The notes beneath the pieces were generated by a model, which made no database searches, was not told where the DNA came from, and saw only the letters and a program-made list of their open reading frames with translations. From assembly GCF_946886105.1 (NCBI RefSeq), contig NZ_CAMPHV010000024.1:7524-71523 (forward strand): 64,000 nucleotides of DNA, given 5' to 3'. The stretch is from an uncultured Pseudomonas sp. GTDB lineage: Bacteria > Pseudomonadota > Gammaproteobacteria > Pseudomonadales > Pseudomonadaceae. A program made the translations under genes and the position numbers. Shown one piece after another: positions 1 through 64,000 of the stretch (position 1 is the stretch's first letter; every line of letters begins with the position of its first letter).

Positions 1-1
1 C

Positions 2-1342
2 GCCCAGGACATCAGCGAACTCAAGGCCTACCAGCAGCGCCTGCACAGCTTGGCGTTCTACGACCCGCTCACCGAGCTGCCCAATCGGCAACTGTTCGGC
101 GAGCGGTTGCAGCAGGCGCTGAACCAGGCCCGTCACAGCGGCCGTCAGGTGGCGGTGGCGATTCTCGATCTGGATAATTTCAAGGTGATCAACGACACCC
201 TGGGCCATTGTGTCGGCGACGAATTGCTGTGCAAGATCGCCAAGCGCCTGCAACAGACGGTGCGCAAAAGCGATACGGTCGCGCGCCTGGGCGGCGACGA
301 ATTCGCCCTGATCCTGCCGCAGATCACGATGGGCAGCAGCATGCAGGCACTGGCCGACAAGCTGCTACGCAGCATAGGCGGAATCTACCCGATCCAGGGC
401 CGGGAGCTCTTCGTCTCCGGCAGCATCGGGCTGGCCAGCTACCCGAGCGACGCCAACAGCATCGGCGAACTGCTGCAGTACGCCGACGCGGCCATGTACC
501 ACGCCAAGGAGCAAGGACGGAACAACGCCCAGCGCTACTCGCCCAAACTCACGGAACAGACCACCGAGCGCCTAGCCCTCGCCGCCAGCCTGCGTCGTGC
601 GCAGCGCAACGGCGAATTGGCGCTGCATTACCAACCGCAGATCGACCTGGGCAGCGGACGCATGATCGGCGCCGAGGCCCTGCTGCGCTGGAACCACCCC
701 GAGCACGGCCAGGTGCCGCCGGATAAATTCATCGCCATCGCCGAAGAAATCGGGCTGATCGTCGATATCGGCGAATGGGTGCTGTACAACGCCTGCCGCT
801 GCGCCGCCGCCTGGAATCGCGACAGCCGCTACCCAGCGTTGAAAATCGCCGTCAACCTATCGCCCCGTCAGTTCAAGATGAACGACCTGCTCGCCTCGAT
901 CGGCGCCGTCCTGCAAAGCACCGGCTGCAAACCCGAATGGCTGGAACTGGAGATCACCGAAGGCCTGCTGCTGGACAACAGCATCGCCGTGCGCGAAACC
1001 CTCGAACAGCTCTGCGCCATGGGCTTCACCATCGCCATCGACGACTTCGGCACCGGCTATTCGGCGCTCGGTTATCTGAATCGTTTCCCGGTGAAAACCC
1101 TGAAGATAGACCGCTCGTTCATCCGCGATATCGGCCATGACCACGACAATGCCGAACTGGTCAAAGCGATCATCTCGATGGCCCACACCCTGCGCCTGGA
1201 GCTGGTGGCCGAAGGCGTCGAAGAGCGAGCCCAGGAAACCTTTCTGAAACGCTACGGCTGCCACAACGCCCAGGGTTACCTGTACGGCCGGCCCATGCCG
1301 GAGCAGGAGTTCGAACGCCTGCTGCGGTCACCCGCGCCTTAG
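2..1342 (+). CDS. GGDEF-EAL protein, C-terminal part (gene cut by window start)
   Basis: The open frame enters from the left edge (…DISELKAYQQRLHSLAFYDPLT) and a TTG at 50 is not a convincing start, so the gene is 5'-truncated by the window. The DISELK run just before the GGDEF domain looks like the end of a PAS/PAC sensory domain (inference). The GGDEF domain has an intact RLGGDEFALIL active site, so it could make c-di-GMP. The EAL domain keeps AEALLRWNHPE, the ELEITE metal-ligand segment and DDFGTGYSAL, so it is predicted to be catalytically competent as a c-di-GMP phosphodiesterase. Both domains look intact and the net activity cannot be told from sequence. About 320 bases without a gene follow before the TonB receptor, so it is probably a separate transcription unit. 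Confidence 0.93.
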   Translation, partial: AQDISELKAYQQRLHSLAFYDPLTELPNRQLFGERLQQALNQARHSGRQVAVAILDLDNFKVINDTLGHCVGDELLCKIAKRLQQTVRKSDTVARLGGDEFALILPQITMGSSMQALADKLLRSIGGIYPIQGRELFVSGSIGLASYPSDANSIGELLQYADAAMYHAKEQGRNNAQRYSPKLTEQTTERLALAASLRRAQRNGELALHYQPQIDLGSGRMIGAEALLRWNHPEHGQVPPDKFIAIAEEIGLIVDIGEWVLYNACRCAAAWNRDSRYPALKIAVNLSPRQFKMNDLLASIGAVLQSTGCKPEWLELEITEGLLLDNSIAVRETLEQLCAMGFTIAIDDFGTGYSALGYLNRFPVKTLKIDRSFIRDIGHDHDNAELVKAIISMAHTLRLELVAEGVEERAQETFLKRYGCHNAQGYLYGRPMPEQEFERLLRSPAP

Positions 1343-1429
1343 CGGACCGTTGCCAAGGGTCGCCGGCCGGCCACGCGGTTGCGTACATGAAACCAGCCTC
1401 TACTGGCAGGGCGAGCCGGGTCAGGCAAG

Positions 1430-1458
1430 CCCTACCCGGCGACACAAAGCCCTTACCC
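1430..1458 (+). promoter_or_regulatory. Tandem CCCTACC direct repeat upstream of receptor copy A
   Basis: CCCTACCC at 1430-1437 is followed by CCCTTACCC at 1450-1458, with the TACCC cores exactly 21 bp apart. The same arrangement stands before the paralogous receptor (4166-4194). Two direct half-sites on the same helix face, two turns apart, is the layout used by AraC-type activators; that reading is inference. A further block shared by both copies (1491-1513 and 4227-4249) lies downstream. Apart from these blocks I see nothing else in the gene-free stretch 1343-1660. Confidence 0.4.
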
Positions 1459-1660
1459 AAATATCGGACAACGCCGATGGTGCCGCACGCGAGAAAGAGG
1501 CATTTTGCGATCACCCCCTGCCGGCGCGACCAGCCGCGCAGCGATAAGTTCCCGCCAGTTGGCAGCAAAAGGGCAAGCAGCATAGACCTCAGGCGTGCTG
1601 AAACTGGATGGTCCGAACGCAGCGACTTCAGTGCCAAGGCAGAGCGAGTCATATCAGATC

Positions 1661-3598
1661 ATGCCATCACACAACGCCGCCCCGCAGCCAGCCCGGCACC
1701 TTCTGCAGCATGTCTGCCGATACTTTGGCATGTCGGGCTTATGGCTGTTGTCACAGGTGGCGGCCGCCGAGGATCTGACCAGCGTTCCCTTCGAACAGTT
1801 GCTGGAAACCGAGGTCGTCGGCGCGACCCGGTTCGCCCAGCAGCTGACCGATGCCCCCTCGGCCGTCTCGGTGGTCACCGCCGAGGAAATCCGCCGCTAC
1901 GGCTACCGCACGCTCGCCGAAATCCTGAACAACATGCGCGGCCTGAATATCGGCTTCGACGGCGGCTACTACTTTCCCGGCGGACGCGGCTACGGGGCGC
2001 CCGGCGAGTATGCCGGGCGGCTAATGCTGCGCATCGACGGCCAGCCGGTGGCCGACAGCTTCTACAACCAGATCTATCTCGGCGATGACGGCTTGCTCGA
2101 TACCGAGCTGATCGAGCGGGTCGAGTACGCGCCGGGGCCGGGAGCGGCGCTATACGGCAACAATGCCTTCCTCGGCGTGATCAACGTGGTGACGCTCAGA
2201 GGTCGCGACCTGGACGGCGCTCAGGTGGCCGTGACGGCGGGCTCGAATCAGGACCGCAAGGCGCGCTTCAGCTGGGGCGAGCGCCTGGACAACGGCGCCG
2301 AATGGCTGGTCTCGGCCTCTACCTCGCAGACCGACCTGCCGGACTCGCGATACAACGAAATGCTCAGCGAAGATGAGCAAGACAGCCGGCGCCTATTTCT
2401 CAAGGCTTCGCAAGGTCCCTGGAGCATCGAGGGGGCATTGGTCGAGCGCGAGCAACTGGGGCTGTTGCCGGCTCACGATGTCTCGACGCATGCTCACGAT
2501 GAGAACAGCTTCTGGAAACTGGGGCACGATGCCGACCATGGCGACTTCCGCACCTCACTCCGCCTCGCCCATGGCAGCTACCGCTACCGTGCCACCTTCC
2601 GCCAACCCATCGAGGACGCATGGTACGTCGACGAGCGCGACGTCGATGGTCGCTGGTGGAATCTGGACGCCGCGATCAGCAGTACGGCCTTCGCTGGCCA
2701 CAGTCTGGTACTGGGCAGCGAGTACCGCGACGACTATGTCCAGGGGCAACGCCAGCGTCTCTACTATGACGGTTTCGAATTCCACAGGCAGGAAACCAGC
2801 GGCTCCGCCCGGACCTTCAGCCTGTATGTCCAAGATGAGATTGCCCTGCGCCACGACCTGAGCCTGAACCTGGGCCTGCGCCTCGACCGGCACAGCAGTG
2901 GCGATACCGTGGTGCACAGCAACCCTCGCGCCGCCTTGATCTATACCGGCCTGACGAATACCACCTTGACTCTGTCCCATGGCAGCGCCAGCCGTTTCGC
3001 CAGCCGCAAGGAGGAAATCGACCACGAGCTCCCCAACGCCGAGTCGGAGCGCGTCACCACCACCGAGTTCGTCGCCGACCATCGCCTTGGCGATTTCCGC
3101 CTGCTCGGCACCCTTTACCATTACCGGATCACCGACCCTGTCGGACGCTTCGCGGACCCGACCCTGGAATGGATCGACACCCGCGGCGCGGAACTGGAAG
3201 CCGAGTGGCAATGGCGCGGTATGCAGGTGCGGGGCAGCCATACCTGGCAGCACGCCCGGGATAACCGCGAGCGCGAGCTGATCAATACACCCCGGCAAAT
3301 GAGCAAGTTGCAGGTTTCCGTGCCCCTGGCCGGCGAACGCCTGCGCGCCAGCCTCGCCGCGCGCTATGTAGGCAGCAGCCTGATAACCCCCGGAGCCCAT
3401 TCCGATGGCTATGCAGTCGCCGACTTCACCCTCACCAGCCGGGACTTCCTGCCGGGCGTGAGCATCACCGGCGCGGTACGCAATGTGTTCGATCACCGCT
3501 ACGAGGAGGTCTCGTCAGTCGAAAGCGACGGCAGCGTCAGCCTATTCGAGTACGGCGAGCGCAGCCTGTGGCTGAGCCTGGAGTACGCATTCCAGTGA
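1661..3598 (+). CDS. TonB-dependent receptor, copy A of tandem duplication
   Basis: Outer-membrane TonB-dependent receptor of 645 residues, short for a siderophore receptor. I chose ATG 1661 because the paralogue begins at the equivalent ATG and upstream similarity fades there. An in-frame ATG at 1595 would add 22 residues without signal character. A signal peptide ends near VAAAEDLTSV. The plug domain (roughly residues 40-200) has DAPSAVSVVTAEEIRRYGY, a GRGYG turn and the ERVEYAPGPGAALYGNNAF segment typical of plugs. The rest is a beta-barrel ending in …LSLEYAFQ, with a C-terminal aromatic residue one position from the end. The next gene, a YfiR-like protein, starts inside the stop codon, so the two are translationally coupled. 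This receptor/YfiR pairing suggests a signalling role as much as uptake. The ligand is unknown. Confidence 0.9.
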   Translation: MPSHNAAPQPARHLLQHVCRYFGMSGLWLLSQVAAAEDLTSVPFEQLLETEVVGATRFAQQLTDAPSAVSVVTAEEIRRYGYRTLAEILNNMRGLNIGFDGGYYFPGGRGYGAPGEYAGRLMLRIDGQPVADSFYNQIYLGDDGLLDTELIERVEYAPGPGAALYGNNAFLGVINVVTLRGRDLDGAQVAVTAGSNQDRKARFSWGERLDNGAEWLVSASTSQTDLPDSRYNEMLSEDEQDSRRLFLKASQGPWSIEGALVEREQLGLLPAHDVSTHAHDENSFWKLGHDADHGDFRTSLRLAHGSYRYRATFRQPIEDAWYVDERDVDGRWWNLDAAISSTAFAGHSLVLGSEYRDDYVQGQRQRLYYDGFEFHRQETSGSARTFSLYVQDEIALRHDLSLNLGLRLDRHSSGDTVVHSNPRAALIYTGLTNTTLTLSHGSASRFASRKEEIDHELPNAESERVTTTEFVADHRLGDFRLLGTLYHYRITDPVGRFADPTLEWIDTRGAELEAEWQWRGMQVRGSHTWQHARDNRERELINTPRQMSKLQVSVPLAGERLRASLAARYVGSSLITPGAHSDGYAVADFTLTSRDFLPGVSITGAVRNVFDHRYEEVSSVESDGSVSLFEYGERSLWLSLEYAFQ

Positions 3599-4128
3599 AA
3601 GCCACGGCCCTCCATCTATTCATCCTGCTAGCCCTGAGCCTGCCCGGCCAGGACGCGCAAGCCGACGCGGCGGTGGACGAACGCGCGATGAAGGCCGCCT
3701 ACCTCTATAACTTCGCCCTCTTCGCCCAGTGGCCCACCCTGCCCGATGCCGACTTCCAACTCTGCGTGCTCGGCACCACGCCCCTGGACGCCGAACTCGG
3801 GCGCCTGCAGGGCAAACCCGTGCAGAACGGCCTGCCGATTGCCATGCGCTGGATCATGCCCGGCGACTCGCTCGACGGCTGCCAACTGCTCTATGTCGAC
3901 GAGCACAACCGCAAGACGCTCGACTCGCTGATCCGCCGGCTCGGCTCATTACCGGTCCTGACCATCACCGATGCGACCGGCTTTGCCGACCGCGGCATCA
4001 TGATCGAGATGCGCAAACAGGGCCAACGCATCGTCTTCGACGTCAATTTGGCGGCGGCGCGGCGCGCGCGCCTCGACTTCAGCGCCCGTCTGCTCAAGCT
4101 CGCCAGCTTCGTGGACCACAGCCCCTGA
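3595..4128 (+). CDS. YfiR-like periplasmic regulator (DUF4154), copy A
   Basis: A 177-residue secreted protein starting at GTG 3595, which overlaps the TGA of the receptor gene by four bases (GTGA). Residues 1-23 form a signal peptide (KATALHLFILLALSLPGQDAQA). The mature part has the YfiR/DUF4154 signature AMKAAYLYNFALFAQWP. Cysteines at about residues 57 and 96 are 39 apart, the spacing of the first disulfide (C71-C110) known in P. aeruginosa YfiR; the second YfiR disulfide pair is missing. In P. aeruginosa YfiR restrains the diguanylate cyclase YfiN from the periplasm, so this protein plausibly inhibits the CHASE8-type cyclase encoded at 6863 (inference). It is almost identical to copy B at 6325. 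Confidence 0.9.
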   Translation: MKATALHLFILLALSLPGQDAQADAAVDERAMKAAYLYNFALFAQWPTLPDADFQLCVLGTTPLDAELGRLQGKPVQNGLPIAMRWIMPGDSLDGCQLLYVDEHNRKTLDSLIRRLGSLPVLTITDATGFADRGIMIEMRKQGQRIVFDVNLAAARRARLDFSARLLKLASFVDHSP

Positions 4129-4165
4129 CCGAACAGGCAACAACCGCCCGAATCAATAGGTATCC

Positions 4166-4194
4166 CCCTACCAAAAAACACCAATGCCCTACCC
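4166..4194 (+). promoter_or_regulatory. Tandem CCCTACC direct repeat upstream of receptor copy B
   Basis: CCCTACC at 4166-4172 and CCCTACCC at 4187-4194 have TACC cores 21 bp apart, the same spacing as at 1430-1458. The site is about 175 bp upstream of the second receptor start. The gene-free gap 4129-4369 therefore carries its own copy of the upstream region, so each receptor/YfiR pair probably has its own promoter. The binding protein is unknown. Confidence 0.4.
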
Positions 4195-4369
4195 AAAAAT
4201 CGGCCTACACCGATGGCGGCACGTCCGAGAAAGAGGCACTTTGCGATCATTCCTTTCCCTGCAGCCGGACTCCGCCAAACCAAGTTAAGGGTAAGTACGA
4301 CCGCCTACAGTAGGATCGGCCCGAACATAACAATTTCAGCGCCAAGGCCAAGCGAGTCCCGTCCCGATC

Positions 4370-6328
4370 ATGCCAGTACACGCTACCGTCCTGCCGCCAA
4401 CTCTGCGTACTCCGCCGGGCCTCTGGCGCTGCCTCTGCGCATCGGGCTTATGGCTGTTGTCACAGGTGACGGCCGCCGAAGATCTGACCAGCGTTCCCTT
4501 CGAGCAGTTGCTGGAAACCGAGGTCGTCGGCGCGGCCCAGTTCTCCCAGCAGCTCACCGACGCACCGTCCGCCGTCTCAGTGGTCACCGCAGAGGAAATC
4601 CGCCGCTACGGTTACCGCACGCTCGCCGAGATCCTGAGCAACATGCGCGGCCTGAACATCGGCTTCGACGGCGCCTACTACTTCCCCGGCGGACGCGGCT
4701 ACGGGCTACCCCGCGAGTATGCCGGGCGGCTGATGCTGCGCATCGACGGCCAGCCGGTGGCCGACAGCGTGTTCAACCAGATCTACCTGGGCGAGGACGG
4801 CCTGCTCGACACCGAGCTGATCGAGCGGGTCGAGTACGCGCCGGGCCCAGGGGCGGCGCTGTACGGCAACAACGCCTTCCTCGGCGTGATCAACGTGGTG
4901 ACGCTCAGGGGACGCGACCTGGACGGCAGCCGAGTGGCCGTGACGCTGGGCTCGAACCAGGACCGCAAGGTGCGCGCCAGTTGGGGCGAACGCCTGGACA
5001 ACGGCGCCGAATGGCTGGTCTCGGCCTCGACCTCCCGGGCCGACCTTCCGGACTTTCCGCTCGACGGGGTCGTTCTGAAGGACAGCCAGGAAGGCCAGCG
5101 CCTGTTCCTCAAGGGCTCGCTGGGTGCCTGGAGCCTCGAGGGGGCCTTCGCCGAGCGCAAGCAGTTGGAACTGATCCCCGCCGATGGCTCCTTCGAGGAC
5201 TTCTCCGACGAGAGCAGTTTCTGGAAGCTCGGTCACGATGCCGACCACGGCGACTATCGCACCTCCGTGCGCCTGGCCCACGGCAGCTACCGTTTCCGCG
5301 ACGCCTATCGTTACCCCATAGGCGATGGCCGCTTCTATACCGAGGATCTCAGCGCCGACGGTCGATGGTGGAACCTCGACGCCGCCATCAGCAGCTCGGC
5401 GGTCGACGGCCATCGCCTGGTGTTGGGCAGCGAGTATCGTGACGACTACCTGCAGGATCAGCGCAGGCACCGCTACTTCCCGCGTTTCGATGAGCATGAG
5501 TACTACCAAAGCAACGGCTCGGCACGGACCTTCAGCCTTTACGCCCAGGACGAGATCGCCCTGCGCCACGACCTGAGCCTGAACCTGGGCCTGCGCATCG
5601 ACCGGCACAGCAGCGAGGACACTGTGGTACGCAGCAATCCGCGCGCCGCCCTGCTCTATACCGGCCTGGCGAACACCACGCTGACCCTGTCCCATGGCAG
5701 CGCCAGCCGTTTCGCCAGCCGCAACGAGGAGACCTTCAACGAGGACACCCCCTACGCAGTGCCGGATGCCGAGTCGGAGCGTGTCACCACCACCGAGTTC
5801 GTCGCCGACCATCGCTTCGGCGATTTCCGCCTGCTCGGCACCCTCTACCGCTACCGCATCGACGACCCGATCAAGCGCTTCGCGGACCCGACCCTGGAAT
5901 GGATCGACAGCCGCGGCGCGGAACTCGAAGCCGAGTGGCAATGGCGCGGTTGGCAAGTGCGCGGCAGCCACGCCTGGCAGCGTGCCGAGGACAACCGCGA
6001 TCGCGAGCTGATCAACGCCCCGCGCCACCTGAGCAAGCTGCAGGTTTCCGTGCCCCTGGCCGGCGAGCGCCTGCGCGCCAGCCTCACCACTCGCTACGTG
6101 GGCAGCCGCCTGGTCGCACCGGGGATGCGGAGCGACGGCTATGCGATCACCGATTTCACCCTGACCAGCCGGGACCTCGTGCCGGGCGTAAGCATTACCG
6201 GCGCGGTACGCAATCTGTTCGACCGTCGCCATCAGGAGGCCTCGATCTTCGTGCCCGAGGACGGCGCCGACCTGCCCGGCTACGGCGAGCGCAGCCTGTG
6301 GCTGAGCCTGGAGTACGCATTCCAGTGA
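4370..6328 (+). CDS. TonB-dependent receptor, copy B of tandem duplication
   Basis: Paralogue of the receptor at 1661, 652 residues, start ATG 4370. Plug and barrel align along the whole length (shared SVPFEQLLETEVVGA, SAVSVVTAEEIRRYGYRTL, ERVEYAPGPGAALYGNNAF). Most differences are in barrel segments that would be loops, for example residues around 220-285 and 360-385, where copy B carries different charged stretches. This fits duplication followed by change in ligand specificity (inference). The last ~50 bases of the gene are identical to copy A as part of a conversion tract that continues into the YfiR gene. It ends in the same coupled GTGA overlap with its own yfiR-like gene. Confidence 0.9.
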   Translation: MPVHATVLPPTLRTPPGLWRCLCASGLWLLSQVTAAEDLTSVPFEQLLETEVVGAAQFSQQLTDAPSAVSVVTAEEIRRYGYRTLAEILSNMRGLNIGFDGAYYFPGGRGYGLPREYAGRLMLRIDGQPVADSVFNQIYLGEDGLLDTELIERVEYAPGPGAALYGNNAFLGVINVVTLRGRDLDGSRVAVTLGSNQDRKVRASWGERLDNGAEWLVSASTSRADLPDFPLDGVVLKDSQEGQRLFLKGSLGAWSLEGAFAERKQLELIPADGSFEDFSDESSFWKLGHDADHGDYRTSVRLAHGSYRFRDAYRYPIGDGRFYTEDLSADGRWWNLDAAISSSAVDGHRLVLGSEYRDDYLQDQRRHRYFPRFDEHEYYQSNGSARTFSLYAQDEIALRHDLSLNLGLRIDRHSSEDTVVRSNPRAALLYTGLANTTLTLSHGSASRFASRNEETFNEDTPYAVPDAESERVTTTEFVADHRFGDFRLLGTLYRYRIDDPIKRFADPTLEWIDSRGAELEAEWQWRGWQVRGSHAWQRAEDNRDRELINAPRHLSKLQVSVPLAGERLRASLTTRYVGSRLVAPGMRSDGYAITDFTLTSRDLVPGVSITGAVRNLFDRRHQEASIFVPEDGADLPGYGERSLWLSLEYAFQ

Positions 6329-6858
6329 AAGCCACGGCCCTCCATCTATTCATCCTGCTAGCCCTGAGCCTGCCCGGCCAGGACGCGCAAGCCGACGCGG
6401 CGGTGGACGAACGCGCGATGAAGGCCGCCTACCTCTATAACTTCGCCCTCTTCGCCCAGTGGCCCACCCTGCCCGATGCCGACTTCCAACTCTGCGTGCT
6501 CGGCACCACGCCCCTGGACGCCGAACTCGGGCGCCTGCAGGGCAAACCCGTGCAGAACGGCCTGCCGATTGCCATGCGCTGGATCATGCCCGGCGACTCG
6601 CTCGACGGCTGCCAACTGCTCTATGTCGACGAGCACAACCGCAAGACGCTCGACTCGCTGATCCGCCGGCTCGGCTCATTACCGGTCCTGACCATCACCG
6701 ATGCGACCGGCTTTGCCGACCGCGGCATCATGATCGAGATGCGCAAGCAGGGCCAACGCATCGTCTTCGATGTCAATTTGGCGGCGGCACGGCGCGCGCG
6801 TCTCGACTTCAGCGCCCGCCTGCTCAAGCTCGCCAGCTTCGTCGCCCACAGGTCCTAG
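6325..6858 (+). CDS. YfiR-like periplasmic regulator (DUF4154), copy B
   Basis: A 177-residue secreted YfiR-family protein beginning at GTG 6325 inside the receptor stop codon. It has the same signal peptide, YLYNFALFAQWP motif and two-cysteine pattern as copy A. The coding sequence is base-for-base identical to copy A until about base 420; only a few changes occur near the end, where copy A ends FVDHSP and copy B FVAHRS. It stops four bases before the CHASE8-type cyclase gene, so it is the immediate operon partner. The two copies would yield nearly the same mature protein, so they could sense the occupancy of two different receptors and report to one cyclase (inference). Confidence 0.9.
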   Translation: MKATALHLFILLALSLPGQDAQADAAVDERAMKAAYLYNFALFAQWPTLPDADFQLCVLGTTPLDAELGRLQGKPVQNGLPIAMRWIMPGDSLDGCQLLYVDEHNRKTLDSLIRRLGSLPVLTITDATGFADRGIMIEMRKQGQRIVFDVNLAAARRARLDFSARLLKLASFVAHRS

Positions 6859-6862
6859 GCCT

Positions 6863-8986
6863 ATGCCTTCCGTACCCTTCAACGATCGACCATTGCGCGA
6901 CAAGCTCGCCTACAGCGGACTGCTGCTCACCTCCGCCACCCTGACGGTGCTGCTGGTGACGCTGCTGGCTTACCAACTGGTCGTGCAGAAAGCGGAACTG
7001 ACGGAGAACGTCAGAGCCCACGCCATGGTGGTCGGCAGCAACGGCAGCGCGGCGATCGTATTCGGCAACGCCCGGGAAGCGCATGAGACGCTCGCGTCCC
7101 TGAGCGCCGTCTCGGACATCACCCGGGCGGCGTTTCTGCTGCCCGACGGTCAGCAATTGGCCGCCTATCGACGGGACAGCGGGGCCTCGAACGCGGATAT
7201 CGCCGCGCCCGAAGAGCCCGGCTGGTATGCCCTGCTGGTCCGCCAGCCGATCGTGCTGCACGGTCAACTGATCGGCAGCGTGGTGGTCCAGGCGAGCCTC
7301 GCCTCGCTGTATCGCGGGTTGGCGCTGCAAGCGTTATTCGGCGGGCTGGCGGCCGTGGTGACGCTGGCGCTGTCCTTGCTGCTCACGCGGCGGATCGCCT
7401 CCGGCATCGTGCGGCCGCTGCTGAGCCTGGTGCAGCTGACCGAGCAGGTACGCGCCGAGCAGGACTTCAGCCTGCGGGCCAGCGTGTACGGCAACGACGA
7501 GGCCGGCCATCTCGCCCGCAGTTTCAACGACATGATGGAACAGCTCGAGTGGCACGACACGCGGATCAACGCCGAGCTGCAGCAGCGCCTGCTGACCGAG
7601 CAGCAACTCAACCGGTTGGCGTACCACGACCCCGTCACCGGCCTGCACAACCGCCACTACTTCAAGGAGAAACTGGAGACCGCAGTGGCCGAAGCGCTGC
7701 GTTACGCGACCTCGTGCGCGGTGCTGTTCATCGACCTGGACGACTTCAAGATCGTCAACGACACCCTCGGCCACGAGACCGGGGACAAACTGCTGAGCCT
7801 GGTCGCCGAGCGCCTGCGCGCCACCTTGCGCAGCAACGATGTGGTGTGCCGGATCGGCGGCGACGAGTTCGCGGTGATCATGGAAAACGGCGTCGCCACC
7901 TCCCAGGCCGAACGGGTCGCGGCGAATATCGTCACCGCGCTGTCCAACCCCTTCGTCATCGACGGTCAGCAGATAGGCGTCGGCGCAAGCCTCGGTATCA
8001 GCCTGTGCCCCGACCACGCGACGGACACCGTCAGCCTGCTGCGCAACGCGGACACGGCGATGTACCACGCCAAGGGCAACGGCAAGAACAACTACCGCCT
8101 GTACGAAGCGGATATGGAGAACGGTTCGATCCGCCGCTTCAGCCTCGAACAGTCGCTGCGCCTCGCCCTCGAGCAAGGGCAATTGCAGCTGCTCTATCAA
8201 CCGCTGGTGGATCTGTCCGACAGCACCCGCCTGATCGGCTTCGAGGCCCTGCTGCGCTGGAACCACCCGGAGCTCGGCGTGATCGGCCCGCAGGAGTTCA
8301 TCCCACTCGCCGAGGAAACCGGGTTGATCCACCCGATCGGCGACTGGGTGATGCGCAGCGCGTTCCGTCAGGCCCAGGAATGGCAAGCCCTCTGTCCCGG
8401 CGTGCGCATCGGCGTCAACCTGTCCGGGCGCCAGCTCAAGCGCACCGATGCGCTCGAACGCATCTTCGCCGCGATCGAGGCGAGCGGTCTGCCCGCGCAC
8501 CTGATCGACATCGAGCTGACCGAAAGCATCCTGATGGATGATCGCACATCCACCGTGGCCAAATTGCAGGCGCTACGTGCGGCGGGCGTGCGCATCTCGC
8601 TGGACGACTTCGGCACCGGCTACTCGTCGCTCGACTACCTGCGACTCTATCCCGTCGATACCCTGAAGATCGACCGCAGCTTCGTCGCCAACCTGCCCGA
8701 CGACGCCAGTAGCGTGGCGATAACCCGGGCAATCATGGCGATCGCCGACGGGCTCTCCCTCGGCGTGGTGGCGGAGGGCATCGAGTCCGAGGCCCACGCG
8801 GCCTTTCTGCACGGCGCCGGCTGCCCCGTGGCGCAGGGCTATCTCTACGCCAGACCGCTCGACGTGTCCGCCGCGACGGAACTGGCCATGAGCCGTCCTC
8901 GGACAGGTCATTTTTCGGCTGCCCCGCATCATCACGGGATAGAGAGGGTCGATGGTCAGGACGCGGATAAGTCGATAGGGCAATAG
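6863..8986 (+). CDS. YfiN-like membrane diguanylate cyclase/phosphodiesterase (CHASE8-type, HAMP, GGDEF, EAL)
   Basis: A 707-residue inner-membrane protein. ATG 6863 lies four bases after the yfiR stop and begins the natural N-terminus MPSVPFNDRPLRDKLAYS; upstream in-frame codons lie inside yfiR. One membrane segment (about 17-40) is followed by a periplasmic domain of ~110 residues resembling the YfiN CHASE8 sensor (ENVRAHAMVVGSNGSAAIVFG). A second membrane helix (about 150-175), a HAMP linker, GGDEF with intact GGDEF at 332-336, and EAL with EAL at 461-463, ELTES and DDFGTGYSS (from 581) complete it. P. aeruginosa YfiN stops after GGDEF, so the added, apparently intact EAL domain is the notable difference. 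It is probably controlled by the upstream YfiR proteins. Confidence 0.92.
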   Translation: MPSVPFNDRPLRDKLAYSGLLLTSATLTVLLVTLLAYQLVVQKAELTENVRAHAMVVGSNGSAAIVFGNAREAHETLASLSAVSDITRAAFLLPDGQQLAAYRRDSGASNADIAAPEEPGWYALLVRQPIVLHGQLIGSVVVQASLASLYRGLALQALFGGLAAVVTLALSLLLTRRIASGIVRPLLSLVQLTEQVRAEQDFSLRASVYGNDEAGHLARSFNDMMEQLEWHDTRINAELQQRLLTEQQLNRLAYHDPVTGLHNRHYFKEKLETAVAEALRYATSCAVLFIDLDDFKIVNDTLGHETGDKLLSLVAERLRATLRSNDVVCRIGGDEFAVIMENGVATSQAERVAANIVTALSNPFVIDGQQIGVGASLGISLCPDHATDTVSLLRNADTAMYHAKGNGKNNYRLYEADMENGSIRRFSLEQSLRLALEQGQLQLLYQPLVDLSDSTRLIGFEALLRWNHPELGVIGPQEFIPLAEETGLIHPIGDWVMRSAFRQAQEWQALCPGVRIGVNLSGRQLKRTDALERIFAAIEASGLPAHLIDIELTESILMDDRTSTVAKLQALRAAGVRISLDDFGTGYSSLDYLRLYPVDTLKIDRSFVANLPDDASSVAITRAIMAIADGLSLGVVAEGIESEAHAAFLHGAGCPVAQGYLYARPLDVSAATELAMSRPRTGHFSAAPHHHGIERVDGQDADKSIGQ

Positions 8987-9228
8987 CCATATCGGACGGG
9001 TTTTCACCCGGCCCGCCGACTCGAGGCGGACTGAGCCCATTTGAAACCAGCCTGACCGATAGCGTAGTAAACGAGCCTGTTCTGACACCGCACCGACGCC
9101 GAAAGTAGTCCTTCGACGACCCCGCCAGATTCATCCACTTACCCGTAGCGCCCAACTCCTTACCTCAGAATAAGCCATGCCTGATTTTGCCAGCCTGAGT
9201 ATTTGTGTAGCGTCTCATCGCTACTGAA

Positions 9229-9372
9229 TTATGGCCAAAAGCCACTAAACACTCGATCCAAACCACTCGCTTGCAACCATCGCAGCGAGTCGGCATCCGA
9301 GTCGTCGCAACCAGGCCAGCAGGCATCAATCAGCACCTGCTTGGCGCGGCGAGACGTCAACACCTCGTTCAT
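9229..9372 (-). CDS. Possible small protein of unknown function (47 aa)
   Basis: In the 556-base gap 8987-9542 a minus-strand frame starts at ATG 9372 behind a good Shine-Dalgarno (GGAGAG, 7 bases upstream) and stops at 9229. The product begins MNEVLTSRRAKQVLIDACWP and contains two cysteines and five tryptophan or phenylalanine residues. I do not recognise a family. The ribosome site is the main support; it could be a chance frame or the remnant of a larger gene. The rest of the gap shows no gene I can support. Confidence 0.3.
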   Translation of the reverse strand: MNEVLTSRRAKQVLIDACWPGCDDSDADSLRWLQASGLDRVFSGFWP

Positions 9373-9542
9373 CTCACAACTCTCCACAAGAGAGACCGCT
9401 TAGTCAGGCCGACTGGTAACCCGCCCTCGGTTGGCCAGCACATGGAATAAGCCATTCCCAAGCAATGGCAATTCCCAGGCGGACCCAATCGGCAGGAAGC
9501 TGCCTTAACTCGATATCACGTTGATCACGGGAGAATCCCCCC

Positions 9543-11177
9543 ATGCTGCAATTGTTCGCGGACCTCGGATTTCGCTGGAAAATTGCCCTGCCGATACTGC
9601 TGCTCGCCATGTTGCTGATGCTCATGGGCATTCTGGGCATGCAAGGCATCAATCAGGTCAACGACTCCAACGCTCGCCTGACCAACCGCTACCTGCCCGC
9701 CATCAGCCTATTGCTGAACGCCGACCGGGATCTTTACCAGGCCTTCGTTGCCGAGCGCAGTCTGCTCGGCGAGGGTGGCAGCGAGCATATCGTCGAACTC
9801 ACAGTCGCCCACGCCGAGAACGTCCAGCAGGCTTACGACCGCGTGCACAAATATGCCGACATGCAGCCCAGCGCCGACGCCCTCAAATTGGTGGTCGATT
9901 TCGACCGCGGCTTCAGCCAATGGCAGGCGACGTCCAATCGCGTGATCGAGCTGGCGAACGGCGACCGCAATGCGGCTGCGCAACTCAGCTACGGCGATAG
10001 CGAAGCGCAGTTCGAGGCCATGCGCGACCCAATCGACAAACTGGGCGAGCTGGAAGACCTGGCCGCCAATCTCGAAGGCTCGGCGGCCATCGCCAGGGGC
10101 GATCAGCGCAGCTGGCAACAGGGCCTGATCGTTATCGTCAGCCTGCTGATCTGCGCGGTGCTGATCCTGGGTTTCCCGACTCTGGTGGTGCGCCCGCTGC
10201 ACAACCTGCGGCAGCGCATCGAGCAAATCGCCGATGGTGACGGAGACCTGCGGGTACGCCTGGAGGTGCTCTCGCGCGACGAACTGGGCGAGCTCAGCAC
10301 CGTCTTCAACCGCTTCCTCGACAAGCTGCAACCGCTGATCCAGGAAGTTCGCCGACTCACCGGCGAAGTGGCCGACTCGGCGCAGCAACTGGCAAGCATG
10401 GCCAAGGCCAATGACCGTCTGATCAGCAGCGAACACGCCGCGGTGGATCAGGTCAGCACGGCAGCGACCGAAATGAGTGCCGCCGTGCACGAGGTGGCGC
10501 GTAACGCACAGAACGCGGCCGACGCCGCACGCAGCGCCGAGAGCCAGTCCCGCGAGGGTACGCAGGTGGTAAGCGCGACCATCCAGGCCATTCGCCAACT
10601 GGCTCGCGAAGTAGAAGGCGCCTCCGACACCATCCAGACGCTGGAGCAGGAAACCGCCAACATCGGCGCGGTGCTGGCGGTGATCAAGGGCATCGCCGAA
10701 CAGACCAACCTGCTCGCGCTGAATGCCGCCATCGAAGCGGCCCGCGCCGGCGAACAGGGGCGTGGTTTCGCCGTGGTCGCCGACGAGGTAAGGGCCCTGG
10801 CTGCGCGCACCCAGGACTCGACCAAGGATATCCAGCAAATGATCGAGCGCCTGCAGAACGGTGTGCAGAACGCGGTCCAGGCCATGCATGCGGGCAGCGA
10901 GAAGGCCCGCGACAGCGTCGAACGTGCGAGCGGCGTGGATGGCGTGCTGTCCGCCACCAGCGACTCGGTGGCGCGCATCAACGACATGGCCGCACAGATC
11001 GCCACGGCCTGCGAGGAGCAGAGCTGCGTGACCGAGGAGATCGCGCGCAATATCAGCGATATCCGCGACCTGTCCGACGAAGCGGCGCTGACTTCCGAGC
11101 AGAGCGCTCAAGCCAGCGCACGCTTGTCCGAGCTGACCCATAAGCTGGCTCAGCTGGTTGGGCGCTTTCGTGTTTAA
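9543..11177 (+). CDS. Methyl-accepting chemotaxis protein
   Basis: A 544-residue chemoreceptor, start ATG 9543 behind GGGAGA. One transmembrane helix (about 11-33) precedes a periplasmic helical-bundle ligand domain of the 4HB_MCP type (about 35-190). A second helix (about 190-212), a HAMP domain, and a cytoplasmic coiled-coil follow. The signalling tip is the highly conserved [20 protein letters not shown] and [14 protein letters not shown]. It would cluster with CheA/CheW at the cell pole; the ligand is not predictable. The stop codon TAA is also the first three bases of a repeat end (TAACAGGCTGTTGAAAAAG), so element insertion may have set the present C-terminus. No chemotaxis genes are adjacent. 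Confidence 0.95.
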
Positions 11178-11193
11178 CAGGCTGTTGAAAAAG
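11175..11193 (+). repeat. Single terminal-repeat end related to the MITE at 29293
   Basis: TAACAGGCTGTTGAAAAAG matches the terminal repeat TAACAGGCCGTTGAAAAAC of the element at 29293-29574 with two differences. No matching second end was found nearby, so this looks like a solo or decayed end. It overlaps the chemoreceptor stop codon. Confidence 0.5.
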
Positions 11194-11300
11194 CTATATA
11201 GCCGTTAGTCGTTGCATGCGCCGCGGCTCGCGCCTCCCACAGACCGTAGGGGTTTTCCAGCGACTCGCTGCGGCGCCTCAGTTGATCCGCTGACGTTGCG

Positions 11301-11347
11301 CTTGGGCCGCGATGACCTTGCAGATGCTGAAGGTATCGCGGCCCAAG
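11301..11347. terminator. 13-bp inverted repeat between convergent genes
   Basis: CTTGGGCCGCGAT at 11301-11313 pairs perfectly with ATCGCGGCCCAAG at 11335-11347, loop 21 bases. It lies between the convergent chemoreceptor and OmpA-family genes. There is no T-tract, so it may be a REP-like palindrome rather than an intrinsic terminator. Confidence 0.35.
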
Positions 11348-11404
11348 CCCCTTCCACGGAGCGCGACGGATGACTCGCGTCGCGACACCGGAAGCCCGTC
11401 GACC

Positions 11405-14400
11405 TCAGTACTTGCCGACGGCGTTGAAGAACCAGCCCTGGCTGCGGTACGACAGGTCGGTCAGGTCATCGCTGAAGTCGCTGAAGTTGTAGCCGACGCC
11501 GGCCTTGAAGTGATTGCCGAAGTGACGATAGACGCCGACCAGCACGCCGGTACGGCTGTCCTTGGCGGCGAACTCGTCACGCCGGCGGATCTCGGCCATC
11601 AAATCCCACTTCTTAACCACATGCCAATCCACGCGAGCGGCGATCAGCTGACCGCGGCTGTCGAACCAGTCGGCCGAGCTGTCGCGGCTCATGCGCAGCT
11701 CGCTGAGGCGATAGGCGTACTTGCCGCCGACGCTCCAGCGCTCGTTGAGGTCGTAGATGCCGTCGATGGCGAAGACGTGGCTGCGCTGGGCGTAGTCGAC
11801 CGTGCTGCCGGTGGCCGTGGACACCTGGTCCGGCGGCGGCAGGTCCTCCAGGTAGGTGTACTTGGTCAGCAGGTTGAGCTTGTCGTTGAACACCGGGCGG
11901 TAGGCATAGCCCAACGAAGCCTCGATGAAATCGCCGTTGAAGTAATCGCCACGGTCGGAGTCGCCCACCGAGAAATCCAGCTTGCCGATGAAGCGCCAGT
12001 CTGGGTTGACCTTGTAGCTGATGTTGTTGCGCATCAGCCACACGCTCAGGTCCTGCACGGCACTGCTGTCCTCGCGGTATTCAAGACGGCTGGCGTAGCG
12101 CAGATCGCCATTGCTGTAGCCGACCTTGCCGCCGATGGCGCGGCGTTTCAGCGCGTAATCGGTCTCTTCGTTGAAGGTGCCGAATTCGGTGGTGACGCCG
12201 TAGCTCCAGTAGTCATCCGGGGCGAAGTCCAGGCCGTAGCCCTGGATCAGGCCGGCCTGATCGCCGTGCTGCAAGCGCTGCTCGGCGTAGACGCTGGTGC
12301 TGTCGGTCCAGCGCGAACGGGCGCCGGAGACGAACTGCCCGGTGCGGCCACTGCCGCCCAGACCGCTGCGGCTGGCGAAGCCGTCGTCGCTGCGGTCGCT
12401 GTCCAGCTGGTAGTTGAGGTAAACATTGGTGCGGTCGGAGGCGTCGTAGCCGATACCGGCCTTGGCGCCCACGCCGAGGTTGCCGCCGGACAGCTCGCCG
12501 TTCAGCGAGGTGCGTTCGTTGAGGCGGTAATCGCCACCGACGCCCAGGCGGTTGTTGGCCTGGCGCCCGCCGTCGCGGCTGACGGTGCCCTGGCCGAAAC
12601 CGTACACCGACCAGTCCTCTTCGGCGTGGTAGAGCGCCTGGAGCAGCACATCGTTGCGCTCGCCTTCATCGTAGTCGCCGTCGTCGGCACCGGCATAGGT
12701 GCCGGTGTAGAGGTTGCGGTAGGCGCCGCCGTAAGTCTGGCGGTCGTTGCGCAGGCCGGCGGACAGGCGCCAGGCCTCGCTCAGGTCATAGGCCACGATA
12801 CCCTCGGCGGCCCGGCGCGAACGGCCACCGTCTTCCTCGGTCTGGTCGGCCTTCAGCGTCACCTCGGTCTTCTCGCCGAGCGGCGCGGTGTAGCTGCCGC
12901 CGACCTGGTCGCTGGCCAGTTCGGACAACCGCCCCGGCGCGGAGAAGCCGGCGTCGCGGCTTTCGTAATAGAAGGTGCCGCGACCCTCGGCGTCGTCGAC
13001 CACGTCCTTGAGGTCGAAAGCGGTCTCGATGCGGTTGGCGCGGGCGCGCGAATCGGTACCCGCGACTTCCTGGCCGAAGCCGAAACCGCCGTCGTAGGAG
13101 AAGCGCTGGTCGAGACTGTCGCCTTCGCTCTGCGCCGACTCCAGCTTCATCCAAGTGCCTTCGCTGTGGCGCAGCAACAGGTCGCCGCCGCCCAGGGTCT
13201 GGTCTTCGCGGCCGGTCTGCTCCTGCATGCTGCCGGTGACGCCGACACGCACCTTGTCGTTGACCCAGTAGGCGGCGCGGCCGCCGTAGGCCAGGTCGTC
13301 GAGCTGTTGCAGGCCCGGCGAGTATTCGTAGCCGACGACGAGGAACGCCGGGTTGCCGGAGAGGCTGCCGCCGGAGCGGATCAAGGTGCTGCCGTCGGCG
13401 GTGGCCGACAGCGGCTGGGTGAGGATCACCCGGCCTTGCATCGAGTTGACCTCGTAGTCGATGCCGGCGACCAGGTCCTGGCTGTGTAGCACCAGGCCGG
13501 AATCCTTGTCGCGCACCTCGATGCGCACCCGCTCGCTGCCTTCGGTGATGTCCTGGTGGCGCAGGTAGTACAGCGAACCACCGGTGCCGCGGAAATCCTC
13601 GCGGGCCGAGGCGGTACCCGGCTCGGCGGCGAAGCCTTCGACCTGCAGGCGGCGTTCGCCGAACGCGGTGAAGGCATCGTCGCGGTAACGCACCTGGGCA
13701 CCGTAGAGGCTGCGGTCGATCTGGGTCAGCTCGGTCTCGCGGATCTGCTCGCGGAAGTTGCCCCACATGGCATGGGACTTCTCGTCCTCGACCTTGACGT
13801 AGAACTTGCCACGGGTCGGCGCGTCCTCGACCAGGGTCGAGTCGTCGCCGAAGGTCGCCCAGCCCTTGTCCGAGTCGGAGCTCATGCGCCGCAGGAACTC
13901 GCGCGGGTCCTTGTCGTTGAAGTTGCTGAACAGGCTGTCGGCCGGCCCCTCGCCGGTATCGACGCTACCGGTGATGGTGTATTTGTCGTCGACCTTGCCC
14001 TTGGTATAGAAGGCCAGACGCCCATCGGCGTACAGCTCGTCGTAGTAGCGGTCCTCCTGGGTGACCAGGCGCGCCGGGCCGCTGGTGTCCTGCTGGCCGA
14101 CGGTGAAGTCGGCGATGGCCACGGTGAACCAGTCGTTCTGCGGCAGGCGCAGGTCGCGGCGGTAGATACGCCCTTTGCCCTGGTCGTCGAGTACCGCCAC
14201 TTCCACGGTGTGCAGACCGCGCGGAATGATCTGCGCGCTGGCGAAGGTGCCACTGCCGTCCACCGGCACCGGCCGGCCCATGACGAACACGTGCTGACCG
14301 TCTTTCACCTGCTTGCCGTTGATCGTCACCGTGCCGCCGGCCACCGGGATGGTGTGGCGTTGCAGGCGGTTGCCGCCGTAACCCGCGAGCAGGTCGGCGG

Positions 14401-15610
14401 CGATTTCTTCATCCATCTCCTTGGCCAGTTCGCCACGGGCGACATTGAGCAGCTGCACGCTGGTTTCGTCGTAACGGCCCTGCTCGTCGTAGACACGCAG
14501 TTGGTAATAGACGCGCTCGGGGGTGCCGGCCGCGGGCGTCCAGCTGCCGTTGAGCTGCGAGTCGAGGGCGATGGTTTCCAGCACCTGCGGCTCGCCGAAC
14601 AGGCGCCGCTTGCCGATGATCCGCACCTCGGCGCGCTTGATCCAGTGCAGGTAATTGCTATAACCGCTGAAGGTCTGCGGCTCGCCGATGCGCGCCACGC
14701 GCGCGCCGGACACCAGATTCAGACGCGGCTGCGCCGACAGGTTGTCGAAGCGCACCTGCAGCAGGTCGTGGGCCAGGGCCACGTCGACGCAACGCTGGGT
14801 ATCGGCGCTGCCGGCGGTGCCGCCAGCACCGTGCGGCTGGCCGTCGATGCTGATGCGGAACGGCGCCATGCCTTCCTCGGCCACGCTGCCCGGCGCACAG
14901 GCCTGCGGCTTGGCCGGGGTGCTGACGACGGACTCGTCGTACCAGATTTCCACTTCCACGCGGCGGTTCAGCGCCCAGGCCTGCGGGCTGTCGCCCTGCA
15001 TCAGCGGCTCGCTGGGCCCGCGGCTGTCGAGCTGGATCTGCTCGGGTTTAAGGTTCAGGCGCTGGCGGAACACCTCGCCGACTTCCTTGGCGCGTTGCAA
15101 ACCCAGACCCTGGTTGTCGGTGTAGATGGCCTGAGTACGCTGCGACAGATGCTGCGGGTCGGTATGGCCGATCAGGCGCAGGCGCAGATTGCGCTTGCCG
15201 GCCAGACGCTTCATGAGTTTTTCCAGGACATCGCTGTCGCGCTCGGGCACCGCCGAACGGCCGGAAGCGAAGCGCACCACCGGCAGGCCGTCGCGCAACA
15301 CCACCGAACTGACCCGCTCCTCGCCCACCTCGAGCAGTTGCTCACGCTCGCCCAGGGCACCGTCGAGCTGCCAGAGAATCAGCTTTTCGCGCGGCAGCTC
15401 ACGCTCGGCGTTGGCCGGCAATGCCGGCAAACCGCCCGGGGTGAAGGGCCGCCGCTGCAACAGCGACTCGTCTTCCATCGCCCCACGCGGCCCTTGCAGG
15501 CCACAGCCTTTGCCTACTTCACATTGTTCGGCGGCGATCGACACGGCGACGGCCAACGGGTTCAACGTCAGTGCGGCGATGCCGCACACCAACAAATTAC
15601 GCATGCTCAT
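11405..15610 (-). CDS. Large OmpA-domain outer-membrane beta-barrel protein
   Basis: A 1401-residue exported protein; residues 1-27 are a signal peptide (MSMRNLLVCGIAALTLNPLA…). Residues about 105-225 form an OmpA-like peptidoglycan-binding domain (VVRFASGRSAVPERDSDVL, LRLIGHTDP, ALNRRVEVEIWYD). A beta-sandwich-rich middle follows. From about residue 700 to the end come alternating amphipathic strands with DxRxD turns that look like a large beta-barrel, ending in …WFFNAVGKY with a C-terminal aromatic residue. Its ATG overlaps the stop of the giant repeat-protein gene (ATGA), so the two are co-translated. The likely role is anchoring or exposing the repeat protein at the surface; that is inference. 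I do not recognise a named protein. Confidence 0.8.
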   Translation of the reverse strand: MSMRNLLVCGIAALTLNPLAVAVSIAAEQCEVGKGCGLQGPRGAMEDESLLQRRPFTPGGLPALPANAERELPREKLILWQLDGALGEREQLLEVGEERVSSVVLRDGLPVVRFASGRSAVPERDSDVLEKLMKRLAGKRNLRLRLIGHTDPQHLSQRTQAIYTDNQGLGLQRAKEVGEVFRQRLNLKPEQIQLDSRGPSEPLMQGDSPQAWALNRRVEVEIWYDESVVSTPAKPQACAPGSVAEEGMAPFRISIDGQPHGAGGTAGSADTQRCVDVALAHDLLQVRFDNLSAQPRLNLVSGARVARIGEPQTFSGYSNYLHWIKRAEVRIIGKRRLFGEPQVLETIALDSQLNGSWTPAAGTPERVYYQLRVYDEQGRYDETSVQLLNVARGELAKEMDEEIAADLLAGYGGNRLQRHTIPVAGGTVTINGKQVKDGQHVFVMGRPVPVDGSGTFASAQIIPRGLHTVEVAVLDDQGKGRIYRRDLRLPQNDWFTVAIADFTVGQQDTSGPARLVTQEDRYYDELYADGRLAFYTKGKVDDKYTITGSVDTGEGPADSLFSNFNDKDPREFLRRMSSDSDKGWATFGDDSTLVEDAPTRGKFYVKVEDEKSHAMWGNFREQIRETELTQIDRSLYGAQVRYRDDAFTAFGERRLQVEGFAAEPGTASAREDFRGTGGSLYYLRHQDITEGSERVRIEVRDKDSGLVLHSQDLVAGIDYEVNSMQGRVILTQPLSATADGSTLIRSGGSLSGNPAFLVVGYEYSPGLQQLDDLAYGGRAAYWVNDKVRVGVTGSMQEQTGREDQTLGGGDLLLRHSEGTWMKLESAQSEGDSLDQRFSYDGGFGFGQEVAGTDSRARANRIETAFDLKDVVDDAEGRGTFYYESRDAGFSAPGRLSELASDQVGGSYTAPLGEKTEVTLKADQTEEDGGRSRRAAEGIVAYDLSEAWRLSAGLRNDRQTYGGAYRNLYTGTYAGADDGDYDEGERNDVLLQALYHAEEDWSVYGFGQGTVSRDGGRQANNRLGVGGDYRLNERTSLNGELSGGNLGVGAKAGIGYDASDRTNVYLNYQLDSDRSDDGFASRSGLGGSGRTGQFVSGARSRWTDSTSVYAEQRLQHGDQAGLIQGYGLDFAPDDYWSYGVTTEFGTFNEETDYALKRRAIGGKVGYSNGDLRYASRLEYREDSSAVQDLSVWLMRNNISYKVNPDWRFIGKLDFSVGDSDRGDYFNGDFIEASLGYAYRPVFNDKLNLLTKYTYLEDLPPPDQVSTATGSTVDYAQRSHVFAIDGIYDLNERWSVGGKYAYRLSELRMSRDSSADWFDSRGQLIAARVDWHVVKKWDLMAEIRRRDEFAAKDSRTGVLVGVYRHFGNHFKAGVGYNFSDFSDDLTDLSYRSQGWFFNAVGKY

Positions 15611-18600
15611 CGGATCACCTCCACGCTATCAGTCGCCGGTACGATTTCTTCCTCCAGTTGCAGGTCGTAACAGCAGTCGTGGGGCTCCCAGTGCTCCTTG
15701 ATCCAATCCTTCACATGGCCGACACGTTCACGCGCGTCGCTCACCTCACCGTCCACCGGCATGCGGTAGGCGATGCGCAGGATCGACGGCTCGGCGTACA
15801 GCAGCTTGAGCACCTCGTCGAGGCGCGCCTGGTATTGCGCGGTCAGCAGATTGTTGGCGTCGAAGGCCTCGCTGCTCAGGTCCAGACGCACCACGCGGTG
15901 GATGCTGGCGCCGAAGTTGGCCTTGACCAGGCGACCCTGGGTCATGCGCACCACGCGCGGGTTCTCGGTGACGATGCGGTAGCCGCTCGGCAGGCTGCGC
16001 TCGTCGACCTTGAGGATGAAGTTGCTGCCACGCAGCTCGCTGGGCACGTCGGCACAGGCGATGTGATAGCGGCCGTGTTCGTCGGTGGTCACCAGCCAGC
16101 CCCGCGGCGTGGCCAGGCGCACGCCGGGGATGCCGGGCTCGCCTTCGTCCTGATAACCGTTGCGGTTCTGGTCATCGAAGACCTTGCCGATCAGGTCCGA
16201 GCAGTCGAAGGTCGGGTCGGCGACCACCCGCACACTGGCGGTGGCGACGTTGGACACACGCGCATTGGCGATCATGTTCAGCGCCCAAGTCTGGTTGACG
16301 TATTCGTTGAAACCGACGCCCGAACCCACCACCAGCAACAGCTTGATGGTCAACACCTGGCCACCGGTCAGGGTGCGGTTCGGCCAGCGCAGGCGCCGCC
16401 CTTCGACCTCTGGTTCCACCGGTACGCCGTCAATCTGCGCGGAGTTCTTGATGTACTTGAAGCCCGGCGGCATCTGATCCTCGATGGCGATATCGGCCAG
16501 CGAGTTGGACAGGGTGTTGCGCGCGGTCAGCACGTACGGCACCAGCTCGCCGCGGGTCACGTTGACCTTCGGCGTGTTCTTGGTCATGACGATGGCGCCG
16601 CCGAGGATCGGGTCGATCGGGATGTGGTTGTTGACCACATCGGCCGAAGTCGCGCCCAGCACGAAGCTGAAGTAGTACTGGGTGGTGTTATTGCTCGCGC
16701 CGAGCCCGGCCGTAGTGACCGGACAGGTGGCGGCATCGTGCAGGGTCACGGCTTCCGCCGGCGCCTGGTTGCTGTTCTGCACCAGTGCCGGATCTGGAAG
16801 TGCAGTAACGCTCAGGGTGTTGCTGCACGCCGGGATCAGCGTCGATGGCCCCTGCACGTAGCCCGCGGGCACGGTCACGCTAAGGGTGTAAGTGCCGGCC
16901 GGCGCAGTCGCCAGCAGCAGGAACTGATACAGGCCATCGGCACCGGTGGTCTGCTGCAACGAACCGCCCAGCACCTGCGACGCGTCGAAGCCGACGGGGC
17001 CGCTGATGCTGACCACGGCGCCACGCACCGGTTGCCGGCTGATGGCGTCATACACCACACCGGCCGGGTCGATCGGCAAACTCTGCTCGACGACGTTGCG
17101 GCCCGCGGTAATGGTGATGCCGGCCAAGGTGCCGTCGCGGTTGTCGGCACCCGCCGGGTTGCCCGAACCGGCACTGCCCGGCGTGTAGGCGATACCCTGC
17201 TCGTTGGGCACCGGACGACCGAACAGCGTACCGGTTTCCGGGTGGCGGAAGCGCACCTCGTAACCGCTGCCCGGGGTCAGGTTGGCGAAAGCATAAGCGC
17301 CATCGGCATCGGAGGTGGTGGTGGCCACCTCCACGCCGTTGCGCATCAGCTCCACGGTCCAGCCGGACAGGCGCGCCTCGCCCGGATCGAGCACGCGGTC
17401 ATGGTTGATGTCGAACCACACCGTACCGGACAGGCTGGGAATGGTGACTTCGGCGAACCAGTTATCGACCGAGAGCGTATTGCCGGTCAGGTCGATGCCG
17501 CTGATCCGGCTCGGCTCCTCGGTGACCACACCGCCGGCGCTGCCCGCGGTCGTCGAGCCATTGATCAAGCCGCTCGGTTGATTGGGCTGGAGCAGTTCGT
17601 AGGTACCCGCCGGCAGGCCGACGAAGCTGAAGGTGCCGTCGCTGGCGGTGACGGTCGTCAGGTTCACCGGGTTGCCGTTGATATCGACGCCGCTGAGCAC
17701 CACCGTCTCCCCACCCAGACCACTGTCGCCGGTGCCGGGTGCGCTGTCGGTGTCGCGGTCATGGAAGACCTGGCCGTGGATGCTACGGCCGTTGACGATC
17801 TCGGCGAAGTCATTGCCCTCGGACACATAGCCCGGTGTCAGGGTGATGCCGCTGATCGCGCTGGGCACGGTGGCCGGCGAGGTCACGCTCGGCACAGCGC
17901 CGCTGCTGTTGCCGGCGACGGTCTTGCCGTTGGTGGTGCCGCTCGGTTGGATCGGCTCGGTAACCGTGTAGGTACCGGGCTGCAGACCGCTGAAGTGGTA
18001 CTGGCCGCTGCTGTCGGTGGTGGTGCTCGTGCTCACCGGCTGGCCCTGCCAGTCGGTGCCGCTGAGGCTGATGGAGACACCGGACAAGCCGCTGTCGCCG
18101 CCCTGGCGGAGGCCGTCGTTGTTCTGGTCGATGAACACCGCGCCGCTGATGCTGGCCGGCGCCACCTCGGGGAAATCGTTGCGTTGCGAACCGCTGGTTT
18201 CACCGCCGGCGCCGTCGTCGTTGAGGACGATGCCCTCGATCTGGCTGCTGGTGGCGGTGGCGTTGCCGCCCGTACCGGGCGTGCCGCTGCTGCCGTTGGC
18301 CGGGGTGATGCTACCGGGCACCGGTGGCGCATTGAGCGTGCCGGACGGCTGCGTCGCCTGGCACACCGAATAGGTGCCGGCCGGCAGCCCGGCGAACAGG
18401 TAGTTGCCCGCGCTATCGGTGCTGAACGGGTTGAGCAGGCCGTTGATGCCGCTGACCGGGGTGCCGCTGGCGCAAGTCGCGCCGCTGCGCAGTTCGATGG
18501 CGACGCCGCTCAATGGGCTGTCGGTGCCCGCCTGGTAGGTGCCGTTCTGGTCGTTGTCGAGGTACACACGTCCGGAGATGAAACCGAGCGTGCTGACCCG

Positions 18601-21600
18601 CAGGGTGGCGTAGGCCGGCTCCGGGTTGTTGCCGAAGTCGGTCTGCAGCGCGCCCGCCGGGATCTGGTTGGTGTGCTCGCCGGCGGTGTCGGCGGTGACA
18701 TCCACCTCGATGGTGCAGCCCCCCGCCGGGACCACGGTGCCGCTGGCCAAACGCACAAGCGTGGCGCCGGCCGTGGCGGTGACGTTAGCCGACGGACAGG
18801 TGCCGGCGATATTCGGTACGGCGGCGACCCTGACCTGCCCGGGGGAATCCGGCAGATTGTCGGTCATCGCCGCGGTCAGCGTCATGGCCGAGGCATTCGG
18901 GTTGTTGACGAAGATGGTCAGTGTCGAAATGCCATTCTGCGCGATGACCGCAGGAGCGAACTGCTTGCTCACGGTGGGCGGACTGGAAATCACCAGGCGC
19001 GCGCGGGTCTGCTCGGTGTTGCTCACGCCTTCGAAGCTGGTCACGTCGCCGGCGGCGATGGTGTTGGTGTAGGTGCCGGCGATGTTGCTCAGCACGGCCA
19101 CACTGACCGTACAGTTGCCATTACCCGCGAGGTTGCCGCCGGCCAAACGCACCGAGGTGCCGGACGGCGTGGCACTGACGCTGCCGCCGCAGCTGTTGCT
19201 GATCGCCGGAACCTGGGCCACGACCAACCCGGTGGGCAGGTTGTCGAGGTAGGCCACGCCGGTGAGCGGCGAGCTGTTCGGGTTGTCCAGACGGATGCTC
19301 AGGGTCAGGGCGGTACCGGCGGTGCCGTTGGCGGTGCCGGTGGTGAAGCCGACCGGGTCGCCGGCATCCAGGGTGCGCGTGGCGATGGCCTTGTGCACGA
19401 CGATCGGCGCCTTGACCCGCAGGGTGTCGCTGGTCGGTCCGGTGTTACTGATCGGCGTCCCTTCAGCCGTGGCGACGATGCTGTTGGCCGGGATGGTGTT
19501 GAGGTAGTCGCCCTGGGTGTTCGACAGCACGTCGATTTCCACATAGCAGCTGGCCGGCGCGCTGCCGCTGCCCGCGGCGATGTTACCGCCGCTGATCGTC
19601 ACCTGGCCGGAATCGCTGCTGACACTGCCCTGGCAGGTGGTCAAGGCGTTGGCCGGGCTGGCGCTGGTCAACCCCGCCGGGTAGGTGTCGGTCAGCGTCA
19701 AGTCGCTGATCGGTTGGGAGGTCGGGTTGTAGAAGGTGATACGCAGGCGCGAGCGCTCGTTGGGTGCGACCACGTTAGGGGTGAACTGCTTGGTCACGCC
19801 CAGGCCGGTGCTGGTTAGCAGGCTGCTCGAGGCCGGCTGGGTGTTGCTCACACCCTGGTCGGTGGTGATCGCGCCGACCGGCACTGTGTCGGTCACGGTA
19901 CCGGTGATCGCCATGGTGACGTCGACGGTCACGGTACAGGTTTCGCCAACCGGCAGGCTGGCATCGCTGAGGCTGAACGAGGTGGCGTTCGGGCTGGCGC
20001 TGACAACGCCGCCGGTACAGGTGGTGATGGCGTTGGCCACGCTGGCGATGCGCTCGCCGGTCGGCGTGCCGTCGACCAGACCGGTATCGGTGAAATAGTT
20101 GCTCAGGTCGAGATTGGTCAGGTCCAGGCTGCCACTGTTGAACAGGGTCAGGGTCAACTGGGTCACCGCGCCCGGCGCCGCCACACTGGCGGTGGCGTGG
20201 TTGACGCTGACGGTAACAGCGCCGCCGCTGGCGTTTTGCAGGGTCGCGCCGAATGCGGCGACGTTCTGCACGCCGCCGGCGGCGGTGAGCTGGCCGGGAG
20301 CGATGCTGTTGACCCAGTCGCCGCCACCGCTGGCGGTGACGTCGAAGAGCAGTTCGCAGGTGCTGTTACCGGCGATCTGCGCGCCGCTCAGGCTGACCAC
20401 TGCAGCGCCGGGCGCGGCGGAAACCACCGGCGAGCCGGCGCAGGTCGAGTAGGCGTTGGCCGGGTTGGCGACCGTCATCCCGGCCGGCAGGTTGTCGGTG
20501 ATCGCCACATCGTTGAGCACGCCGGACTGGCTGTTGCTCAGGCTCAGGGTGACGGTGGACATGCCGCCGGACTGGATGGTGGTGGGGGCGAACGATTTGC
20601 TGCCGCTCAGGGCCGAAAGGAAGTTGATGGTCGCGACCACTTCCGGGCTGGTCAGGGTATCGGTCGTGCCATCGGAGAAGGTCTCGGTGGCGCTGGCCGA
20701 TACGCGGTTGTCGTACTGGCCGGCGGCGCCGCTGACGTTCACCCGCAGGCGGCAGCGTCCGGCTGCGCCCAGACCGCCATTGGCCCGCGCGGGTACCGTG
20801 GCGCCGCTGAGCACCACCTGATTGCTACCCGGTACCGCGGTGACGGTGCCGCCGCAGGTGGTGGAAGCGTTGTTCGGCAAGGCGACGAGCATCGGCGTGC
20901 CGTTGCTACCCGTCGGCAGGTTGTCGGTGAGGCTGACGTTGGTGAGCGGCTGCGCGGACAGGTTGACCAATTCGATGGTCATGGTCGCCGCGGTTCCCTC
21001 GGGCTTGGAGCTGGCGTCGAAGCTTTTCTCCACGGTCAGCGTACTGCTGCTGACGCTGAACTGCGCATTGGTCGAGGTGTGGTTGCAGATGTTGCCGGCG
21101 GTGCAGACGTCACCGGCGTCGATCTGGTTGACGATGGCGCCATTGGGCGCGCCTACCGGGACCATGGCCCAGAACGTCACGGTGCAGTTCGCCGGGTTGC
21201 CGGCACTGCCCGCCGGCATGTCGAAGGTGAATACCGGGTCGCTCGCGGTGCCGCCGAGCGCCAACGCGCTACAACCCGTACCACTGAGTACCGGCGCCGG
21301 TTTTTCCGGCAGATTGAGCAGCAACATGCCGTTGGGCAGGTTGTCGGTCAGCGCCACCCCGCTCTGCGCGGATGCCGAGTAGTTGCGCGTGGTGACGGTG
21401 AACAGCACCGGGTTGCCGGGGGTGACGATCGACGGGCTGCTGGTTTTTTCCACCAGGAACTGATCGACCACCGTAACCGAGGCGCTCACACCCTGGCTGA
21501 CCACATCGCTCGGGCTGCTCACCGTCACATCGCCAGGGGCGATGGTGTTGGTGAACGACTGCGGCACGCCGGCCACCGCCAGGTCGGCCGTGTAAGGCAC

Positions 21601-22905
21601 GGTGATCACGCAGTTACCGCCGGCTGCCAGGGTGCCGCCGGTCATCTGCAGCGTCGACGAACCGACGCCGCCGAGGCCGACCAGACTGGAGCCGGCGCTG
21701 CAGTTGGCGGTCGGCGCACTGGTGATTTCCAGCAGGCCGGCACCGCCGTCGATGGCGTCGCTGAAGCTGCCCAGAACCATAGTGCTCAGCGGGCTGGCGT
21801 TGGTCAGGGTGATCCGTAGCGTCGCTTCCTGCCCTTTGGCCACGGTGGCCGGCGAGAAGGCCTTGGCCACACGCAGCGGCGCGGTGACCGTCAGGTTGGC
21901 CGAGGCGTTGCTCGGCGGTACCAGACCGCGCTGGTTGGCGAAATCGGTGGTGCGGTCGATGACGTTGTTGACCGTGGTCGAATAGCCGCTGTCGGTGCCA
22001 TCCGCCACCACCATGACGCTGAGGCTACAACTGCTGTTGGCGGCGATGACCCCGCCGACCGCAACAATCTCGGTATCGCCCGCTGCCGGCGTAAAGCTCG
22101 GTGGATTGGCGCCGCAGTTGATCTGCGCGTCCGGCCCGGCCGGGTTGGCGCCGGTCACCGCGGCAACCCGCAGGCCGAAGTCGCCCAGGCGATCGCGAAT
22201 GGCGAACGCCGGCGTATCGCCCGCCGTGTTCAACGGCAGCGGTTGCGAGGCGTTGTTGGTAATGGTGATTGTCAGGCGCGTCGCCTGATCGTCCTTGACG
22301 ATGGTGCCGGACGAGAAACTCTTGCTGATGCTCGGTGCCGGCAGCGAGTTGAAGTTCAGCGACTGCTGGGCCGGGTCGGCGTTGCTCACCGGGTTGCCGG
22401 CGTGCTCGCCCGTTACCGTGCCGGCGGGAATCACGTTGGTGCCGTTGCCGGAGAGGCTGGTGACCTGCACGACGATATCGCAGAAACCGGCCTCGGAGCC
22501 GCCGTTCACCGCCGGGATCACCCCGCCAGTGAGGCTGATGGTGTTGCTGCCCAATGCCGCATTGAGGGTGCCGGGAAAATCGCCATTGCTCAGCGAGCCG
22601 GTCAGCACGCCGCTGCCATCGCGGCACTCGGCGGATACCACGCCAACTCCCGCGACCTGAAAGCCCGCCGGCATGGTGTCGGTGAAACTGACATCGGTGA
22701 TATCGCCGCTGGCGAAACTGTTGGTCAGGTGGATCAGAAAGCCGTCGGTATCACCGACGAACTTCGGATCGGCGAAGCCCGATGCACGGGTCTTGCTCAC
22801 GCCCAGGTCCGCGCTGGCCGCAAGCGGCAGCAGACTCAGGCCCACCCATAAGCTCCCCACCAACACCTGTAACAGGCGATTCCTGCGAACAGAACCTGAC
22901 ACCAC
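15607..22905 (-). CDS. Giant secreted DUF11 / SdrD-B repeat surface protein (2432 aa)
   Basis: Start GTG 22905 follows GGGGAG at good spacing. A signal peptide ends at LPLAASA-DLGVSK. Residues about 30-1330 are around ten Ig-like DUF11 repeats, each opening with a K-x-F/S-x-P motif (ISKSFSSGTI, VAKAFSPATV, VTKQFTPNVV, VSKQFAPAVI) and containing a T/D-DNLP element. Then come SdrD-B-type repeats with DxDxNG calcium-type loops (YLDNDQNGTYQ, FIDQNNDGLRQ, WFDINHDRVL), a late DUF11 domain, and one more SdrD-B repeat (VFDDQNRNGYQDEGEPGIPG). The C-terminal ~110 residues (RVVRLDLSSEAFDANNLLTA…) resemble a degenerate OmpA-like fold. It is probably a stalk-like adhesin or matrix protein. It is coupled to the OmpA-barrel gene downstream. 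Confidence 0.85.
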   Translation of the reverse strand: MVSGSVRRNRLLQVLVGSLWVGLSLLPLAASADLGVSKTRASGFADPKFVGDTDGFLIHLTNSFASGDITDVSFTDTMPAGFQVAGVGVVSAECRDGSGVLTGSLSNGDFPGTLNAALGSNTISLTGGVIPAVNGGSEAGFCDIVVQVTSLSGNGTNVIPAGTVTGEHAGNPVSNADPAQQSLNFNSLPAPSISKSFSSGTIVKDDQATRLTITITNNASQPLPLNTAGDTPAFAIRDRLGDFGLRVAAVTGANPAGPDAQINCGANPPSFTPAAGDTEIVAVGGVIAANSSCSLSVMVVADGTDSGYSTTVNNVIDRTTDFANQRGLVPPSNASANLTVTAPLRVAKAFSPATVAKGQEATLRITLTNASPLSTMVLGSFSDAIDGGAGLLEITSAPTANCSAGSSLVGLGGVGSSTLQMTGGTLAAGGNCVITVPYTADLAVAGVPQSFTNTIAPGDVTVSSPSDVVSQGVSASVTVVDQFLVEKTSSPSIVTPGNPVLFTVTTRNYSASAQSGVALTDNLPNGMLLLNLPEKPAPVLSGTGCSALALGGTASDPVFTFDMPAGSAGNPANCTVTFWAMVPVGAPNGAIVNQIDAGDVCTAGNICNHTSTNAQFSVSSSTLTVEKSFDASSKPEGTAATMTIELVNLSAQPLTNVSLTDNLPTGSNGTPMLVALPNNASTTCGGTVTAVPGSNQVVLSGATVPARANGGLGAAGRCRLRVNVSGAAGQYDNRVSASATETFSDGTTDTLTSPEVVATINFLSALSGSKSFAPTTIQSGGMSTVTLSLSNSQSGVLNDVAITDNLPAGMTVANPANAYSTCAGSPVVSAAPGAAVVSLSGAQIAGNSTCELLFDVTASGGGDWVNSIAPGQLTAAGGVQNVAAFGATLQNASGGAVTVSVNHATASVAAPGAVTQLTLTLFNSGSLDLTNLDLSNYFTDTGLVDGTPTGERIASVANAITTCTGGVVSASPNATSFSLSDASLPVGETCTVTVDVTMAITGTVTDTVPVGAITTDQGVSNTQPASSSLLTSTGLGVTKQFTPNVVAPNERSRLRITFYNPTSQPISDLTLTDTYPAGLTSASPANALTTCQGSVSSDSGQVTISGGNIAAGSGSAPASCYVEIDVLSNTQGDYLNTIPANSIVATAEGTPISNTGPTSDTLRVKAPIVVHKAIATRTLDAGDPVGFTTGTANGTAGTALTLSIRLDNPNSSPLTGVAYLDNLPTGLVVAQVPAISNSCGGSVSATPSGTSVRLAGGNLAGNGNCTVSVAVLSNIAGTYTNTIAAGDVTSFEGVSNTEQTRARLVISSPPTVSKQFAPAVIAQNGISTLTIFVNNPNASAMTLTAAMTDNLPDSPGQVRVAAVPNIAGTCPSANVTATAGATLVRLASGTVVPAGGCTIEVDVTADTAGEHTNQIPAGALQTDFGNNPEPAYATLRVSTLGFISGRVYLDNDQNGTYQAGTDSPLSGVAIELRSGATCASGTPVSGINGLLNPFSTDSAGNYLFAGLPAGTYSVCQATQPSGTLNAPPVPGSITPANGSSGTPGTGGNATATSSQIEGIVLNDDGAGGETSGSQRNDFPEVAPASISGAVFIDQNNDGLRQGGDSGLSGVSISLSGTDWQGQPVSTSTTTDSSGQYHFSGLQPGTYTVTEPIQPSGTTNGKTVAGNSSGAVPSVTSPATVPSAISGITLTPGYVSEGNDFAEIVNGRSIHGQVFHDRDTDSAPGTGDSGLGGETVVLSGVDINGNPVNLTTVTASDGTFSFVGLPAGTYELLQPNQPSGLINGSTTAGSAGGVVTEEPSRISGIDLTGNTLSVDNWFAEVTIPSLSGTVWFDINHDRVLDPGEARLSGWTVELMRNGVEVATTTSDADGAYAFANLTPGSGYEVRFRHPETGTLFGRPVPNEQGIAYTPGSAGSGNPAGADNRDGTLAGITITAGRNVVEQSLPIDPAGVVYDAISRQPVRGAVVSISGPVGFDASQVLGGSLQQTTGADGLYQFLLLATAPAGTYTLSVTVPAGYVQGPSTLIPACSNTLSVTALPDPALVQNSNQAPAEAVTLHDAATCPVTTAGLGASNNTTQYYFSFVLGATSADVVNNHIPIDPILGGAIVMTKNTPKVNVTRGELVPYVLTARNTLSNSLADIAIEDQMPPGFKYIKNSAQIDGVPVEPEVEGRRLRWPNRTLTGGQVLTIKLLLVVGSGVGFNEYVNQTWALNMIANARVSNVATASVRVVADPTFDCSDLIGKVFDDQNRNGYQDEGEPGIPGVRLATPRGWLVTTDEHGRYHIACADVPSELRGSNFILKVDERSLPSGYRIVTENPRVVRMTQGRLVKANFGASIHRVVRLDLSSEAFDANNLLTAQYQARLDEVLKLLYAEPSILRIAYRMPVDGEVSDARERVGHVKDWIKEHWEPHDCCYDLQLEEEIVPATDSVEVIR

Positions 22906-23325
22906 GACGCTCCCCTGCGGTTCGCAGTGCGCCTGTCGTATATCCCGGGCTAGGCTCTTTTCACATCCCCAGCGAGGAGCGCACCATCAGCGGGCCAAGA
23001 CCCGTGACATGCCGCTCGTTCGTTGCAGACAGAAAGCGCCCTACGGCCGACAAGCTCACCGACTTCGAATAAAGGGCGGCAGGGTGCGGACAGGAGAAAA
23101 CAGCGACAAGACTGCAAAATGGGAACCAGCGTTGCACTGGCAGAAACGGTCGTCCGCGCGAAAAAAGCACAAGACCATAGGAAAGGCCCCTCCACTTCCC
23201 CGAAACCCTTAGTGCCAAGCCGCTCGGCAGCCGCTACCGCCCTCGAACCGAGCTTTGCCACAGCGGATGGCATTGCCGGAAAGTGCAGGAGACGCGGGCG
23301 CGGGATTCCGACGAATGACCGGGAA
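22906..23325. other. 420-base intergenic region between two minus-strand operons
   Basis: This stretch must carry the promoter of the giant repeat-protein operon (reading left) and the end of the TonB-receptor operon. I see no convincing coding frame, no clear -35/-10 pair and no hairpin with a T-tract. Short frames here lack ribosome sites. Confidence 0.5.
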
Positions 23326-25677
23326 CTACCAGCGCGTGCGCAGGGTCATGCCGACGCTGCGGGGGGCTCCGCTCAGCACCCCGTAGTCACCGGCGCCGAG
23401 CCGGGCGTAGACCGCGGTGATGTAGTCCTCGTCGAACAGATTGCGCGCCCACAATTCGGCTTCCCAGCGCCTGTCGCCACGGCGCAGGCCGAGACGCAGA
23501 TTGGTCAGCCCATAGGACGGCTGATAGCTGCCGGGCCCGCCCTCGAGCGTGCCGTAGTAGCCGCTGCGGAACTGGTAGTCGAGGCCGCTGAACAGCTCCA
23601 GGGCGTGCTCCAGCGGATAGCGATAGTCGACCCCGGCGTTAGCGCTCCATTCCGGCGCGTTGAACAGGCGCTTACCGCCCAGGTCGCACGACCACTGCGC
23701 GCTGCTCGGCGAACAGGGCGCATTGGCGAAGTCGCGGTAACGCGCGTCGCTCCAGGCGATACCCAACCGCAGGTCGACCCGCTCGCTGGCGCGCAGACGG
23801 GCATCCAGCTCGATGCCGCGCAGGCGTACCTTGCCGACATTGATCAGGTTGTCGCGGATCGGCGGGGCGAACTCGTTGACCGGCGGACGGTTGGTCAACG
23901 CCTGGTAGTCCTCGACATCGGCCTGGTACAGGGCCAGATCGAGCATGCCCCGGCCGTTCCAGAAAGCGCTCTTGAGACCGACCTCGAGCGAGCTGACCCG
24001 CTCCGCCTCGAAGGTCGGCTCAACAGTCGGGCCGACCACGTCGAGGTTGATCCCGCCGGCCTTGTAGCCGCGCGACCAGCTGGCATAACCGAGCAGGTCG
24101 TCGTCGAACGCATAGCTGAGCGCCAGCTGCCCGGACAGGCTGCTCTCCTCGATCGCGTCGCGCCGGTAATACTCGCCGCCGAGGGCGGTGCTGCGCAGCA
24201 AGTTGCCACCCAGCTGCGAGACCTGGTCCAGTCCGAGCGGCGCCAAGCCCGAGACGCTGCGCGACAACCAGGCCTGCTTGCGCTCGCGGGTGTAGCGCAG
24301 CCCCGGGGTGATCGCCAGGCGCTCGGTGGCATGCCAGGTGAGCTGGCCGAACGCCGCGCGGCTGTCGCTGCGTTGCTCGCCATCGAAACTTTGTTGTCCG
24401 CCCTCCAGCAGCGACGACGGAATCATCGCGGGGGTGATGTGGAGCTGTTCGATTTCCGGTCTATCGCCGAGGAAGTAAGCCGCCGCGTCCTCGCCGAAGC
24501 GCACGCCCACGGCCCGGTTCAGATGCTGCCGCAGGTAGTAGAGGCCCACCACGTAGTCGAAGTGCTGGTTGGGCGAATCGGCCAGGCGCAGCTCCTGGCT
24601 GAATTGATGCTGATCGAGGCGTACCGTCGCGTCGTCGACGATGGCCAGCGCCATGCCGTCGCCATCTTGACTGGCGTCGTAGCTCCAGTCGCGATAGCCG
24701 CTGATGCTGGTCAGGGTGGCGCCGCTGTCCAGCAACCAGTTCAGTTCCAGCGTGGCGCCGGTCTGCAGCGTCTTCACGGCGTTCGGTTTGTCCTGCTGCA
24801 CGCGGCGCGCATAGGGGTCTATCGGCAACTGGCGGTAGCCGACGAAGGCGGAGCGCTCGAGGGTCGTCTGGCTGTAGTGGCTGGCGGTGAAGACGTTGCT
24901 CTGCTCGTCCTGCCAGGCGTATTCGCCGATCAGGCGGGCGCTGAACGTCTCGCTCGGCGTCCACAGCAATTGGCCGCGCAGGCCCTGGCGATTTTGGTCG
25001 CGCAGCTCGCTGCCGTCATAGCGGTTGTCGATCAGGCCGTCGCGCTCGACGTCATAACCGGTCAGGCGTCCGGCCAGCACGCCGTCGATCAGCGCCCCGG
25101 AAAAGGTACCGCGATACTGACGCAGCCCCTTTTCGCCGACCGACACTTCGCCACTGCCCTCCGGTGCGAAGGTCGGCGCGCGGCTGCTGAGGTTGATCGC
25201 GCCGGCCGTGGTGTTCTTGCCGTACAAGGTGCCCTGGGGCCCCCGCAACACCTCGACGCGCTCGATATCGATCAGATCGACGAGCGACATGCCCTGGCGC
25301 CCCAGGTAAACCCCATCGAGAAACACTCCGACGCTGCCGTCGATACCGTCGTTGTAGGAGCTCGAGCCGAGCCCGCGGATGCCGTAGCTGGTATAGCGCG
25401 GGCTGGGCACCGACACCAGCAGGCTCGGTACGCGCTGTTGCAGCTCCTCGGTACGGTAGATCCCGGCATCGTTCAACTGCTCGCCAGCGAGCACGTTCAT
25501 GGCAATCGGCACCGTCTGCGCGGGCTCCTCGCGGCGCCGCGCGCTGACCGTCACGTCCTCGAGCACCAGGGCCGAGTCGGGCCGGGAGCGTGCCCGGTCG
25601 GCGGCTGAATATTCCTCGGCATGCGCCCCGCTCAGGCAGGACAGGGACAAAAGGCAGAGCGGGTAGCCATAGCGCAC
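23326..25677 (-). CDS. TonB-dependent receptor linked to a two-component system
   Basis: A 783-residue outer-membrane receptor. I chose GTG 25677, just after the kinase stop at 25688, because it yields a clean signal peptide (RYGYPLCLLSLSCLSGAHA). A longer frame to 25815 lies inside the kinase gene. After the signal comes a TonB-box-like EDVTVSARR, then a plug domain (about 45-165) with SYGIRGLG, VGVFLDGVYLGRQG and VEVLRGPQGTLYGKNTTAGAI. The barrel ends GMTLRTRW, aromatic-terminated. It resembles the large family of receptors for plant or xenobiotic-type substrates rather than the siderophore type, but the substrate cannot be named. It is last in an operon behind a response regulator and hybrid kinase, which suggests it is either their target or a sensed uptake route. 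Confidence 0.88.
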   Translation of the reverse strand: MRYGYPLCLLSLSCLSGAHAEEYSAADRARSRPDSALVLEDVTVSARRREEPAQTVPIAMNVLAGEQLNDAGIYRTEELQQRVPSLLVSVPSPRYTSYGIRGLGSSSYNDGIDGSVGVFLDGVYLGRQGMSLVDLIDIERVEVLRGPQGTLYGKNTTAGAINLSSRAPTFAPEGSGEVSVGEKGLRQYRGTFSGALIDGVLAGRLTGYDVERDGLIDNRYDGSELRDQNRQGLRGQLLWTPSETFSARLIGEYAWQDEQSNVFTASHYSQTTLERSAFVGYRQLPIDPYARRVQQDKPNAVKTLQTGATLELNWLLDSGATLTSISGYRDWSYDASQDGDGMALAIVDDATVRLDQHQFSQELRLADSPNQHFDYVVGLYYLRQHLNRAVGVRFGEDAAAYFLGDRPEIEQLHITPAMIPSSLLEGGQQSFDGEQRSDSRAAFGQLTWHATERLAITPGLRYTRERKQAWLSRSVSGLAPLGLDQVSQLGGNLLRSTALGGEYYRRDAIEESSLSGQLALSYAFDDDLLGYASWSRGYKAGGINLDVVGPTVEPTFEAERVSSLEVGLKSAFWNGRGMLDLALYQADVEDYQALTNRPPVNEFAPPIRDNLINVGKVRLRGIELDARLRASERVDLRLGIAWSDARYRDFANAPCSPSSAQWSCDLGGKRLFNAPEWSANAGVDYRYPLEHALELFSGLDYQFRSGYYGTLEGGPGSYQPSYGLTNLRLGLRRGDRRWEAELWARNLFDEDYITAVYARLGAGDYGVLSGAPRSVGMTLRTRW

Positions 25678-25687
25678 TACCCCGGGT

Positions 25688-28105
25688 TCAGTCTTCCAGG
25701 ACACGGCAAACCTCTGAGAGCGAATCGGCAGCCGCCGGGCGCGTGGATTCGGGCGCCAAGCGCTCGACGGTCGCGAGCAGTTCGGCGGTATCGGACGGCT
25801 TGAGCAGGACGGCATCGAAAGTCAGGTCGGCCGGATAAACGGCCGGCCGCAACGCCGGCGCGGACGAATACAACAGTACGGGCAGGGAAGGCCAGCGCTC
25901 GCGCACGACGGCGAGCAGCGCCCAGCCGTCCATCCCCGGCATCGCCTGATCGCTGATCAGCAGGTCGTAGACCTCATTGCGCAGAGCCTCCAGGGCCTGC
26001 CCGGCATCGCTCGCCGCGGTGACGTCGAAGCCGTAGCCGCCGAGGAGATCGCTCAGCCATTCGCGATTCTGCTCGACATCGTCGACCAGCAGGATCCGCC
26101 TGCCGTAACCGCTGACCTGCACGTCCTGGCTCTGCGCGAACGAGATATCGAGGTCTTCCTCCCGCGCGCGGGCGAATTCCACCTCGAAACTGAAACGGCT
26201 GCCACGCGACTGCGACTCGTCCAGCGACAGCGCGCTATCCATCTGCTGCAGCAGCCCACTGACGATGGACAGCCCCAGACCACTGCCGCAATAACGCTCC
26301 GCTTCACGTCCACGCCAGAAGGGTTGCAACAGCTGCTTGCGCTCGTCGGCGGGAATCCCGATACCGGTGTCGCTGACGCTGAACCGCAGGCGCGCCGAGG
26401 CGGCGTCGCTGGCCAGACAGTGCACCTCGAACAGCACCTGGCCATCGCGGGTGAACTTGGCGGCATTCGCCAACAGATTGATCAGCACTTGGCGCAGACG
26501 CCGGAAATCGGCCTGCACCAGCGTCGGCAAACCGGGATCGAGGCGGCACTCGAACGCGTTGTTCTGCTGCGCCGCGAGGAAGCCAGCCTCTTCTTCTATC
26601 TCGCGCAGAAAGCCATAGAGATAGCCGGGTGCGAGGATGATCTCGAGTTGCTGCAACTCGCTACGCGAGAACTCCAGCAACTCGTCGATCAGCTCCAGTT
26701 GCTGACGGGCATTGCGTTCGATCTTGCGCGGGTAGTCCTGGACCGCCCCGGACGACAGCAGGCGCGCGTAGTCGACGATGCTGACCAGCGGCGAGCGCAG
26801 ATCGTGGCTGATCCGCGCCATCAGCAAGCTGCGTGCACGCAGGGATTCACGCAGCTGCCGGGTGCGCGTGGCCACCGTGCTTTCCAGGCGCTCGTGTTCG
26901 GCCTTCTGCTGGTTATCCAGATCGGCCAGCGCACGCCGCTCGCGGGCGCGGATGCGGCCGACCTCCATCACCAGCGTGCAGGCCAGCAACAGCAGGCCGG
27001 GCAGGGTTGAGGCCAGGCTCAACTTTTCGTCCGCGCTCTGCCAGGGCGCACCCGCCACGGCCAGCAGGCGCATCAGACCCGACAGCATGAACAGGCCGCA
27101 GACCAGGTATACCAACCAGCTGTAGTCGAACCGACGCCGCCAGCCCGCCAGCAAAGTGGCGGGTATCAGCAGGTAGGCGAACAGGACGAACTCATCCTTC
27201 AGCGCCCGCCCCTCGACGTTGTCGATCAGCATCCACAGGTAGCAGGCGAATACGGCGACTATGAACAGGCTGTAAGCCTGCCCCCAACGCGGCGGCAATT
27301 GGCGCACCTGTAGCAGAACGCGAATGTAGGCGAAAAACAGACAGTACTGCACCACACCGAGCAACCAGAACAGTTCGCCCGACCAGGGCAGTAACGACGG
27401 AAAGTGGACCAGGTAACCATTCACCACGCTGACCAGTACCGCGTAAACGGACACCGACAACGCGTGGACGACCAGCAGCCGCGAACGCAGAAGCCAGCCG
27501 ATGACGAAGCTGAACGGCACCATCAGCAGGGTGATGCCGAGCGTCATGCCATCGACCAGGGAATTGCCCTGTCGATAATCGAGCAGCCCCAACTCCGACC
27601 AGAGCCGCGGCTTGATGATGATCATCGAGCTGCTGGCCACCCGTATCAGTACGCTGAGCTCCTGCCCCGCCGCCAGCTCCAGCGGGAAGGTCGGCTGCCG
27701 GGCCCGCACCGGCCACTGCGTCAGGGGGTGGGCGCTGCCGGCGCGCATCGTCTGCCAGTCACGGCCTTGGTGCAGGTGCACCTGGATATCCGCAAGACGC
27801 GGATCGCCCACCGTCAGCCAACGCTCGCACGCGACATCGCTCGACAGGCGCGCGCGCAACCAGAAGGCGGAGTGGCTGTATTGCCGGGCCAGGTTTTGCC
27901 GAGTGGCGGGAATGAATGCGCTATCGGGCAGCGCCAGCACCTGATCGGCCGTCAGCGTGGCCCCGGGGTCCTCCAGCAACAGGGCCTGGCTGGCCAGATC
28001 GAATTGCGGCGTCTGACAGATCGCCTCGGTTGGCGCGGCCTCGGCACAGGCCACGCCCAACAGCAGCGACAGGCACATCAGCCACCGCACGCAGCGCCGC
28101 GGCAT
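25688..28105 (-). CDS. 7TMR-DISM hybrid sensor histidine kinase
   Basis: An 805-residue membrane kinase. ATG 28105 shares one base with the TGA of the upstream regulator (TGATG); a TTG one codon earlier is less likely. A signal peptide (to about residue 24) leads into a 7TMR-DISMED2 periplasmic sandwich (FDLASQALLLEDPG…SHSAFWLRARL). About seven membrane helices (roughly 180-390) follow, then a short coiled coil. The HisKA box is ARISHDLRSPLVSI (His near 433), and the HATPase has LINLLANAAKF, SDTGIGIP and GSGLGLSIV. A C-terminal receiver (RRILLVDD, LLISDQAMPGMDGW, LLKPSD) has its Asp near 717. All catalytic residues look intact. Extracellular DISMED2 domains often bind carbohydrate-like ligands; the ligand here is unknown. 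Confidence 0.92.
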   Translation of the reverse strand: MPRRCVRWLMCLSLLLGVACAEAAPTEAICQTPQFDLASQALLLEDPGATLTADQVLALPDSAFIPATRQNLARQYSHSAFWLRARLSSDVACERWLTVGDPRLADIQVHLHQGRDWQTMRAGSAHPLTQWPVRARQPTFPLELAAGQELSVLIRVASSSMIIIKPRLWSELGLLDYRQGNSLVDGMTLGITLLMVPFSFVIGWLLRSRLLVVHALSVSVYAVLVSVVNGYLVHFPSLLPWSGELFWLLGVVQYCLFFAYIRVLLQVRQLPPRWGQAYSLFIVAVFACYLWMLIDNVEGRALKDEFVLFAYLLIPATLLAGWRRRFDYSWLVYLVCGLFMLSGLMRLLAVAGAPWQSADEKLSLASTLPGLLLLACTLVMEVGRIRARERRALADLDNQQKAEHERLESTVATRTRQLRESLRARSLLMARISHDLRSPLVSIVDYARLLSSGAVQDYPRKIERNARQQLELIDELLEFSRSELQQLEIILAPGYLYGFLREIEEEAGFLAAQQNNAFECRLDPGLPTLVQADFRRLRQVLINLLANAAKFTRDGQVLFEVHCLASDAASARLRFSVSDTGIGIPADERKQLLQPFWRGREAERYCGSGLGLSIVSGLLQQMDSALSLDESQSRGSRFSFEVEFARAREEDLDISFAQSQDVQVSGYGRRILLVDDVEQNREWLSDLLGGYGFDVTAASDAGQALEALRNEVYDLLISDQAMPGMDGWALLAVVRERWPSLPVLLYSSAPALRPAVYPADLTFDAVLLKPSDTAELLATVERLAPESTRPAAADSLSEVCRVLED

Positions 28106-28893
28106 CAAGCCGGATCGCCCTGCGCCTGCTGGCGATACTGGGTAGGGGTCAAGCCCTGGCGCTCACGAAACGCCGTGGTGAAATTGCAGGCACTGTTGAA
28201 ACCGACCAGCTCGGCGATGTCCTGCACGCTCAGCCGGCTATCCGCCAGCAACTCCCGGCCCTTGCGCAAACGCGCCTCGCGGGCGTAGGCGAATACCGTC
28301 GTCCCCAGATGCTCGCGAAAGATGCCCGACAAGCGCTTGTCATGGGTACCGACCTTGCGCGCGATCTCCGCCAGGGACGGCAGCTCGCCAAGGTTCTGCG
28401 CAATGAAACGCATCGCCGCGCGCAGCATGACCTGATCGGGATCCTGCATGGACGGCGCCGGCTCGACCGGGTCCGAAGCGCCCCCCTGGTCACGCCAGGC
28501 CAGTTGCAAGTGGATACGGATCCGCGCGAGGACTTCTTCGGCGGCGTAGGGTTTGAGCACGTAGTCCACCCCCCCCAGGCTCAAGCCCTCGATGCGCTCT
28601 TCGACAGAGCCGGCGGAGGACAGGAAGATCACCGGCGTGCGTTGCGTCGCCGGCGCTTCGCGTAGCAGGCGGCAGAGGGTGAAGCCGTCCATACCGGGCA
28701 TGCGCACATCCAGCACGATCAGATCCGGGCGCAGCGCCAAGGCACGTTGGTAGCCCTGGCGCGGATCGCTGGCGATGGACAGCCGCCAGGGTTGCGCGCG
28801 GAGCATGAGCAACAGCGAGCGGACGTCCTCGGGGGAGTCATCGATAACCAGAATGTGCGGCACACGATCGGCCGCCCTGCCCTCATCCAACAT
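28105..28893 (-). CDS. Response regulator with AraC-type DNA-binding domain
   Basis: A 262-residue cytoplasmic regulator, start ATG 28893 behind GGAGG. A longer frame to 29022 lacks a ribosome site. Residues about 10-130 are a receiver domain (HILVIDDSPED, phospho-acceptor in LIVLDVRMPG near 61, conserved Lys in VLKPYAAEE). Residues about 165-255 are an AraC/XylS double helix-turn-helix (LAEIARKVGTHDKRLSGIF, DIAELVGFNSACNFTTAFRE). It is first of a three-gene operon, translationally coupled to the 7TMR-DISM kinase, so the kinase is its likely phosphodonor. AraC-type domains bind two direct half-sites about 21 bp apart, which makes the CCCTACC repeats before the receptor genes at 1.4 and 4.2 kb interesting candidate targets (inference). 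Confidence 0.92.
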   Translation of the reverse strand: MLDEGRAADRVPHILVIDDSPEDVRSLLLMLRAQPWRLSIASDPRQGYQRALALRPDLIVLDVRMPGMDGFTLCRLLREAPATQRTPVIFLSSAGSVEERIEGLSLGGVDYVLKPYAAEEVLARIRIHLQLAWRDQGGASDPVEPAPSMQDPDQVMLRAAMRFIAQNLGELPSLAEIARKVGTHDKRLSGIFREHLGTTVFAYAREARLRKGRELLADSRLSVQDIAELVGFNSACNFTTAFRERQGLTPTQYRQQAQGDPA

Positions 28894-29186
28894 TCCCGTA
28901 CCGCCTCCATTTGCTGATGCTACCGCCGACCATACCGAGATATCGCGCACGCATCCGGCCGAGCAAAGCCTCGATCCGCTGGAGCAAAAGTCCCAAACGA
29001 AACGGGGCGTAAGATAGCGCAAAGTTTACAACGGCAAAAACTTATCTCCGTCGTCAGGAAAGGTCGTATAGGTTTTCCATCGCATGCGTAACCACGACTC
29101 CGCATTCCCGCATGGCCTCTCGCTAAAACCGCTACCTCCATCAATCGAAATTTGTAGCCGCCAACCCTGCCACCGACTAAGAAACG

Positions 29187-29215
29187 CCCTACAAGACATG
29201 CGCCACTCCCCTACC
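29187..29215 (+). promoter_or_regulatory. Possible weaker CCCTAC direct repeat upstream of regulator operon
   Basis: GCCCTACA around 29187-29193 and CCCCTACC at 29208-29215 are 22 bp apart, close to the 21-bp repeats before the two tandem receptors. A GGCCGATGG downstream (29230-29238) also resembles the CCGATGG that follows those sites. It lies ~300 bp upstream of the regulator start, in reverse orientation. This could be chance in GC-rich DNA. Confidence 0.2.
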
Positions 29216-29292
29216 GACAAACCAGTCCAGGCCGATGGCCGCCGACGTCGATAAACGCCACAGTCACGCCTCAGGGCCAAGCGACCCCTAGC

Positions 29293-29574
29293 TAACAGGC
29301 CGTTGAAAAACGTAGGCGACGACTGCATGGATGCAGGAGGTAGAGCGAAGCAGGAAGCCCGAGCCGAGGCAGCCAGTGCAAGGCAAAAACAGGCGAGGAC
29401 GCGGACTGGGCTCGCACGCGAGTTTACGAGCTGTAAATCAGCATTACTCGCTTCGCTCGCCCTACGGGCCGCGCTGAAGCGCGTTAGCCGCAAGCGGCTT
29501 CCGACCGGGCTGGCGCTCCAGCCTGTTTTTAACGCAGCAATGGCAACGCAGGTAGTTTTTCAACGGCCTGTTAA
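29293..29574. mobile_element. 282-bp MITE-like element with perfect 19-bp terminal inverted repeats
   Basis: The left end TAACAGGCCGTTGAAAAAC (29293-29311) is an exact inverted copy of the right end at 29556-29574. The interior encodes no protein I can support and has several internal palindromic stretches. Related single ends occur at 11175 and 60133, so the family is repeated in this genome. I see no clear target-site duplication. It is probably a non-autonomous derivative of an insertion sequence that uses the same ends; no transposase lies in the window. Confidence 0.7.
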
Positions 29575-29700
29575 AGGAGGAATCACTTGGCAAGCGTGCA
29601 GACCGATAGCCAGTGCTGACCCAATGCTATTCACAACGACAAAAAACCATACCCGTTGCATCCACCGCCACACAGCACTCCATCGGACAGGGCAGTAACG

Positions 29701-30633
29701 ATGACCCAGACTAATTTGTTGAGCGATTTGTACTGGTTCATCTGCGTGGTCGAAGCCGGCAGCTTTTCCTCGGCGGCGGACAAGATCGGAACGGCCAAAT
29801 CCAGTCTCAGCCGACGGATCATGCAATTGGAACAACGGCTGGGCGTGCAACTGCTCAACCGAACCAGCCGTCAGTTCACCCTGACCACGATCGGCGAACA
29901 GATCTACGGGCACGCGTTGAACATGATGGCCGCGGCGGAAGCTGCAACCCACAGCGCACAGGAGGCGCTTGGCAGGCCGAGCGGAATAATTCGCATGGCG
30001 GCGCCTGGAATTCTCTTCGATTGGTTACTGGAGCAGCAGTCCGTTTTTCGTCAGACCTACCCACGGGTGACTTACGCACTGGTGCAGGCGGATGCGCAGC
30101 TCGACCTGCGCACGCAGCGCCTGGATCTCTCGCTGAGCCTGGGCAGCGCACCGCTGGACAGCAGCGAAATAGTCGCGCGGCCTCTGGCGCAGCTGCGCAA
30201 TGTAATCGTTGGCACGGCCGCTCTGCTGGCGCGACTGGGCAACCCGAAAAGCATCGCGCAACTTGACGACGACGCGTTATTGACCAGCGGATGTCCGACA
30301 CCACAGGCCTGGCAAATGGACGGCTGGCAGCGGGATCTACAGAACCCGGCATTCTGTGCCGACAGCCTGATGGCGGTACGCGAAGCGGCGAAATCGGGGA
30401 TAGGCCTGGCATGCCTGCCGCTGCATGCCTGCCGTAACGAACTGGCCAGCGGCGCCCTTACCCTGGCCTGCCCGGAAGACGCACCGGCCCCCACCACCCT
30501 GTATGCGCTCACGGCCTCCCATCGCAATATCACTCAAAGCGCCCGCTACTTTCTGCTGGCGCTTCGATCCAGCCTGGAAAGCGCCGCGCCCTATGCAATG
30601 GAACTGCTGAATACGCCGAGCTGGAGCGAGTGA
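29701..30633 (+). CDS. LysR-family transcriptional regulator (orphan)
   Basis: A 310-residue LysR-type regulator, start ATG 29701; an in-frame ATG at 29656 would add 15 residues unlike a LysR N-terminus. The N-terminal winged helix-turn-helix (LYWFICVVEAGSFSSAADKI, SSLSRRIMQLEQRLGVQLLN) is followed by the LysR substrate-binding fold. Sequence features (GTAKSSLSRR, LLNRTSRQFTLT) resemble the AaeR/CrgA-type subgroup that often controls adjacent oxidoreductases or efflux genes. Here no divergent partner exists: upstream is the MITE and the minus-strand regulator, and downstream the convergent gcdG. The target is therefore unknown, and the element may have separated it from a former partner (inference). 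Confidence 0.9.
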   Translation: MTQTNLLSDLYWFICVVEAGSFSSAADKIGTAKSSLSRRIMQLEQRLGVQLLNRTSRQFTLTTIGEQIYGHALNMMAAAEAATHSAQEALGRPSGIIRMAAPGILFDWLLEQQSVFRQTYPRVTYALVQADAQLDLRTQRLDLSLSLGSAPLDSSEIVARPLAQLRNVIVGTAALLARLGNPKSIAQLDDDALLTSGCPTPQAWQMDGWQRDLQNPAFCADSLMAVREAAKSGIGLACLPLHACRNELASGALTLACPEDAPAPTTLYALTASHRNITQSARYFLLALRSSLESAAPYAMELLNTPSWSE

Positions 30634-30668
30634 TCGCTCAGCCGCCGGCGCACCGCAAATCCCTCCTT

Positions 30669-31892
30669 TTATAGCACCCCCGCCGCGCGCAAGCCGGCGA
30701 TCTGCTCGGCGCTCATGCCCAGCCACTGTTGCAGCACCTGCTCGGTGTGTTCGCCGAGCAAGGGCGGGGCATTGCGGTGCTGGATCGGCGTGGCGGACAG
30801 GCGGATCGGGCTGGCGACTTGCGCCACGCTGCCGGCCAGGGCATGGGGCAGCTCGAAGCGCAAACCACGGGCCTGCACCTGGGGGTCGGCGAACACCTGG
30901 GCCAGGTCGTTGATCGGCCCGCAGGGCACGCCGGCCCGTTCCAGCGCGTCTATCCACTCGGCGGTGGTTTTGAACACCGTGGCCTGGCGGATCAGCGGGA
31001 TCAACTCGCCACGGTGCGCGACCCGCGCCTTATTGCTGGAAAAACGCGGATCGTCGGCCAAAGCCGTAAGGCCGGCGACCTCGCAAAACTTGCGGAACTG
31101 GCTGTCGTTGCCGACGGTGAGAATGAAGTCGCCGTCGGCCGTGGGGAAGTCCTGATAGGGCACGATATTCGGGTGGGCGTTGCCCAGGCGTTTGGGCGCG
31201 GTACCCGTGGTCAGGTAGTTCATCGCCTGGTTGGCCAGGCAGGCGACCTGCACGTCGAGCAGCGCCATGTCGATATGCTGACCGGCGCCAGTCTGCTCGC
31301 GGCTGGCCAGGGCGGCGAGGATAGCCGCGGTGGAATACAGGCCGGTGAGGATATCGGTCAGCGCCACACCGACCTTGACCGGCCCGGCGCCTTCTTCGTC
31401 TGCGGCGCGCCCAGTCAGGCTCATCAGCCCGCCGAGGCCCTGGATCATGAAGTCGTAGCCGGCGCGCTTGGCATAGGGGCCGTTCTGACCGAAGCCGGTG
31501 ATCGAGCAGTAGATCAGCTTCGGGTTGAGCTCTTTCAGCGCGGTGTAATCGAGGCCATAGGCGGCCAGACCGCCGACCTTGAAATTCTCGATCAGGATAT
31601 CGGCCTTGGCCGCCAGTTCGCGGACGATGCGCTGGCCTTCGGCCTGGGTGAAATCCACGGTGAGCGATTGTTTGTTGCGGTTGGCGGACAGGTAATAGGC
31701 CGCCTCGCCGGTGCTTTCGCCGGCGGCGTTGGACGCGAACGGCGGGCCCCAGTGACGGGTGTCGTCGCCGACGCCGGGGCGCTCGATCTTGATCACCTCG
31801 GCGCCGAGGTCGGCGAGGATCTGCCCGGCCCAAGGCCCGGCGAGCACGCGGGAAAGATCGAGAACACGCAGATGGGACAGGGCGCCGGGCAT
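30669..31892 (-). CDS. gcdG: CaiB/BaiF-family CoA transferase, probable glutarate CoA-transferase
   Basis: A 407-residue type III CoA-transferase. ATG 31892 has GGAG five bases upstream; the longer frame lies in the preceding repeat. The N-terminal fold is typical (MPGALSHLRVLDLSRVLAGPWAGQILADLGAEVIKIERPG). The catalytic aspartate is probably D180 in ALTDILTGLYS, and GFGQNGPYAKRAGYDFMIQG is conserved in the family. It lies downstream of glutaryl-CoA dehydrogenase with a divergent LysR gene, the gcdR/gcdH/gcdG arrangement of pseudomonads. There the enzyme activates glutarate, probably with succinyl-CoA as donor, for degradation of lysine-derived glutarate. A 68-base palindromic repeat sits between the two genes. 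Confidence 0.88.
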   Translation of the reverse strand: MPGALSHLRVLDLSRVLAGPWAGQILADLGAEVIKIERPGVGDDTRHWGPPFASNAAGESTGEAAYYLSANRNKQSLTVDFTQAEGQRIVRELAAKADILIENFKVGGLAAYGLDYTALKELNPKLIYCSITGFGQNGPYAKRAGYDFMIQGLGGLMSLTGRAADEEGAGPVKVGVALTDILTGLYSTAAILAALASREQTGAGQHIDMALLDVQVACLANQAMNYLTTGTAPKRLGNAHPNIVPYQDFPTADGDFILTVGNDSQFRKFCEVAGLTALADDPRFSSNKARVAHRGELIPLIRQATVFKTTAEWIDALERAGVPCGPINDLAQVFADPQVQARGLRFELPHALAGSVAQVASPIRLSATPIQHRNAPPLLGEHTEQVLQQWLGMSAEQIAGLRAAGVL

Positions 31893-31901
31893 GGAAACTC
31901 C

Positions 31902-31969
31902 GTAGGGTGCGCCATGCGCACCTATAGCAAACAGGACCTGATAAGCATGGTGCGCAGGGCGCACCCTAC
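31902..31969. repeat. REP-like palindrome between gcdH and gcdG
   Basis: GTAGGGTGCGC at the left end is mirrored by GCGCACCCTAC at the right, with GCCATGCGCACC / GGTGCGCAGGGC nearby. It fills the intercistronic gap and would form a stem-loop in the gcdH-gcdG transcript, possibly affecting processing or relative expression. Confidence 0.7.
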
Positions 31970-31971
31970 CT

Positions 31972-33153
31972 TTAGAAAAACGCCTGGATCCCGGTCTGTG
32001 CGCGGCCGAGGATCAGCGCATGCACGTCGTGGGTGCCTTCGTAGGTGTTGACCACTTCCAGGTTGACCAGGTGGCGGGCCACGCCGAACTCGTCGCTGAT
32101 GCCGTTGCCGCCGAGCATGTCGCGGGCCAGGCGGGCGATCTCCAGGGATTTGCCGCAGCTGTTGCGCTTCATGATCGAGGTGATTTCCACCGCCGCGCTG
32201 CCTTCGTCCTTCATCCGGCCGAGACGCAGGCAGCCTTGCAGGGCCAGGGTGATTTCGGTCTGCATGTCGGCGAGTTTCTTCTGGATCAGTTGGTTGGCGG
32301 CCAGCGGGCGGCCGAACTGCTTGCGGTCCAGGGTGTATTGGCGCGCCGTGTGCCAGCAGAATTCGGCGGCGCCCAGGGCGCCCCAGCTGATGCCGTAACG
32401 CGCGGAGTTGAGGCAGGTGAACGGACCTTTCAGACCGCGCACATCGGGGAAGGCGTTCTCTTCCGGGCAGAACACGTTGTCCATGACGATCTCGCCGGTG
32501 ATCGAAGCGCGCAGGCCGACCTTGCCGTGGATCGCCGGGGCGCTCAGGCCCTGCCAGCCTTTTTCCAGAACGAAACCGCGGATCTCGCCGGCATCGTCCT
32601 TGGCCCAGACCACGAACACATCGGCGATCGGCGAGTTGGTGATCCACATCTTGGCGCCGCTCAGGCGGTAGCCGCCGTCGACCTTCTTCGCCCGGGTGAC
32701 CATGCCGCCGGGGTCGGAACCGTGGTCGGGTTCGGTCAAGCCGAAGCAGCCGATATATTCGCCTGACGCCAATTTCGGCAGGTATTTCTGCTTGGTCGCT
32801 TCGCTACCGAACTCGAAGATCGGCACCATCACCAGGGATGACTGCACGCTCATCATCGAGCGGTAGCCGGAGTCGATACGCTCCACTTCGCGGGCGATCA
32901 GGCCGTAACACACGGAGTTCAAACCGCTGCCGCCGTAAATTTCGGGGATGGTCGCGCCGAGCAGGCCGGTTTCGCCCATCTCGCGGAAGATCGCCGGGTC
33001 GGTCTGTTCATGGCGGAAGGCTTCCAACACCCGCGGCGCCAGTTTGTCGGCGGCGAATTGCTGGGCACTGTCGCGCACCATGCGCTCTTCTTCAGTCAGT
33101 TGCTGATCGAGCAGCAGGGGGTCGATCCAGTTGAAACTTGCCTTGCCGGCCAT
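31972..33153 (-). CDS. gcdH: Glutaryl-CoA dehydrogenase
   Basis: A 393-residue acyl-CoA dehydrogenase that oxidises and decarboxylates glutaryl-CoA to crotonyl-CoA in lysine/glutarate catabolism, passing electrons to ETF. It begins [31 protein letters not shown], typical of GcdH. FAD/substrate motifs include [16 protein letters not shown] and [17 protein letters not shown]. The catalytic base is Glu ~372 in [17 protein letters not shown], the sequence that separates glutaryl-CoA from other acyl-CoA dehydrogenases. It is divergent from gcdR and precedes gcdG. A palindromic repeat begins 17 bases upstream of its start codon and would lie in the mRNA leader. Confidence 0.96.
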
Positions 33154-33170
33154 AAACGGAATCCTCGGAG

Positions 33171-33254
33171 GTAGGTTGGGCTGAGCGCAGCGAAGCCCAA
33201 CATATGTATGCAGTCAACCTGATGTTGGGCTTCGTCTAACTCAGTCCAACCTAC
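33171..33254. repeat. REP-like palindrome in gcdH leader
   Basis: GTAGGTTGGGCTGAG… at the left end pairs with …CTCAGTCCAACCTAC at the right, with inner arms GCGAAGCCCAACA and TGTTGGGCTTCG. It is the same family as the element at 38498-38676 (shared GTAGGTTGGG ends). Confidence 0.7.
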
Positions 33255-33284
33255 GCCCGGCCGGACAGCCGCGCAAACGATGAT

Positions 33285-33304
33285 TTCGCACTCAAGTGTG
33301 CGAA
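33285..33304. promoter_or_regulatory. Candidate GcdR operator
   Basis: TTCGCACTCAAGTGTGCGAA is a 20-base palindrome with perfect 7-base arms. It stands between the divergent gcdH and gcdR genes, 131 bases before gcdH and 172 before gcdR, and fits a LysR-type site. Assignment to GcdR is by position only. Confidence 0.5.
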
Positions 33305-33476
33305 TTACTCACTCCGAAACAATCCTGTGCTCGCCGCGCCGGCCAAGCCGAGGCTAAACACCCGCTAACCTTGCGCCAAAATAATCGCCAGTAGACCCTG
33401 CGATTGAGCTTGTGCGCAGCCGCCAGGCGCTATAGCGTTACCGGAGCCTTCGCCATTCGAATGAGCAAAACGCACA

Positions 33477-34379
33477 ATGCGCCGAAAAATCCCCAGCACC
33501 GCGGCCTTGATCGCCTTCGAGTCGGCGGCGCGCCATCAGAGTTTCACCAAGGCCGCCGAAGAGCTGGCGCTGACCCAGAGCGCGATCTGCCGACAGATCG
33601 CCAGCCTCGAGGAGTTTCTCAATGTCGAGCTGTTTCGCCGCTCGCGGCGCGGGGTCAAGCTCACCGATGCCGGGCTGTCCTATGCGCGACGGGTCGCCAG
33701 CCAGCTGGATGCGGTGGAGCGCGACACCCTGGCGGTGATGGGCCAGCAAGGCGCGATGACCATCGAATTGGCGGTGGTGCCGACCTTCGGCACCCAATGG
33801 CTGCTGCCGCGCCTGAAGGATTTCCAGTACAGGCATCCGCAGATCACCGTCAACCTGACCAACCGCACCCGACCGTTTCTGTTCGCCGACACCGCCTTCG
33901 ATGCCGCGGTGTATTTCGGCGACGGCGACTGGTCGGGCACCAGCTCGCACCTGTTGATGCGCGAGAACCCCATGCCGGTCTGTAGCCCTGCGCTGCTCGC
34001 CGGGCAAGCGCAACTCAGCGCCGAACGGCTCGCCGAGCTGCCGTTGTTGCAACAGACCACCCGCCCCTATGCCTGGCGTCAATGGTTCGGCGCCCAGGGA
34101 ATGACGGTCGCACGGGATATGAGCGGGCCGCGCTATGAACTGTTTTCCATGCTCGCCCAGGCCGCCATGCACGAGATGGGCGTGGCGCTGATTCCACCGT
34201 TTCTGATCCAGCGCGAACTCGACGAGCAGCGCCTGGTAATCGCCGCGCCCCACAGCTATCAGAGCGACAAGGCCTACTTTCTGATCATCCCCGAGCGTAA
34301 AGCGGAGTCCGCCGCACTGCTCGCCTTGCGCGATTGGCTGGTGCAGGCGGCCCGGGCCTACGCCCAGGAACATGGATAG
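33477..34379 (+). CDS. gcdR: LysR-family regulator of glutarate utilisation
   Basis: A 300-residue LysR-type regulator, ATG 33477. The N-terminal helix-turn-helix is ALIAFESAARHQSFTKAAEE and LALTQSAICRQIASLEEFL; the effector domain begins IELAVVPTFGTQWLLPRLKDF, as in the GcvA-like subgroup. It is divergent from gcdH, and in P. putida and P. aeruginosa the gene in this place activates gcdHG in response to glutarate. The palindrome at 33285 is a likely binding site. The gene after it (pntAA) is over 400 bases away and unrelated. Confidence 0.9.
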   Translation: MRRKIPSTAALIAFESAARHQSFTKAAEELALTQSAICRQIASLEEFLNVELFRRSRRGVKLTDAGLSYARRVASQLDAVERDTLAVMGQQGAMTIELAVVPTFGTQWLLPRLKDFQYRHPQITVNLTNRTRPFLFADTAFDAAVYFGDGDWSGTSSHLLMRENPMPVCSPALLAGQAQLSAERLAELPLLQQTTRPYAWRQWFGAQGMTVARDMSGPRYELFSMLAQAAMHEMGVALIPPFLIQRELDEQRLVIAAPHSYQSDKAYFLIIPERKAESAALLALRDWLVQAARAYAQEHG

Positions 34380-34819
34380 ACATAAGTTACCTGGCGCCTA
34401 AGACTACCTGACCTCGTAGTCAGCTATTAATAACGCTACACTTGCGCGCCCGATCGAGCCCCCAGTGCCGCGGCTCCTGGCCAAGATGTGTCGTACCTGG
34501 AACAGCAGGCATCACCCTAATGAACCATTATTCATAGCAAGGATCAGATTTGCCGGGATTGCACCTGTGTATTTACCCTCGCAGCCAGCCCCTGTAAGCC
34601 TTGCCTTGAGAAAACGGGATATAAAAGGTCAGCAAATGACCTGTAGTTCCAAGCAGGTTTTACTCCATAACGCCTTGATGGTCTCAGGTATCACCTGCAA
34701 AATGCCGCGCCCCGCCGTTACCCGAGCTTTAGTTCCGGCGGGTTTGTGCTGATCCCCCTTCGCCGACACGCCAACGTAGCGTGACGGTTCATTAAAAAAG
34801 ATCACGCAGGAGAATAGAC
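34380..34819. other. 440-base leader/promoter region of the pnt operon
   Basis: No convincing gene. It holds the palindrome AGGTCA-N5-TGACCT at 34626-34642 just after an AT-rich GGGATATAAAAG, a plausible operator/promoter. A GTAGTCAGCTATTAATAACG stretch near 34418-34437 is another AT-rich promoter candidate. The start of pntAA is preceded by AGGAGA. Confidence 0.3.
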
Positions 34820-35944
34820 GTGCACATCGGTGTTCCTCTCGAAACCCATGTCGGCGAGACGCGCGTTGCCGCGACCCCCGAGACCATCAAGAAGTTGATC
34901 GGCCAAGGCCATCAGGTCACCGTTCAAAGCGGTGCCGGCGTCAGCGCCAGCATCCCGGACAGTGCCTATGAAGCAGTGGGCGCGAGCATCGGCAGCGATG
35001 CCGCGGCCCTCGGTGCCGACCTGGTATTAAAGGTCGTGGCGCCAAGCGATGCCGAGTTGAGCCATATGAAGACCGGCGCGGTGCTGGTCGGCATGCTCAA
35101 TCCGTTCAGCAACGAGACCATCGCGCGCATGAACGCCCGTGGCATCACCGCCTTCGCCCTCGAAGCGGCGCCGCGCACCTCCCGCGCGCAGAGCCTGGAC
35201 GTGCTGTCGTCGCAGGCCAACATCGCCGGCTATAAGGCGGTGTTGCTGGCCGCGCATCACTACCCGCGCTTCATGCCGATGCTGATGACCGCCGCTGGTA
35301 CCGTGAAGGCCGCGCGCATCCTGATCCTCGGTGCCGGCGTTGCCGGGCTGCAGGCCATCGCCACGGCCAAACGCCTGGGTGCGGTGATCGAAGCCTCGGA
35401 CGTGCGCCCGGCAGTGAAGGAGCAGATCGAATCGCTCGGCGCCAAGTTCGTCGACGTGCCGTTCGAGACCGATGAAGAGCGCGAATGCGCCGAAGGCGTC
35501 GGCGGTTACGCCCGGCCGATGCCGCAATCCTGGATGGAGCGTCAGGCCAAGGCGGTGCACGAGCGCGCCAAACAGGCCGATATCGTCATCACCACCGCGC
35601 TGATTCCGGGCCGCAAGGCGCCGACGCTGCTGCATGCCGAGACCGTTGCCGAAATGAAGCCCGGTTCGGTGGTCATCGATCTGGCCGCGGCGCAAGGCGG
35701 CAACTGCCCGCTGACCGTCGCCGAGCAGGTGGTAGTCAGCAGCAATGGCGTGACCATCGTCGGCCACAGCAACCTGGCGGCCATGGTGCCGGCAGACGCT
35801 TCGGCACTGTACGCACGCAACCTGCTGGACTTCCTCAAGCTGGTCCTCGACAAGGACGGCCAGTTCCACCTCAACCTCGAAGACGACATCGTCAAAGCGT
35901 GCCTGATGTGCCGCGATGGCCAAGTCGTACGCAATAACGGCTAA
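34820..35944 (+). CDS. pntAA: NAD(P) transhydrogenase subunit alpha part 1
   Basis: A 374-residue soluble NAD(H)-binding domain I of proton-translocating transhydrogenase. It begins at GTG 34820, seven bases after AGGAGA. The N-terminus [25 protein letters not shown] is typical. The Rossmann fold has [22 protein letters not shown] with the acidic SDVRP that selects NAD, and a mobile loop region [10 protein letters not shown]. In this split-alpha form domain I is a separate polypeptide from the membrane part, as in Rhodospirillum and pseudomonads. With PntAB and PntB it uses the proton gradient to make NADPH from NADH at the inner membrane. First gene of a three-gene operon. Confidence 0.97.
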
Positions 35945-35957
35945 GGGGAGAACAACC

Positions 35958-36275
35958 ATGGATATGATTTCCGACGGCATCTACAACCTGATCATCTTCG
36001 TGCTGGCGATCTATGTCGGCTACCACGTGGTCTGGAACGTCACCCCGGCCCTGCACACCCCGCTGATGGCCGTAACCAACGCGATTTCCGCGATCGTCAT
36101 CGTCGGCGCCATGCTCGCCGCCGCCCTGACCGTCACCCCGCTGGGCAAGTTCATGGGCACCGCTGCCGTGGCATTGGCTGCGGTCAACGTGTTCGGTGGC
36201 TTCCTGGTAACCCGGCGCATGCTGGAAATGTTCAAGAAGAAAGCACCAAAAGCCGCTGCAGTGGAGAAGCACTGA
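35958..36275 (+). CDS. pntAB: NAD(P) transhydrogenase subunit alpha part 2
   Basis: A 105-residue integral membrane subunit, start ATG 35958 behind AAGGGGAG; an upstream in-frame ATG at 35916 overlaps pntAA and has no ribosome site. It begins [20 protein letters not shown] and has three hydrophobic helices with [25 protein letters not shown], the conserved domain II sequence. It supplies part of the proton channel. It lies 13 bases after pntAA and two bases before pntB. Confidence 0.96.
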
Positions 36276-36277
36276 CC

Positions 36278-37714
36278 ATGAGTATGAATCTGATCACTGT
36301 TCTCTACCTCGTCGCCTCGATCTGCTTTATCCAGGCGCTCAAAGGTCTGTCGCACCCGACTACGTCGCGCCGTGGCAACCTGTTCGGCATGCTCGGCATG
36401 GGCTTGGCAATCATTACCACCGTCGGCCTGATCTATAAGCTCGGCGCGGACATCGCGACGCAAGGCATCGGCTACGTGATCGTCGGCCTGCTGATCGGCG
36501 GCACCGCCGGCTCGATCATGGCCAAGCGCGTGGAAATGACCAAGATGCCGGAACTGGTCGCCTTCATGCACAGCATGATCGGCCTGGCCGCGGTCTTTAT
36601 CGCCATCGCCGCAGTCGTCGAGCCGCAATCCCTGGGCATAGTCGCAGCGCTGGGCGATGCAATCCCGGCCGGTAACCGCCTGGAGCTGTTCCTCGGTGCG
36701 GCCATCGGCGCCATCACCTTCTCCGGTTCGGTGATCGCCTTCGGCAAGCTCTCGGGCAAGTACAAGTTCCGCCTGTTCCAGGGCGCACCGGTACAGTTCA
36801 AGGGCCAACACATGATCAACCTGGCCGTCGGCCTGGCGATCGTCGGCCTGGGCCTGATGTACACCTTCACCGGTGACCTGACTGCCTTCGCCATCCTGCT
36901 GGCCCTGGCCTTCGTCATCGGCGTGCTGATCATCATCCCGATCGGCGGCGCGGACATGCCGGTGGTGGTGTCGATGCTCAACAGTTACTCGGGCTGGGCG
37001 GCGGCCGGTATCGGCTTCTCGCTGAACAACTCGATGCTGATCATCGCCGGCTCGCTGGTCGGCTCCTCGGGTGCGATCCTCTCGTACATCATGTGCAAGG
37101 CGATGAACCGTTCGTTCTTCAATGTGATTCTCGGCGGTTTCGGCGGCGACGCCGATGCCGGTCCGGCGGCGGGTAGCCAGGAGCAACGGCCGGTGAAATC
37201 CGGCTCGAGCGACGACGCGGCCTTCCTGCTGACCAACGCCGACAGCGTGATCATCGTCCCCGGCTACGGCCTGGCGGTGGCTCGCGCTCAGCATGCGCTG
37301 ATGGAGCTGGCGGAAAAGCTGACCCATCGCGGGGTCAACGTGAAGTACGCGATCCACCCGGTGGCCGGGCGGATGCCGGGCCATATGAACGTACTGCTGG
37401 CCGAGGCCGAAGTGCCTTACGAGCAGGTGTTCGAGATGGAGGACATCAACTCCGAGTTCGGCCAGACCGACGTGGTGCTGGTGCTCGGCGCCAACGACGT
37501 GGTCAACCCGGCGGCGAAGAACGATCCGAAGTCGCCGATCGCCGGCATGCCGATTCTCGAGGCCTTCAAGGCCAAGACCATCATCGTCAACAAGCGCTCG
37601 ATGGCCAGCGGCTACGCCGGCCTGGATAACGAGCTGTTCTATATGGACAAGACCATGATGGTGTTCGGCGACGCCAAGAAAGTCATCGAAGACATGGTCA
37701 AAGCCGTCGAATAA
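36278..37714 (+). CDS. pntB: NAD(P) transhydrogenase subunit beta
   Basis: A 478-residue subunit with about nine membrane helices (residues 1-260, including VEMTKMPELVAFMHSMIGLAA and GADMPVVVSMLNSYSGWAAA) followed by the NADP(H)-binding domain III (VIIVPGYGLAVARAQH, HPVAGRMPGHMNVLLAEA, VLGANDVVNPAAKNDPKSPI, NKRSMASGYAG). All conserved blocks are present. It completes the transhydrogenase with PntAA and PntAB, and the operon ends with a strong intrinsic terminator 17 bases on. Confidence 0.97.
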   Translation: MSMNLITVLYLVASICFIQALKGLSHPTTSRRGNLFGMLGMGLAIITTVGLIYKLGADIATQGIGYVIVGLLIGGTAGSIMAKRVEMTKMPELVAFMHSMIGLAAVFIAIAAVVEPQSLGIVAALGDAIPAGNRLELFLGAAIGAITFSGSVIAFGKLSGKYKFRLFQGAPVQFKGQHMINLAVGLAIVGLGLMYTFTGDLTAFAILLALAFVIGVLIIIPIGGADMPVVVSMLNSYSGWAAAGIGFSLNNSMLIIAGSLVGSSGAILSYIMCKAMNRSFFNVILGGFGGDADAGPAAGSQEQRPVKSGSSDDAAFLLTNADSVIIVPGYGLAVARAQHALMELAEKLTHRGVNVKYAIHPVAGRMPGHMNVLLAEAEVPYEQVFEMEDINSEFGQTDVVLVLGANDVVNPAAKNDPKSPIAGMPILEAFKAKTIIVNKRSMASGYAGLDNELFYMDKTMMVFGDAKKVIEDMVKAVE

Positions 37715-37730
37715 AGCGTACCGCCACACC

Positions 37731-37760
37731 AAAAAACCCGGCCAGCGTGCCGGGTTTTTT
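37731..37760 (+). terminator. Intrinsic terminator of the pnt operon
   Basis: AAAAAACCCGGC – CAGCGT – GCCGGGTTTTTT: a G+C-rich stem with a six-base loop and flanking A/T tracts, directly after pntB. Confidence 0.93.
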
Positions 37761-37785
37761 GTGCGCCGCGAACAAGCATCGGCAC

Positions 37786-37875
37786 AGGTACAGTTCGCTG
37801 CGTTTGCCCGGAAAAACAGTCGTAAAACTGTAATGTCGGTCAAGAGTCCTAGCAGCGCAATTTAAAACTGTACCT
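37786..37875. promoter_or_regulatory. Cluster of ACTGTA half-sites upstream of DUF1127 gene
   Basis: AGGTACAGTT (37786-37795) is an exact inverted copy of AACTGTACCT (37866-37875), and a third AAAACTGTA stands at 37824-37832. The rest of the gene-free 37761-38117 is unusually AT-rich for the window and contains a possible TATGAT -10 element at 37966. It probably holds the DUF1127 promoter and a repressor/activator site; the regulator is not in the window. Confidence 0.4.
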
Positions 37876-38117
37876 ATAGGAAAACACTGAAGATACGCGA
37901 CTAGCGCAGCTAATAATCTCGTTAAATGAGTTTTTGCAGAGTGATTAACTTAGCAGCAGTACAGCTATGATTTATTTTACGAACACAGTTACAAAGCAAC
38001 CTATCTAATAGGCACGCAATTTACTTTAGCTGTGACTATTGATCCTGCGATCACCCCTGGATAATTAACCCCAAGCAAAACACTCTCTAACCCCGCCATA
38101 AGCGGAAGGATGTCACC

Positions 38118-38333
38118 ATGGAACGTACCCTCAGTTCCGAGCTGTTCCTCGAAAGCAATGTTTCTAATTCCAATGCCGCCCTGCCTCTGCGCATGGCCGC
38201 CACTTTGCTGCAGTGGCAGCGTCGCTTGGTCAGCCGCCGTCAACTGGCGCGCCTCGATGCCCGCCTGCTGGCCGATGCCGGCATCAGCGAAGCACAGCGT
38301 CATGCCGAGCTGAGCAAGCCATTCTGGCGTTAA
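38118..38333 (+). CDS. DUF1127 small protein, copy 1
   Basis: A 71-residue arginine-rich protein, ATG 38118 behind GGAAGGATG. The C-terminal half QWQRRLVSRRQLARLDARLL-ADAGISEAQRHAELSKPFWR is the DUF1127 (YjiS-like) domain, including its terminal KPFWR. DUF1127 proteins have been linked to RNA binding and to phosphate, carbon and stress physiology in other proteobacteria; no activity is established here. It is monocistronic, ending in an intrinsic terminator, and is a paralogue of the gene at 38850. Confidence 0.9.
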   Translation: MERTLSSELFLESNVSNSNAALPLRMAATLLQWQRRLVSRRQLARLDARLLADAGISEAQRHAELSKPFWR

Positions 38334-38358
38334 GCCGAGGCGCAGCCCGCGCTTACCG

Positions 38359-38396
38359 AAAACCCCGCCCACATTTGCGTGTCGGCGGGGTTTTTG
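38359..38396 (+). terminator. Intrinsic terminator after first DUF1127 gene
   Basis: AAAACCCCGCC (38359-38369) pairs with GGCGGGGTTTT (38384-38394), followed by further T residues. Confidence 0.9.
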
Positions 38397-38455
38397 GTTT
38401 TTAGCTGGCGGGTTATGTAGCGGCGCAGTGCATTGAGTTTCTTGGGCGGGCGGCA

Positions 38456-38735
38456 CCATACAGAAGCTGGCGCAGCAAGCGGCACAGTTAGCTGAAACCG
38501 TAGGTTGGGTTAGCGGCGCTGCACCGGGCGCACAAACACCCGCGCTAGCGAACGCCGCGTAACCCAACAAGACCTCCACCCGGTGTCGTTCCGGCATGCG
38601 TTCTGTTGGGTTACGCGGCGGCCAACGACGATGGCGCTGCTTGAACCGCAATAATCGCCGCTAACCCAACCTACGGGCTCAAGAGCGGGCAGGCCATACA
38701 GAAGCTGGCGCAGCAAGCGGAACAGTTGGCTGAAA
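38456..38735. repeat. 42-bp direct repeats flanking a palindromic element
   Basis: Near-identical 42-base copies at 38456-38497 and 38694-38735 (three differences; core CAGAAGCTGGCGCAGCAAGC) lie on either side of the palindrome 38498-38676. Read in one frame the repeat gives IQKLAQQAEQLAE, so it may be a fragment of a coding sequence. The arrangement could be a duplication created when the element inserted or moved. Confidence 0.65.
38498..38676. repeat. 179-bp nested palindromic REP-like element
   Basis: Perfect 21-base inverted ends (38498-38518 and 38656-38676, starting CCGTAGGTTGGGTTAGCGG) enclose a second palindrome whose arms GCCGCGTAACCCAACA and TGTTGGGTTACGCGGC lie at about 38553-38568 and 38604-38619. 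The ends match the gcdH-leader palindrome family (GTAGGTTGGG). It has no coding capacity. Confidence 0.75.
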
Positions 38736-38849
38736 AACCACACTGCACCGGTACAATGCTGTGCTGCTGTGACTGCAAGCCGCGGCGCCGCGGCGCGATC
38801 ATGGCTCCCCATACCCCACACCCGCGCCGACGCGGGAAGGTCAGCCGCC

Positions 38850-39056
38850 ATGGAACGCAGCCTCAGTAGCAGCCTGCCCACGTTCAACCCAGCACATCGG
38901 CACTGGTTCCAGCGCCTGCTGGCCGCCCTGCAGCAGTGGCGGCACAATGCCCGCAGCCGCAGGCAACTGGCAAAGCTCGATGCATACCTGCTGAGCGATG
39001 CCGGCATCACCGAAAGCGACCGCCTGGCGGAGATCAGCAAACCGTTCTGGCGCTGA
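38850..39056 (+). CDS. DUF1127 small protein, copy 2
   Basis: A 68-residue paralogue of the gene at 38118, start ATG 38850 behind GGGAAGG. It shares the N-terminus MER(T/S)LSS and the C-terminal DUF1127 domain RRQLAKLDAYLLSDAGITESDRLAEISKPFWR. Between the two copies lies only the repeat element, so they are a tandem duplication later separated by insertion. It ends nine bases before the convergent wbpZ stop. Confidence 0.9.
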   Translation: MERSLSSSLPTFNPAHRHWFQRLLAALQQWRHNARSRRQLAKLDAYLLSDAGITESDRLAEISKPFWR

Positions 39057-39065
39057 CCGACGCCC

Positions 39066-40211
39066 TCAGGACCTGGCACCCACGCCGATCGGCAAGCGCT
39101 CCTCGGCCAGCAGCTCGCGATACAGGGCGGCCATCTGCCGCCCCATGCGCTCGGCGGTGAACAGCTGCCGATAGCGCTGCTCGGCGCGCCGGCCCATTTG
39201 CGCGGCCAAGCCCGGGTTGTCCCAAAGCGTGCGCATCGCTTCGCGCAACGCCAGCGGATCGCTGGGCGGCACCACCAGGCCGGTGTGGTTATGCAGGTTG
39301 ATATAGCTGGTGCCGGTGCCGATCTCGCTGGAGATCATCGCCTTGCCGAACATCGCCCCTTCCAGCAGGGAAATGCCGAACGCCTCCGAACGCAGGTGCG
39401 AAGGAAACACCAGGGTGCTGCACAGTTGCAGCAACGCCACCTTGTCCTCGTCGCCCAGGCGGCCGACGAAATGCACGTTATCCAACCCCAGGGCCTGTGC
39501 CTGCGCGCGCAGTTCCAGCTCCAGCGGGCCGGCGCCGACCACCACGACCGGATACTCGGCGCCCTTGATGGCCTCGAGCAAAATATGCAGGCCCTTGTAG
39601 TAGCGCATGACCCCGACGAACAGGAAGAACCGCGAACCGAAGCGCTGCCGCCACCGCGCCAGACGCGCCGAGGAAGGCAGCGGGTAGCTCAGCTTGTCCA
39701 GGCCATAGGGGATGACCGTGGTTTTATCGCGGTAGCGCGCCAGCACCTCGCTGGTTTCCAGATAATTCGGCGAGGCGGCGACGATCCGGTCGGCGCTGCC
39801 GAGAAAGCGGTGCATCAGGGGCCGATAGAGTTTCAGCAGGTGCTGCTGGCGAACGATGTCCGAATGGTAGGTGACCACCGTCGGCTTGCGGATTTGCGCG
39901 GCGAAGTGCAGCACATCCATAAATGGCCAGGGAAAGTGGTAGTTGATCACATCGGCCTCGGCCGCCAATGCCTTGAAGCGCCTGAACAGGCTGTAGGAAA
40001 AGCCCGTGGAGGCGATCTGCACATCCAGCTTGGCGCGATGCACATGGTGATTGGCGAGCAGCAGATCGCGCGGCTCGGGCTTAGCGCTGAGGGTCAGCAC
40101 ATGGCTTTCGATGCCGTGGGCGATGCCGCTCTGGCAGATCTGATAGATCGCTTGTTCGATACCGCCGACGGTTTCCGGCAGATAGGTTTTGAACAAATGT
40201 AGTACGCGCAT
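39066..40211 (-). CDS. wbpZ: D-rhamnan glycosyltransferase WbpZ (GT4)
   Basis: A 381-residue GT-B glycosyltransferase of family 4. N-terminal MRVLHLFKTYLPETVGGIEQ contains the Gly-rich loop, VTYHSDIVRQ is typical, and the donor-site segment RSEAFGISLLEGAMFGKAMIS carries the E-x7-E pattern. Its ATG follows the wbpY stop with no gap. Order and neighbours (gmd, rmd, wzm, wzt, wbpX, wbpY) match the common polysaccharide antigen locus of P. aeruginosa, where WbpZ adds the first D-rhamnose to the primed undecaprenyl carrier. It is last in the cluster. Confidence 0.88.
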   Translation of the reverse strand: MRVLHLFKTYLPETVGGIEQAIYQICQSGIAHGIESHVLTLSAKPEPRDLLLANHHVHRAKLDVQIASTGFSYSLFRRFKALAAEADVINYHFPWPFMDVLHFAAQIRKPTVVTYHSDIVRQQHLLKLYRPLMHRFLGSADRIVAASPNYLETSEVLARYRDKTTVIPYGLDKLSYPLPSSARLARWRQRFGSRFFLFVGVMRYYKGLHILLEAIKGAEYPVVVVGAGPLELELRAQAQALGLDNVHFVGRLGDEDKVALLQLCSTLVFPSHLRSEAFGISLLEGAMFGKAMISSEIGTGTSYINLHNHTGLVVPPSDPLALREAMRTLWDNPGLAAQMGRRAEQRYRQLFTAERMGRQMAALYRELLAEERLPIGVGARS

Positions 40212-41345
40212 CTAGTGCTCCAAGGCCTTTCGGTAGGCGGCAATCGTGTGGGTCGCGCAGCGCTTCCAACTGAAGTGCTGCGCCCGTTGTAAACCGCAGG
40301 CGCGGCGCGCCTGCCATTCCGCCGGGTCCTCGATCAAGCGCAGAACCGCTTCGCACCAACTCCGATCATCCCCGGGCTCGATATACACCCCGGCCTCGCC
40401 GGCCACTTCGGGTAATGCGGCGCGCGGCGCCAGTACTACCGGCACCCCGCTGGCCATCGCTTCCAGCACGGGTAGACCGAAACCCTCGTACAGCGATGGA
40501 AACAACAACATGCGCGCGCCGGCCAGCAGCTCGGCCAACGCCCGGTCATGCTGATAACCGAGCAGACGCACCTGGCCGCTGGCCAAGGCGCGCTGCAGAT
40601 CGACGGCGAAATCCTCGCCGCGCCAGCCCGCCATGCCCGCAACCACCAGCGGGAAACGCGCGCGCGTGGCCGCCGGCAACAAGGCGTAGGCGCGCAGCAC
40701 CTGGCTCAGGTTCTTGCGCGGTTCCAGGGTGCCGACGCACAACAGATAAGCCCCCGGTTGCAGCCCCAACACCGCCAGGCTTTCGCGCAGCTGGTGGGCC
40801 GGGCGCGGATGAAAACGCTCGGCGTAACCCAAAGGCGCGACCTGCAAGCGCGCTGCGGCCACGCCGTAGTGCCGGCTGATTTCATCGGCGACGAACTGCG
40901 AGTCGGTGAGAATGCACTGCGCCCGCTCCAGCGCCGGGCCGATGCGCCGCCTGATCTCCGCCAGGCGGTCGCGCGGCTGGGTGTGCGGGTAATGCAGGTG
41001 CGTCAGATCGTGCAGGGTCATCACCATCGGCCCGGCGAAATCCAGCGGCCACAGGCTCGGCTCGTGATAGAGCTCGGTGGCGCGGCGGTGCGCGCCACGC
41101 TCGAAACGCCGCTGATCGAGCGCGCGACGGATGCGATAAGCCCCCGGTACCTGCTTGGCCCACGCCGCCCAGCGGCTGTAACCGGGCAAGGCCGCGCGCG
41201 GCACTTCGCGGCTCCAACCCCAGCCATGAAAGAGTTCCAACTCGATCCGCGGGTCGGCACGCAACGCGGCGATCAGTTCGATCAGGTACTGGCCGATGCC
41301 GGTACGCGGGGCTTGCAGAATCCGTGCGTTAAGGGCAATCCGCAT
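40212..41345 (-). CDS. wbpY: D-rhamnan glycosyltransferase WbpY (GT4)
   Basis: A 377-residue GT4 enzyme. It begins MRIALNARILQAPRTGIGQYL, with the acceptor-side loop, and contains GTLEPRKNLSQVLRAY and SLYEGFGLPVLEAMASGVPVV, the family's phosphate-binding and E-x7-E segments. The start overlaps the end of wbpX by 17 bases. By position and length it corresponds to WbpY, which with WbpX extends the D-rhamnan chain from GDP-D-rhamnose on the cytoplasmic face of the inner membrane. Confidence 0.88.
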   Translation of the reverse strand: MRIALNARILQAPRTGIGQYLIELIAALRADPRIELELFHGWGWSREVPRAALPGYSRWAAWAKQVPGAYRIRRALDQRRFERGAHRRATELYHEPSLWPLDFAGPMVMTLHDLTHLHYPHTQPRDRLAEIRRRIGPALERAQCILTDSQFVADEISRHYGVAAARLQVAPLGYAERFHPRPAHQLRESLAVLGLQPGAYLLCVGTLEPRKNLSQVLRAYALLPAATRARFPLVVAGMAGWRGEDFAVDLQRALASGQVRLLGYQHDRALAELLAGARMLLFPSLYEGFGLPVLEAMASGVPVVLAPRAALPEVAGEAGVYIEPGDDRSWCEAVLRLIEDPAEWQARRACGLQRAQHFSWKRCATHTIAAYRKALEH

Positions 41346-42720
41346 AGAGTGGCGCCTTGGCAGGTGCGGGCGCCAACGTGGCCCGCTGCAGACCGCTCAA
41401 GGTACCCGCGACCAACTGCCTGGCCGCGCCACTCCAATCCACCCATTGCCATTCGACCACCGGCCGCGCGGCCGGGAACTGTCCCGAGGTTTCGAACGCC
41501 TGGATCCGCTCGACCAGCGACTGCGGATCGGCCAGATCGAAATACGCCATGAAATCGCCACCGATCTCCCTGAACACCGGGATGTCGCTCGCCATCACCG
41601 GCAGTCCGCGCTGCATCGCCTCGACCAGCGGCAAGCCGAAACCTTCGGCATGGGACGGGAACACCAGGGCGCGCGCATGGGAATACGCATGCTCCAGGCT
41701 GCGATCGTTGACCCGGTTGAACATGAACAGGCGCTTGCCATGCAGAGGATGCTTATGAATCCGCTCGATCAGCGCATCGCACTTCCAACCGACCTTGCCG
41801 ATGATGCATAGACGCGCCCTGGAGCCCTGCGCCCATAGACGCTCGAAGGCGTCGAGCAGGTAGGCGTGGTTCTTGCGCGGCTCGATGGTGCTGACCATCA
41901 GGTACACCGGCTCGCGCTTGGCGAACACCCGGCGCAAGGCGGGATACAGCGGCTCGTCGGCGCGGCTCAGGTCCAGCTCGCAGCCGAGGTGGAAGTGGCC
42001 ATGCCAACGCCGGCTGGCCTCGCGCACGCCCAGGCGCCGCTGCAGTTCGCGCTCGACCTGCTCACTGATGGTCTTGGAAATCGCCATGAAGCCGTCGGCG
42101 GTCTGCGCGATCCAGTCGAACCAGCGGTCGAACACCTTGACCAGGCCGGCGTCGCAGAACTGCGGGTGGGTCAGCGGAATCAGGTCGTAGATCACCGAGA
42201 CGATGCCCACCCCGCGGCGCTTGAGGCGTTCGGCCAGCTCGAAGAAATCGGCGTGCCAGGACGAGTCGAGCAACAACAATTGATCGCCGTCTTCGACCTG
42301 CAACGGCATCGCCCGCTCCGGTGCCGGCCGCGAGTTGCGGTTGAGCCAGAGCAGACCGCGCAGCGGCATGGTGATCACCAGGCTGAGCAGCTTGCACAGC
42401 AGAAACAGCGCGCGCCGCGCGGTGAGCGAGGTACGCAACGGGCGCAGGCGTTCGAGCCGCGAATGCCACCACCAATAGCGGTTGCGCGCGTGATCCAGGC
42501 GGATGATCAGCGCCTGGCGGATCGGCGTCTGTTTTTGCGGCTTCAACGGCGCCAGGCTCAGCACCCGGTACAGTTGTCCGCCGTGCATCATCACCGGCAC
42601 GCATTCGACATCTCCCGGCAGGCTATCGAGCTGTTTGATCACGTTGCGCACCACGCGCTGGATACCGGAATTGTCCTGCGGGTGCTCGTAGACATAGGTG
42701 CATTCAATCAGGAAGCGCAT
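41329..42720 (-). CDS. wbpX: D-rhamnan glycosyltransferase WbpX
   Basis: A 463-residue GT4 enzyme. I chose ATG 42720 (MRFLIECTYVYEHPQDNSGI) behind TGAGGAAG; the frame is open to 42999 but that part lies within wzt. It contains STIEPRKNHAYLLDAFERLW and FPSHAEGFGLPLVEAMQRG. The N-terminal half includes an extra hydrophobic, Arg-rich stretch (about residues 100-150) that may touch the membrane. Position between wzt and wbpY supports WbpX, a D-rhamnosyltransferase of chain elongation. Confidence 0.87.
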   Translation of the reverse strand: MRFLIECTYVYEHPQDNSGIQRVVRNVIKQLDSLPGDVECVPVMMHGGQLYRVLSLAPLKPQKQTPIRQALIIRLDHARNRYWWWHSRLERLRPLRTSLTARRALFLLCKLLSLVITMPLRGLLWLNRNSRPAPERAMPLQVEDGDQLLLLDSSWHADFFELAERLKRRGVGIVSVIYDLIPLTHPQFCDAGLVKVFDRWFDWIAQTADGFMAISKTISEQVERELQRRLGVREASRRWHGHFHLGCELDLSRADEPLYPALRRVFAKREPVYLMVSTIEPRKNHAYLLDAFERLWAQGSRARLCIIGKVGWKCDALIERIHKHPLHGKRLFMFNRVNDRSLEHAYSHARALVFPSHAEGFGLPLVEAMQRGLPVMASDIPVFREIGGDFMAYFDLADPQSLVERIQAFETSGQFPAARPVVEWQWVDWSGAARQLVAGTLSGLQRATLAPAPAKAPLYADCP

Positions 42721-43981
42721 GCTGTTCTTCCTCAATTGCAGAAGAAATAACCGCAGACGACGACCGCTCGATGGCGACTTGCGAGTCCAACCAGGCGCAG
42801 CCGACGAAGTCGGGCCGGCCGGTGTTGATGACATGGAATACCAGGGCGAAATCGCGCCATTCGTAGTTGGTATCCAGGTGCGAATCGAAGCGCGAAAGCG
42901 ACAGGGCGATCGAATAATTGCCCTTGCCCAACCGCGCCGGAAAGGCGAAGCGGTACACCACCCGCTCGCCGGCCCGCAGGTGTTCCAGGGCGCGGTCAAG
43001 CCGGTGGGTGTTGATGCCGTAGATCGCCTGGCCCATGCGGTCCTTGATCATGAAACCGAGTACCAGGCGGCTGATGTCGGCCTTGATCTCCACCGTCACC
43101 TGCAAGGTCACCTGGCTGCCGACCGAGACGACTTCGATGCGCTGCTCCTGCTCGTTGAGCAGCGCCACATCGCTGAAGCAGGCCTCGCCGGTGCCGGAGA
43201 TGGTGCGGATCTGCCCCCCGGGAAGGCGCTCCTGGCGCACCGTTTGTTGTTCCTTTTCCGCCAGCATGGCGCTGTAGAAATCCATCACCTCCTCAGGCGC
43301 GCCCTCCAGCGCCAACCGGCCGCCGGCCAGGAGGATGGCGCGGTCGCACAGCGACTGAATCGCCTGGCGGTCATGGGAGACGATCAGCAAGGTGGTGCCG
43401 GCTTTGCGGAACGCGCGGATGCGATCGAAGCTCTTGTGCTGGAAATAGGCGTCGCCGACCGACAAGGCTTCGTCGACGATCAATACGTCGGGGCGCCGCG
43501 CCGTCGCCACGCTGAACGCCAGGCGCATCTGCATGCCGCTGGAGTAGGTGCGCACGGGATGGTCGAGGTATTCGCCGATCTCGGCGAAGGCTTCGATCTC
43601 GGGCATCAGCGCATGCAGTTCCTCCATGCTCAAGCCCAGCAACTGCCCGGCCATAAAGACGTTCTGCCGGCCGCTGAAATCCGGGTGAAAACCCATGCCC
43701 AGCTCGAGCAGCGCGGCGACCCGGCCGTGAATCTCGATCTGCCCGGCGTTCGGTTGGGTGGTGCCGGTGATCATCTTCAGCAGCGTGCTCTTGCCCGCGC
43801 CGTTGACCCCGATGATGCCCAGCGCCTCGCCCGGCTCGACCGCGAAGGAGATGTCCTGCAATACCCAGGTCAGCTGGTGACGCGGTGCCGAGAAGGGAAT
43901 CATCCATTCGGCCAGGCGCGCCCAGCGTGTGGGGTACTGTTTATAAGCCTTACCCAGTTGGCTAACGCGAATACTGCCCAT
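42704..43981 (-). CDS. wzt: O-polysaccharide ABC transporter ATPase Wzt
   Basis: A 425-residue ATPase. Residues about 1-250 are the nucleotide-binding domain: GVNGAGKSTLLKMITG (Walker A), YSSGMQMRLAFSVATARR (signature) and DVLIVDEALSVGDAYF (Walker B). Residues about 280-420 form the Wzt C-terminal beta-sandwich that in other ABC-exported O-antigens recognises the capped non-reducing end. That capping requirement matters here because candidate methyltransferases are encoded at 52-56 kb. Its start shares a base with the wzm stop. Confidence 0.93.
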   Translation of the reverse strand: MGSIRVSQLGKAYKQYPTRWARLAEWMIPFSAPRHQLTWVLQDISFAVEPGEALGIIGVNGAGKSTLLKMITGTTQPNAGQIEIHGRVAALLELGMGFHPDFSGRQNVFMAGQLLGLSMEELHALMPEIEAFAEIGEYLDHPVRTYSSGMQMRLAFSVATARRPDVLIVDEALSVGDAYFQHKSFDRIRAFRKAGTTLLIVSHDRQAIQSLCDRAILLAGGRLALEGAPEEVMDFYSAMLAEKEQQTVRQERLPGGQIRTISGTGEACFSDVALLNEQEQRIEVVSVGSQVTLQVTVEIKADISRLVLGFMIKDRMGQAIYGINTHRLDRALEHLRAGERVVYRFAFPARLGKGNYSIALSLSRFDSHLDTNYEWRDFALVFHVINTGRPDFVGCAWLDSQVAIERSSSAVISSAIEEEQHALPD

Positions 43982-44778
43982 CAGAGTTCATCCACCATTT
44001 CGCCGGAGCGTTTGCGGAACAGGCGCATGCCCAACAGGCACAGCGCGGCGGCGAGCAAGGCGGTCGGCCAGAGCGCGTGCCAGTCCGGCCATTGGCCATA
44101 GACGAAGATGCCCTGGTACGCGGCGATCAACGGCGCCATGGGATTCAGGTCGATCAGCGGCTGGATGCCCTCGGGGAGAATCGACAGCGGGTAGACGATG
44201 GGGGTGAACCAGAACCAGAACTGCAGAAAGATCCCGACGAACTGCCCGACATCGCGGAAGAACACGTTGAGCACGCCGAGAATGATCCCCAGGCCGATGG
44301 AGAACGCGGTTTGCACGAGCAACACCGGGACGATCCCGAGCAGCGCCCAGCCGGGGAAGTTGTCCGTCACCAGGAGGAAACCGAGAAACAGCGCGAAGAT
44401 GATCGCGAAGTTCACCCCGGCATTCAGCACCACGATCAGCGGCAGACAGATCCGCGGGAAGGCGAGCTTCTTGATCAGATTGGCATGTTCGAGAAACACC
44501 GACTGGCTGCGCCCGATCACCTCGGCGAAAAAACCCCAGGCGAGAATCCCCGCGCACAGGTAGATGCCGTAGGCCAGGCTGTTGTCCACGCCGGGCAGGC
44601 GGGCTCTCATCAATTGGGAAAAGATCACCGTGTAGACCACGATCATCGATAACGGATTAAGGATCGTCCAGGTCGCGCCCAGCAAGGAATTGCGATAGCG
44701 CGTTTGAAACTCGCGCTTGACGCTGCCCAGAACGAATCCGCGGTAATTCCATACCGCACCAACCATACTCGCCGTCAC
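43981..44778 (-). CDS. wzm: O-polysaccharide ABC transporter permease Wzm
   Basis: A 265-residue ABC-2 type membrane permease with about six helices. I prefer GTG 44778 (MTASMVGAVWNYRGFVLGS) behind AGGA; a TTG at 44799 would add seven residues. The amphipathic VKREFQTRYRNSLLGATWTILNPLSMI segment and YGIYLCAGILAWGFFAEVI are typical of Wzm/RfbA exporters. With Wzt it flips the completed D-rhamnan across the inner membrane. The wbpW gene that usually lies between gmd and wzm is absent; only 138 non-coding bases separate them. Confidence 0.92.
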   Translation of the reverse strand: MTASMVGAVWNYRGFVLGSVKREFQTRYRNSLLGATWTILNPLSMIVVYTVIFSQLMRARLPGVDNSLAYGIYLCAGILAWGFFAEVIGRSQSVFLEHANLIKKLAFPRICLPLIVVLNAGVNFAIIFALFLGFLLVTDNFPGWALLGIVPVLLVQTAFSIGLGIILGVLNVFFRDVGQFVGIFLQFWFWFTPIVYPLSILPEGIQPLIDLNPMAPLIAAYQGIFVYGQWPDWHALWPTALLAAALCLLGMRLFRKRSGEMVDEL

Positions 44779-44916
44779 TGTTAAATCCTGCCGTATCAAT
44801 CGTCGAAATGAACGATGTCATCCGGGTAGGAAGCCGCTCTGTTACTACGAATATCAGCAGATCGATCGACCCGGGGTTCTCCAGGCGGCTCGGGGGCCGC
44901 CGGACGGGGCTATGGG

Positions 44917-46799
<1,883 letters not shown>

Positions 46800-46867
46800 G
46801 CGAATATCCATCCTCGCCAGGTTCGTCGGCATGCCCACGCTATGAGCGGAGACGTGTCGGAAAAGTT

Positions 46868-47278
46868 TCAGAGCAGGTAATCCAATGCCCAGGCGGTTGC
46901 CCCGCCGACCGCTAAGCCGGCGAATAATTCGAGGGGGCTGTGCCCCATTCGTTCACGCAATTTGCTGCAGCCGTCATCCAGGGCGAGGCGATTGAGCGCT
47001 TCGGCCTGACGGCCGATTTGCCGGCGCAGGCTGCCGGCATCCAGCATGACGATAAAGGCCAGGCTTAAAGCGACGCCGAATGCCGGGTGAGCGATGCCCT
47101 GTTTGAGAGCTATCAGACAGGCCATGCCGCCGACGATCGCGCTGTGATTGCTGGGCAAGCCGCCATAGCCGACTAGATCGAAGGCCAGGCGCCTGGCACG
47201 GATGCAATTGATGAGAAATTTACTGCTACCGGCCACCAGCCAGGCGGCGAAAGGCATCAACAGGTAGGACGGATCCAT
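46868..47278 (-). CDS. PAP2-like (DUF212, divergent PAP2) membrane protein, candidate DPPR phosphatase
   Basis: A 136-residue membrane protein, start ATG 47278 (MDPSYLLMPFAAWLVAGSS), 14 bases after the UbiA stop. Motifs GGLPSNHSAIVGGMACLIAL and the downstream RMGHSPLELFAGLAVG are the DUF212/divergent PAP2 signature, whose SxH and GHS-P elements resemble PAP2 phosphatase active sites. In mycobacteria a PAP2-type gene (Rv3807c) follows the UbiA-type enzyme Rv3806c and is proposed to remove the 5-phosphate from decaprenyl-phosphoryl-5-phosphoribose. The same pairing here suggests the same step; direct proof for DUF212 proteins is lacking. Confidence 0.75.
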   Translation of the reverse strand: MDPSYLLMPFAAWLVAGSSKFLINCIRARRLAFDLVGYGGLPSNHSAIVGGMACLIALKQGIAHPAFGVALSLAFIVMLDAGSLRRQIGRQAEALNRLALDDGCSKLRERMGHSPLELFAGLAVGGATAWALDYLL

Positions 47279-47292
47279 GCGCGCTCCCAGGG

Positions 47293-48171
47293 CTAGGTCG
47301 GCCAGAGCGCTATGGCGCAGGCCACGACCCAGAGCACGGCGGTCAACAGTAGCTGCCAGTCCGACAGCAGCGCATCGGTCGGCGATTCGCCTCCGCCTTT
47401 GGCCTCGACGACGAACCAGTAGCGGAACAAGCCGTACAGCACCAGGGGAATAGTGATGACCATTTCCGGGCGGGAGGTGATCACGAACAGGCTGTAGAAC
47501 AGCAATGCGCCTGTCGCCGCCATCTCGGCGTAACGATCGACCAGGCCCGGGGTGTAGTAGCGCAAGACCTCGCGGCTCAGTCTGCCGTTGGTGGCGAGTT
47601 CCTGCCGGCGCTTCACCGCGGCCAGGTACAGGGCCAGGCACAGGGTGGTCACGAACATCCAGGAGGAGACGGGGATCGTCAGAGCCATGGCGCCGGCGTA
47701 GACACGCAAGACGAAGCCAGTGGCAATGGTGAAGATATCGATCACCGGTTTGTGCTTGAGCACGAAGCTGTAGGCCAGATTGACCAGCAGATAGGCCCCG
47801 ATCACCAGAACCACCGCCGGCATGAAGAACCAGGCCGCCAGCAACACCGTATAGAGCGCCAGCAACAGCAGCAGCGCCACGGGAATGGGGACGGCCCCGG
47901 AAGCCAATGGCCGCGTATGCGACTTTTTCGGGTGGCGGCGGTCCTGCTCGATGTCGTGCAAGTCGTTGACGATGTACACCGCCGCCGAACCAAGACAGAA
48001 CAGCACGGTCGCAAGAAGTACCTTCTCTACGGCCTCGGGGTTGAGAAACTCACCCGCGAAGAGCAACGGGCCTAAAACGAACGCATTCTTCACCCACTGA
48101 CGCGGACGCATCAGGGCAATCATTCCTTTTAGCAGTTCCAGAGAGGAGCGCAGCTGTACGGTTGCATGCAT
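47293..48171 (-). CDS. UbiA-family polyprenyl-phosphate phosphoribosyltransferase (DPPR synthase-like)
   Basis: A 292-residue UbiA-fold enzyme with about eight or nine membrane helices, ATG 48171. It begins with the DPPR-synthase signature LMRPRQWVKNAFVLGPLLFAG, has the first Asp-rich motif NDLHDIEQDRRHPKK and a second conserved region YxAVKRRQEL. Together these distinguish the Rv3806c group from ubiquinone-type UbiA. The predicted reaction joins PRPP to a polyprenyl phosphate to give polyprenyl-phosphoryl-5-phosphoribose, the committed step to the D-arabinofuranose donor. It is divergent from the GtrA/DprE1/DprE2 genes with only 30 bases between start codons. Confidence 0.88.
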   Translation of the reverse strand: MHATVQLRSSLELLKGMIALMRPRQWVKNAFVLGPLLFAGEFLNPEAVEKVLLATVLFCLGSAAVYIVNDLHDIEQDRRHPKKSHTRPLASGAVPIPVALLLLLALYTVLLAAWFFMPAVVLVIGAYLLVNLAYSFVLKHKPVIDIFTIATGFVLRVYAGAMALTIPVSSWMFVTTLCLALYLAAVKRRQELATNGRLSREVLRYYTPGLVDRYAEMAATGALLFYSLFVITSRPEMVITIPLVLYGLFRYWFVVEAKGGGESPTDALLSDWQLLLTAVLWVVACAIALWPT

Positions 48172-48201
48172 GCGGTTGGCCTTTCATCCATATGGAATCC
48201 T

Positions 48202-48603
48202 ATGAAAGCGGCCACTAACTATGCACTTTTGGCGATGATCGCCACTTTTTGCAACATCGGCACACAAGATGTCGTCAGTCGTAACTACTGGGGTCCCTAC
48301 AGCCTTTCCTTTTCGATGCTGCTCGGCACCGCTGTCGGCTTGATGGTCAAGTACGTCTTGGATAAGCGCTTCATCTTCAAGTTCAAAGCGCAGAACATCG
48401 CCCACGACAGCAGGACCTTTCTGTTCTATGCGCTGATGGGCGTGGCTACCACGGTAATCTTCTGGGGTTTCGAACTGGCTTTCGCCTACCTGTTCGACGG
48501 CGCCGCGATGCGTTACCTGGGCGGCATCATCGGTCTGGCGATTGGCTACGTGGCCAAGTACGAGCTGGATAGGCGTTTCGTCTTCAATGCGAGGCCGGCC
48601 TGA
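48202..48603 (+). CDS. GtrA-family membrane protein
   Basis: A 133-residue protein with four hydrophobic helices, start ATG 48202 (MKAATNYALLAMIATFCNIG); an ATG at 48166 would overlap the divergent gene. Paired K-Y-x-L-D-(K/R)-R-F-x-F motifs (VKYVLDKRFIFKF and AKYELDRRFVFN) are the GtrA signature. GtrA proteins flip or help translocate polyprenyl-linked sugars. In M. tuberculosis the gene before dprE1 (Rv3789) is also GtrA-like and implicated in handling decaprenyl-phosphoryl-arabinose. The stop codon shares a base with the DprE1-like start (TGATG). Confidence 0.88.
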   Translation: MKAATNYALLAMIATFCNIGTQDVVSRNYWGPYSLSFSMLLGTAVGLMVKYVLDKRFIFKFKAQNIAHDSRTFLFYALMGVATTVIFWGFELAFAYLFDGAAMRYLGGIIGLAIGYVAKYELDRRFVFNARPA

Positions 48604-49904
48604 TGCGCCTGCACGGCTGGGGCCGCTATCCGCAGGTCGAGGCGCAGCAGCTCGCGCCGCTGACGGTGAGTGCCAGCCGCGCGTTGATCGGCGCGCATCG
48701 GTCGCTGCTCGGTCGCGGCATGGGCCGCAGCTACGGCGACAGCGCCCTGCACGACTGCGTGCTGAACACCCGTTATTTGCAGCACCTGCTGGCGTTCGAT
48801 GCGAGCCACGGCTCTTTGCGCTGCCAAGCCGGCGCCACCCTCGATCAGCTCCTGGATTTTCTGGTGCCGCGCGGCTGGTTCCTGCCGGTGACGCCGGGCA
48901 CCCGTTTCGTCACGGTCGGCGGCGCGGTGGCCAGCGATGTGCACGGCAAGAATCATCACCTGCACGGCTGTTTCAGCGAATACGTCGACGAACTGCTGCT
49001 CGGCTTGGGCGATGGCAGCCTGCTGACCTGCTCGCGCAGCGAGCACGCCGAACTGTTCCACGCCACGTGCGGCGGCATGGGCCTGACCGGGTTGATTGTC
49101 GAAGTCGCTTTACGCTTGACGCCGATTCGCAGCGCCTACGTCAACCAGACCACGTTCAAGCTCGCCAACCTGGAAGACGCACTGCAAGGGTTCGAGAGCC
49201 AGCGGCAGCGGACCTATTCCGTGGCCTGGATCGATTGCCTGGCCCGCGGCGCCGAGCTGGGGCGTTCCTTGCTGATGGTCGGCGAGCATGCGCTGGACGG
49301 CCCATTGCAGCTGCCGCGCCAACGCCGCCTCGCCGTGCCCCTGGATATGCCCGCCGCCCTGCTCACTCACGCCTCGATGCAGGCGTTCAACAGCCTGTAT
49401 TACCGGCGCGTGCGTCAGGCCGAAGCCGAGCGGCGAGTCGACTACCGGCGCTTCTTTTATCCGCTCGACGGTATCGGGCAGTGGAACCGGCTGTATGGCA
49501 AGCGAGGCTTTTTGCAGTACCAGTTCGTGATCCCCAAAGCGGCGGGGTTGCAGGGTATGCAAGCGATCCTCAGGCGCATCGCCGACTCGCGCCGCGGCTC
49601 CTTTCTCGCCGTGCTCAAGGTCTTCGGCGAGCAGAACCGCAATCCGCTGTCGTTCCCCCTGGAAGGCTACAGCCTGGCCCTGGACTTCAAGTACGACAGC
49701 GGCTTACTGGCGCTGCTCGACGAGTTGGACGCCCGGGTGCTGGAGCACGGCGGGCGCATCTACCTGAGCAAGGATGCGCGCATGAGCGAACAGACCTTCA
49801 AGCGCAGCTACCCCGGCTGGGAACAGCTGCAAGCGGTCCGCGCGCGCTACGGCGCGCAGGGCAAATTCATCTCCCGACAAGCGCAACGCCTGGGGCTGGA
49901 ATAA
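48603..49904 (+). CDS. dprE1: DprE1-like FAD oxidoreductase (decaprenylphosphoryl-ribose 2'-oxidase)
   Basis: A 433-residue FAD-linked oxidase of the VAO fold. The N-terminal FAD domain has RGMGRSYGDSALHDCVLNT, VTPGTRFVTVGGAVASDVHGKNHHL and CGGMGLTGLIVEVAL. The C-terminal part ends in the same 75 residues that follow the inhibitor cysteine in M. tuberculosis DprE1. The predicted job is oxidation of the ribose 2'-hydroxyl of polyprenyl-phosphoryl-ribose, the first half of epimerisation to arabinose. The residue aligned with Cys387 is Ala359 (GYSLALDF against GWNICVDF) while the catalytic Lys418 is kept as Lys390. It is coupled to GtrA and to the DprE2-like gene. Confidence 0.9.
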   Translation: MRLHGWGRYPQVEAQQLAPLTVSASRALIGAHRSLLGRGMGRSYGDSALHDCVLNTRYLQHLLAFDASHGSLRCQAGATLDQLLDFLVPRGWFLPVTPGTRFVTVGGAVASDVHGKNHHLHGCFSEYVDELLLGLGDGSLLTCSRSEHAELFHATCGGMGLTGLIVEVALRLTPIRSAYVNQTTFKLANLEDALQGFESQRQRTYSVAWIDCLARGAELGRSLLMVGEHALDGPLQLPRQRRLAVPLDMPAALLTHASMQAFNSLYYRRVRQAEAERRVDYRRFFYPLDGIGQWNRLYGKRGFLQYQFVIPKAAGLQGMQAILRRIADSRRGSFLAVLKVFGEQNRNPLSFPLEGYSLALDFKYDSGLLALLDELDARVLEHGGRIYLSKDARMSEQTFKRSYPGWEQLQAVRARYGAQGKFISRQAQRLGLE

Positions 49905-49906
49905 TC

Positions 49907-50644
49907 ATGGGAAAAATCCTGATCATCGGCGCCACCTCGGCGATCGCCGAAGCCACCGCCCGACGCTTCGCCAGCCAGGGCGCCCACCTGTATTTGCTGG
50001 CGCGCAACCAGGAACGGCTGGCGACCCTGGCCCGCGATCTGAGCATCCGCGGCGCCCACAAAGTCGACTATGGCGCTTTCGATGCCACGGCGTTCGATCG
50101 CCACCAGTCGCTGCTGGATGAAGTCATCGCCGAGCTGGGCGGCCTCGACACCGTGCTCATCGCCTACGGCACCCTCAGCGGTCAGAAAGCCTGCGAGAAC
50201 AGCGTGGAGACGACGCTGCGCGAATTGACCGTCAACGCCCTGAGCATCATCGCCCTGCTGACGCTGCTGGCCACTTACTTCGAGACCCGGGGCAAAGGCT
50301 GCATCGCGGTGATCGGCTCGGTGGCGGGCGACCGCGGCCGCCAGTCGAATTATGTCTACGGCACCGCCAAGGGGGCGCTGGGCATCTTCCTGCAGGGGCT
50401 GCGCAATCGTCTGCATAAAAGCGGCGTGCAGGTGCTGACGATCAAGCCCGGCTTCGTCGATACGCCGATGACCGCGGAGCTGCCCAAGGGCCCGCTATGG
50501 GCCAGCGCGGAACAGGTCGCCATGGATATCGAGAAGGCCATCCTGAAGAAGCGCGACCAGCTCTACACGCCTGGGTACTGGCTGCCGATCATGGCGATCA
50601 TCAGACACACGCCGGAGCTCCTGTTCAAACGGCTTTCGCTTTGA
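49907..50644 (+). CDS. dprE2: DprE2-like short-chain reductase (decaprenylphosphoryl-keto-ribose reductase)
   Basis: A 245-residue classical SDR, start ATG 49907, two bases after dprE1. Cofactor loop ILIIGATSAIAEATARRF, catalytic Ser in IGSVAGDRGR and Y-x3-K in YVYGTAKGALGIFLQGLR, and KPGFVDTPMT all match the DprE2 group. It is predicted to reduce the 2'-keto intermediate to polyprenyl-phosphoryl-D-arabinofuranose with NAD(P)H, completing the DprE1/DprE2 epimerase. Order GtrA-DprE1-DprE2 is the mycobacterial one. Confidence 0.9.
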   Translation: MGKILIIGATSAIAEATARRFASQGAHLYLLARNQERLATLARDLSIRGAHKVDYGAFDATAFDRHQSLLDEVIAELGGLDTVLIAYGTLSGQKACENSVETTLRELTVNALSIIALLTLLATYFETRGKGCIAVIGSVAGDRGRQSNYVYGTAKGALGIFLQGLRNRLHKSGVQVLTIKPGFVDTPMTAELPKGPLWASAEQVAMDIEKAILKKRDQLYTPGYWLPIMAIIRHTPELLFKRLSL

Positions 50645-50679
50645 ATCCCACGCATGCCGATGCAGTCACCCAAGCCCCC

Positions 50680-52455
50680 ATGACCTCATCCTTCCCCGTG
50701 TCTGAAAAACTCCATAGCGGCTTCGCGCGCAACAGATACCGCTGGTTCGGCTGGCTGCTCGCGGCGCTGATCGTGACGGTGATCGCCACGCAGGAAACCT
50801 ACAACACCCGCAGCGACCCGCGCGGCACCCTGTTGGTCAGTCAGGCCCTTGCGCAGCACGGCACGCTCAAGCTCGACGCCTACGGCAAGCCCCTGCTGGA
50901 CAGTTATGGCTACGTTATCCAGCACAAGGCCGGCCACTTCTATCACTACTTCCCGCTGGGTACCGCCCTGCTCAGCAGTCCCTTCGTGGCTGTCGCCAAC
51001 GCCTTGGGTTTCGATATGACCCGGGACGAGCACCTTGTGCAGATGGCACTCACCGCACTGGCCGCCCTGCTGATCGCCTTCATCCTCTACCGCACCGCCA
51101 GGCTCTACCTGCCGAGAACGCCGAGCCTGTTGCTGACCGGCTTGTGCTGGTTCGGCAGCTCGCTCGCCAGCACGGTGGGAACCGCGCTGTGGTCGCACGA
51201 CTTCGCCTTGGTTTTTTCCAGTGCGGCGATCTTTCTGCTGCTTAGCCGGCCAGTGCAAACCCCGGGATCGGCAACCCAGGCAGTCGCTCAACAGTCCGTT
51301 AACCGCCGGCCGCGAGAACTGCTGAGACCGCTGCTGATCGGCGCCTGCCTGTTTCTCGCCTATCTCTGCCGGCCGACCCTGGCGCTGCTGGCGCCTTTCC
51401 TGCTGTTGTATTACTTCATTCAGGACAAGAAGTCCTCGCTGTTCGCCGCCCTCACCCTGGGCCTGCTGCTATTGGCTTTCATGGGCTGGAGCATCGGCGA
51501 ATTCGCGCAGATCCTGCCCGACTACTACTTGCCGAAACGCCTCGAAGGCGGCGAATTCGCCACGGCGCTATACGCCAACCTGCTCAGCCCGGCACGGGGC
51601 TTACTGATTTTTTCGCCCTTTATCGCGGTGTCCCTGCTGCTGACCCTGGTATTGGCCGTGCGCAACAAGGCCTTGCTGAGCTTGAGCCTGATCAGCCTGG
51701 CCTGGCCGACCGCCCACCTGCTCTCGATCAGCCAGTTCCCCCATTGGTGGGCTGGCTGGTCGTTCGGCCCGCGGTTGATGGTCGACGCCTTGCCCGGCCT
51801 CTATGTCGGCCTGTTCAGCGCCCTGGGGGCGTTACGGCAAAGGCGCAGGCTGGCCTACGCCGCGCTGCTCGGCAGCGGTCTGCTGGCGATCCATATCAAC
51901 ACCTACCAGGCGCTGTTCAACCCCTATGGCATGCGCTGGAATGTCGAACCGAACGTGGATCTATACCCCGAATACCTCTTCGATTGGCGCTACCCGCAAT
52001 TTCTGCACAACCAGGCCCGGCACGAGCGGCGATTGTCCGAGTTCTATAGCCAACAGCTGCCCAAAATCACGGGGCTGATCAACGTTTCTTACGATTCGGA
52101 GCAGGCGGCGTTCGATGGTTTTTATGAGCTGGAACCGGGCTTTCGTTGGAGCGAAGGGCACGCAGCCAAACTGCATCTCGTACTCGACGAACAAACCCAG
52201 CAGGCGCTACGGGGCGAGATCGAATTGCTGGCAGGCTTTCTCGACAAACAGAGGCTGCTGATCGGGCTGAATGGCGAACAGGTCTATTCCGGCAAGTTCT
52301 ACGGTGGCGAGCGTGAAATCCGTTTCCAGGTTCCTCCCGAACTGTTCCGCACGGGGCTCAACACCTTCACCTTCCAGCTGCCGGACGCGCATAAGCCCGC
52401 TTCCGCGGACCCGAGAATACTGGCGATGGCCTTCCGCAAACTCTCGATTCGCTAA
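50680..52455 (+). CDS. GT-C family membrane glycosyltransferase, candidate arabinofuranosyltransferase
   Basis: About 591 residues, with roughly ten membrane helices in the first ~420 followed by a periplasmic C-terminal domain (about 430-591) that may be a carbohydrate-binding module (VGxNGEQVYSGKF-like). ATG 50680 is the best in-frame start, though a TTG at 50641 overlaps the dprE2 stop; neither has a clear ribosome site. The first periplasmic loop carries ETYNTRSDPRGTLLVSQAL, an Asp-containing motif expected in GT-C enzymes, and FPHWWAGWSFGPRLMVDALP is a conserved later loop. In M. tuberculosis the gene after dprE2 is the GT-C arabinosyltransferase aftA, so transfer of D-Araf is a reasonable guess. 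The acceptor is unknown. Confidence 0.72.
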   Translation: MTSSFPVSEKLHSGFARNRYRWFGWLLAALIVTVIATQETYNTRSDPRGTLLVSQALAQHGTLKLDAYGKPLLDSYGYVIQHKAGHFYHYFPLGTALLSSPFVAVANALGFDMTRDEHLVQMALTALAALLIAFILYRTARLYLPRTPSLLLTGLCWFGSSLASTVGTALWSHDFALVFSSAAIFLLLSRPVQTPGSATQAVAQQSVNRRPRELLRPLLIGACLFLAYLCRPTLALLAPFLLLYYFIQDKKSSLFAALTLGLLLLAFMGWSIGEFAQILPDYYLPKRLEGGEFATALYANLLSPARGLLIFSPFIAVSLLLTLVLAVRNKALLSLSLISLAWPTAHLLSISQFPHWWAGWSFGPRLMVDALPGLYVGLFSALGALRQRRRLAYAALLGSGLLAIHINTYQALFNPYGMRWNVEPNVDLYPEYLFDWRYPQFLHNQARHERRLSEFYSQQLPKITGLINVSYDSEQAAFDGFYELEPGFRWSEGHAAKLHLVLDEQTQQALRGEIELLAGFLDKQRLLIGLNGEQVYSGKFYGGEREIRFQVPPELFRTGLNTFTFQLPDAHKPASADPRILAMAFRKLSIR

Positions 52456-52500
52456 GGCGCCCTGCCCCGTAAAAAACAGCGCATGCCGTTCTACAGGTCA

Positions 52501-53334
52501 CTACCGCCCTCTGAGCCAGTCGAAAGCCCTGACAAGCCCCCACAAGCGGCTGCCGTAGATAGCCGCCAAGCGTGCTTCGGCCCGTTCCATTCGCGCCGTG
52601 ACGCTGTCCAACTGCGCCCGCAAAGCCGCCGCATCTTCGCTGGGGTGGCTGAAGTGATGGCCCTCGCATAGCTGGAAATCATCCAAAAAATTCGGCGGCA
52701 TCGATAGCGGCACGAGCAGGTGGCGGTGTTCCTTGGCCACGTAATAGCGGTTGATGCCGTCGCAGAGGGCGAATTGGTAGTCGGCCGCGAGAATGATCGA
52801 GGCCCATTTCGGGTCGCTGTCGAATGCCGACTCGATCAGGATGATCCAGGGCCGCCAGACCTGGAAATCGAGCCCCCGGAGCACCTGTTCCTCGAAACCT
52901 TCGACATCGATCTTGAGAAAATGAATCGGCACTTCGCGGCCGATATGCTCGGCACAGATGCTGCTCAGCGTGCGGGTTTCGACCGTGCGATGAATGAAGT
53001 CGACACCCCCGGCTCTTTGCCGCTGCGCCACCTCCGCGCTCAGGGTCGAGAACCCGGTTTCCGGCGACTCGAAGAACTCCAGTTGGTCGGCCTTATCGCC
53101 CACCGCCAGGCACAGGTTTATATCCTCGGGGCGCTCGGCGCAGAGCGACTCATGGTAGTGCCGCACCGGTTCGATATTGATCCCGCGCCAGCCGCGTTCG
53201 TACAGCGAGCGGGTCACCGAATCGCGGGTCGGGTGGTTGGCGCCGATGTCGATATAAAAGCCCGGCCCGAACAGTCTCAGGGTGCGCCAGAGCATCACAT
53301 CTTCGAAATTTTGCGCATAGGAAATAAAGGGCAT
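52501..53334 (-). CDS. FkbM-family methyltransferase
   Basis: About 277 residues, start ATG 53334 (MPFISYAQNFEDVMLWRTL) with AGGA upstream; ATGs at 53343 and 53361 are possible. SAM-binding FYIDIGANHPTRDSVTRSLY and GINIEP, then IHFLKIDVEGFEEQVLRGLD, are the FkbM signature. A C-terminal coiled stretch (ALRAQLDSVTARMERAEARLAA) ends in SRLWGLVRAFDWLR, a tail seen on glycan-modifying enzymes. It probably O-methylates a sugar of the surface polysaccharide. It is last in the minus-strand operon and convergent with the GT-C gene. Confidence 0.87.
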   Translation of the reverse strand: MPFISYAQNFEDVMLWRTLRLFGPGFYIDIGANHPTRDSVTRSLYERGWRGINIEPVRHYHESLCAERPEDINLCLAVGDKADQLEFFESPETGFSTLSAEVAQRQRAGGVDFIHRTVETRTLSSICAEHIGREVPIHFLKIDVEGFEEQVLRGLDFQVWRPWIILIESAFDSDPKWASIILAADYQFALCDGINRYYVAKEHRHLLVPLSMPPNFLDDFQLCEGHHFSHPSEDAAALRAQLDSVTARMERAEARLAAIYGSRLWGLVRAFDWLRGR

Positions 53335-53376
53335 GGTCGGCATCCTGGCTGGCTGCGGCATGACTAAAAGCGGTGC

Positions 53377-54534
53377 TCATGGGCCAGGCACCGGCGCGTC
53401 CACCCGGACCTGCGGCGCCGGCTTGGCGAACAGGCGCTGAGCGATTTGCTTGCCGCGCTCGCGCAAGGGGCACTCGATCAGGCGGTAGTTGAGTTCGCTG
53501 AGCACGACGATCAGCACGGCCGCCGTGAGCACGAATGGGTAGAAGAACGAGTCGCCGAAATCGCCCTGCTGCGGGTACAGGCGGTAGTAGATTTCGCGGG
53601 TGAAGAAGAACGCCGGGATATGGATCAGGTAGATGGCGTAGGAGCGCGTGCCGAACCAGATCATCAAGCGTTTGAAGGCGCCATCCGGCCAAAGAAAATT
53701 CTGGTCGTAGGAGGCTATCCAGACCAGCGCCGCCGCCAGCAACGCGATCGCGCCGATGCGCATGGAGAACATTGTCAGTGGTTCGGAGCCAAGGGCGCAC
53801 AGGCACAGCAACAGCACCAGCAGCACCCCGACGCCGAGCCCGCGACGGGCGAGCAAGGCCGGTTGCAAACGGCGATAGGACGGTTGAGCGCTCCACAACG
53901 CGATCAGCACGCCGAGGGCCAGGGCGTCGGTGCGGAACATCATCAGCATCACCGAGCGCGGCGAAAACAGCTGCAGCGCCACCAGGCCGAACAGAACGTA
54001 GGGCAACCAACGGCGACTCAGCAGGATCAGCAAAGGAAACAGCAGGTAGAACTGCTCCTCCAGCGCCAGGCTCCAATAGACGAAGCTGCTGCCGTATTCC
54101 CACTGCATAAAGGCCTGGGCGAAGCGGATATTGGCGACCTGCAGCACAGCGGCGACGCTCGCCTCGAGGTTCGCTTCCAGGCTGCCGAAAACCCCGGAGC
54201 TGTTGAATGTCAGGGTGGCGAGCAGAATCACCAGCAGCCACAGCCAGGCCGACGGCAACAGACGCCAGGCGCGGCGCATCCAGAACGACAAGGTTTCGCG
54301 CCGCGCGGCGGCGCCATCGGGCTGAGCGTGCAGGCGCGGCACCAGGCTGCGGGCGATGACGAAGCCGGATACGGCGAAGAACAGGTCGACGCCGACCCAG
54401 CCGCCGAAATAGCTGTAGAAGCGCGTCAGCGCCGGGGTCGTCCAGCTAATCAGGTTCGATTGGGCGTGGTGCACCACCACCAATAACACGGCGAAGCCGC
54501 GCAACAGCTCGATATCTTCGATCGCGTTCTTCAT
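53377..54534 (-). CDS. Acyltransferase family 3 membrane protein (OafA/YrhL-like)
   Basis: A 385-residue protein with about ten membrane helices, start ATG 54534 behind GGAG. It begins IELLRGFAVLLVVVHHAQSN with the conserved catalytic-type His and continues with YFGGWVGVDLFFAVSGFVIA, SFWMRRAWRLLP and YWSLALEEQFYLLFPLL, all hallmark motifs of acyltransferase 3 (glycan O-acetylation). It lies between methyltransferase genes, 14 bases after the upstream one, so it probably O-acetylates the same polysaccharide. A comparable acyltransferase lies among the extra CPA genes beside rmd in P. aeruginosa. Confidence 0.9.
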   Translation of the reverse strand: MKNAIEDIELLRGFAVLLVVVHHAQSNLISWTTPALTRFYSYFGGWVGVDLFFAVSGFVIARSLVPRLHAQPDGAAARRETLSFWMRRAWRLLPSAWLWLLVILLATLTFNSSGVFGSLEANLEASVAAVLQVANIRFAQAFMQWEYGSSFVYWSLALEEQFYLLFPLLILLSRRWLPYVLFGLVALQLFSPRSVMLMMFRTDALALGVLIALWSAQPSYRRLQPALLARRGLGVGVLLVLLLCLCALGSEPLTMFSMRIGAIALLAAALVWIASYDQNFLWPDGAFKRLMIWFGTRSYAIYLIHIPAFFFTREIYYRLYPQQGDFGDSFFYPFVLTAAVLIVVLSELNYRLIECPLRERGKQIAQRLFAKPAPQVRVDAPVPGP

Positions 54535-54548
54535 GCGCATCGCTCCGC

Positions 54549-55406
54549 TCAGGGTTTGCGCGCGATAACCACTTGGCTTTTCGGCATCACCGCATCCAGG
54601 GCGTGCTTGATCCGCGCGCCGGCGGGCAGCGACAGCAGGGTCGTCCAGGTTTCCGACCAGCGCTCCAACAGCGGGTGCCAGGGCGGGTTGAGCGGCTGGT
54701 TTTCGCAGGCCCAATACAGCGCCCACCACACTGAGTGGTAGAAACCGTAGTGGCTGCTGCGCTCGACGATCAGCCCGGCGTCGCAAGCCAGCTGCTCCAG
54801 CTCGCCCTGCTTGAAGATGCGGATATGGTTGGGCTTCTCGAAGTAGGCCGGCGGCGCGATATGCCGCTGCACGCCCTCGATCACTTCACCGGGAACGCTG
54901 AGCAGAAACTGCGCGCCGGGTTTGCCGACGCGCACCAGCTCGGCCATGAATTGCCCGGGGTCGTCGACATGTTCGAGCACTTCCATGGCCACCACCTTGG
55001 TCACGCTGGCGTCGAGCAGCGGCAGCGGGTTGGCATCGGTGAGCAGGATCTGCACGCTGCGCGGCGCTTCCGCCTGCAAGCGTTGCCGGGCGGTTTTCAG
55101 GCTCTCGAGGTTGACGTCGGCGAGAATCATCTCGGCGCCGTGCTTGGCGCAAAATTTGGCATAGCCGCCGTCGCCACAACCGATATCCAGCACCCTATCT
55201 TCAGGGCCGACGGCGAAGCCTTCGAGCAACTCGCCGGTGTCGTTCTGGATCCAGCCGCTGACGTGGATATCGATCAAACCGATGTCGAGATCCAACTCTT
55301 GTTGTACGGGCAGCTGTTGCACAGGTGCCTGCGGTTCGGCTTCGGCGACCCGCTGCAGTTGCGATGAGAGTGGGGGCGCCATCAGACGCTTGAGCCGGTT
55401 CAGCAT
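54549..55406 (-). CDS. SAM-dependent methyltransferase, paralogue 1
   Basis: A 285-residue class I methyltransferase, start ATG 55406 (MLNRLKRLMAPPLSSQL). Motif I VLDIGCGDGGYAKF, motif II ILADVNLES and post-I VVAMEVLEHVDDPGQF are intact. The N-terminal IDIHVSGWIQNDTGELLEGF and the C-terminus MPKSQVVIARKP are shared with the next gene upstream (55453), so the two are tandem duplicates that have diverged. Its place in a glycosyltransferase operon suggests O-methylation of a sugar, perhaps chain-end capping. Confidence 0.88.
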   Translation of the reverse strand: MLNRLKRLMAPPLSSQLQRVAEAEPQAPVQQLPVQQELDLDIGLIDIHVSGWIQNDTGELLEGFAVGPEDRVLDIGCGDGGYAKFCAKHGAEMILADVNLESLKTARQRLQAEAPRSVQILLTDANPLPLLDASVTKVVAMEVLEHVDDPGQFMAELVRVGKPGAQFLLSVPGEVIEGVQRHIAPPAYFEKPNHIRIFKQGELEQLACDAGLIVERSSHYGFYHSVWWALYWACENQPLNPPWHPLLERWSETWTTLLSLPAGARIKHALDAVMPKSQVVIARKP

Positions 55407-55452
55407 GTGTGGATTCCCATGAGGGGTGGGGGGGTGAACATCGAAGGCGCGG

Positions 55453-56316
55453 TCAAACCGGTTTGCGCGCGACAATGACCTGACTCTTGGGCATCAGGCG
55501 ATCCAACTGCTGTTTGATCGGAGCGAATTCGGGTATCTGGATAAGCCGGTGCCACAGGTGCGCCCAGTCGTCGAGCAAGGGCGTGTAGGGCGGATGCACG
55601 ACGTCATGGGTTTCGCCCGAACGCTGCTCGCCGGAAGCCTTGAGCTGCGCCCAATAGATCAGCATCCACAGGCTCCAATAGAAGCCGTAGGACGAGCGCC
55701 GCTCGATCGCCAGCCCGGCGTCCTCGACCAGACGACCGAACGCCTCGCGCTCGAACACATGGATATGGTTGGGCGGCTGGAAGTACTGCGCGGGCGCGCA
55801 GCTTTCCTGGATCCGCTCGCCGACCGGGTCGGGCACCGCCAACAGATAGAGCGCGCCCGGGCGGCCGACCCGCACCAGTTCGCCGAGCACCGCTGCCGGG
55901 TCTTCGACATGCTCCAGCACTTCGAGGGCGATCACCCGGGTCGCGTAGGCATCGGCCAGTGGCAGCGGGCTGCTGTCCGAGACCAGGCCTTCGACGGCGC
56001 GGGCCGGGGTCCGCGTGAGTTTTTCGCGCAGCGCCTCGATCTTCTCCGCGACCACATCGCTGAACACCACGTGGGCGCCGCGGTTGGCGCTGAACAGGGT
56101 GGCGCCGCCAGCGCCGCAGCCGACATCCAGCACCACATCCTCGGCACCGATCGCGAAGCCGGAAAACAGCTCGTCGCTGGCATTGAGAAACCAGCCGCTC
56201 TGCACCGCATCGATCAAGCCGCAATCGCGCGAGTCGATATGCGCCGGCGCCGCCATCGTCGGGAGCGCTTGCGCCGGCTGGGTCAGGCGGTTCCACCAAT
56301 CGTTCACTCGCCTCAT
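55453..56316 (-). CDS. SAM-dependent methyltransferase, paralogue 2
   Basis: A 287-residue class I methyltransferase whose ATG 56316 overlaps the stop of the glycosyltransferase upstream (ATGA). Motif I VLDVGCGAGGATLF, post-I VIALEVLEHVEDPAAVL and the tail MPKSQVIVARKPV mirror paralogue 1. A longer open frame to 56769 lies inside the glycosyltransferase gene and is a shadow. It is probably a surface-polysaccharide O-methyltransferase. Retention of two copies suggests two positions or two acceptor sugars (inference). Confidence 0.88.
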   Translation of the reverse strand: MRRVNDWWNRLTQPAQALPTMAAPAHIDSRDCGLIDAVQSGWFLNASDELFSGFAIGAEDVVLDVGCGAGGATLFSANRGAHVVFSDVVAEKIEALREKLTRTPARAVEGLVSDSSPLPLADAYATRVIALEVLEHVEDPAAVLGELVRVGRPGALYLLAVPDPVGERIQESCAPAQYFQPPNHIHVFEREAFGRLVEDAGLAIERRSSYGFYWSLWMLIYWAQLKASGEQRSGETHDVVHPPYTPLLDDWAHLWHRLIQIPEFAPIKQQLDRLMPKSQVIVARKPV

Positions 56317-57872
56317 GCGTAAGCCCTCTGCTCGAACTGCAGGAACGTCGACAAGGTCTGCATCGCCGCGTCCCGCGAGCAATGCTCGCGCATGCGCACG
56401 ACGGCGTTGCGCGACAGCTGCCGGTAGCGTTCGGGCTCGTTCTTCACACAGTTGTATGCGGCCAGATAGGCGGCTTTCAGCGATGCCCAGTCGATCTGGT
56501 GGCGTTGCGTTCGATAAGCCAGGCGCGGGTCGTGGGACCAGGCGCTGGCGTCCAGCCAACTGTCGACGACGAACGCCACCTGCTCGTCGATATAGTCGGC
56601 CATGGCCGAGTGACACGGGGCGATCGCCGGTTTGCCGCAGGACAGGAACTCCATCAACGGCAGACACTGGCCTTCGCCATGGGAGGCGTTGACGACAAAG
56701 GCGCTGGCGCGGATCAGCGCATCGAACTCGCCGCCGTCGAGGTAGCCGTGCAACAGCACGATGCGGCATTTGAAACGCGGCATGCGCGCCATCCAGATCA
56801 GCATGTCGTGCATGGCGGAGAGGTATTCGTTGTGCCCGAGCTTGAACACCAGAGTGGCATCGGGGGTGTCGCGAAAGGCCGCGCAGAATGCGGTGAGCAT
56901 ATCGGCCCAGTTCTTACGGCCGTCATAAGGATTGAACAGCGCGGTGAATATCACCCCGGACAACCTCAGCTGCGAATCGCCCGGCAGCCACTCGGGCATC
57001 AGCGGCGTCACGCCCGTGGCGGGCGGTTGTTTGGGCTCCACGGTATTGCGCGGCTCCAGGCGCTTGGCCGGGTCCTCGCGCACCAGTTCGAACGCCGGTG
57101 TCGCCGGCAAGGTGTAAGGCAGAAAGGGCAAATGCCGGCCGAGCGCTTTGCGGTACCACTCACCCAGGTAACGCCGGGTAACGCGATAACGCGATTGCTG
57201 GCGGAGGGTAGATGGCGCTTCAGCGACCGGAGCCGGCTGCTGGCGCTTCGTCGCGTGTTCGTACTCGCGAATCGCCTGCACCACCCTGGCGGTGGCGTTC
57301 TGGCCGAAAATATAGGGGCTCAACGCCGGGTCGTGGCTATCGACCACCACCCCGGCGCGCACCTTCAGCAGCACCGGTTTAGCCAGCGGCAGCTTCATCG
57401 GCTGCCGCCTGATCGCCGCGAACTTGTCCCATACCGGCGAAGGAATCGCGACGATCGGATAGCCCGCGCCCATCTCTTTGCGCACCGCACTCACGGTCAT
57501 CTGCGAGTGGGTGATCGCCACCCCGCATTTGCCCAGGGTATAGCGCCAATCCTGGCGCAGATCGTCGAGCCAGTGTTCGTTGGGGATGCTGTCGAACTCC
57601 CAGGCGAACACCGGGATGGTCGGGCAACGCAAATCGACCGGGGTTTTCTGCGGCGGCGAAAAGGAGAAAAACACGCAGCGCAGGCCCAACGCACAGGCCT
57701 CGTCGTACAGGCGGTCGACTTCCAGTTCCGGCTGCTCGACGAATTGCACTTCGCCGAGTCCTTGCAGCACCGGTAAGAAGTCGCGCAGCACGAAGTAATA
57801 GCTGTATTCCGGCGCGCCCATGCTGGTGGCGATGTGCGCGGCGGTGACTTGCGAATAAACCAGAATCCTCAT
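56313..57872 (-). CDS. Glycosyltransferase, paralogue 1
   Basis: A 519-residue GT-B type enzyme, start ATG 57872 overlapping the stop of the upstream gene (ATGA). An N-terminal domain (YSQVTAAHIATSMGAPEYSY, FFSFSPPQKTPVDLRCPTIP, VFAWEFDSIP) and a C-terminal GT4-like domain (FNPYDGRKNWADMLTAFCAA, VNASHGEGQCLPLMEFLSCG) are separated by a low-complexity Pro/Ala linker (about residues 215-280). SHGEGQCLPLMEFL carries the E-x7-E donor-site pattern. It is homologous to the next gene upstream along its whole length. Confidence 0.85.
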   Translation of the reverse strand: MRILVYSQVTAAHIATSMGAPEYSYYFVLRDFLPVLQGLGEVQFVEQPELEVDRLYDEACALGLRCVFFSFSPPQKTPVDLRCPTIPVFAWEFDSIPNEHWLDDLRQDWRYTLGKCGVAITHSQMTVSAVRKEMGAGYPIVAIPSPVWDKFAAIRRQPMKLPLAKPVLLKVRAGVVVDSHDPALSPYIFGQNATARVVQAIREYEHATKRQQPAPVAEAPSTLRQQSRYRVTRRYLGEWYRKALGRHLPFLPYTLPATPAFELVREDPAKRLEPRNTVEPKQPPATGVTPLMPEWLPGDSQLRLSGVIFTALFNPYDGRKNWADMLTAFCAAFRDTPDATLVFKLGHNEYLSAMHDMLIWMARMPRFKCRIVLLHGYLDGGEFDALIRASAFVVNASHGEGQCLPLMEFLSCGKPAIAPCHSAMADYIDEQVAFVVDSWLDASAWSHDPRLAYRTQRHQIDWASLKAAYLAAYNCVKNEPERYRQLSRNAVVRMREHCSRDAAMQTLSTFLQFEQRAYA

Positions 57873-59356
57873 GACATGACGCTCGCATCCTGCTGAATAA
57901 GATTCGGCCACTGACTGCGTGGCGCCTCGTTGCGTTGCATGAGATCGCCGACGAAGCCGGCCAATGGCTTGGCGACCACGTCTATCGAGGCAAACGCCTG
58001 CATGCCTTGCGCGGCATGCCTGGACATCTCGAGGTAGCGTTCGGGGTCGCCGCGGGCGATCCGGTAGCTGGCCTTGAAGGCTTCCAACAGCGATTGCCAG
58101 TTCAGGCGGTGGCGATGGGTGGCGAATACGCCCGTGGGGTCGTGGGGCCAGCAGAAAGGCTCCAGTGCGGTTTTCAGCAGAAACGCCATGTCCGCGGTGA
58201 CGTAGTCGGCCATCGCCGTATGCACCGGCGCGATCGCCGGTTTGCCTGAACTGAGGAACTCCATCAGCGGCAGGCACAGGCCCTCGCCGGACGAGGCGTT
58301 GACGTAATAGGTCGATACCTCGATCAGCTCGCGGTATTGCGCGTCCTCGAGAAAGCCGTGCAACACGATCACCCGGCAGCGGAACGGCGCCAGACGCGAC
58401 AACAGGGTGATCAGCACAATCCGGTAAAACTCCAGGTCGTGGTGGGTCATCTTGACGATCAAGGTGGCGTCGTCGCTGTGCTTGAACGCCCAGCAGAACG
58501 CGGTAACCACATCGATCCAGTTCTTGCGGCTGTCGGCCGGATTCAACACGGTCGTATAGACCACGCCGCTGACGGCAATCGACTGTGCCGGCAGCGCGCT
58601 GGCGGCTTGCTCTGTCGCCGGCTCTTGCGCGGCGGCGGGCGGCTCGCTATCGATTGCCGGCGCCAGGGGCAGACGCACCTCGCGCCACCAACCGCGCAAC
58701 AAGGCTTTACTCAGTTGCCAGGTTTCGGCGAAGCGCCCGCTTGCCGCTGGCTGCGCTCGCGGCCCGGACTGAACAGTTTCGCTCGGTTTGCGCACCAGCC
58801 CGTCCGCGGACAAGCCGAGGGTCGGGCTGTCGATGACCACCCCGGCGAACGGGAATTGCCGTCCGCCCAGGTGCAGCGGCAGGCGCTGCGGCGTGCGCCC
58901 GGCGCCATAACGATCCCAGACCGGCGCCGGCAGGGCGATCACCGGGAAGTCGGCGGGCATATTGCTTTCCACCAACCGGGCGGCTTCGCGACTGGTGCAC
59001 ACCACGCCCTGCAGATTGGCGAAGGTATAGCGCCAATCGTTCTGCGGATTATCGTCCCAGACAATCGACGGCAGGCTGTCGAACTCCCAGGCGAACACCA
59101 CCACGGTCGGACAGCTGAGCCCCAACGGGACTTGGTGGGGCGGGCTGAAACTGAAAAAAACCACCTCTTCGCCGGCGGCCCTGTAGCACTCGCAGAGCGC
59201 TTCGATTTGCCCAGTACTTTCGACGATATGCACGTGGCCGAGACGCTCGAGTACCGGAACGAAGTCCCTCATCAGGAAGAAATAGCTGTATTCCGGTTTA
59301 CCGAGGGAGCCTTGAATGTTGGCCTGATCGATTTTCGATCCCACGAGAATGATCAT
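57869..59356 (-). CDS. Glycosyltransferase, paralogue 2 (operon leader)
   Basis: A 495-residue GT-B type enzyme, start ATG 59356 (MIILVGSKIDQANIQGSLGK). It shares FFSFSPPHQVPLGLSCPT, VFAWEFDSLP, LNPADSRKNWIDVVTAFCWA and NASSGEGLCLPLMEFLSSGK with paralogue 1, again with a Pro/Ala-rich linker. It is first in a tightly coupled operon GT-GT-methyltransferase-methyltransferase-acyltransferase-FkbM. The five genes next to the CPA cluster of P. aeruginosa (PA5455-PA5459), reported to affect CPA synthesis, have a similar content, so this operon probably finishes or caps the D-rhamnan. Confidence 0.85.
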   Translation of the reverse strand: MIILVGSKIDQANIQGSLGKPEYSYFFLMRDFVPVLERLGHVHIVESTGQIEALCECYRAAGEEVVFFSFSPPHQVPLGLSCPTVVVFAWEFDSLPSIVWDDNPQNDWRYTFANLQGVVCTSREAARLVESNMPADFPVIALPAPVWDRYGAGRTPQRLPLHLGGRQFPFAGVVIDSPTLGLSADGLVRKPSETVQSGPRAQPAASGRFAETWQLSKALLRGWWREVRLPLAPAIDSEPPAAAQEPATEQAASALPAQSIAVSGVVYTTVLNPADSRKNWIDVVTAFCWAFKHSDDATLIVKMTHHDLEFYRIVLITLLSRLAPFRCRVIVLHGFLEDAQYRELIEVSTYYVNASSGEGLCLPLMEFLSSGKPAIAPVHTAMADYVTADMAFLLKTALEPFCWPHDPTGVFATHRHRLNWQSLLEAFKASYRIARGDPERYLEMSRHAAQGMQAFASIDVVAKPLAGFVGDLMQRNEAPRSQWPNLIQQDASVMS

Positions 59357-59389
59357 CTTCCGAGATACCCCCCTCTCCGAACCGAGCAA

Positions 59390-59760
59390 CCCTGCTCGGT
59401 AAGCGCAATTAGTCGTTATTGCTCTACAGCAGAGAAAGAGCAGGGCAAGCTGGTCGGCGGCACAGCTCCCTGTGCGGGAAAACGTCGCTCTACGGAGCCT
59501 TTCCCGGCCGCCGGCGCCAGTTCCCGGTTATTGACCGCGGGCATTCCGACAAAGTTTCGTCGCAGATTTATCGTCGTAAGATCTTCGATTAATCGCTATA
59601 TGGCCTACCGCCCACGCCAACCGGAACCATACTTTCCAGGTGCGCCAGGACACCTAGACAGCCAAGCGCCAGGCGGTTGCAACCTAAACGCCCATTGCCC
59701 GGTCCAAGCTGTGCGTTTGACCGCCGTTACCTTTGCTTGTTTGCTTGGAGGAGCTTCACC
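59390..59760. other. Divergent intergenic region upstream of the glycan operon
   Basis: 370 bases between the minus-strand glycosyltransferase operon and the DUF2388 gene. No gene is supported. On the minus strand GGCGGTAG (59605-59612 reversed) resembles the core of the ops element that recruits RfaH in enteric polysaccharide operons, but the following base differs. No clear -35/-10 was identified. Confidence 0.3.
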
Positions 59761-60081
59761 ATGCCCCATCTACTACGTCTGCTCAGCCTCAGTGCATTGC
59801 TCAGCTTCGCCGCCAGCGCTTCGGCCACCAGCTTCGTGGTGACCACCGATGCGGTCGTGGGCGCCGTCGCCGCCACCACCGAGGCCACGTCCGATGCTTC
59901 CTCGTCGCTGAGCGACGACAAAATCGTCCTCGCCGCGCGCGACGATGCGGCCAGTTTCATCGCCAGCGCCGGGAATATCCGTGGCGTGCGCTTGCAAGCG
60001 GCGTTGCAGCATATTCGCCAGCGGGCACCGCACTTGATCGCCGACGACATGCAACTGGCGCAAGCGATCCTCAGTCGCTGA
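59761..60081 (+). CDS. DUF2388 periplasmic small protein, copy 1
   Basis: A 106-residue secreted protein, start ATG 59761 behind an excellent GGAGGAG. A signal peptide (MPHLLRLLSLSALLSFAASASA) precedes a short domain with SSSLSDDKIVLAARDDAASFIASAG and RGVRLQAALQHIR, the DUF2388 family confined largely to pseudomonads. Function unknown. It shares the RDDAASF(I/V)AS core with the gene at 60360, so the two arose by duplication. Confidence 0.88.
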   Translation: MPHLLRLLSLSALLSFAASASATSFVVTTDAVVGAVAATTEATSDASSSLSDDKIVLAARDDAASFIASAGNIRGVRLQAALQHIRQRAPHLIADDMQLAQAILSR

Positions 60082-60132
60082 AGGGGCATGCCGCAGGACG
60101 ATGTCTTAGGTCCCTGACGGCATCCCATGCGT

Positions 60133-60151
60133 TAACAGGCCGTTGAAAAAC
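60133..60151 (+). repeat. Single terminal-repeat end identical to the MITE end
   Basis: TAACAGGCCGTTGAAAAAC is identical to the left end of the 29293 element. No second end or shared interior was found, so it is a solo end or a decayed copy, lying between the two DUF2388 genes. Confidence 0.55.
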
Positions 60152-60359
60152 TTAGGTGAGGCAGCCAACGCAAGGGCAATGTTGCCAAGCCCCATATTCG
60201 CCACGCGGCGGTTTCCGCTACGCTAATGCCTGGCAGTCCGGTTCCGCGCGAGCCTGCGCCGGCAGGTGGCAGTTCGTTGCTTGAGCGAAGGAACCGAGAC
60301 GCCCGAGTACCATCCAAGCCGACACCCCTCGACACTTTCCAGCTCTATCGGAGTTCACC

Positions 60360-60680
60360 ATGCATCGCTCCTTGCTCTGCGCCGCAGTTGCCCTCGCGTT
60401 GTTCGCCGGCAGTGCCCAGGCGCAAACCCTGGTCGCCACCAGTAACATCATCATCCGCGCGGTGGATCGCAGCCTCGACTTCACCTCGGATACCACCACC
60501 TCTATCCGCGATTCGAAAGTGGTCCTGGCGGCGCGCGACGATGCCGCCAGTTTCGTCGCCAGCCAAGGCGCTATCCGCGGTGCGCAGCTGGAAGCGGCGC
60601 TCGGCGAGATCCGCAACCGCCTGCCCGAAGCCCAGGGCGTTTCCGACCTGGCCTTGGCCGAAGCCATACTGACGCTGTGA
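60360..60680 (+). CDS. DUF2388 periplasmic small protein, copy 2
   Basis: A 106-residue secreted protein, ATG 60360. The signal peptide is MHRSLLCAAVALALFAGSAQA; the mature domain has TTTSIRDSKVVLAARDDAASFVAS and RGAQLEAALGEIRNRLP. The next gene begins at a GTG inside its stop codon, so it is co-translated with the DUF4105 protein. Function unknown; the association suggests a shared envelope role. Confidence 0.88.
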   Translation: MHRSLLCAAVALALFAGSAQAQTLVATSNIIIRAVDRSLDFTSDTTTSIRDSKVVLAARDDAASFVASQGAIRGAQLEAALGEIRNRLPEAQGVSDLALAEAILTL

Positions 60681-62629
60681 GTTCGCTGCGGGCCTGGCTG
60701 CTGCTCCTGGCGCTGTTTGGCAGCGCCGCCAGTCAGGCCGAGTTGCGCCTGACCCTGATCGACGACGAGCTGAGCCGGGCCGAGCGCCAGGCCAGCCAGG
60801 CGCTGCTCGACGAGGCCATGCAGGCGTTGCCGCCGCGCTTCAAGCAGCACCTGGACCGCTCGGTAAAGCTGCGTTGGCGCGAACTGCCAGCCGAGGTCTA
60901 CGGCCGCGCCGGGCGCTTCAGCGGTATCGAACTGAATGCCCGGCTGTTGCCCGCACTGGCCGACGGCAGCGCCGCCAGCAAGCGGACAAAACGCCCGCAC
61001 GGCACCGTGCGCCGCGAGTTGCTGGCCACCGTGCTGCACGAACTGACCCACCTCTACGACCGCGCGCAACTCTGGGCACCCGCGCAGAAAATCCTGCTGC
61101 AGCGCTGTCGGCAGCGGCTCGCCAGCCTCGGCCCGGTCGGCTTGCCCGACAGCTGCCGCGGCCAGAGCGCGCGCCGCTTTACCCTTAGCGACGACCCGCA
61201 ATTGCTCGACCTGGCCGGTTGGCCGCAACAGGTCGGCCGCCGCGGCCAGCGCGAAGCGCACAATCGCCAGGTGGCGCGCAGCCCGGATGTCTACGAGCTG
61301 AGCAGCCCGCTGGAATTCGTCGCGGTGAATATGGAGTACTTCCTCCTCGACCCCGCGTACGCCTGCCGCCGCCCGTCCCTGGCGCGTTACCTGCGCGCGC
61401 ATTTCGCCTGGACCCCGCCAGACCAGCAGCCCTGCGCCGAGGGCTACGCCTACCTCAACGCCGGCCGCGATTTCGCCCGTCAACCGCTCGGCACCCTGGA
61501 CCCGGCGCGGGTTTACCGGATCGACTACCTGCTCGCCGAGGCCAACGATGCCTGGGCCAGCCGCTGGGGCCACAGCATGCTGCGCCTGGTGATCTGCGCC
61601 CCCGGCCGGCCCCTCGGCGAGGATTGCCGGCTGGATCTGGATCAGCACCTGGTGCTGTCCTACCGCGCCTTCGTCGGCGACGTGCAGCTGTCCAGCTGGG
61701 ACGGTTTGACCGGCGCCTATCCGTCGAGGCTGTTCGTCCTGCCGCTGGCACAGGTGATCGACGAATACACCAAGGTCGAGCTGCGCAGCCTGGCCTCGGT
61801 GCCGCTGAAGCTGAGCCGCGAACAGTTGGAACGCCTGGTCAGCCGCGCCGCCGAGCAGCACTGGAGCTATGACGGCAACTACTACTTCATCTCCAATAAC
61901 TGCGCGGTGGAAACCCTCAAGCTGCTGCGCAGCGGCAGCCAGCACCCCGACCTGCACGCCCTCGACAGCATCATGCCCAATGGTCTGCTCGACAGCCTGG
62001 TGGCGCGCGGCCTGGCCGACCGCAGTGTGCTCGACGACCCGCGCGAGGCGCTGCGTCTGGGCTACCGTTTCGATTCGTTCCGCGACCGTTATCAGGCGAT
62101 GTTCGAGGTGTTGCGCCAGCGCCTGCCGATCAAACAGGACAATGTCGAAGACTGGCTGACACAAGCGTCCGAGAAGCGCCGGCCCTGGTTCCAACGCGCC
62201 GATCTGCGCGCCAGCGCCGCCTTGCTGCTGCTCGAACAAGCGGCGTTGCGCCGGCAATTGCTGCTGGCCCAGGACGAACTCAAGCGCCGCTACCTCAGCG
62301 GCCGCGCCACCCAGGACCCGAGCCTGAACAAGGCCGGCGCCGCACTGGAAAAAATCCTCGCCAACAGCGGCTTTCTCAGTCGCCCGGCGGAACTCCTCGA
62401 TGGCGGCTACGGCTTGCCGCAACACGCCGAATGGCAACGCCTGGAAACCGAAAGCCGCAACCGCCAACAGCAGCTGCGCCAACTCAGCGACGACCTCGAC
62501 CAGGAAGTGCGCAACCTGCTGGAACCCCAGCGCCTCGCCGAGCTGCAAGCCAACGAAGCCAACCTCACCCAGCTCGGCGAACACCTGCGCGCACTGCACA
62601 AGGCCAGCGGCGGTTTGATGCTGCCGTAG
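60677..62629 (+). CDS. DUF4105 (Lnb-like) envelope protein with HExxH motif
   Basis: A 650-residue exported protein starting at GTG 60677, overlapping the DUF2388 stop. A signal peptide ends near SAASQA. Residues 121-125 are HELTH, an HExxH zinc-peptidase motif, with a downstream LEFVAVNMEYFL that could supply a third ligand. The central DUF4105 domain (about 270-430) has WASRWGHSMLRL and FISNNCAVETLKLLR, the spaced His and Cys that suggest a papain/NlpC-like site. DUF4105 is the N-terminal domain of Lnb, an N-acyltransferase of lipoproteins in Bacteroidota; whether activity transfers is unknown. The C-terminal ~150 residues are a charged coiled-coil. The stop codon overlaps a repeat end. Confidence 0.85.
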   Translation: MSSLRAWLLLLALFGSAASQAELRLTLIDDELSRAERQASQALLDEAMQALPPRFKQHLDRSVKLRWRELPAEVYGRAGRFSGIELNARLLPALADGSAASKRTKRPHGTVRRELLATVLHELTHLYDRAQLWAPAQKILLQRCRQRLASLGPVGLPDSCRGQSARRFTLSDDPQLLDLAGWPQQVGRRGQREAHNRQVARSPDVYELSSPLEFVAVNMEYFLLDPAYACRRPSLARYLRAHFAWTPPDQQPCAEGYAYLNAGRDFARQPLGTLDPARVYRIDYLLAEANDAWASRWGHSMLRLVICAPGRPLGEDCRLDLDQHLVLSYRAFVGDVQLSSWDGLTGAYPSRLFVLPLAQVIDEYTKVELRSLASVPLKLSREQLERLVSRAAEQHWSYDGNYYFISNNCAVETLKLLRSGSQHPDLHALDSIMPNGLLDSLVARGLADRSVLDDPREALRLGYRFDSFRDRYQAMFEVLRQRLPIKQDNVEDWLTQASEKRRPWFQRADLRASAALLLLEQAALRRQLLLAQDELKRRYLSGRATQDPSLNKAGAALEKILANSGFLSRPAELLDGGYGLPQHAEWQRLETESRNRQQQLRQLSDDLDQEVRNLLEPQRLAELQANEANLTQLGEHLRALHKASGGLMLP

Positions 62630-62692
62630 CCCGGATGAAATCCGGGGAAATCGCTGCCAACCCAACACCGCCCCGGATTGCATCCGGGCTAC
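62626..62692. repeat. REP-like palindrome between DUF4105 and GFA genes
   Basis: GTAGCCCGGATG…ATCCGGGG at the left pairs with CCCCGGAT…CATCCGGGCTAC at the right. It fills the gap between two convergent genes and could act as a bidirectional terminator-like stem. Its first bases overlap the DUF4105 stop codon. Confidence 0.75.
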
Positions 62693-62706
62693 AAGAGCGC
62701 GAAGCC

Positions 62707-63111
62707 CTAGGGAATATGCTCCTGCTGCTCTTGCGGCAGGTACTCATCCAGATGCAGCCAGGGCAGGCGGCTCTGCACCCAGATATGCCGGTCCGCCGGC
62801 GCCAGCTGCGGCTGGTCCAGGGTGGCGACGGTGATATCCAGGGTGTCCGGGCTGAGGCTGGTGAACAGCGTCAGCTGGGCGCCACAAGTCGGGCAGAAGC
62901 TGCGCGTGCAACTCGCCGAAGAGGCGTACTGGCTGGGCGTGCCGGCCAGCCAGCGGAAACCCGCCAGCGGCACCGTGAGCCAGGTGGTGACGATACCGCC
63001 GCTGGTGCGCCGGCACACCGTACAGTGGCAATGGGCGATATCCCGCAACGGGGCATCGAACTGATAACGCATGGCGCCGCACTGGCAGCCGCCGCTGTGT
63101 ATCTCGGCCAT
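62707..63111 (-). CDS. GFA/CENP-V family zinc-binding protein
   Basis: A 134-residue cytoplasmic protein, ATG 63111. It starts with the GFA pattern HSGGCQCGAMRYQF, then CHCTVCRRTSGG and SFCPTCGAQL, giving the paired C-x-C and C-x2-C zinc ligands of the glutathione-dependent formaldehyde-activating fold. Most stand-alone members of this family have no proven substrate, so formaldehyde chemistry should not be assumed. It is convergent with the DUF4105 gene and divergent from the permease gene. Confidence 0.93.
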   Translation of the reverse strand: MAEIHSGGCQCGAMRYQFDAPLRDIAHCHCTVCRRTSGGIVTTWLTVPLAGFRWLAGTPSQYASSASCTRSFCPTCGAQLTLFTSLSPDTLDITVATLDQPQLAPADRHIWVQSRLPWLHLDEYLPQEQQEHIP

Positions 63112-63212
63112 AGCTTCTCCTCACTCGTCTCAAACGCCAGGTGCCGTTATCGGCCTTGCGTCGCCTCGGCACGCTCATCAAGATAGGCGCTTGCCACAAC
63201 CTGGGGTTCCCG

Positions 63213-64000
63213 TGATCGATCTACTGCTGGCCCTGTGGCCGTTGTTCGCCTTGATTGTCGCCGGCTATTACCTGCGCCGCTGGGAATTCCCCAACGAAGC
63301 CTTCTGGCCCGGCGCCGAGCGCTTGAATTATTTCGTACTGTTCCCCGCCCTGCTGTTCAGCAGCCTGGCCATGGCGCCGCTGAACAACCCGGCGCTGCCG
63401 CGGTTGGCCCTGGCGGTGTTGCTCGGTTTGGGCATCGCCTGGTTGGCGCTGTTGCTGATGCGCCGCCTACGCGGTTGGCCGGCGGGACGTTTCGGCGCGT
63501 TCAGCCAGGGCATCCTGCGTTTCAACACCTACCTGGGGCTGGCGGCAGTCGGCAGCCTGTTCGGCCAGCAAGGCCTGACCCTGGCCGCACTGATGCTGGC
63601 CTTGATGGTGCCCACGGTGAACGTGCTGTCGGTCTGGTCGTTGACCGCCGAACGCGGCGTCAGCGCCCGCAGCCTGCTGCTGCCGATTCTGAAGAACCCG
63701 CTGATCCTCGCTTGCATCGGCGGCGCCTTGGCCAACGTCAGCGGCATCGGCTTGCCTGGCGGCAGCGACCGTCTGCTCGGCCTGCTCGCCGCCGCCAGCC
63801 TGCCGCTGGGCCTGCTCTGTGTCGGTGCGGCGCTGAAACCCGAGCAGTTGGGCCGCGAAGTGCCGGCCCTGGCCTGGAACAGCGGCCTGCGTCTGTTGGC
63901 CATGCCGTTGCTGGCCTGGGCGGTGGCTTACGGCCTGCGCCTGCCCGCCATGGAAAGCAGCGTACTGGTGCTGTTCTTCGCCCTGCCCACCGCCCCCACC
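63213..64000 (+). CDS. AEC-family permease (auxin efflux carrier type), cut by window end
   Basis: An open frame from GTG 63213 (MIDLLLALWPLFALIVAGYYLRRW) runs to the right edge without a stop, so the 3' end is missing. The 262 visible residues hold about eight hydrophobic helices, with LNYFVLFPALLFSSLAMAPL and LPLGLLCVGAALKPEQL typical of the AEC transporter family (5+5 helices). GGGG lies upstream of the start. Such permeases export or import small carboxylates or amino acids; the substrate cannot be predicted. Confidence 0.88.

What the first reader, a model, noticed from the sequence alone, without database searches (positions are those of the whole stretch)
46868..52455. D-arabinofuranose donor pathway with mycobacterial gene order next to a D-rhamnan cluster
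Plus strand: GtrA – DprE1-like – DprE2-like – GT-C glycosyltransferase, the order of M. tuberculosis Rv3789-Rv3792. Minus strand: UbiA-type phosphoribosyltransferase – PAP2-like, the order of Rv3806c-Rv3807c. Together these cover polyprenyl-phosphoribose synthesis, dephosphorylation, 2'-epimerisation, possible flipping and transfer. A comparable D-Araf pathway has been reported for pilin glycosylation in the P. aeruginosa PA7/Pa5196 group, but here a dedicated GT-C is inside the locus and no pilin gene is nearby, so the acceptor may be a different glycan.
Basis: partly seen in the sequence, partly recalled or inferred. Interest (0 to 1): 0.8.

Follow-up and report, generated by a model that had tools for sequence, protein, structure and literature searches.

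The report
Arabinose-adding genes beside LPS rhamnan cluster
An uncultured Pseudomonas-like bacterium carries a known set of genes for making D-arabinofuranose, a sugar best known from the tuberculosis bacterium's wall, set inside the genes for its rhamnose LPS chain, which suggests that the sugar decorates that chain and not only the pili, where its use is known.

Summary
46868-52455 encodes a DUF212 phosphatase and a UbiA phosphoribosyltransferase (minus strand), then GtrA, DprE1-like, DprE2-like and a GT-C (plus strand), beside rmd-gmd-wzm-wzt. The block looks like an insertion between two D-rhamnan (CPA) operons. Among 398 Pseudomonadaceae genomes, 54 have DprE1; all 7 with this GT-C (one copy broken) and all 8 with the pilin transferase TfpW are among them, but 7 of the 10 genomes with the close DprE1 clade show no TfpW. 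The transferase gene after dprE2 is exchanged between genomes for an unrelated one, and a carbohydrate-binding-like C-terminal domain recurs on three unrelated membrane cores in rhamnan loci. Best reading: a D-Araf donor pathway whose local GT-C arabinosylates the D-rhamnan in the periplasm; TfpW/pilin is a second user in some strains. The donor pathway is known; the rhamnan acceptor is an untested inference. New member of a known kind.

The parts
46868..47278 (-). DUF212 (divergent PAP2) phosphatase, proposed to remove the 5-phosphate of polyprenyl-phosphoribose-5-P; PSNHS motif
   Evidence: PF02681 109 bits; motif at residue 42; 68% identical over 124 of 136 residues to the PA7 gene at the same place
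47293..48171 (-). UbiA-type polyprenyl-phosphate phosphoribosyltransferase (PRPP user)
   Evidence: NF008978 over cut-off; best solved relative 8j8j decaprenyl-phosphate phosphoribosyltransferase, E 8.6e-40; NDxxDxxxD motif
48166..48603 (+). GtrA-family small membrane protein, proposed lipid-sugar flippase; start probably near 48202
   Evidence: NF037976 175 bits; overlap of starts seen
48603..49904 (+). DprE1-like FAD oxidase of polyprenyl-phosphoryl-ribose
   Evidence: NF053785 401 bits; M. tuberculosis DprE1 structures E about 2e-80; residues aligned to Y60, H132, K134, Q334, Q336, K367 and K418 kept; S228, Y314, N364 and C387 differ (V, F, A, A)
49907..50644 (+). DprE2-like short-chain reductase, YxxxK motif
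   Evidence: 73% identical to PA7
50680..52455 (+). GT-C glycosyltransferase (type A), proposed D-arabinofuranosyltransferase; residues about 9-430 are the GT-C core
52063..52455 (+). C-terminal beta-sandwich of the GT-C (residues about 462-591), CBM6/35/36-like, proposed acceptor binding
45885..46838 (-). Rmd-like GDP-D-rhamnose reductase
   Evidence: Pfam; 62% identical to the PA7 gene at the same place; the name Rmd rests on position and context
44917..45888 (-). Gmd, GDP-mannose 4,6-dehydratase
   Evidence: TIGR01472 410 bits, just under its cut-off of 415
43981..44799 (-). Wzm, O-polysaccharide ABC transporter permease
   Evidence: PF01061; 68% identical to PA7
42704..43981 (-). Wzt, ABC transporter ATPase with C-terminal polysaccharide-binding domain
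   Evidence: PF14524 Wzt_C 128 bits
39066..42999 (-). Three glycosyltransferases (39066-40211, 40212-41345, 41329-42999), WbpZ/Y/X-like by position
   Evidence: Glycos_transf_1; names by position and recall only
52501..59389 (-). Second block: FkbM methyltransferase, acyltransferase, two methyltransferases and two further proteins. The acyltransferase, methyltransferases and two further proteins match the block on the far side of the insertion in PA7 and in genomes without the D-Araf genes (taken as PA5455-5459-like by position, not by sequence); the FkbM gene was matched in L002 only

Best explanation
The block is a D-arabinofuranose donor and transfer cassette inserted between the two operons for the D-rhamnan O-polysaccharide (common polysaccharide antigen, CPA). 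[quoted passage not shown] the DUF212 protein removes the 5-phosphate; DprE1 and DprE2 invert C2 to give polyprenyl-phosphoryl-D-Araf; GtrA helps it across the membrane; the GT-C takes D-Araf from the lipid in the periplasm and adds it to the exported D-rhamnan, held by the GT-C's C-terminal carbohydrate-binding-like domain. Shown here: gene content, order, families, GT-C fold, insertion site, co-occurrence. Known from PA7/Pa5196 and mycobacteria: the donor pathway. Inferred: that GtrA flips, that this GT-C uses D-Araf, and that D-rhamnan is its acceptor.
For: (1) Orthology and synteny with PA7, whose cluster is reported to make D-Araf (PMC12369383, passages). (2) Seven DprE1 residues kept; the best solved relative of UbiA is the phosphoribosyltransferase. 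(3) GT-C fold with matches to ArnT, AftB, AftD and AftA plus a CBM-like domain. (4) All 7 genomes with this GT-C among 398 also have DprE1, which 54 of 398 have (hypergeometric 6e-7, not corrected for kinship), including G006 and G032, where the GT-C sits beside rmd and a donor block lies elsewhere. (5) Insertion site: in G017 and G019, which have no DprE1 match, rmd is followed within about 210 bp by the second block; PMC5297154 (passages) describes CPA operons PA5447-54 and PA5455-59. (6) 9 of 10 close-clade DprE1 loci lie beside rmd/gmd; the tenth (G053) lies beside pilA and a tfpW-like gene, and that genome has no match to the type A or type B transferase. (7) The transferase after dprE2 is exchanged: types A and B mix within two supported clades of the DprE1 tree. 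(8) The window GT-C's C-terminal domain recurs on a type B protein (L134, E 6e-35) and on a third membrane core (L121, E 1.4e-28), both in rhamnan loci. (9) The PA7 TfpW query has no hit in 7 of the 10 close-clade genomes, nor in G002-G005 (G004 is in both sets).
Against: No chemistry: no arabinose has been shown on any such rhamnan, and searches found no held paper joining D-Araf with CPA or A-band. The only reported D-Araf acceptor in Pseudomonas seen here is pilin. The type A genes of G007, G035 and G052 were not beside rhamnan genes in the stretches fetched; those of G035 and G052 carry the C-terminal domain all the same, so the domain is not confined to rhamnan loci; the G035 copy is broken (its two ends lie in different frames, the middle unmatched) and the G052 copy is split over two contig ends. 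L007, L013, L014 and L016 have the core without the domain, and the domain occurs in many non-Pseudomonas relatives whose acceptors are unknown. The DprE2 tree recovers only one of the two mixed clades, at lower support (84/85). Co-occurrence may partly reflect kinship and shared islands, and only 3 or 4 candidates per genome were scored. CBM-like folds are generic. G033 and G021 have GtrA-DprE1-DprE2 without UbiA or DUF212 in the 18 kb fetched. In C. youngae the CBM was dispensable for ribosylation (PMC11127046 section 10).
Confidence: 0.6

Rival explanations
1. The block serves only pilin glycosylation, as in Pa5196: D-Araf lipid is used by a TfpW encoded elsewhere, and the locus GT-C is an accessory or relic.
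For: Pilin arabinosylation is the reported role in P. paraeruginosa (PMC12369383, PMC11841053; passages). All 8 TfpW genomes of 398 have DprE1. In G053 and G090 D-Araf genes sit beside pilA-tfpW-like genes. Some transferase copies are damaged: G035 type A, G356 type B with one in-frame TGA.
Against: TfpW is found in 3 of 10 close-clade genomes and in none of G002-G005, although G002, G004 and G005 have pilins. In the window, PA7 and L001-L004 the GT-C is a full-length open frame. It stands at the rhamnan locus in G006 and G032 although their donor genes lie elsewhere.
Confidence: 0.15
2. The GT-C uses the D-Araf lipid but modifies another envelope glycan (LPS core, lipid A, an exopolysaccharide) or another protein.
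For: The best bacterial fold match is ArnT, a lipid A transferase. Type A relatives, some with the C-terminal domain, occur where no rhamnan genes were matched.
Against: Position between the two rhamnan operons in the window, PA7, L001-L003, G006 and G032, and the same C-terminal domain on two other membrane cores at rhamnan loci.
Confidence: 0.2
3. The lipid sugar is not D-Araf: the epimerase pair acts on another lipid-linked sugar, or ribofuranose itself is transferred.
For: DprE1 and DprE2 score under their NCBIfam cut-offs. PMC11127046 reports Ribf and Xylf side chains on rhamnose-containing O antigens with related three-component systems.
Against: 64% and 73% identity to the PA7 pair, in a cluster reported to make D-Araf; seven DprE1 residues kept.
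Confidence: 0.05

Closest known systems
P. paraeruginosa PA7/Pa5196 D-Araf locus (PSPA7_6245-6251, RGP80)
   Same: Same six genes, order and insertion site beside the D-rhamnan genes, GT-C included; 51-74% identity
   Different: PA7 has a gene taken as wbpW (by position) between gmd and wzm and an acyltransferase after the GT-C; PA7 has a pilA with the gene taken as tfpW beside it elsewhere in the genome, not testable for the window organism
Three-component pentofuranose systems of Citrobacter youngae O1/O2 (GT136; PMC11127046)
   Same: UbiA-type phosphoribosyltransferase, flippase and GT-C with a C-terminal CBM, next to an ABC-exported O polysaccharide that contains D-rhamnose
   Different: Here a separate DUF212 phosphatase instead of a fused HAD domain, GtrA instead of MATE, and DprE1/DprE2 for the C2 inversion
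Mycobacterial arabinan donor pathway (roles of Rv3806c, Rv3807c, DprE1/E2 and Rv3789 in PMC11127046; gene order Rv3789-Rv3792 recalled)
   Same: Same proposed reaction set and local gene order
   Different: Phosphatase family DUF212, and the GT-C has no sequence match to any solved chain, AftA included, only the fold
TfpW, pilin D-Araf transferase
   Same: Multi-TM transferase thought to use the same lipid donor
   Different: No blastp match to the window GT-C at E up to 1e-3; encoded next to pilA

Membership tests
Pseudomonas D-Araf locus (PSPA7_6245-6251 type) | UbiA, phosphatase, GtrA, DprE1, DprE2 and GT-C in one block beside rmd-gmd | tested here: met
   Synteny with L012 = PA7
Pseudomonas D-Araf locus (PSPA7_6245-6251 type) | TfpW and group IV pilin as user | not testable with these tools
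   No whole genome held; no prepilin motif in the window; TfpW found in 3 of 10 close-clade genomes
DprE1 | Family model score and catalytic residues | tested here: inconclusive
   401 bits vs cut-off 500 but next family 57; residues aligned to Y60, H132, K134, Q334, Q336, K367, K418 kept, S228, Y314, N364, C387 not (their roles are recalled)
DprE2 | NF053786 over cut-off | tested here: not met
   186.5 vs 250 bits; best model is generic SDR NF005489. The works-like claim rests on pairing with DprE1 and 73% identity to PA7
Decaprenyl-phosphate phosphoribosyltransferase (Rv3806c type) | NF008978 over cut-off | tested here: met
   224.8 vs 207 bits; 8j8j E 8.6e-40; two sister models, NF008977 and NF008976, stay under their cut-offs
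PAP2 phosphatase proper (the family recalled for Rv3807c) | PF01569 over cut-off | tested here: not met
   18.9 vs 27.2 bits; it is DUF212 PF02681
GT-C superfamily | GT-C transmembrane fold with an acidic residue after TM1 | tested here: met
AftA (GT85) | Sequence relationship | tested here: inconclusive
GT136 (C. youngae ORF12) | Sequence relationship to ORF12 | not tested
   ORF12 sequence was not at hand
Three-component pentofuranose system (as in C. youngae) | HAD phosphatase domain fused to the UbiA protein and MATE flippase | tested here: not met
   Separate DUF212 and GtrA
Three-component pentofuranose system (as in C. youngae) | Pentofuranose side chain on the neighbouring O polysaccharide | not testable with these tools
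   Needs glycan chemistry

The most novel reading that the evidence does not exclude
Pseudomonads with this block make a D-rhamnan O-polysaccharide (A-band/CPA) decorated with D-arabinofuranose by an exchangeable periplasmic GT-C, different GT-C cassettes giving different arabinosyl serotypes; this is the older or commoner use of the D-Araf donor, and pilin arabinosylation by TfpW was added later. It would apply to P. paraeruginosa PA7 too.
Probability: 0.5. Interest if true: 0.7.

Novelty: new member of a known kind. Interest (0 to 1): 0.5.

Why it matters
The D-Araf pathway in Pseudomonas has been described as a pilin-glycosylation trait (PMC12369383, passages). The comparison points to a second, perhaps primary, acceptor in the LPS, and predicts that a conserved surface antigen that some bacteriocins bind (pyocin L1 binds CPA; PMC3916391, abstract start in search listings) varies by arabinosylation. 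It also names a simple test in an environmental isolate without a TfpW match and offers a non-mycobacterial setting in which to study DprE1/DprE2 and GtrA.

Tried and rejected
Not shown: an AftA-type transferase by sequence (no PDB sequence match at E up to 1). DUF212 also had no PDB sequence match at E up to 1.

Led nowhere or limited: no whole genome for the window; the key paper Harvey 2011 (PMC3151058) and PMC7820976 are not held, so Harvey 2011, Kus 2008 and Voisin 2007 are known here only from recall and from citations in PMC11127046, PMC12369383 and PMC11841053. Paper searches on D-Araf with Pseudomonas, O antigen, rhamnan, CPA or A-band: 18 of 18 papers listed; 25 of 59 listed; 15 of 34; 12 of 13; 1 of 1; 0 found; the listed titles and abstract starts showed no report of D-Araf on CPA, and the one hit, PMC13101481, was incidental (passages). 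PMC6372532 (one passage) adds only that outlier strains have the D-Araf pathway. A link between the C-terminal domain and rhamnan genes beyond Pseudomonas was looked for and is not clear; within Pseudomonas G035 and G052 are exceptions. Type B occurs in 6 of 398 genomes, but these are the six from which its alignment was made, so the count says only that no other genome of the 398 had a match. Type B and the third core were not modelled; that they are GT-C transferases is presumed from their many TM segments and place.
Full report
WHAT IS THERE. The block reads, left to right, DUF212 phosphatase (-), UbiA (-), GtrA (+), DprE1-like (+), DprE2-like (+), GT-C (+). GtrA and DprE1 overlap by one base, DprE1 and DprE2 are 2 bp apart, DprE2 and the GT-C 35 bp. 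To its left on the minus strand lie rmd, gmd, wzm, wzt and three glycosyltransferases; to its right a minus-strand block with an FkbM methyltransferase, an acyltransferase, two methyltransferases and two further proteins. DprE1 and DprE2 fall below their NCBIfam cut-offs, but DprE1 outscores every other FAD oxidase family by more than 340 bits, and the residues aligned to Tyr60, His132, Lys134, Gln334, Gln336, Lys367 and Lys418 of the M. tuberculosis enzyme are the same (numbering counted along the 461-residue chain, roles recalled). Ser228, Tyr314, Asn364 and Cys387 are Val, Phe, Ala and Ala here.

IT IS THE PA7 LOCUS. A scan of one genome for each of 84,980 species with the GT-C alignment returned 63 loci, among them P. 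aeruginosa PA7 (L012). Its order is wzt-wzm-(gene taken as wbpW)-gmd-rmd, DUF212-UbiA, GtrA-DprE1-DprE2-GT-C, then the second block, with identities to the window (best tblastn stretch) of 68, 74, 67, 64, 73 and 51% for the six genes. PMC12369383 (passages) states that PSPA7_6245-6251 of island RGP80 encode D-Araf synthesis for pilin glycosylation and occur in all P. paraeruginosa; PMC11127046 names PA7_6246 as the phosphatase. That the L012 block is this set is inferred from content. So neither the gene order nor the presence of a GT-C is new to this window.

WHERE IT SITS. Of 10 genomes of the PA7 genus without a DprE1 match that were searched for Rmd, 3 had one. In G017 and G019 rmd is followed after about 210 bp by the acyltransferase/methyltransferase block; G014 has a variant of this layout with a gap of about 400 bp. 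PMC5297154 (passages) describes the CPA genes of PAO1 as two operons, PA5447-54 and PA5455-59, with PA5455 and PA5456 essential for CPA. By position, the D-Araf block is an insertion between these two. In G006 and G032 a type A GT-C and an acyltransferase follow rmd, no donor gene was matched in those 20 kb or so, and a donor block of another DprE1 clade lies elsewhere in the genome. L004 has the block and the second block, but no rmd or gmd was matched in its 21.7 kb.

SURVEY. In 398 Pseudomonadaceae genomes (an even draw from a larger family; at most 4 candidates scored in each), DprE1 (E up to 1e-60) is in 54, of which 10 have a close copy (63-68%) and 44 only distant ones (42-49%). The window-type GT-C (type A; E up to 1e-40) is in 7, all within the 54; TfpW (E up to 1e-10) is in 8, all within the 54. 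Hypergeometric values are 6e-7 and 7e-8, not corrected for kinship. The TfpW result works as a positive control: a transferase reported to use this donor shows the same strict pattern. Of the 7 type A copies, that of G035 is broken and that of G052 is split over two contig ends. Of the 10 close-clade genomes, 3 have TfpW (G001 = PA7, G052, G053), 7 do not, and all 10 have a match to at least one of type A, type B or TfpW. In a separate search of 11 genomes, 4 had a match (PA7 and three others, two of these weak); G002-G005 (those of L001-L004, all with the full block) had none. L001, L002 and L004 are metagenome bins and may be incomplete, L003 (G004) is an isolate by its record title. Pilins were found in G002, G004 and G005, not in G003.

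EXCHANGE OF THE TRANSFERASE. Nine of the 10 close-clade loci lie beside rmd/gmd. After dprE2 there, type A follows in G001 and G004 (and in L001, L002, L004 and the window); type B, a protein with no blastp match to the type A core, in G035, G052, G297, G033 and G356 (the last with one in-frame TGA), and as the second gene after dprE2 in G021; G007 has neither there, its type A lying elsewhere. The G297 protein (L134) is a distant type B member (29%). On the DprE1 tree types A and B mix within two supported clades, {L004 A, L134 B, L001 A, L002 A} at 99/96 and {L012 A, L136 B, L121 B, L122 B} at 98/96, so the transferase has probably been swapped; the DprE2 tree recovers the first only, at 84/85. 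The tenth locus (G053) sits beside pilA and a 35% tfpW relative, with a further multi-TM protein between that and UbiA, and the genome has no type A or type B match. G090, with a distant DprE1 clade, also has D-Araf genes beside pilA and a tfpW relative.

MECHANISM AND STATUS. Donor synthesis as in Best explanation is well founded by homology (about 0.93). That the GT-C uses D-Araf is likely (about 0.8, from linkage and co-occurrence). That D-rhamnan is the acceptor is the inference (about 0.6; lowered from 0.65). PMC11127046 (abstract, sections 5, 9, 10, the first part of 12, and passages read) proposes three-component systems for pentofuranose side chains, with DprE1/E2 homologs in those that contain Araf, so the concept is in print; searches showed no report of D-Araf on CPA among the papers listed, in a library that lacks most subscription journals and Harvey 2011.

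ORGANISM. The nearest proteins to the GT-C (P0001, P0002 and P0004; 96-99%) are from unnamed contigs and an 'uncultured Pseudomonas sp.'; no genome is held.

Noticed in passing
window 15607-22905 (-) and 11405-15610 (-): A 2432-aa protein with DUF7933 (8 stretches) and SdrD B-like (4 stretches) repeats, next to a 1401-aa frame with no Pfam match at E up to 1e-5: perhaps a large surface protein pair.
   Followed up: no
window 44799-44917: The gene taken as wbpW, present between gmd and wzm in PA7 and in most of the other rhamnan loci compared, is missing here; GDP-mannose supply may come from elsewhere.
   Followed up: partly
L005 (G006) and L162 (G032): Type A GT-C plus an acyltransferase at the rhamnan locus without donor genes nearby, the donor block lying elsewhere (L126, L129).
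   Followed up: yes
L163 (G035) 8711-10318: A broken type A GT-C copy away from rhamnan genes: its ends lie in different frames and the middle is unmatched, while an intact type B stands at the D-Araf block.
   Followed up: partly
L138 (G090) and L137 (G053): pilA, a tfpW relative, a further multi-TM protein and D-Araf donor genes side by side, in two different DprE1 clades; in L138 a 520-aa frame over the UbiA match carries a DLDGTL-type (HAD-like) stretch upstream of it.
   Followed up: partly
L144 (G144): Two UbiA-DprE1-DprE2 sets about 12 kb apart on one contig.
   Followed up: no
L121 (G033) and L122 (G021): GtrA-DprE1-DprE2 at the rhamnan locus without UbiA or DUF212 in the fetched 18 kb; G021 has a second, distant DprE1 locus with UbiA (L131).
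   Followed up: partly
window 36020-37843, 57869-59389, 60218-62683 (all -): Three long frames near the polysaccharide genes without a Pfam match.
   Followed up: no
window 25688-29022 (-): Hybrid 7TMR-DISM sensor kinase and AraC-type response regulator next to a TonB-dependent receptor (23326-25815).
   Followed up: no
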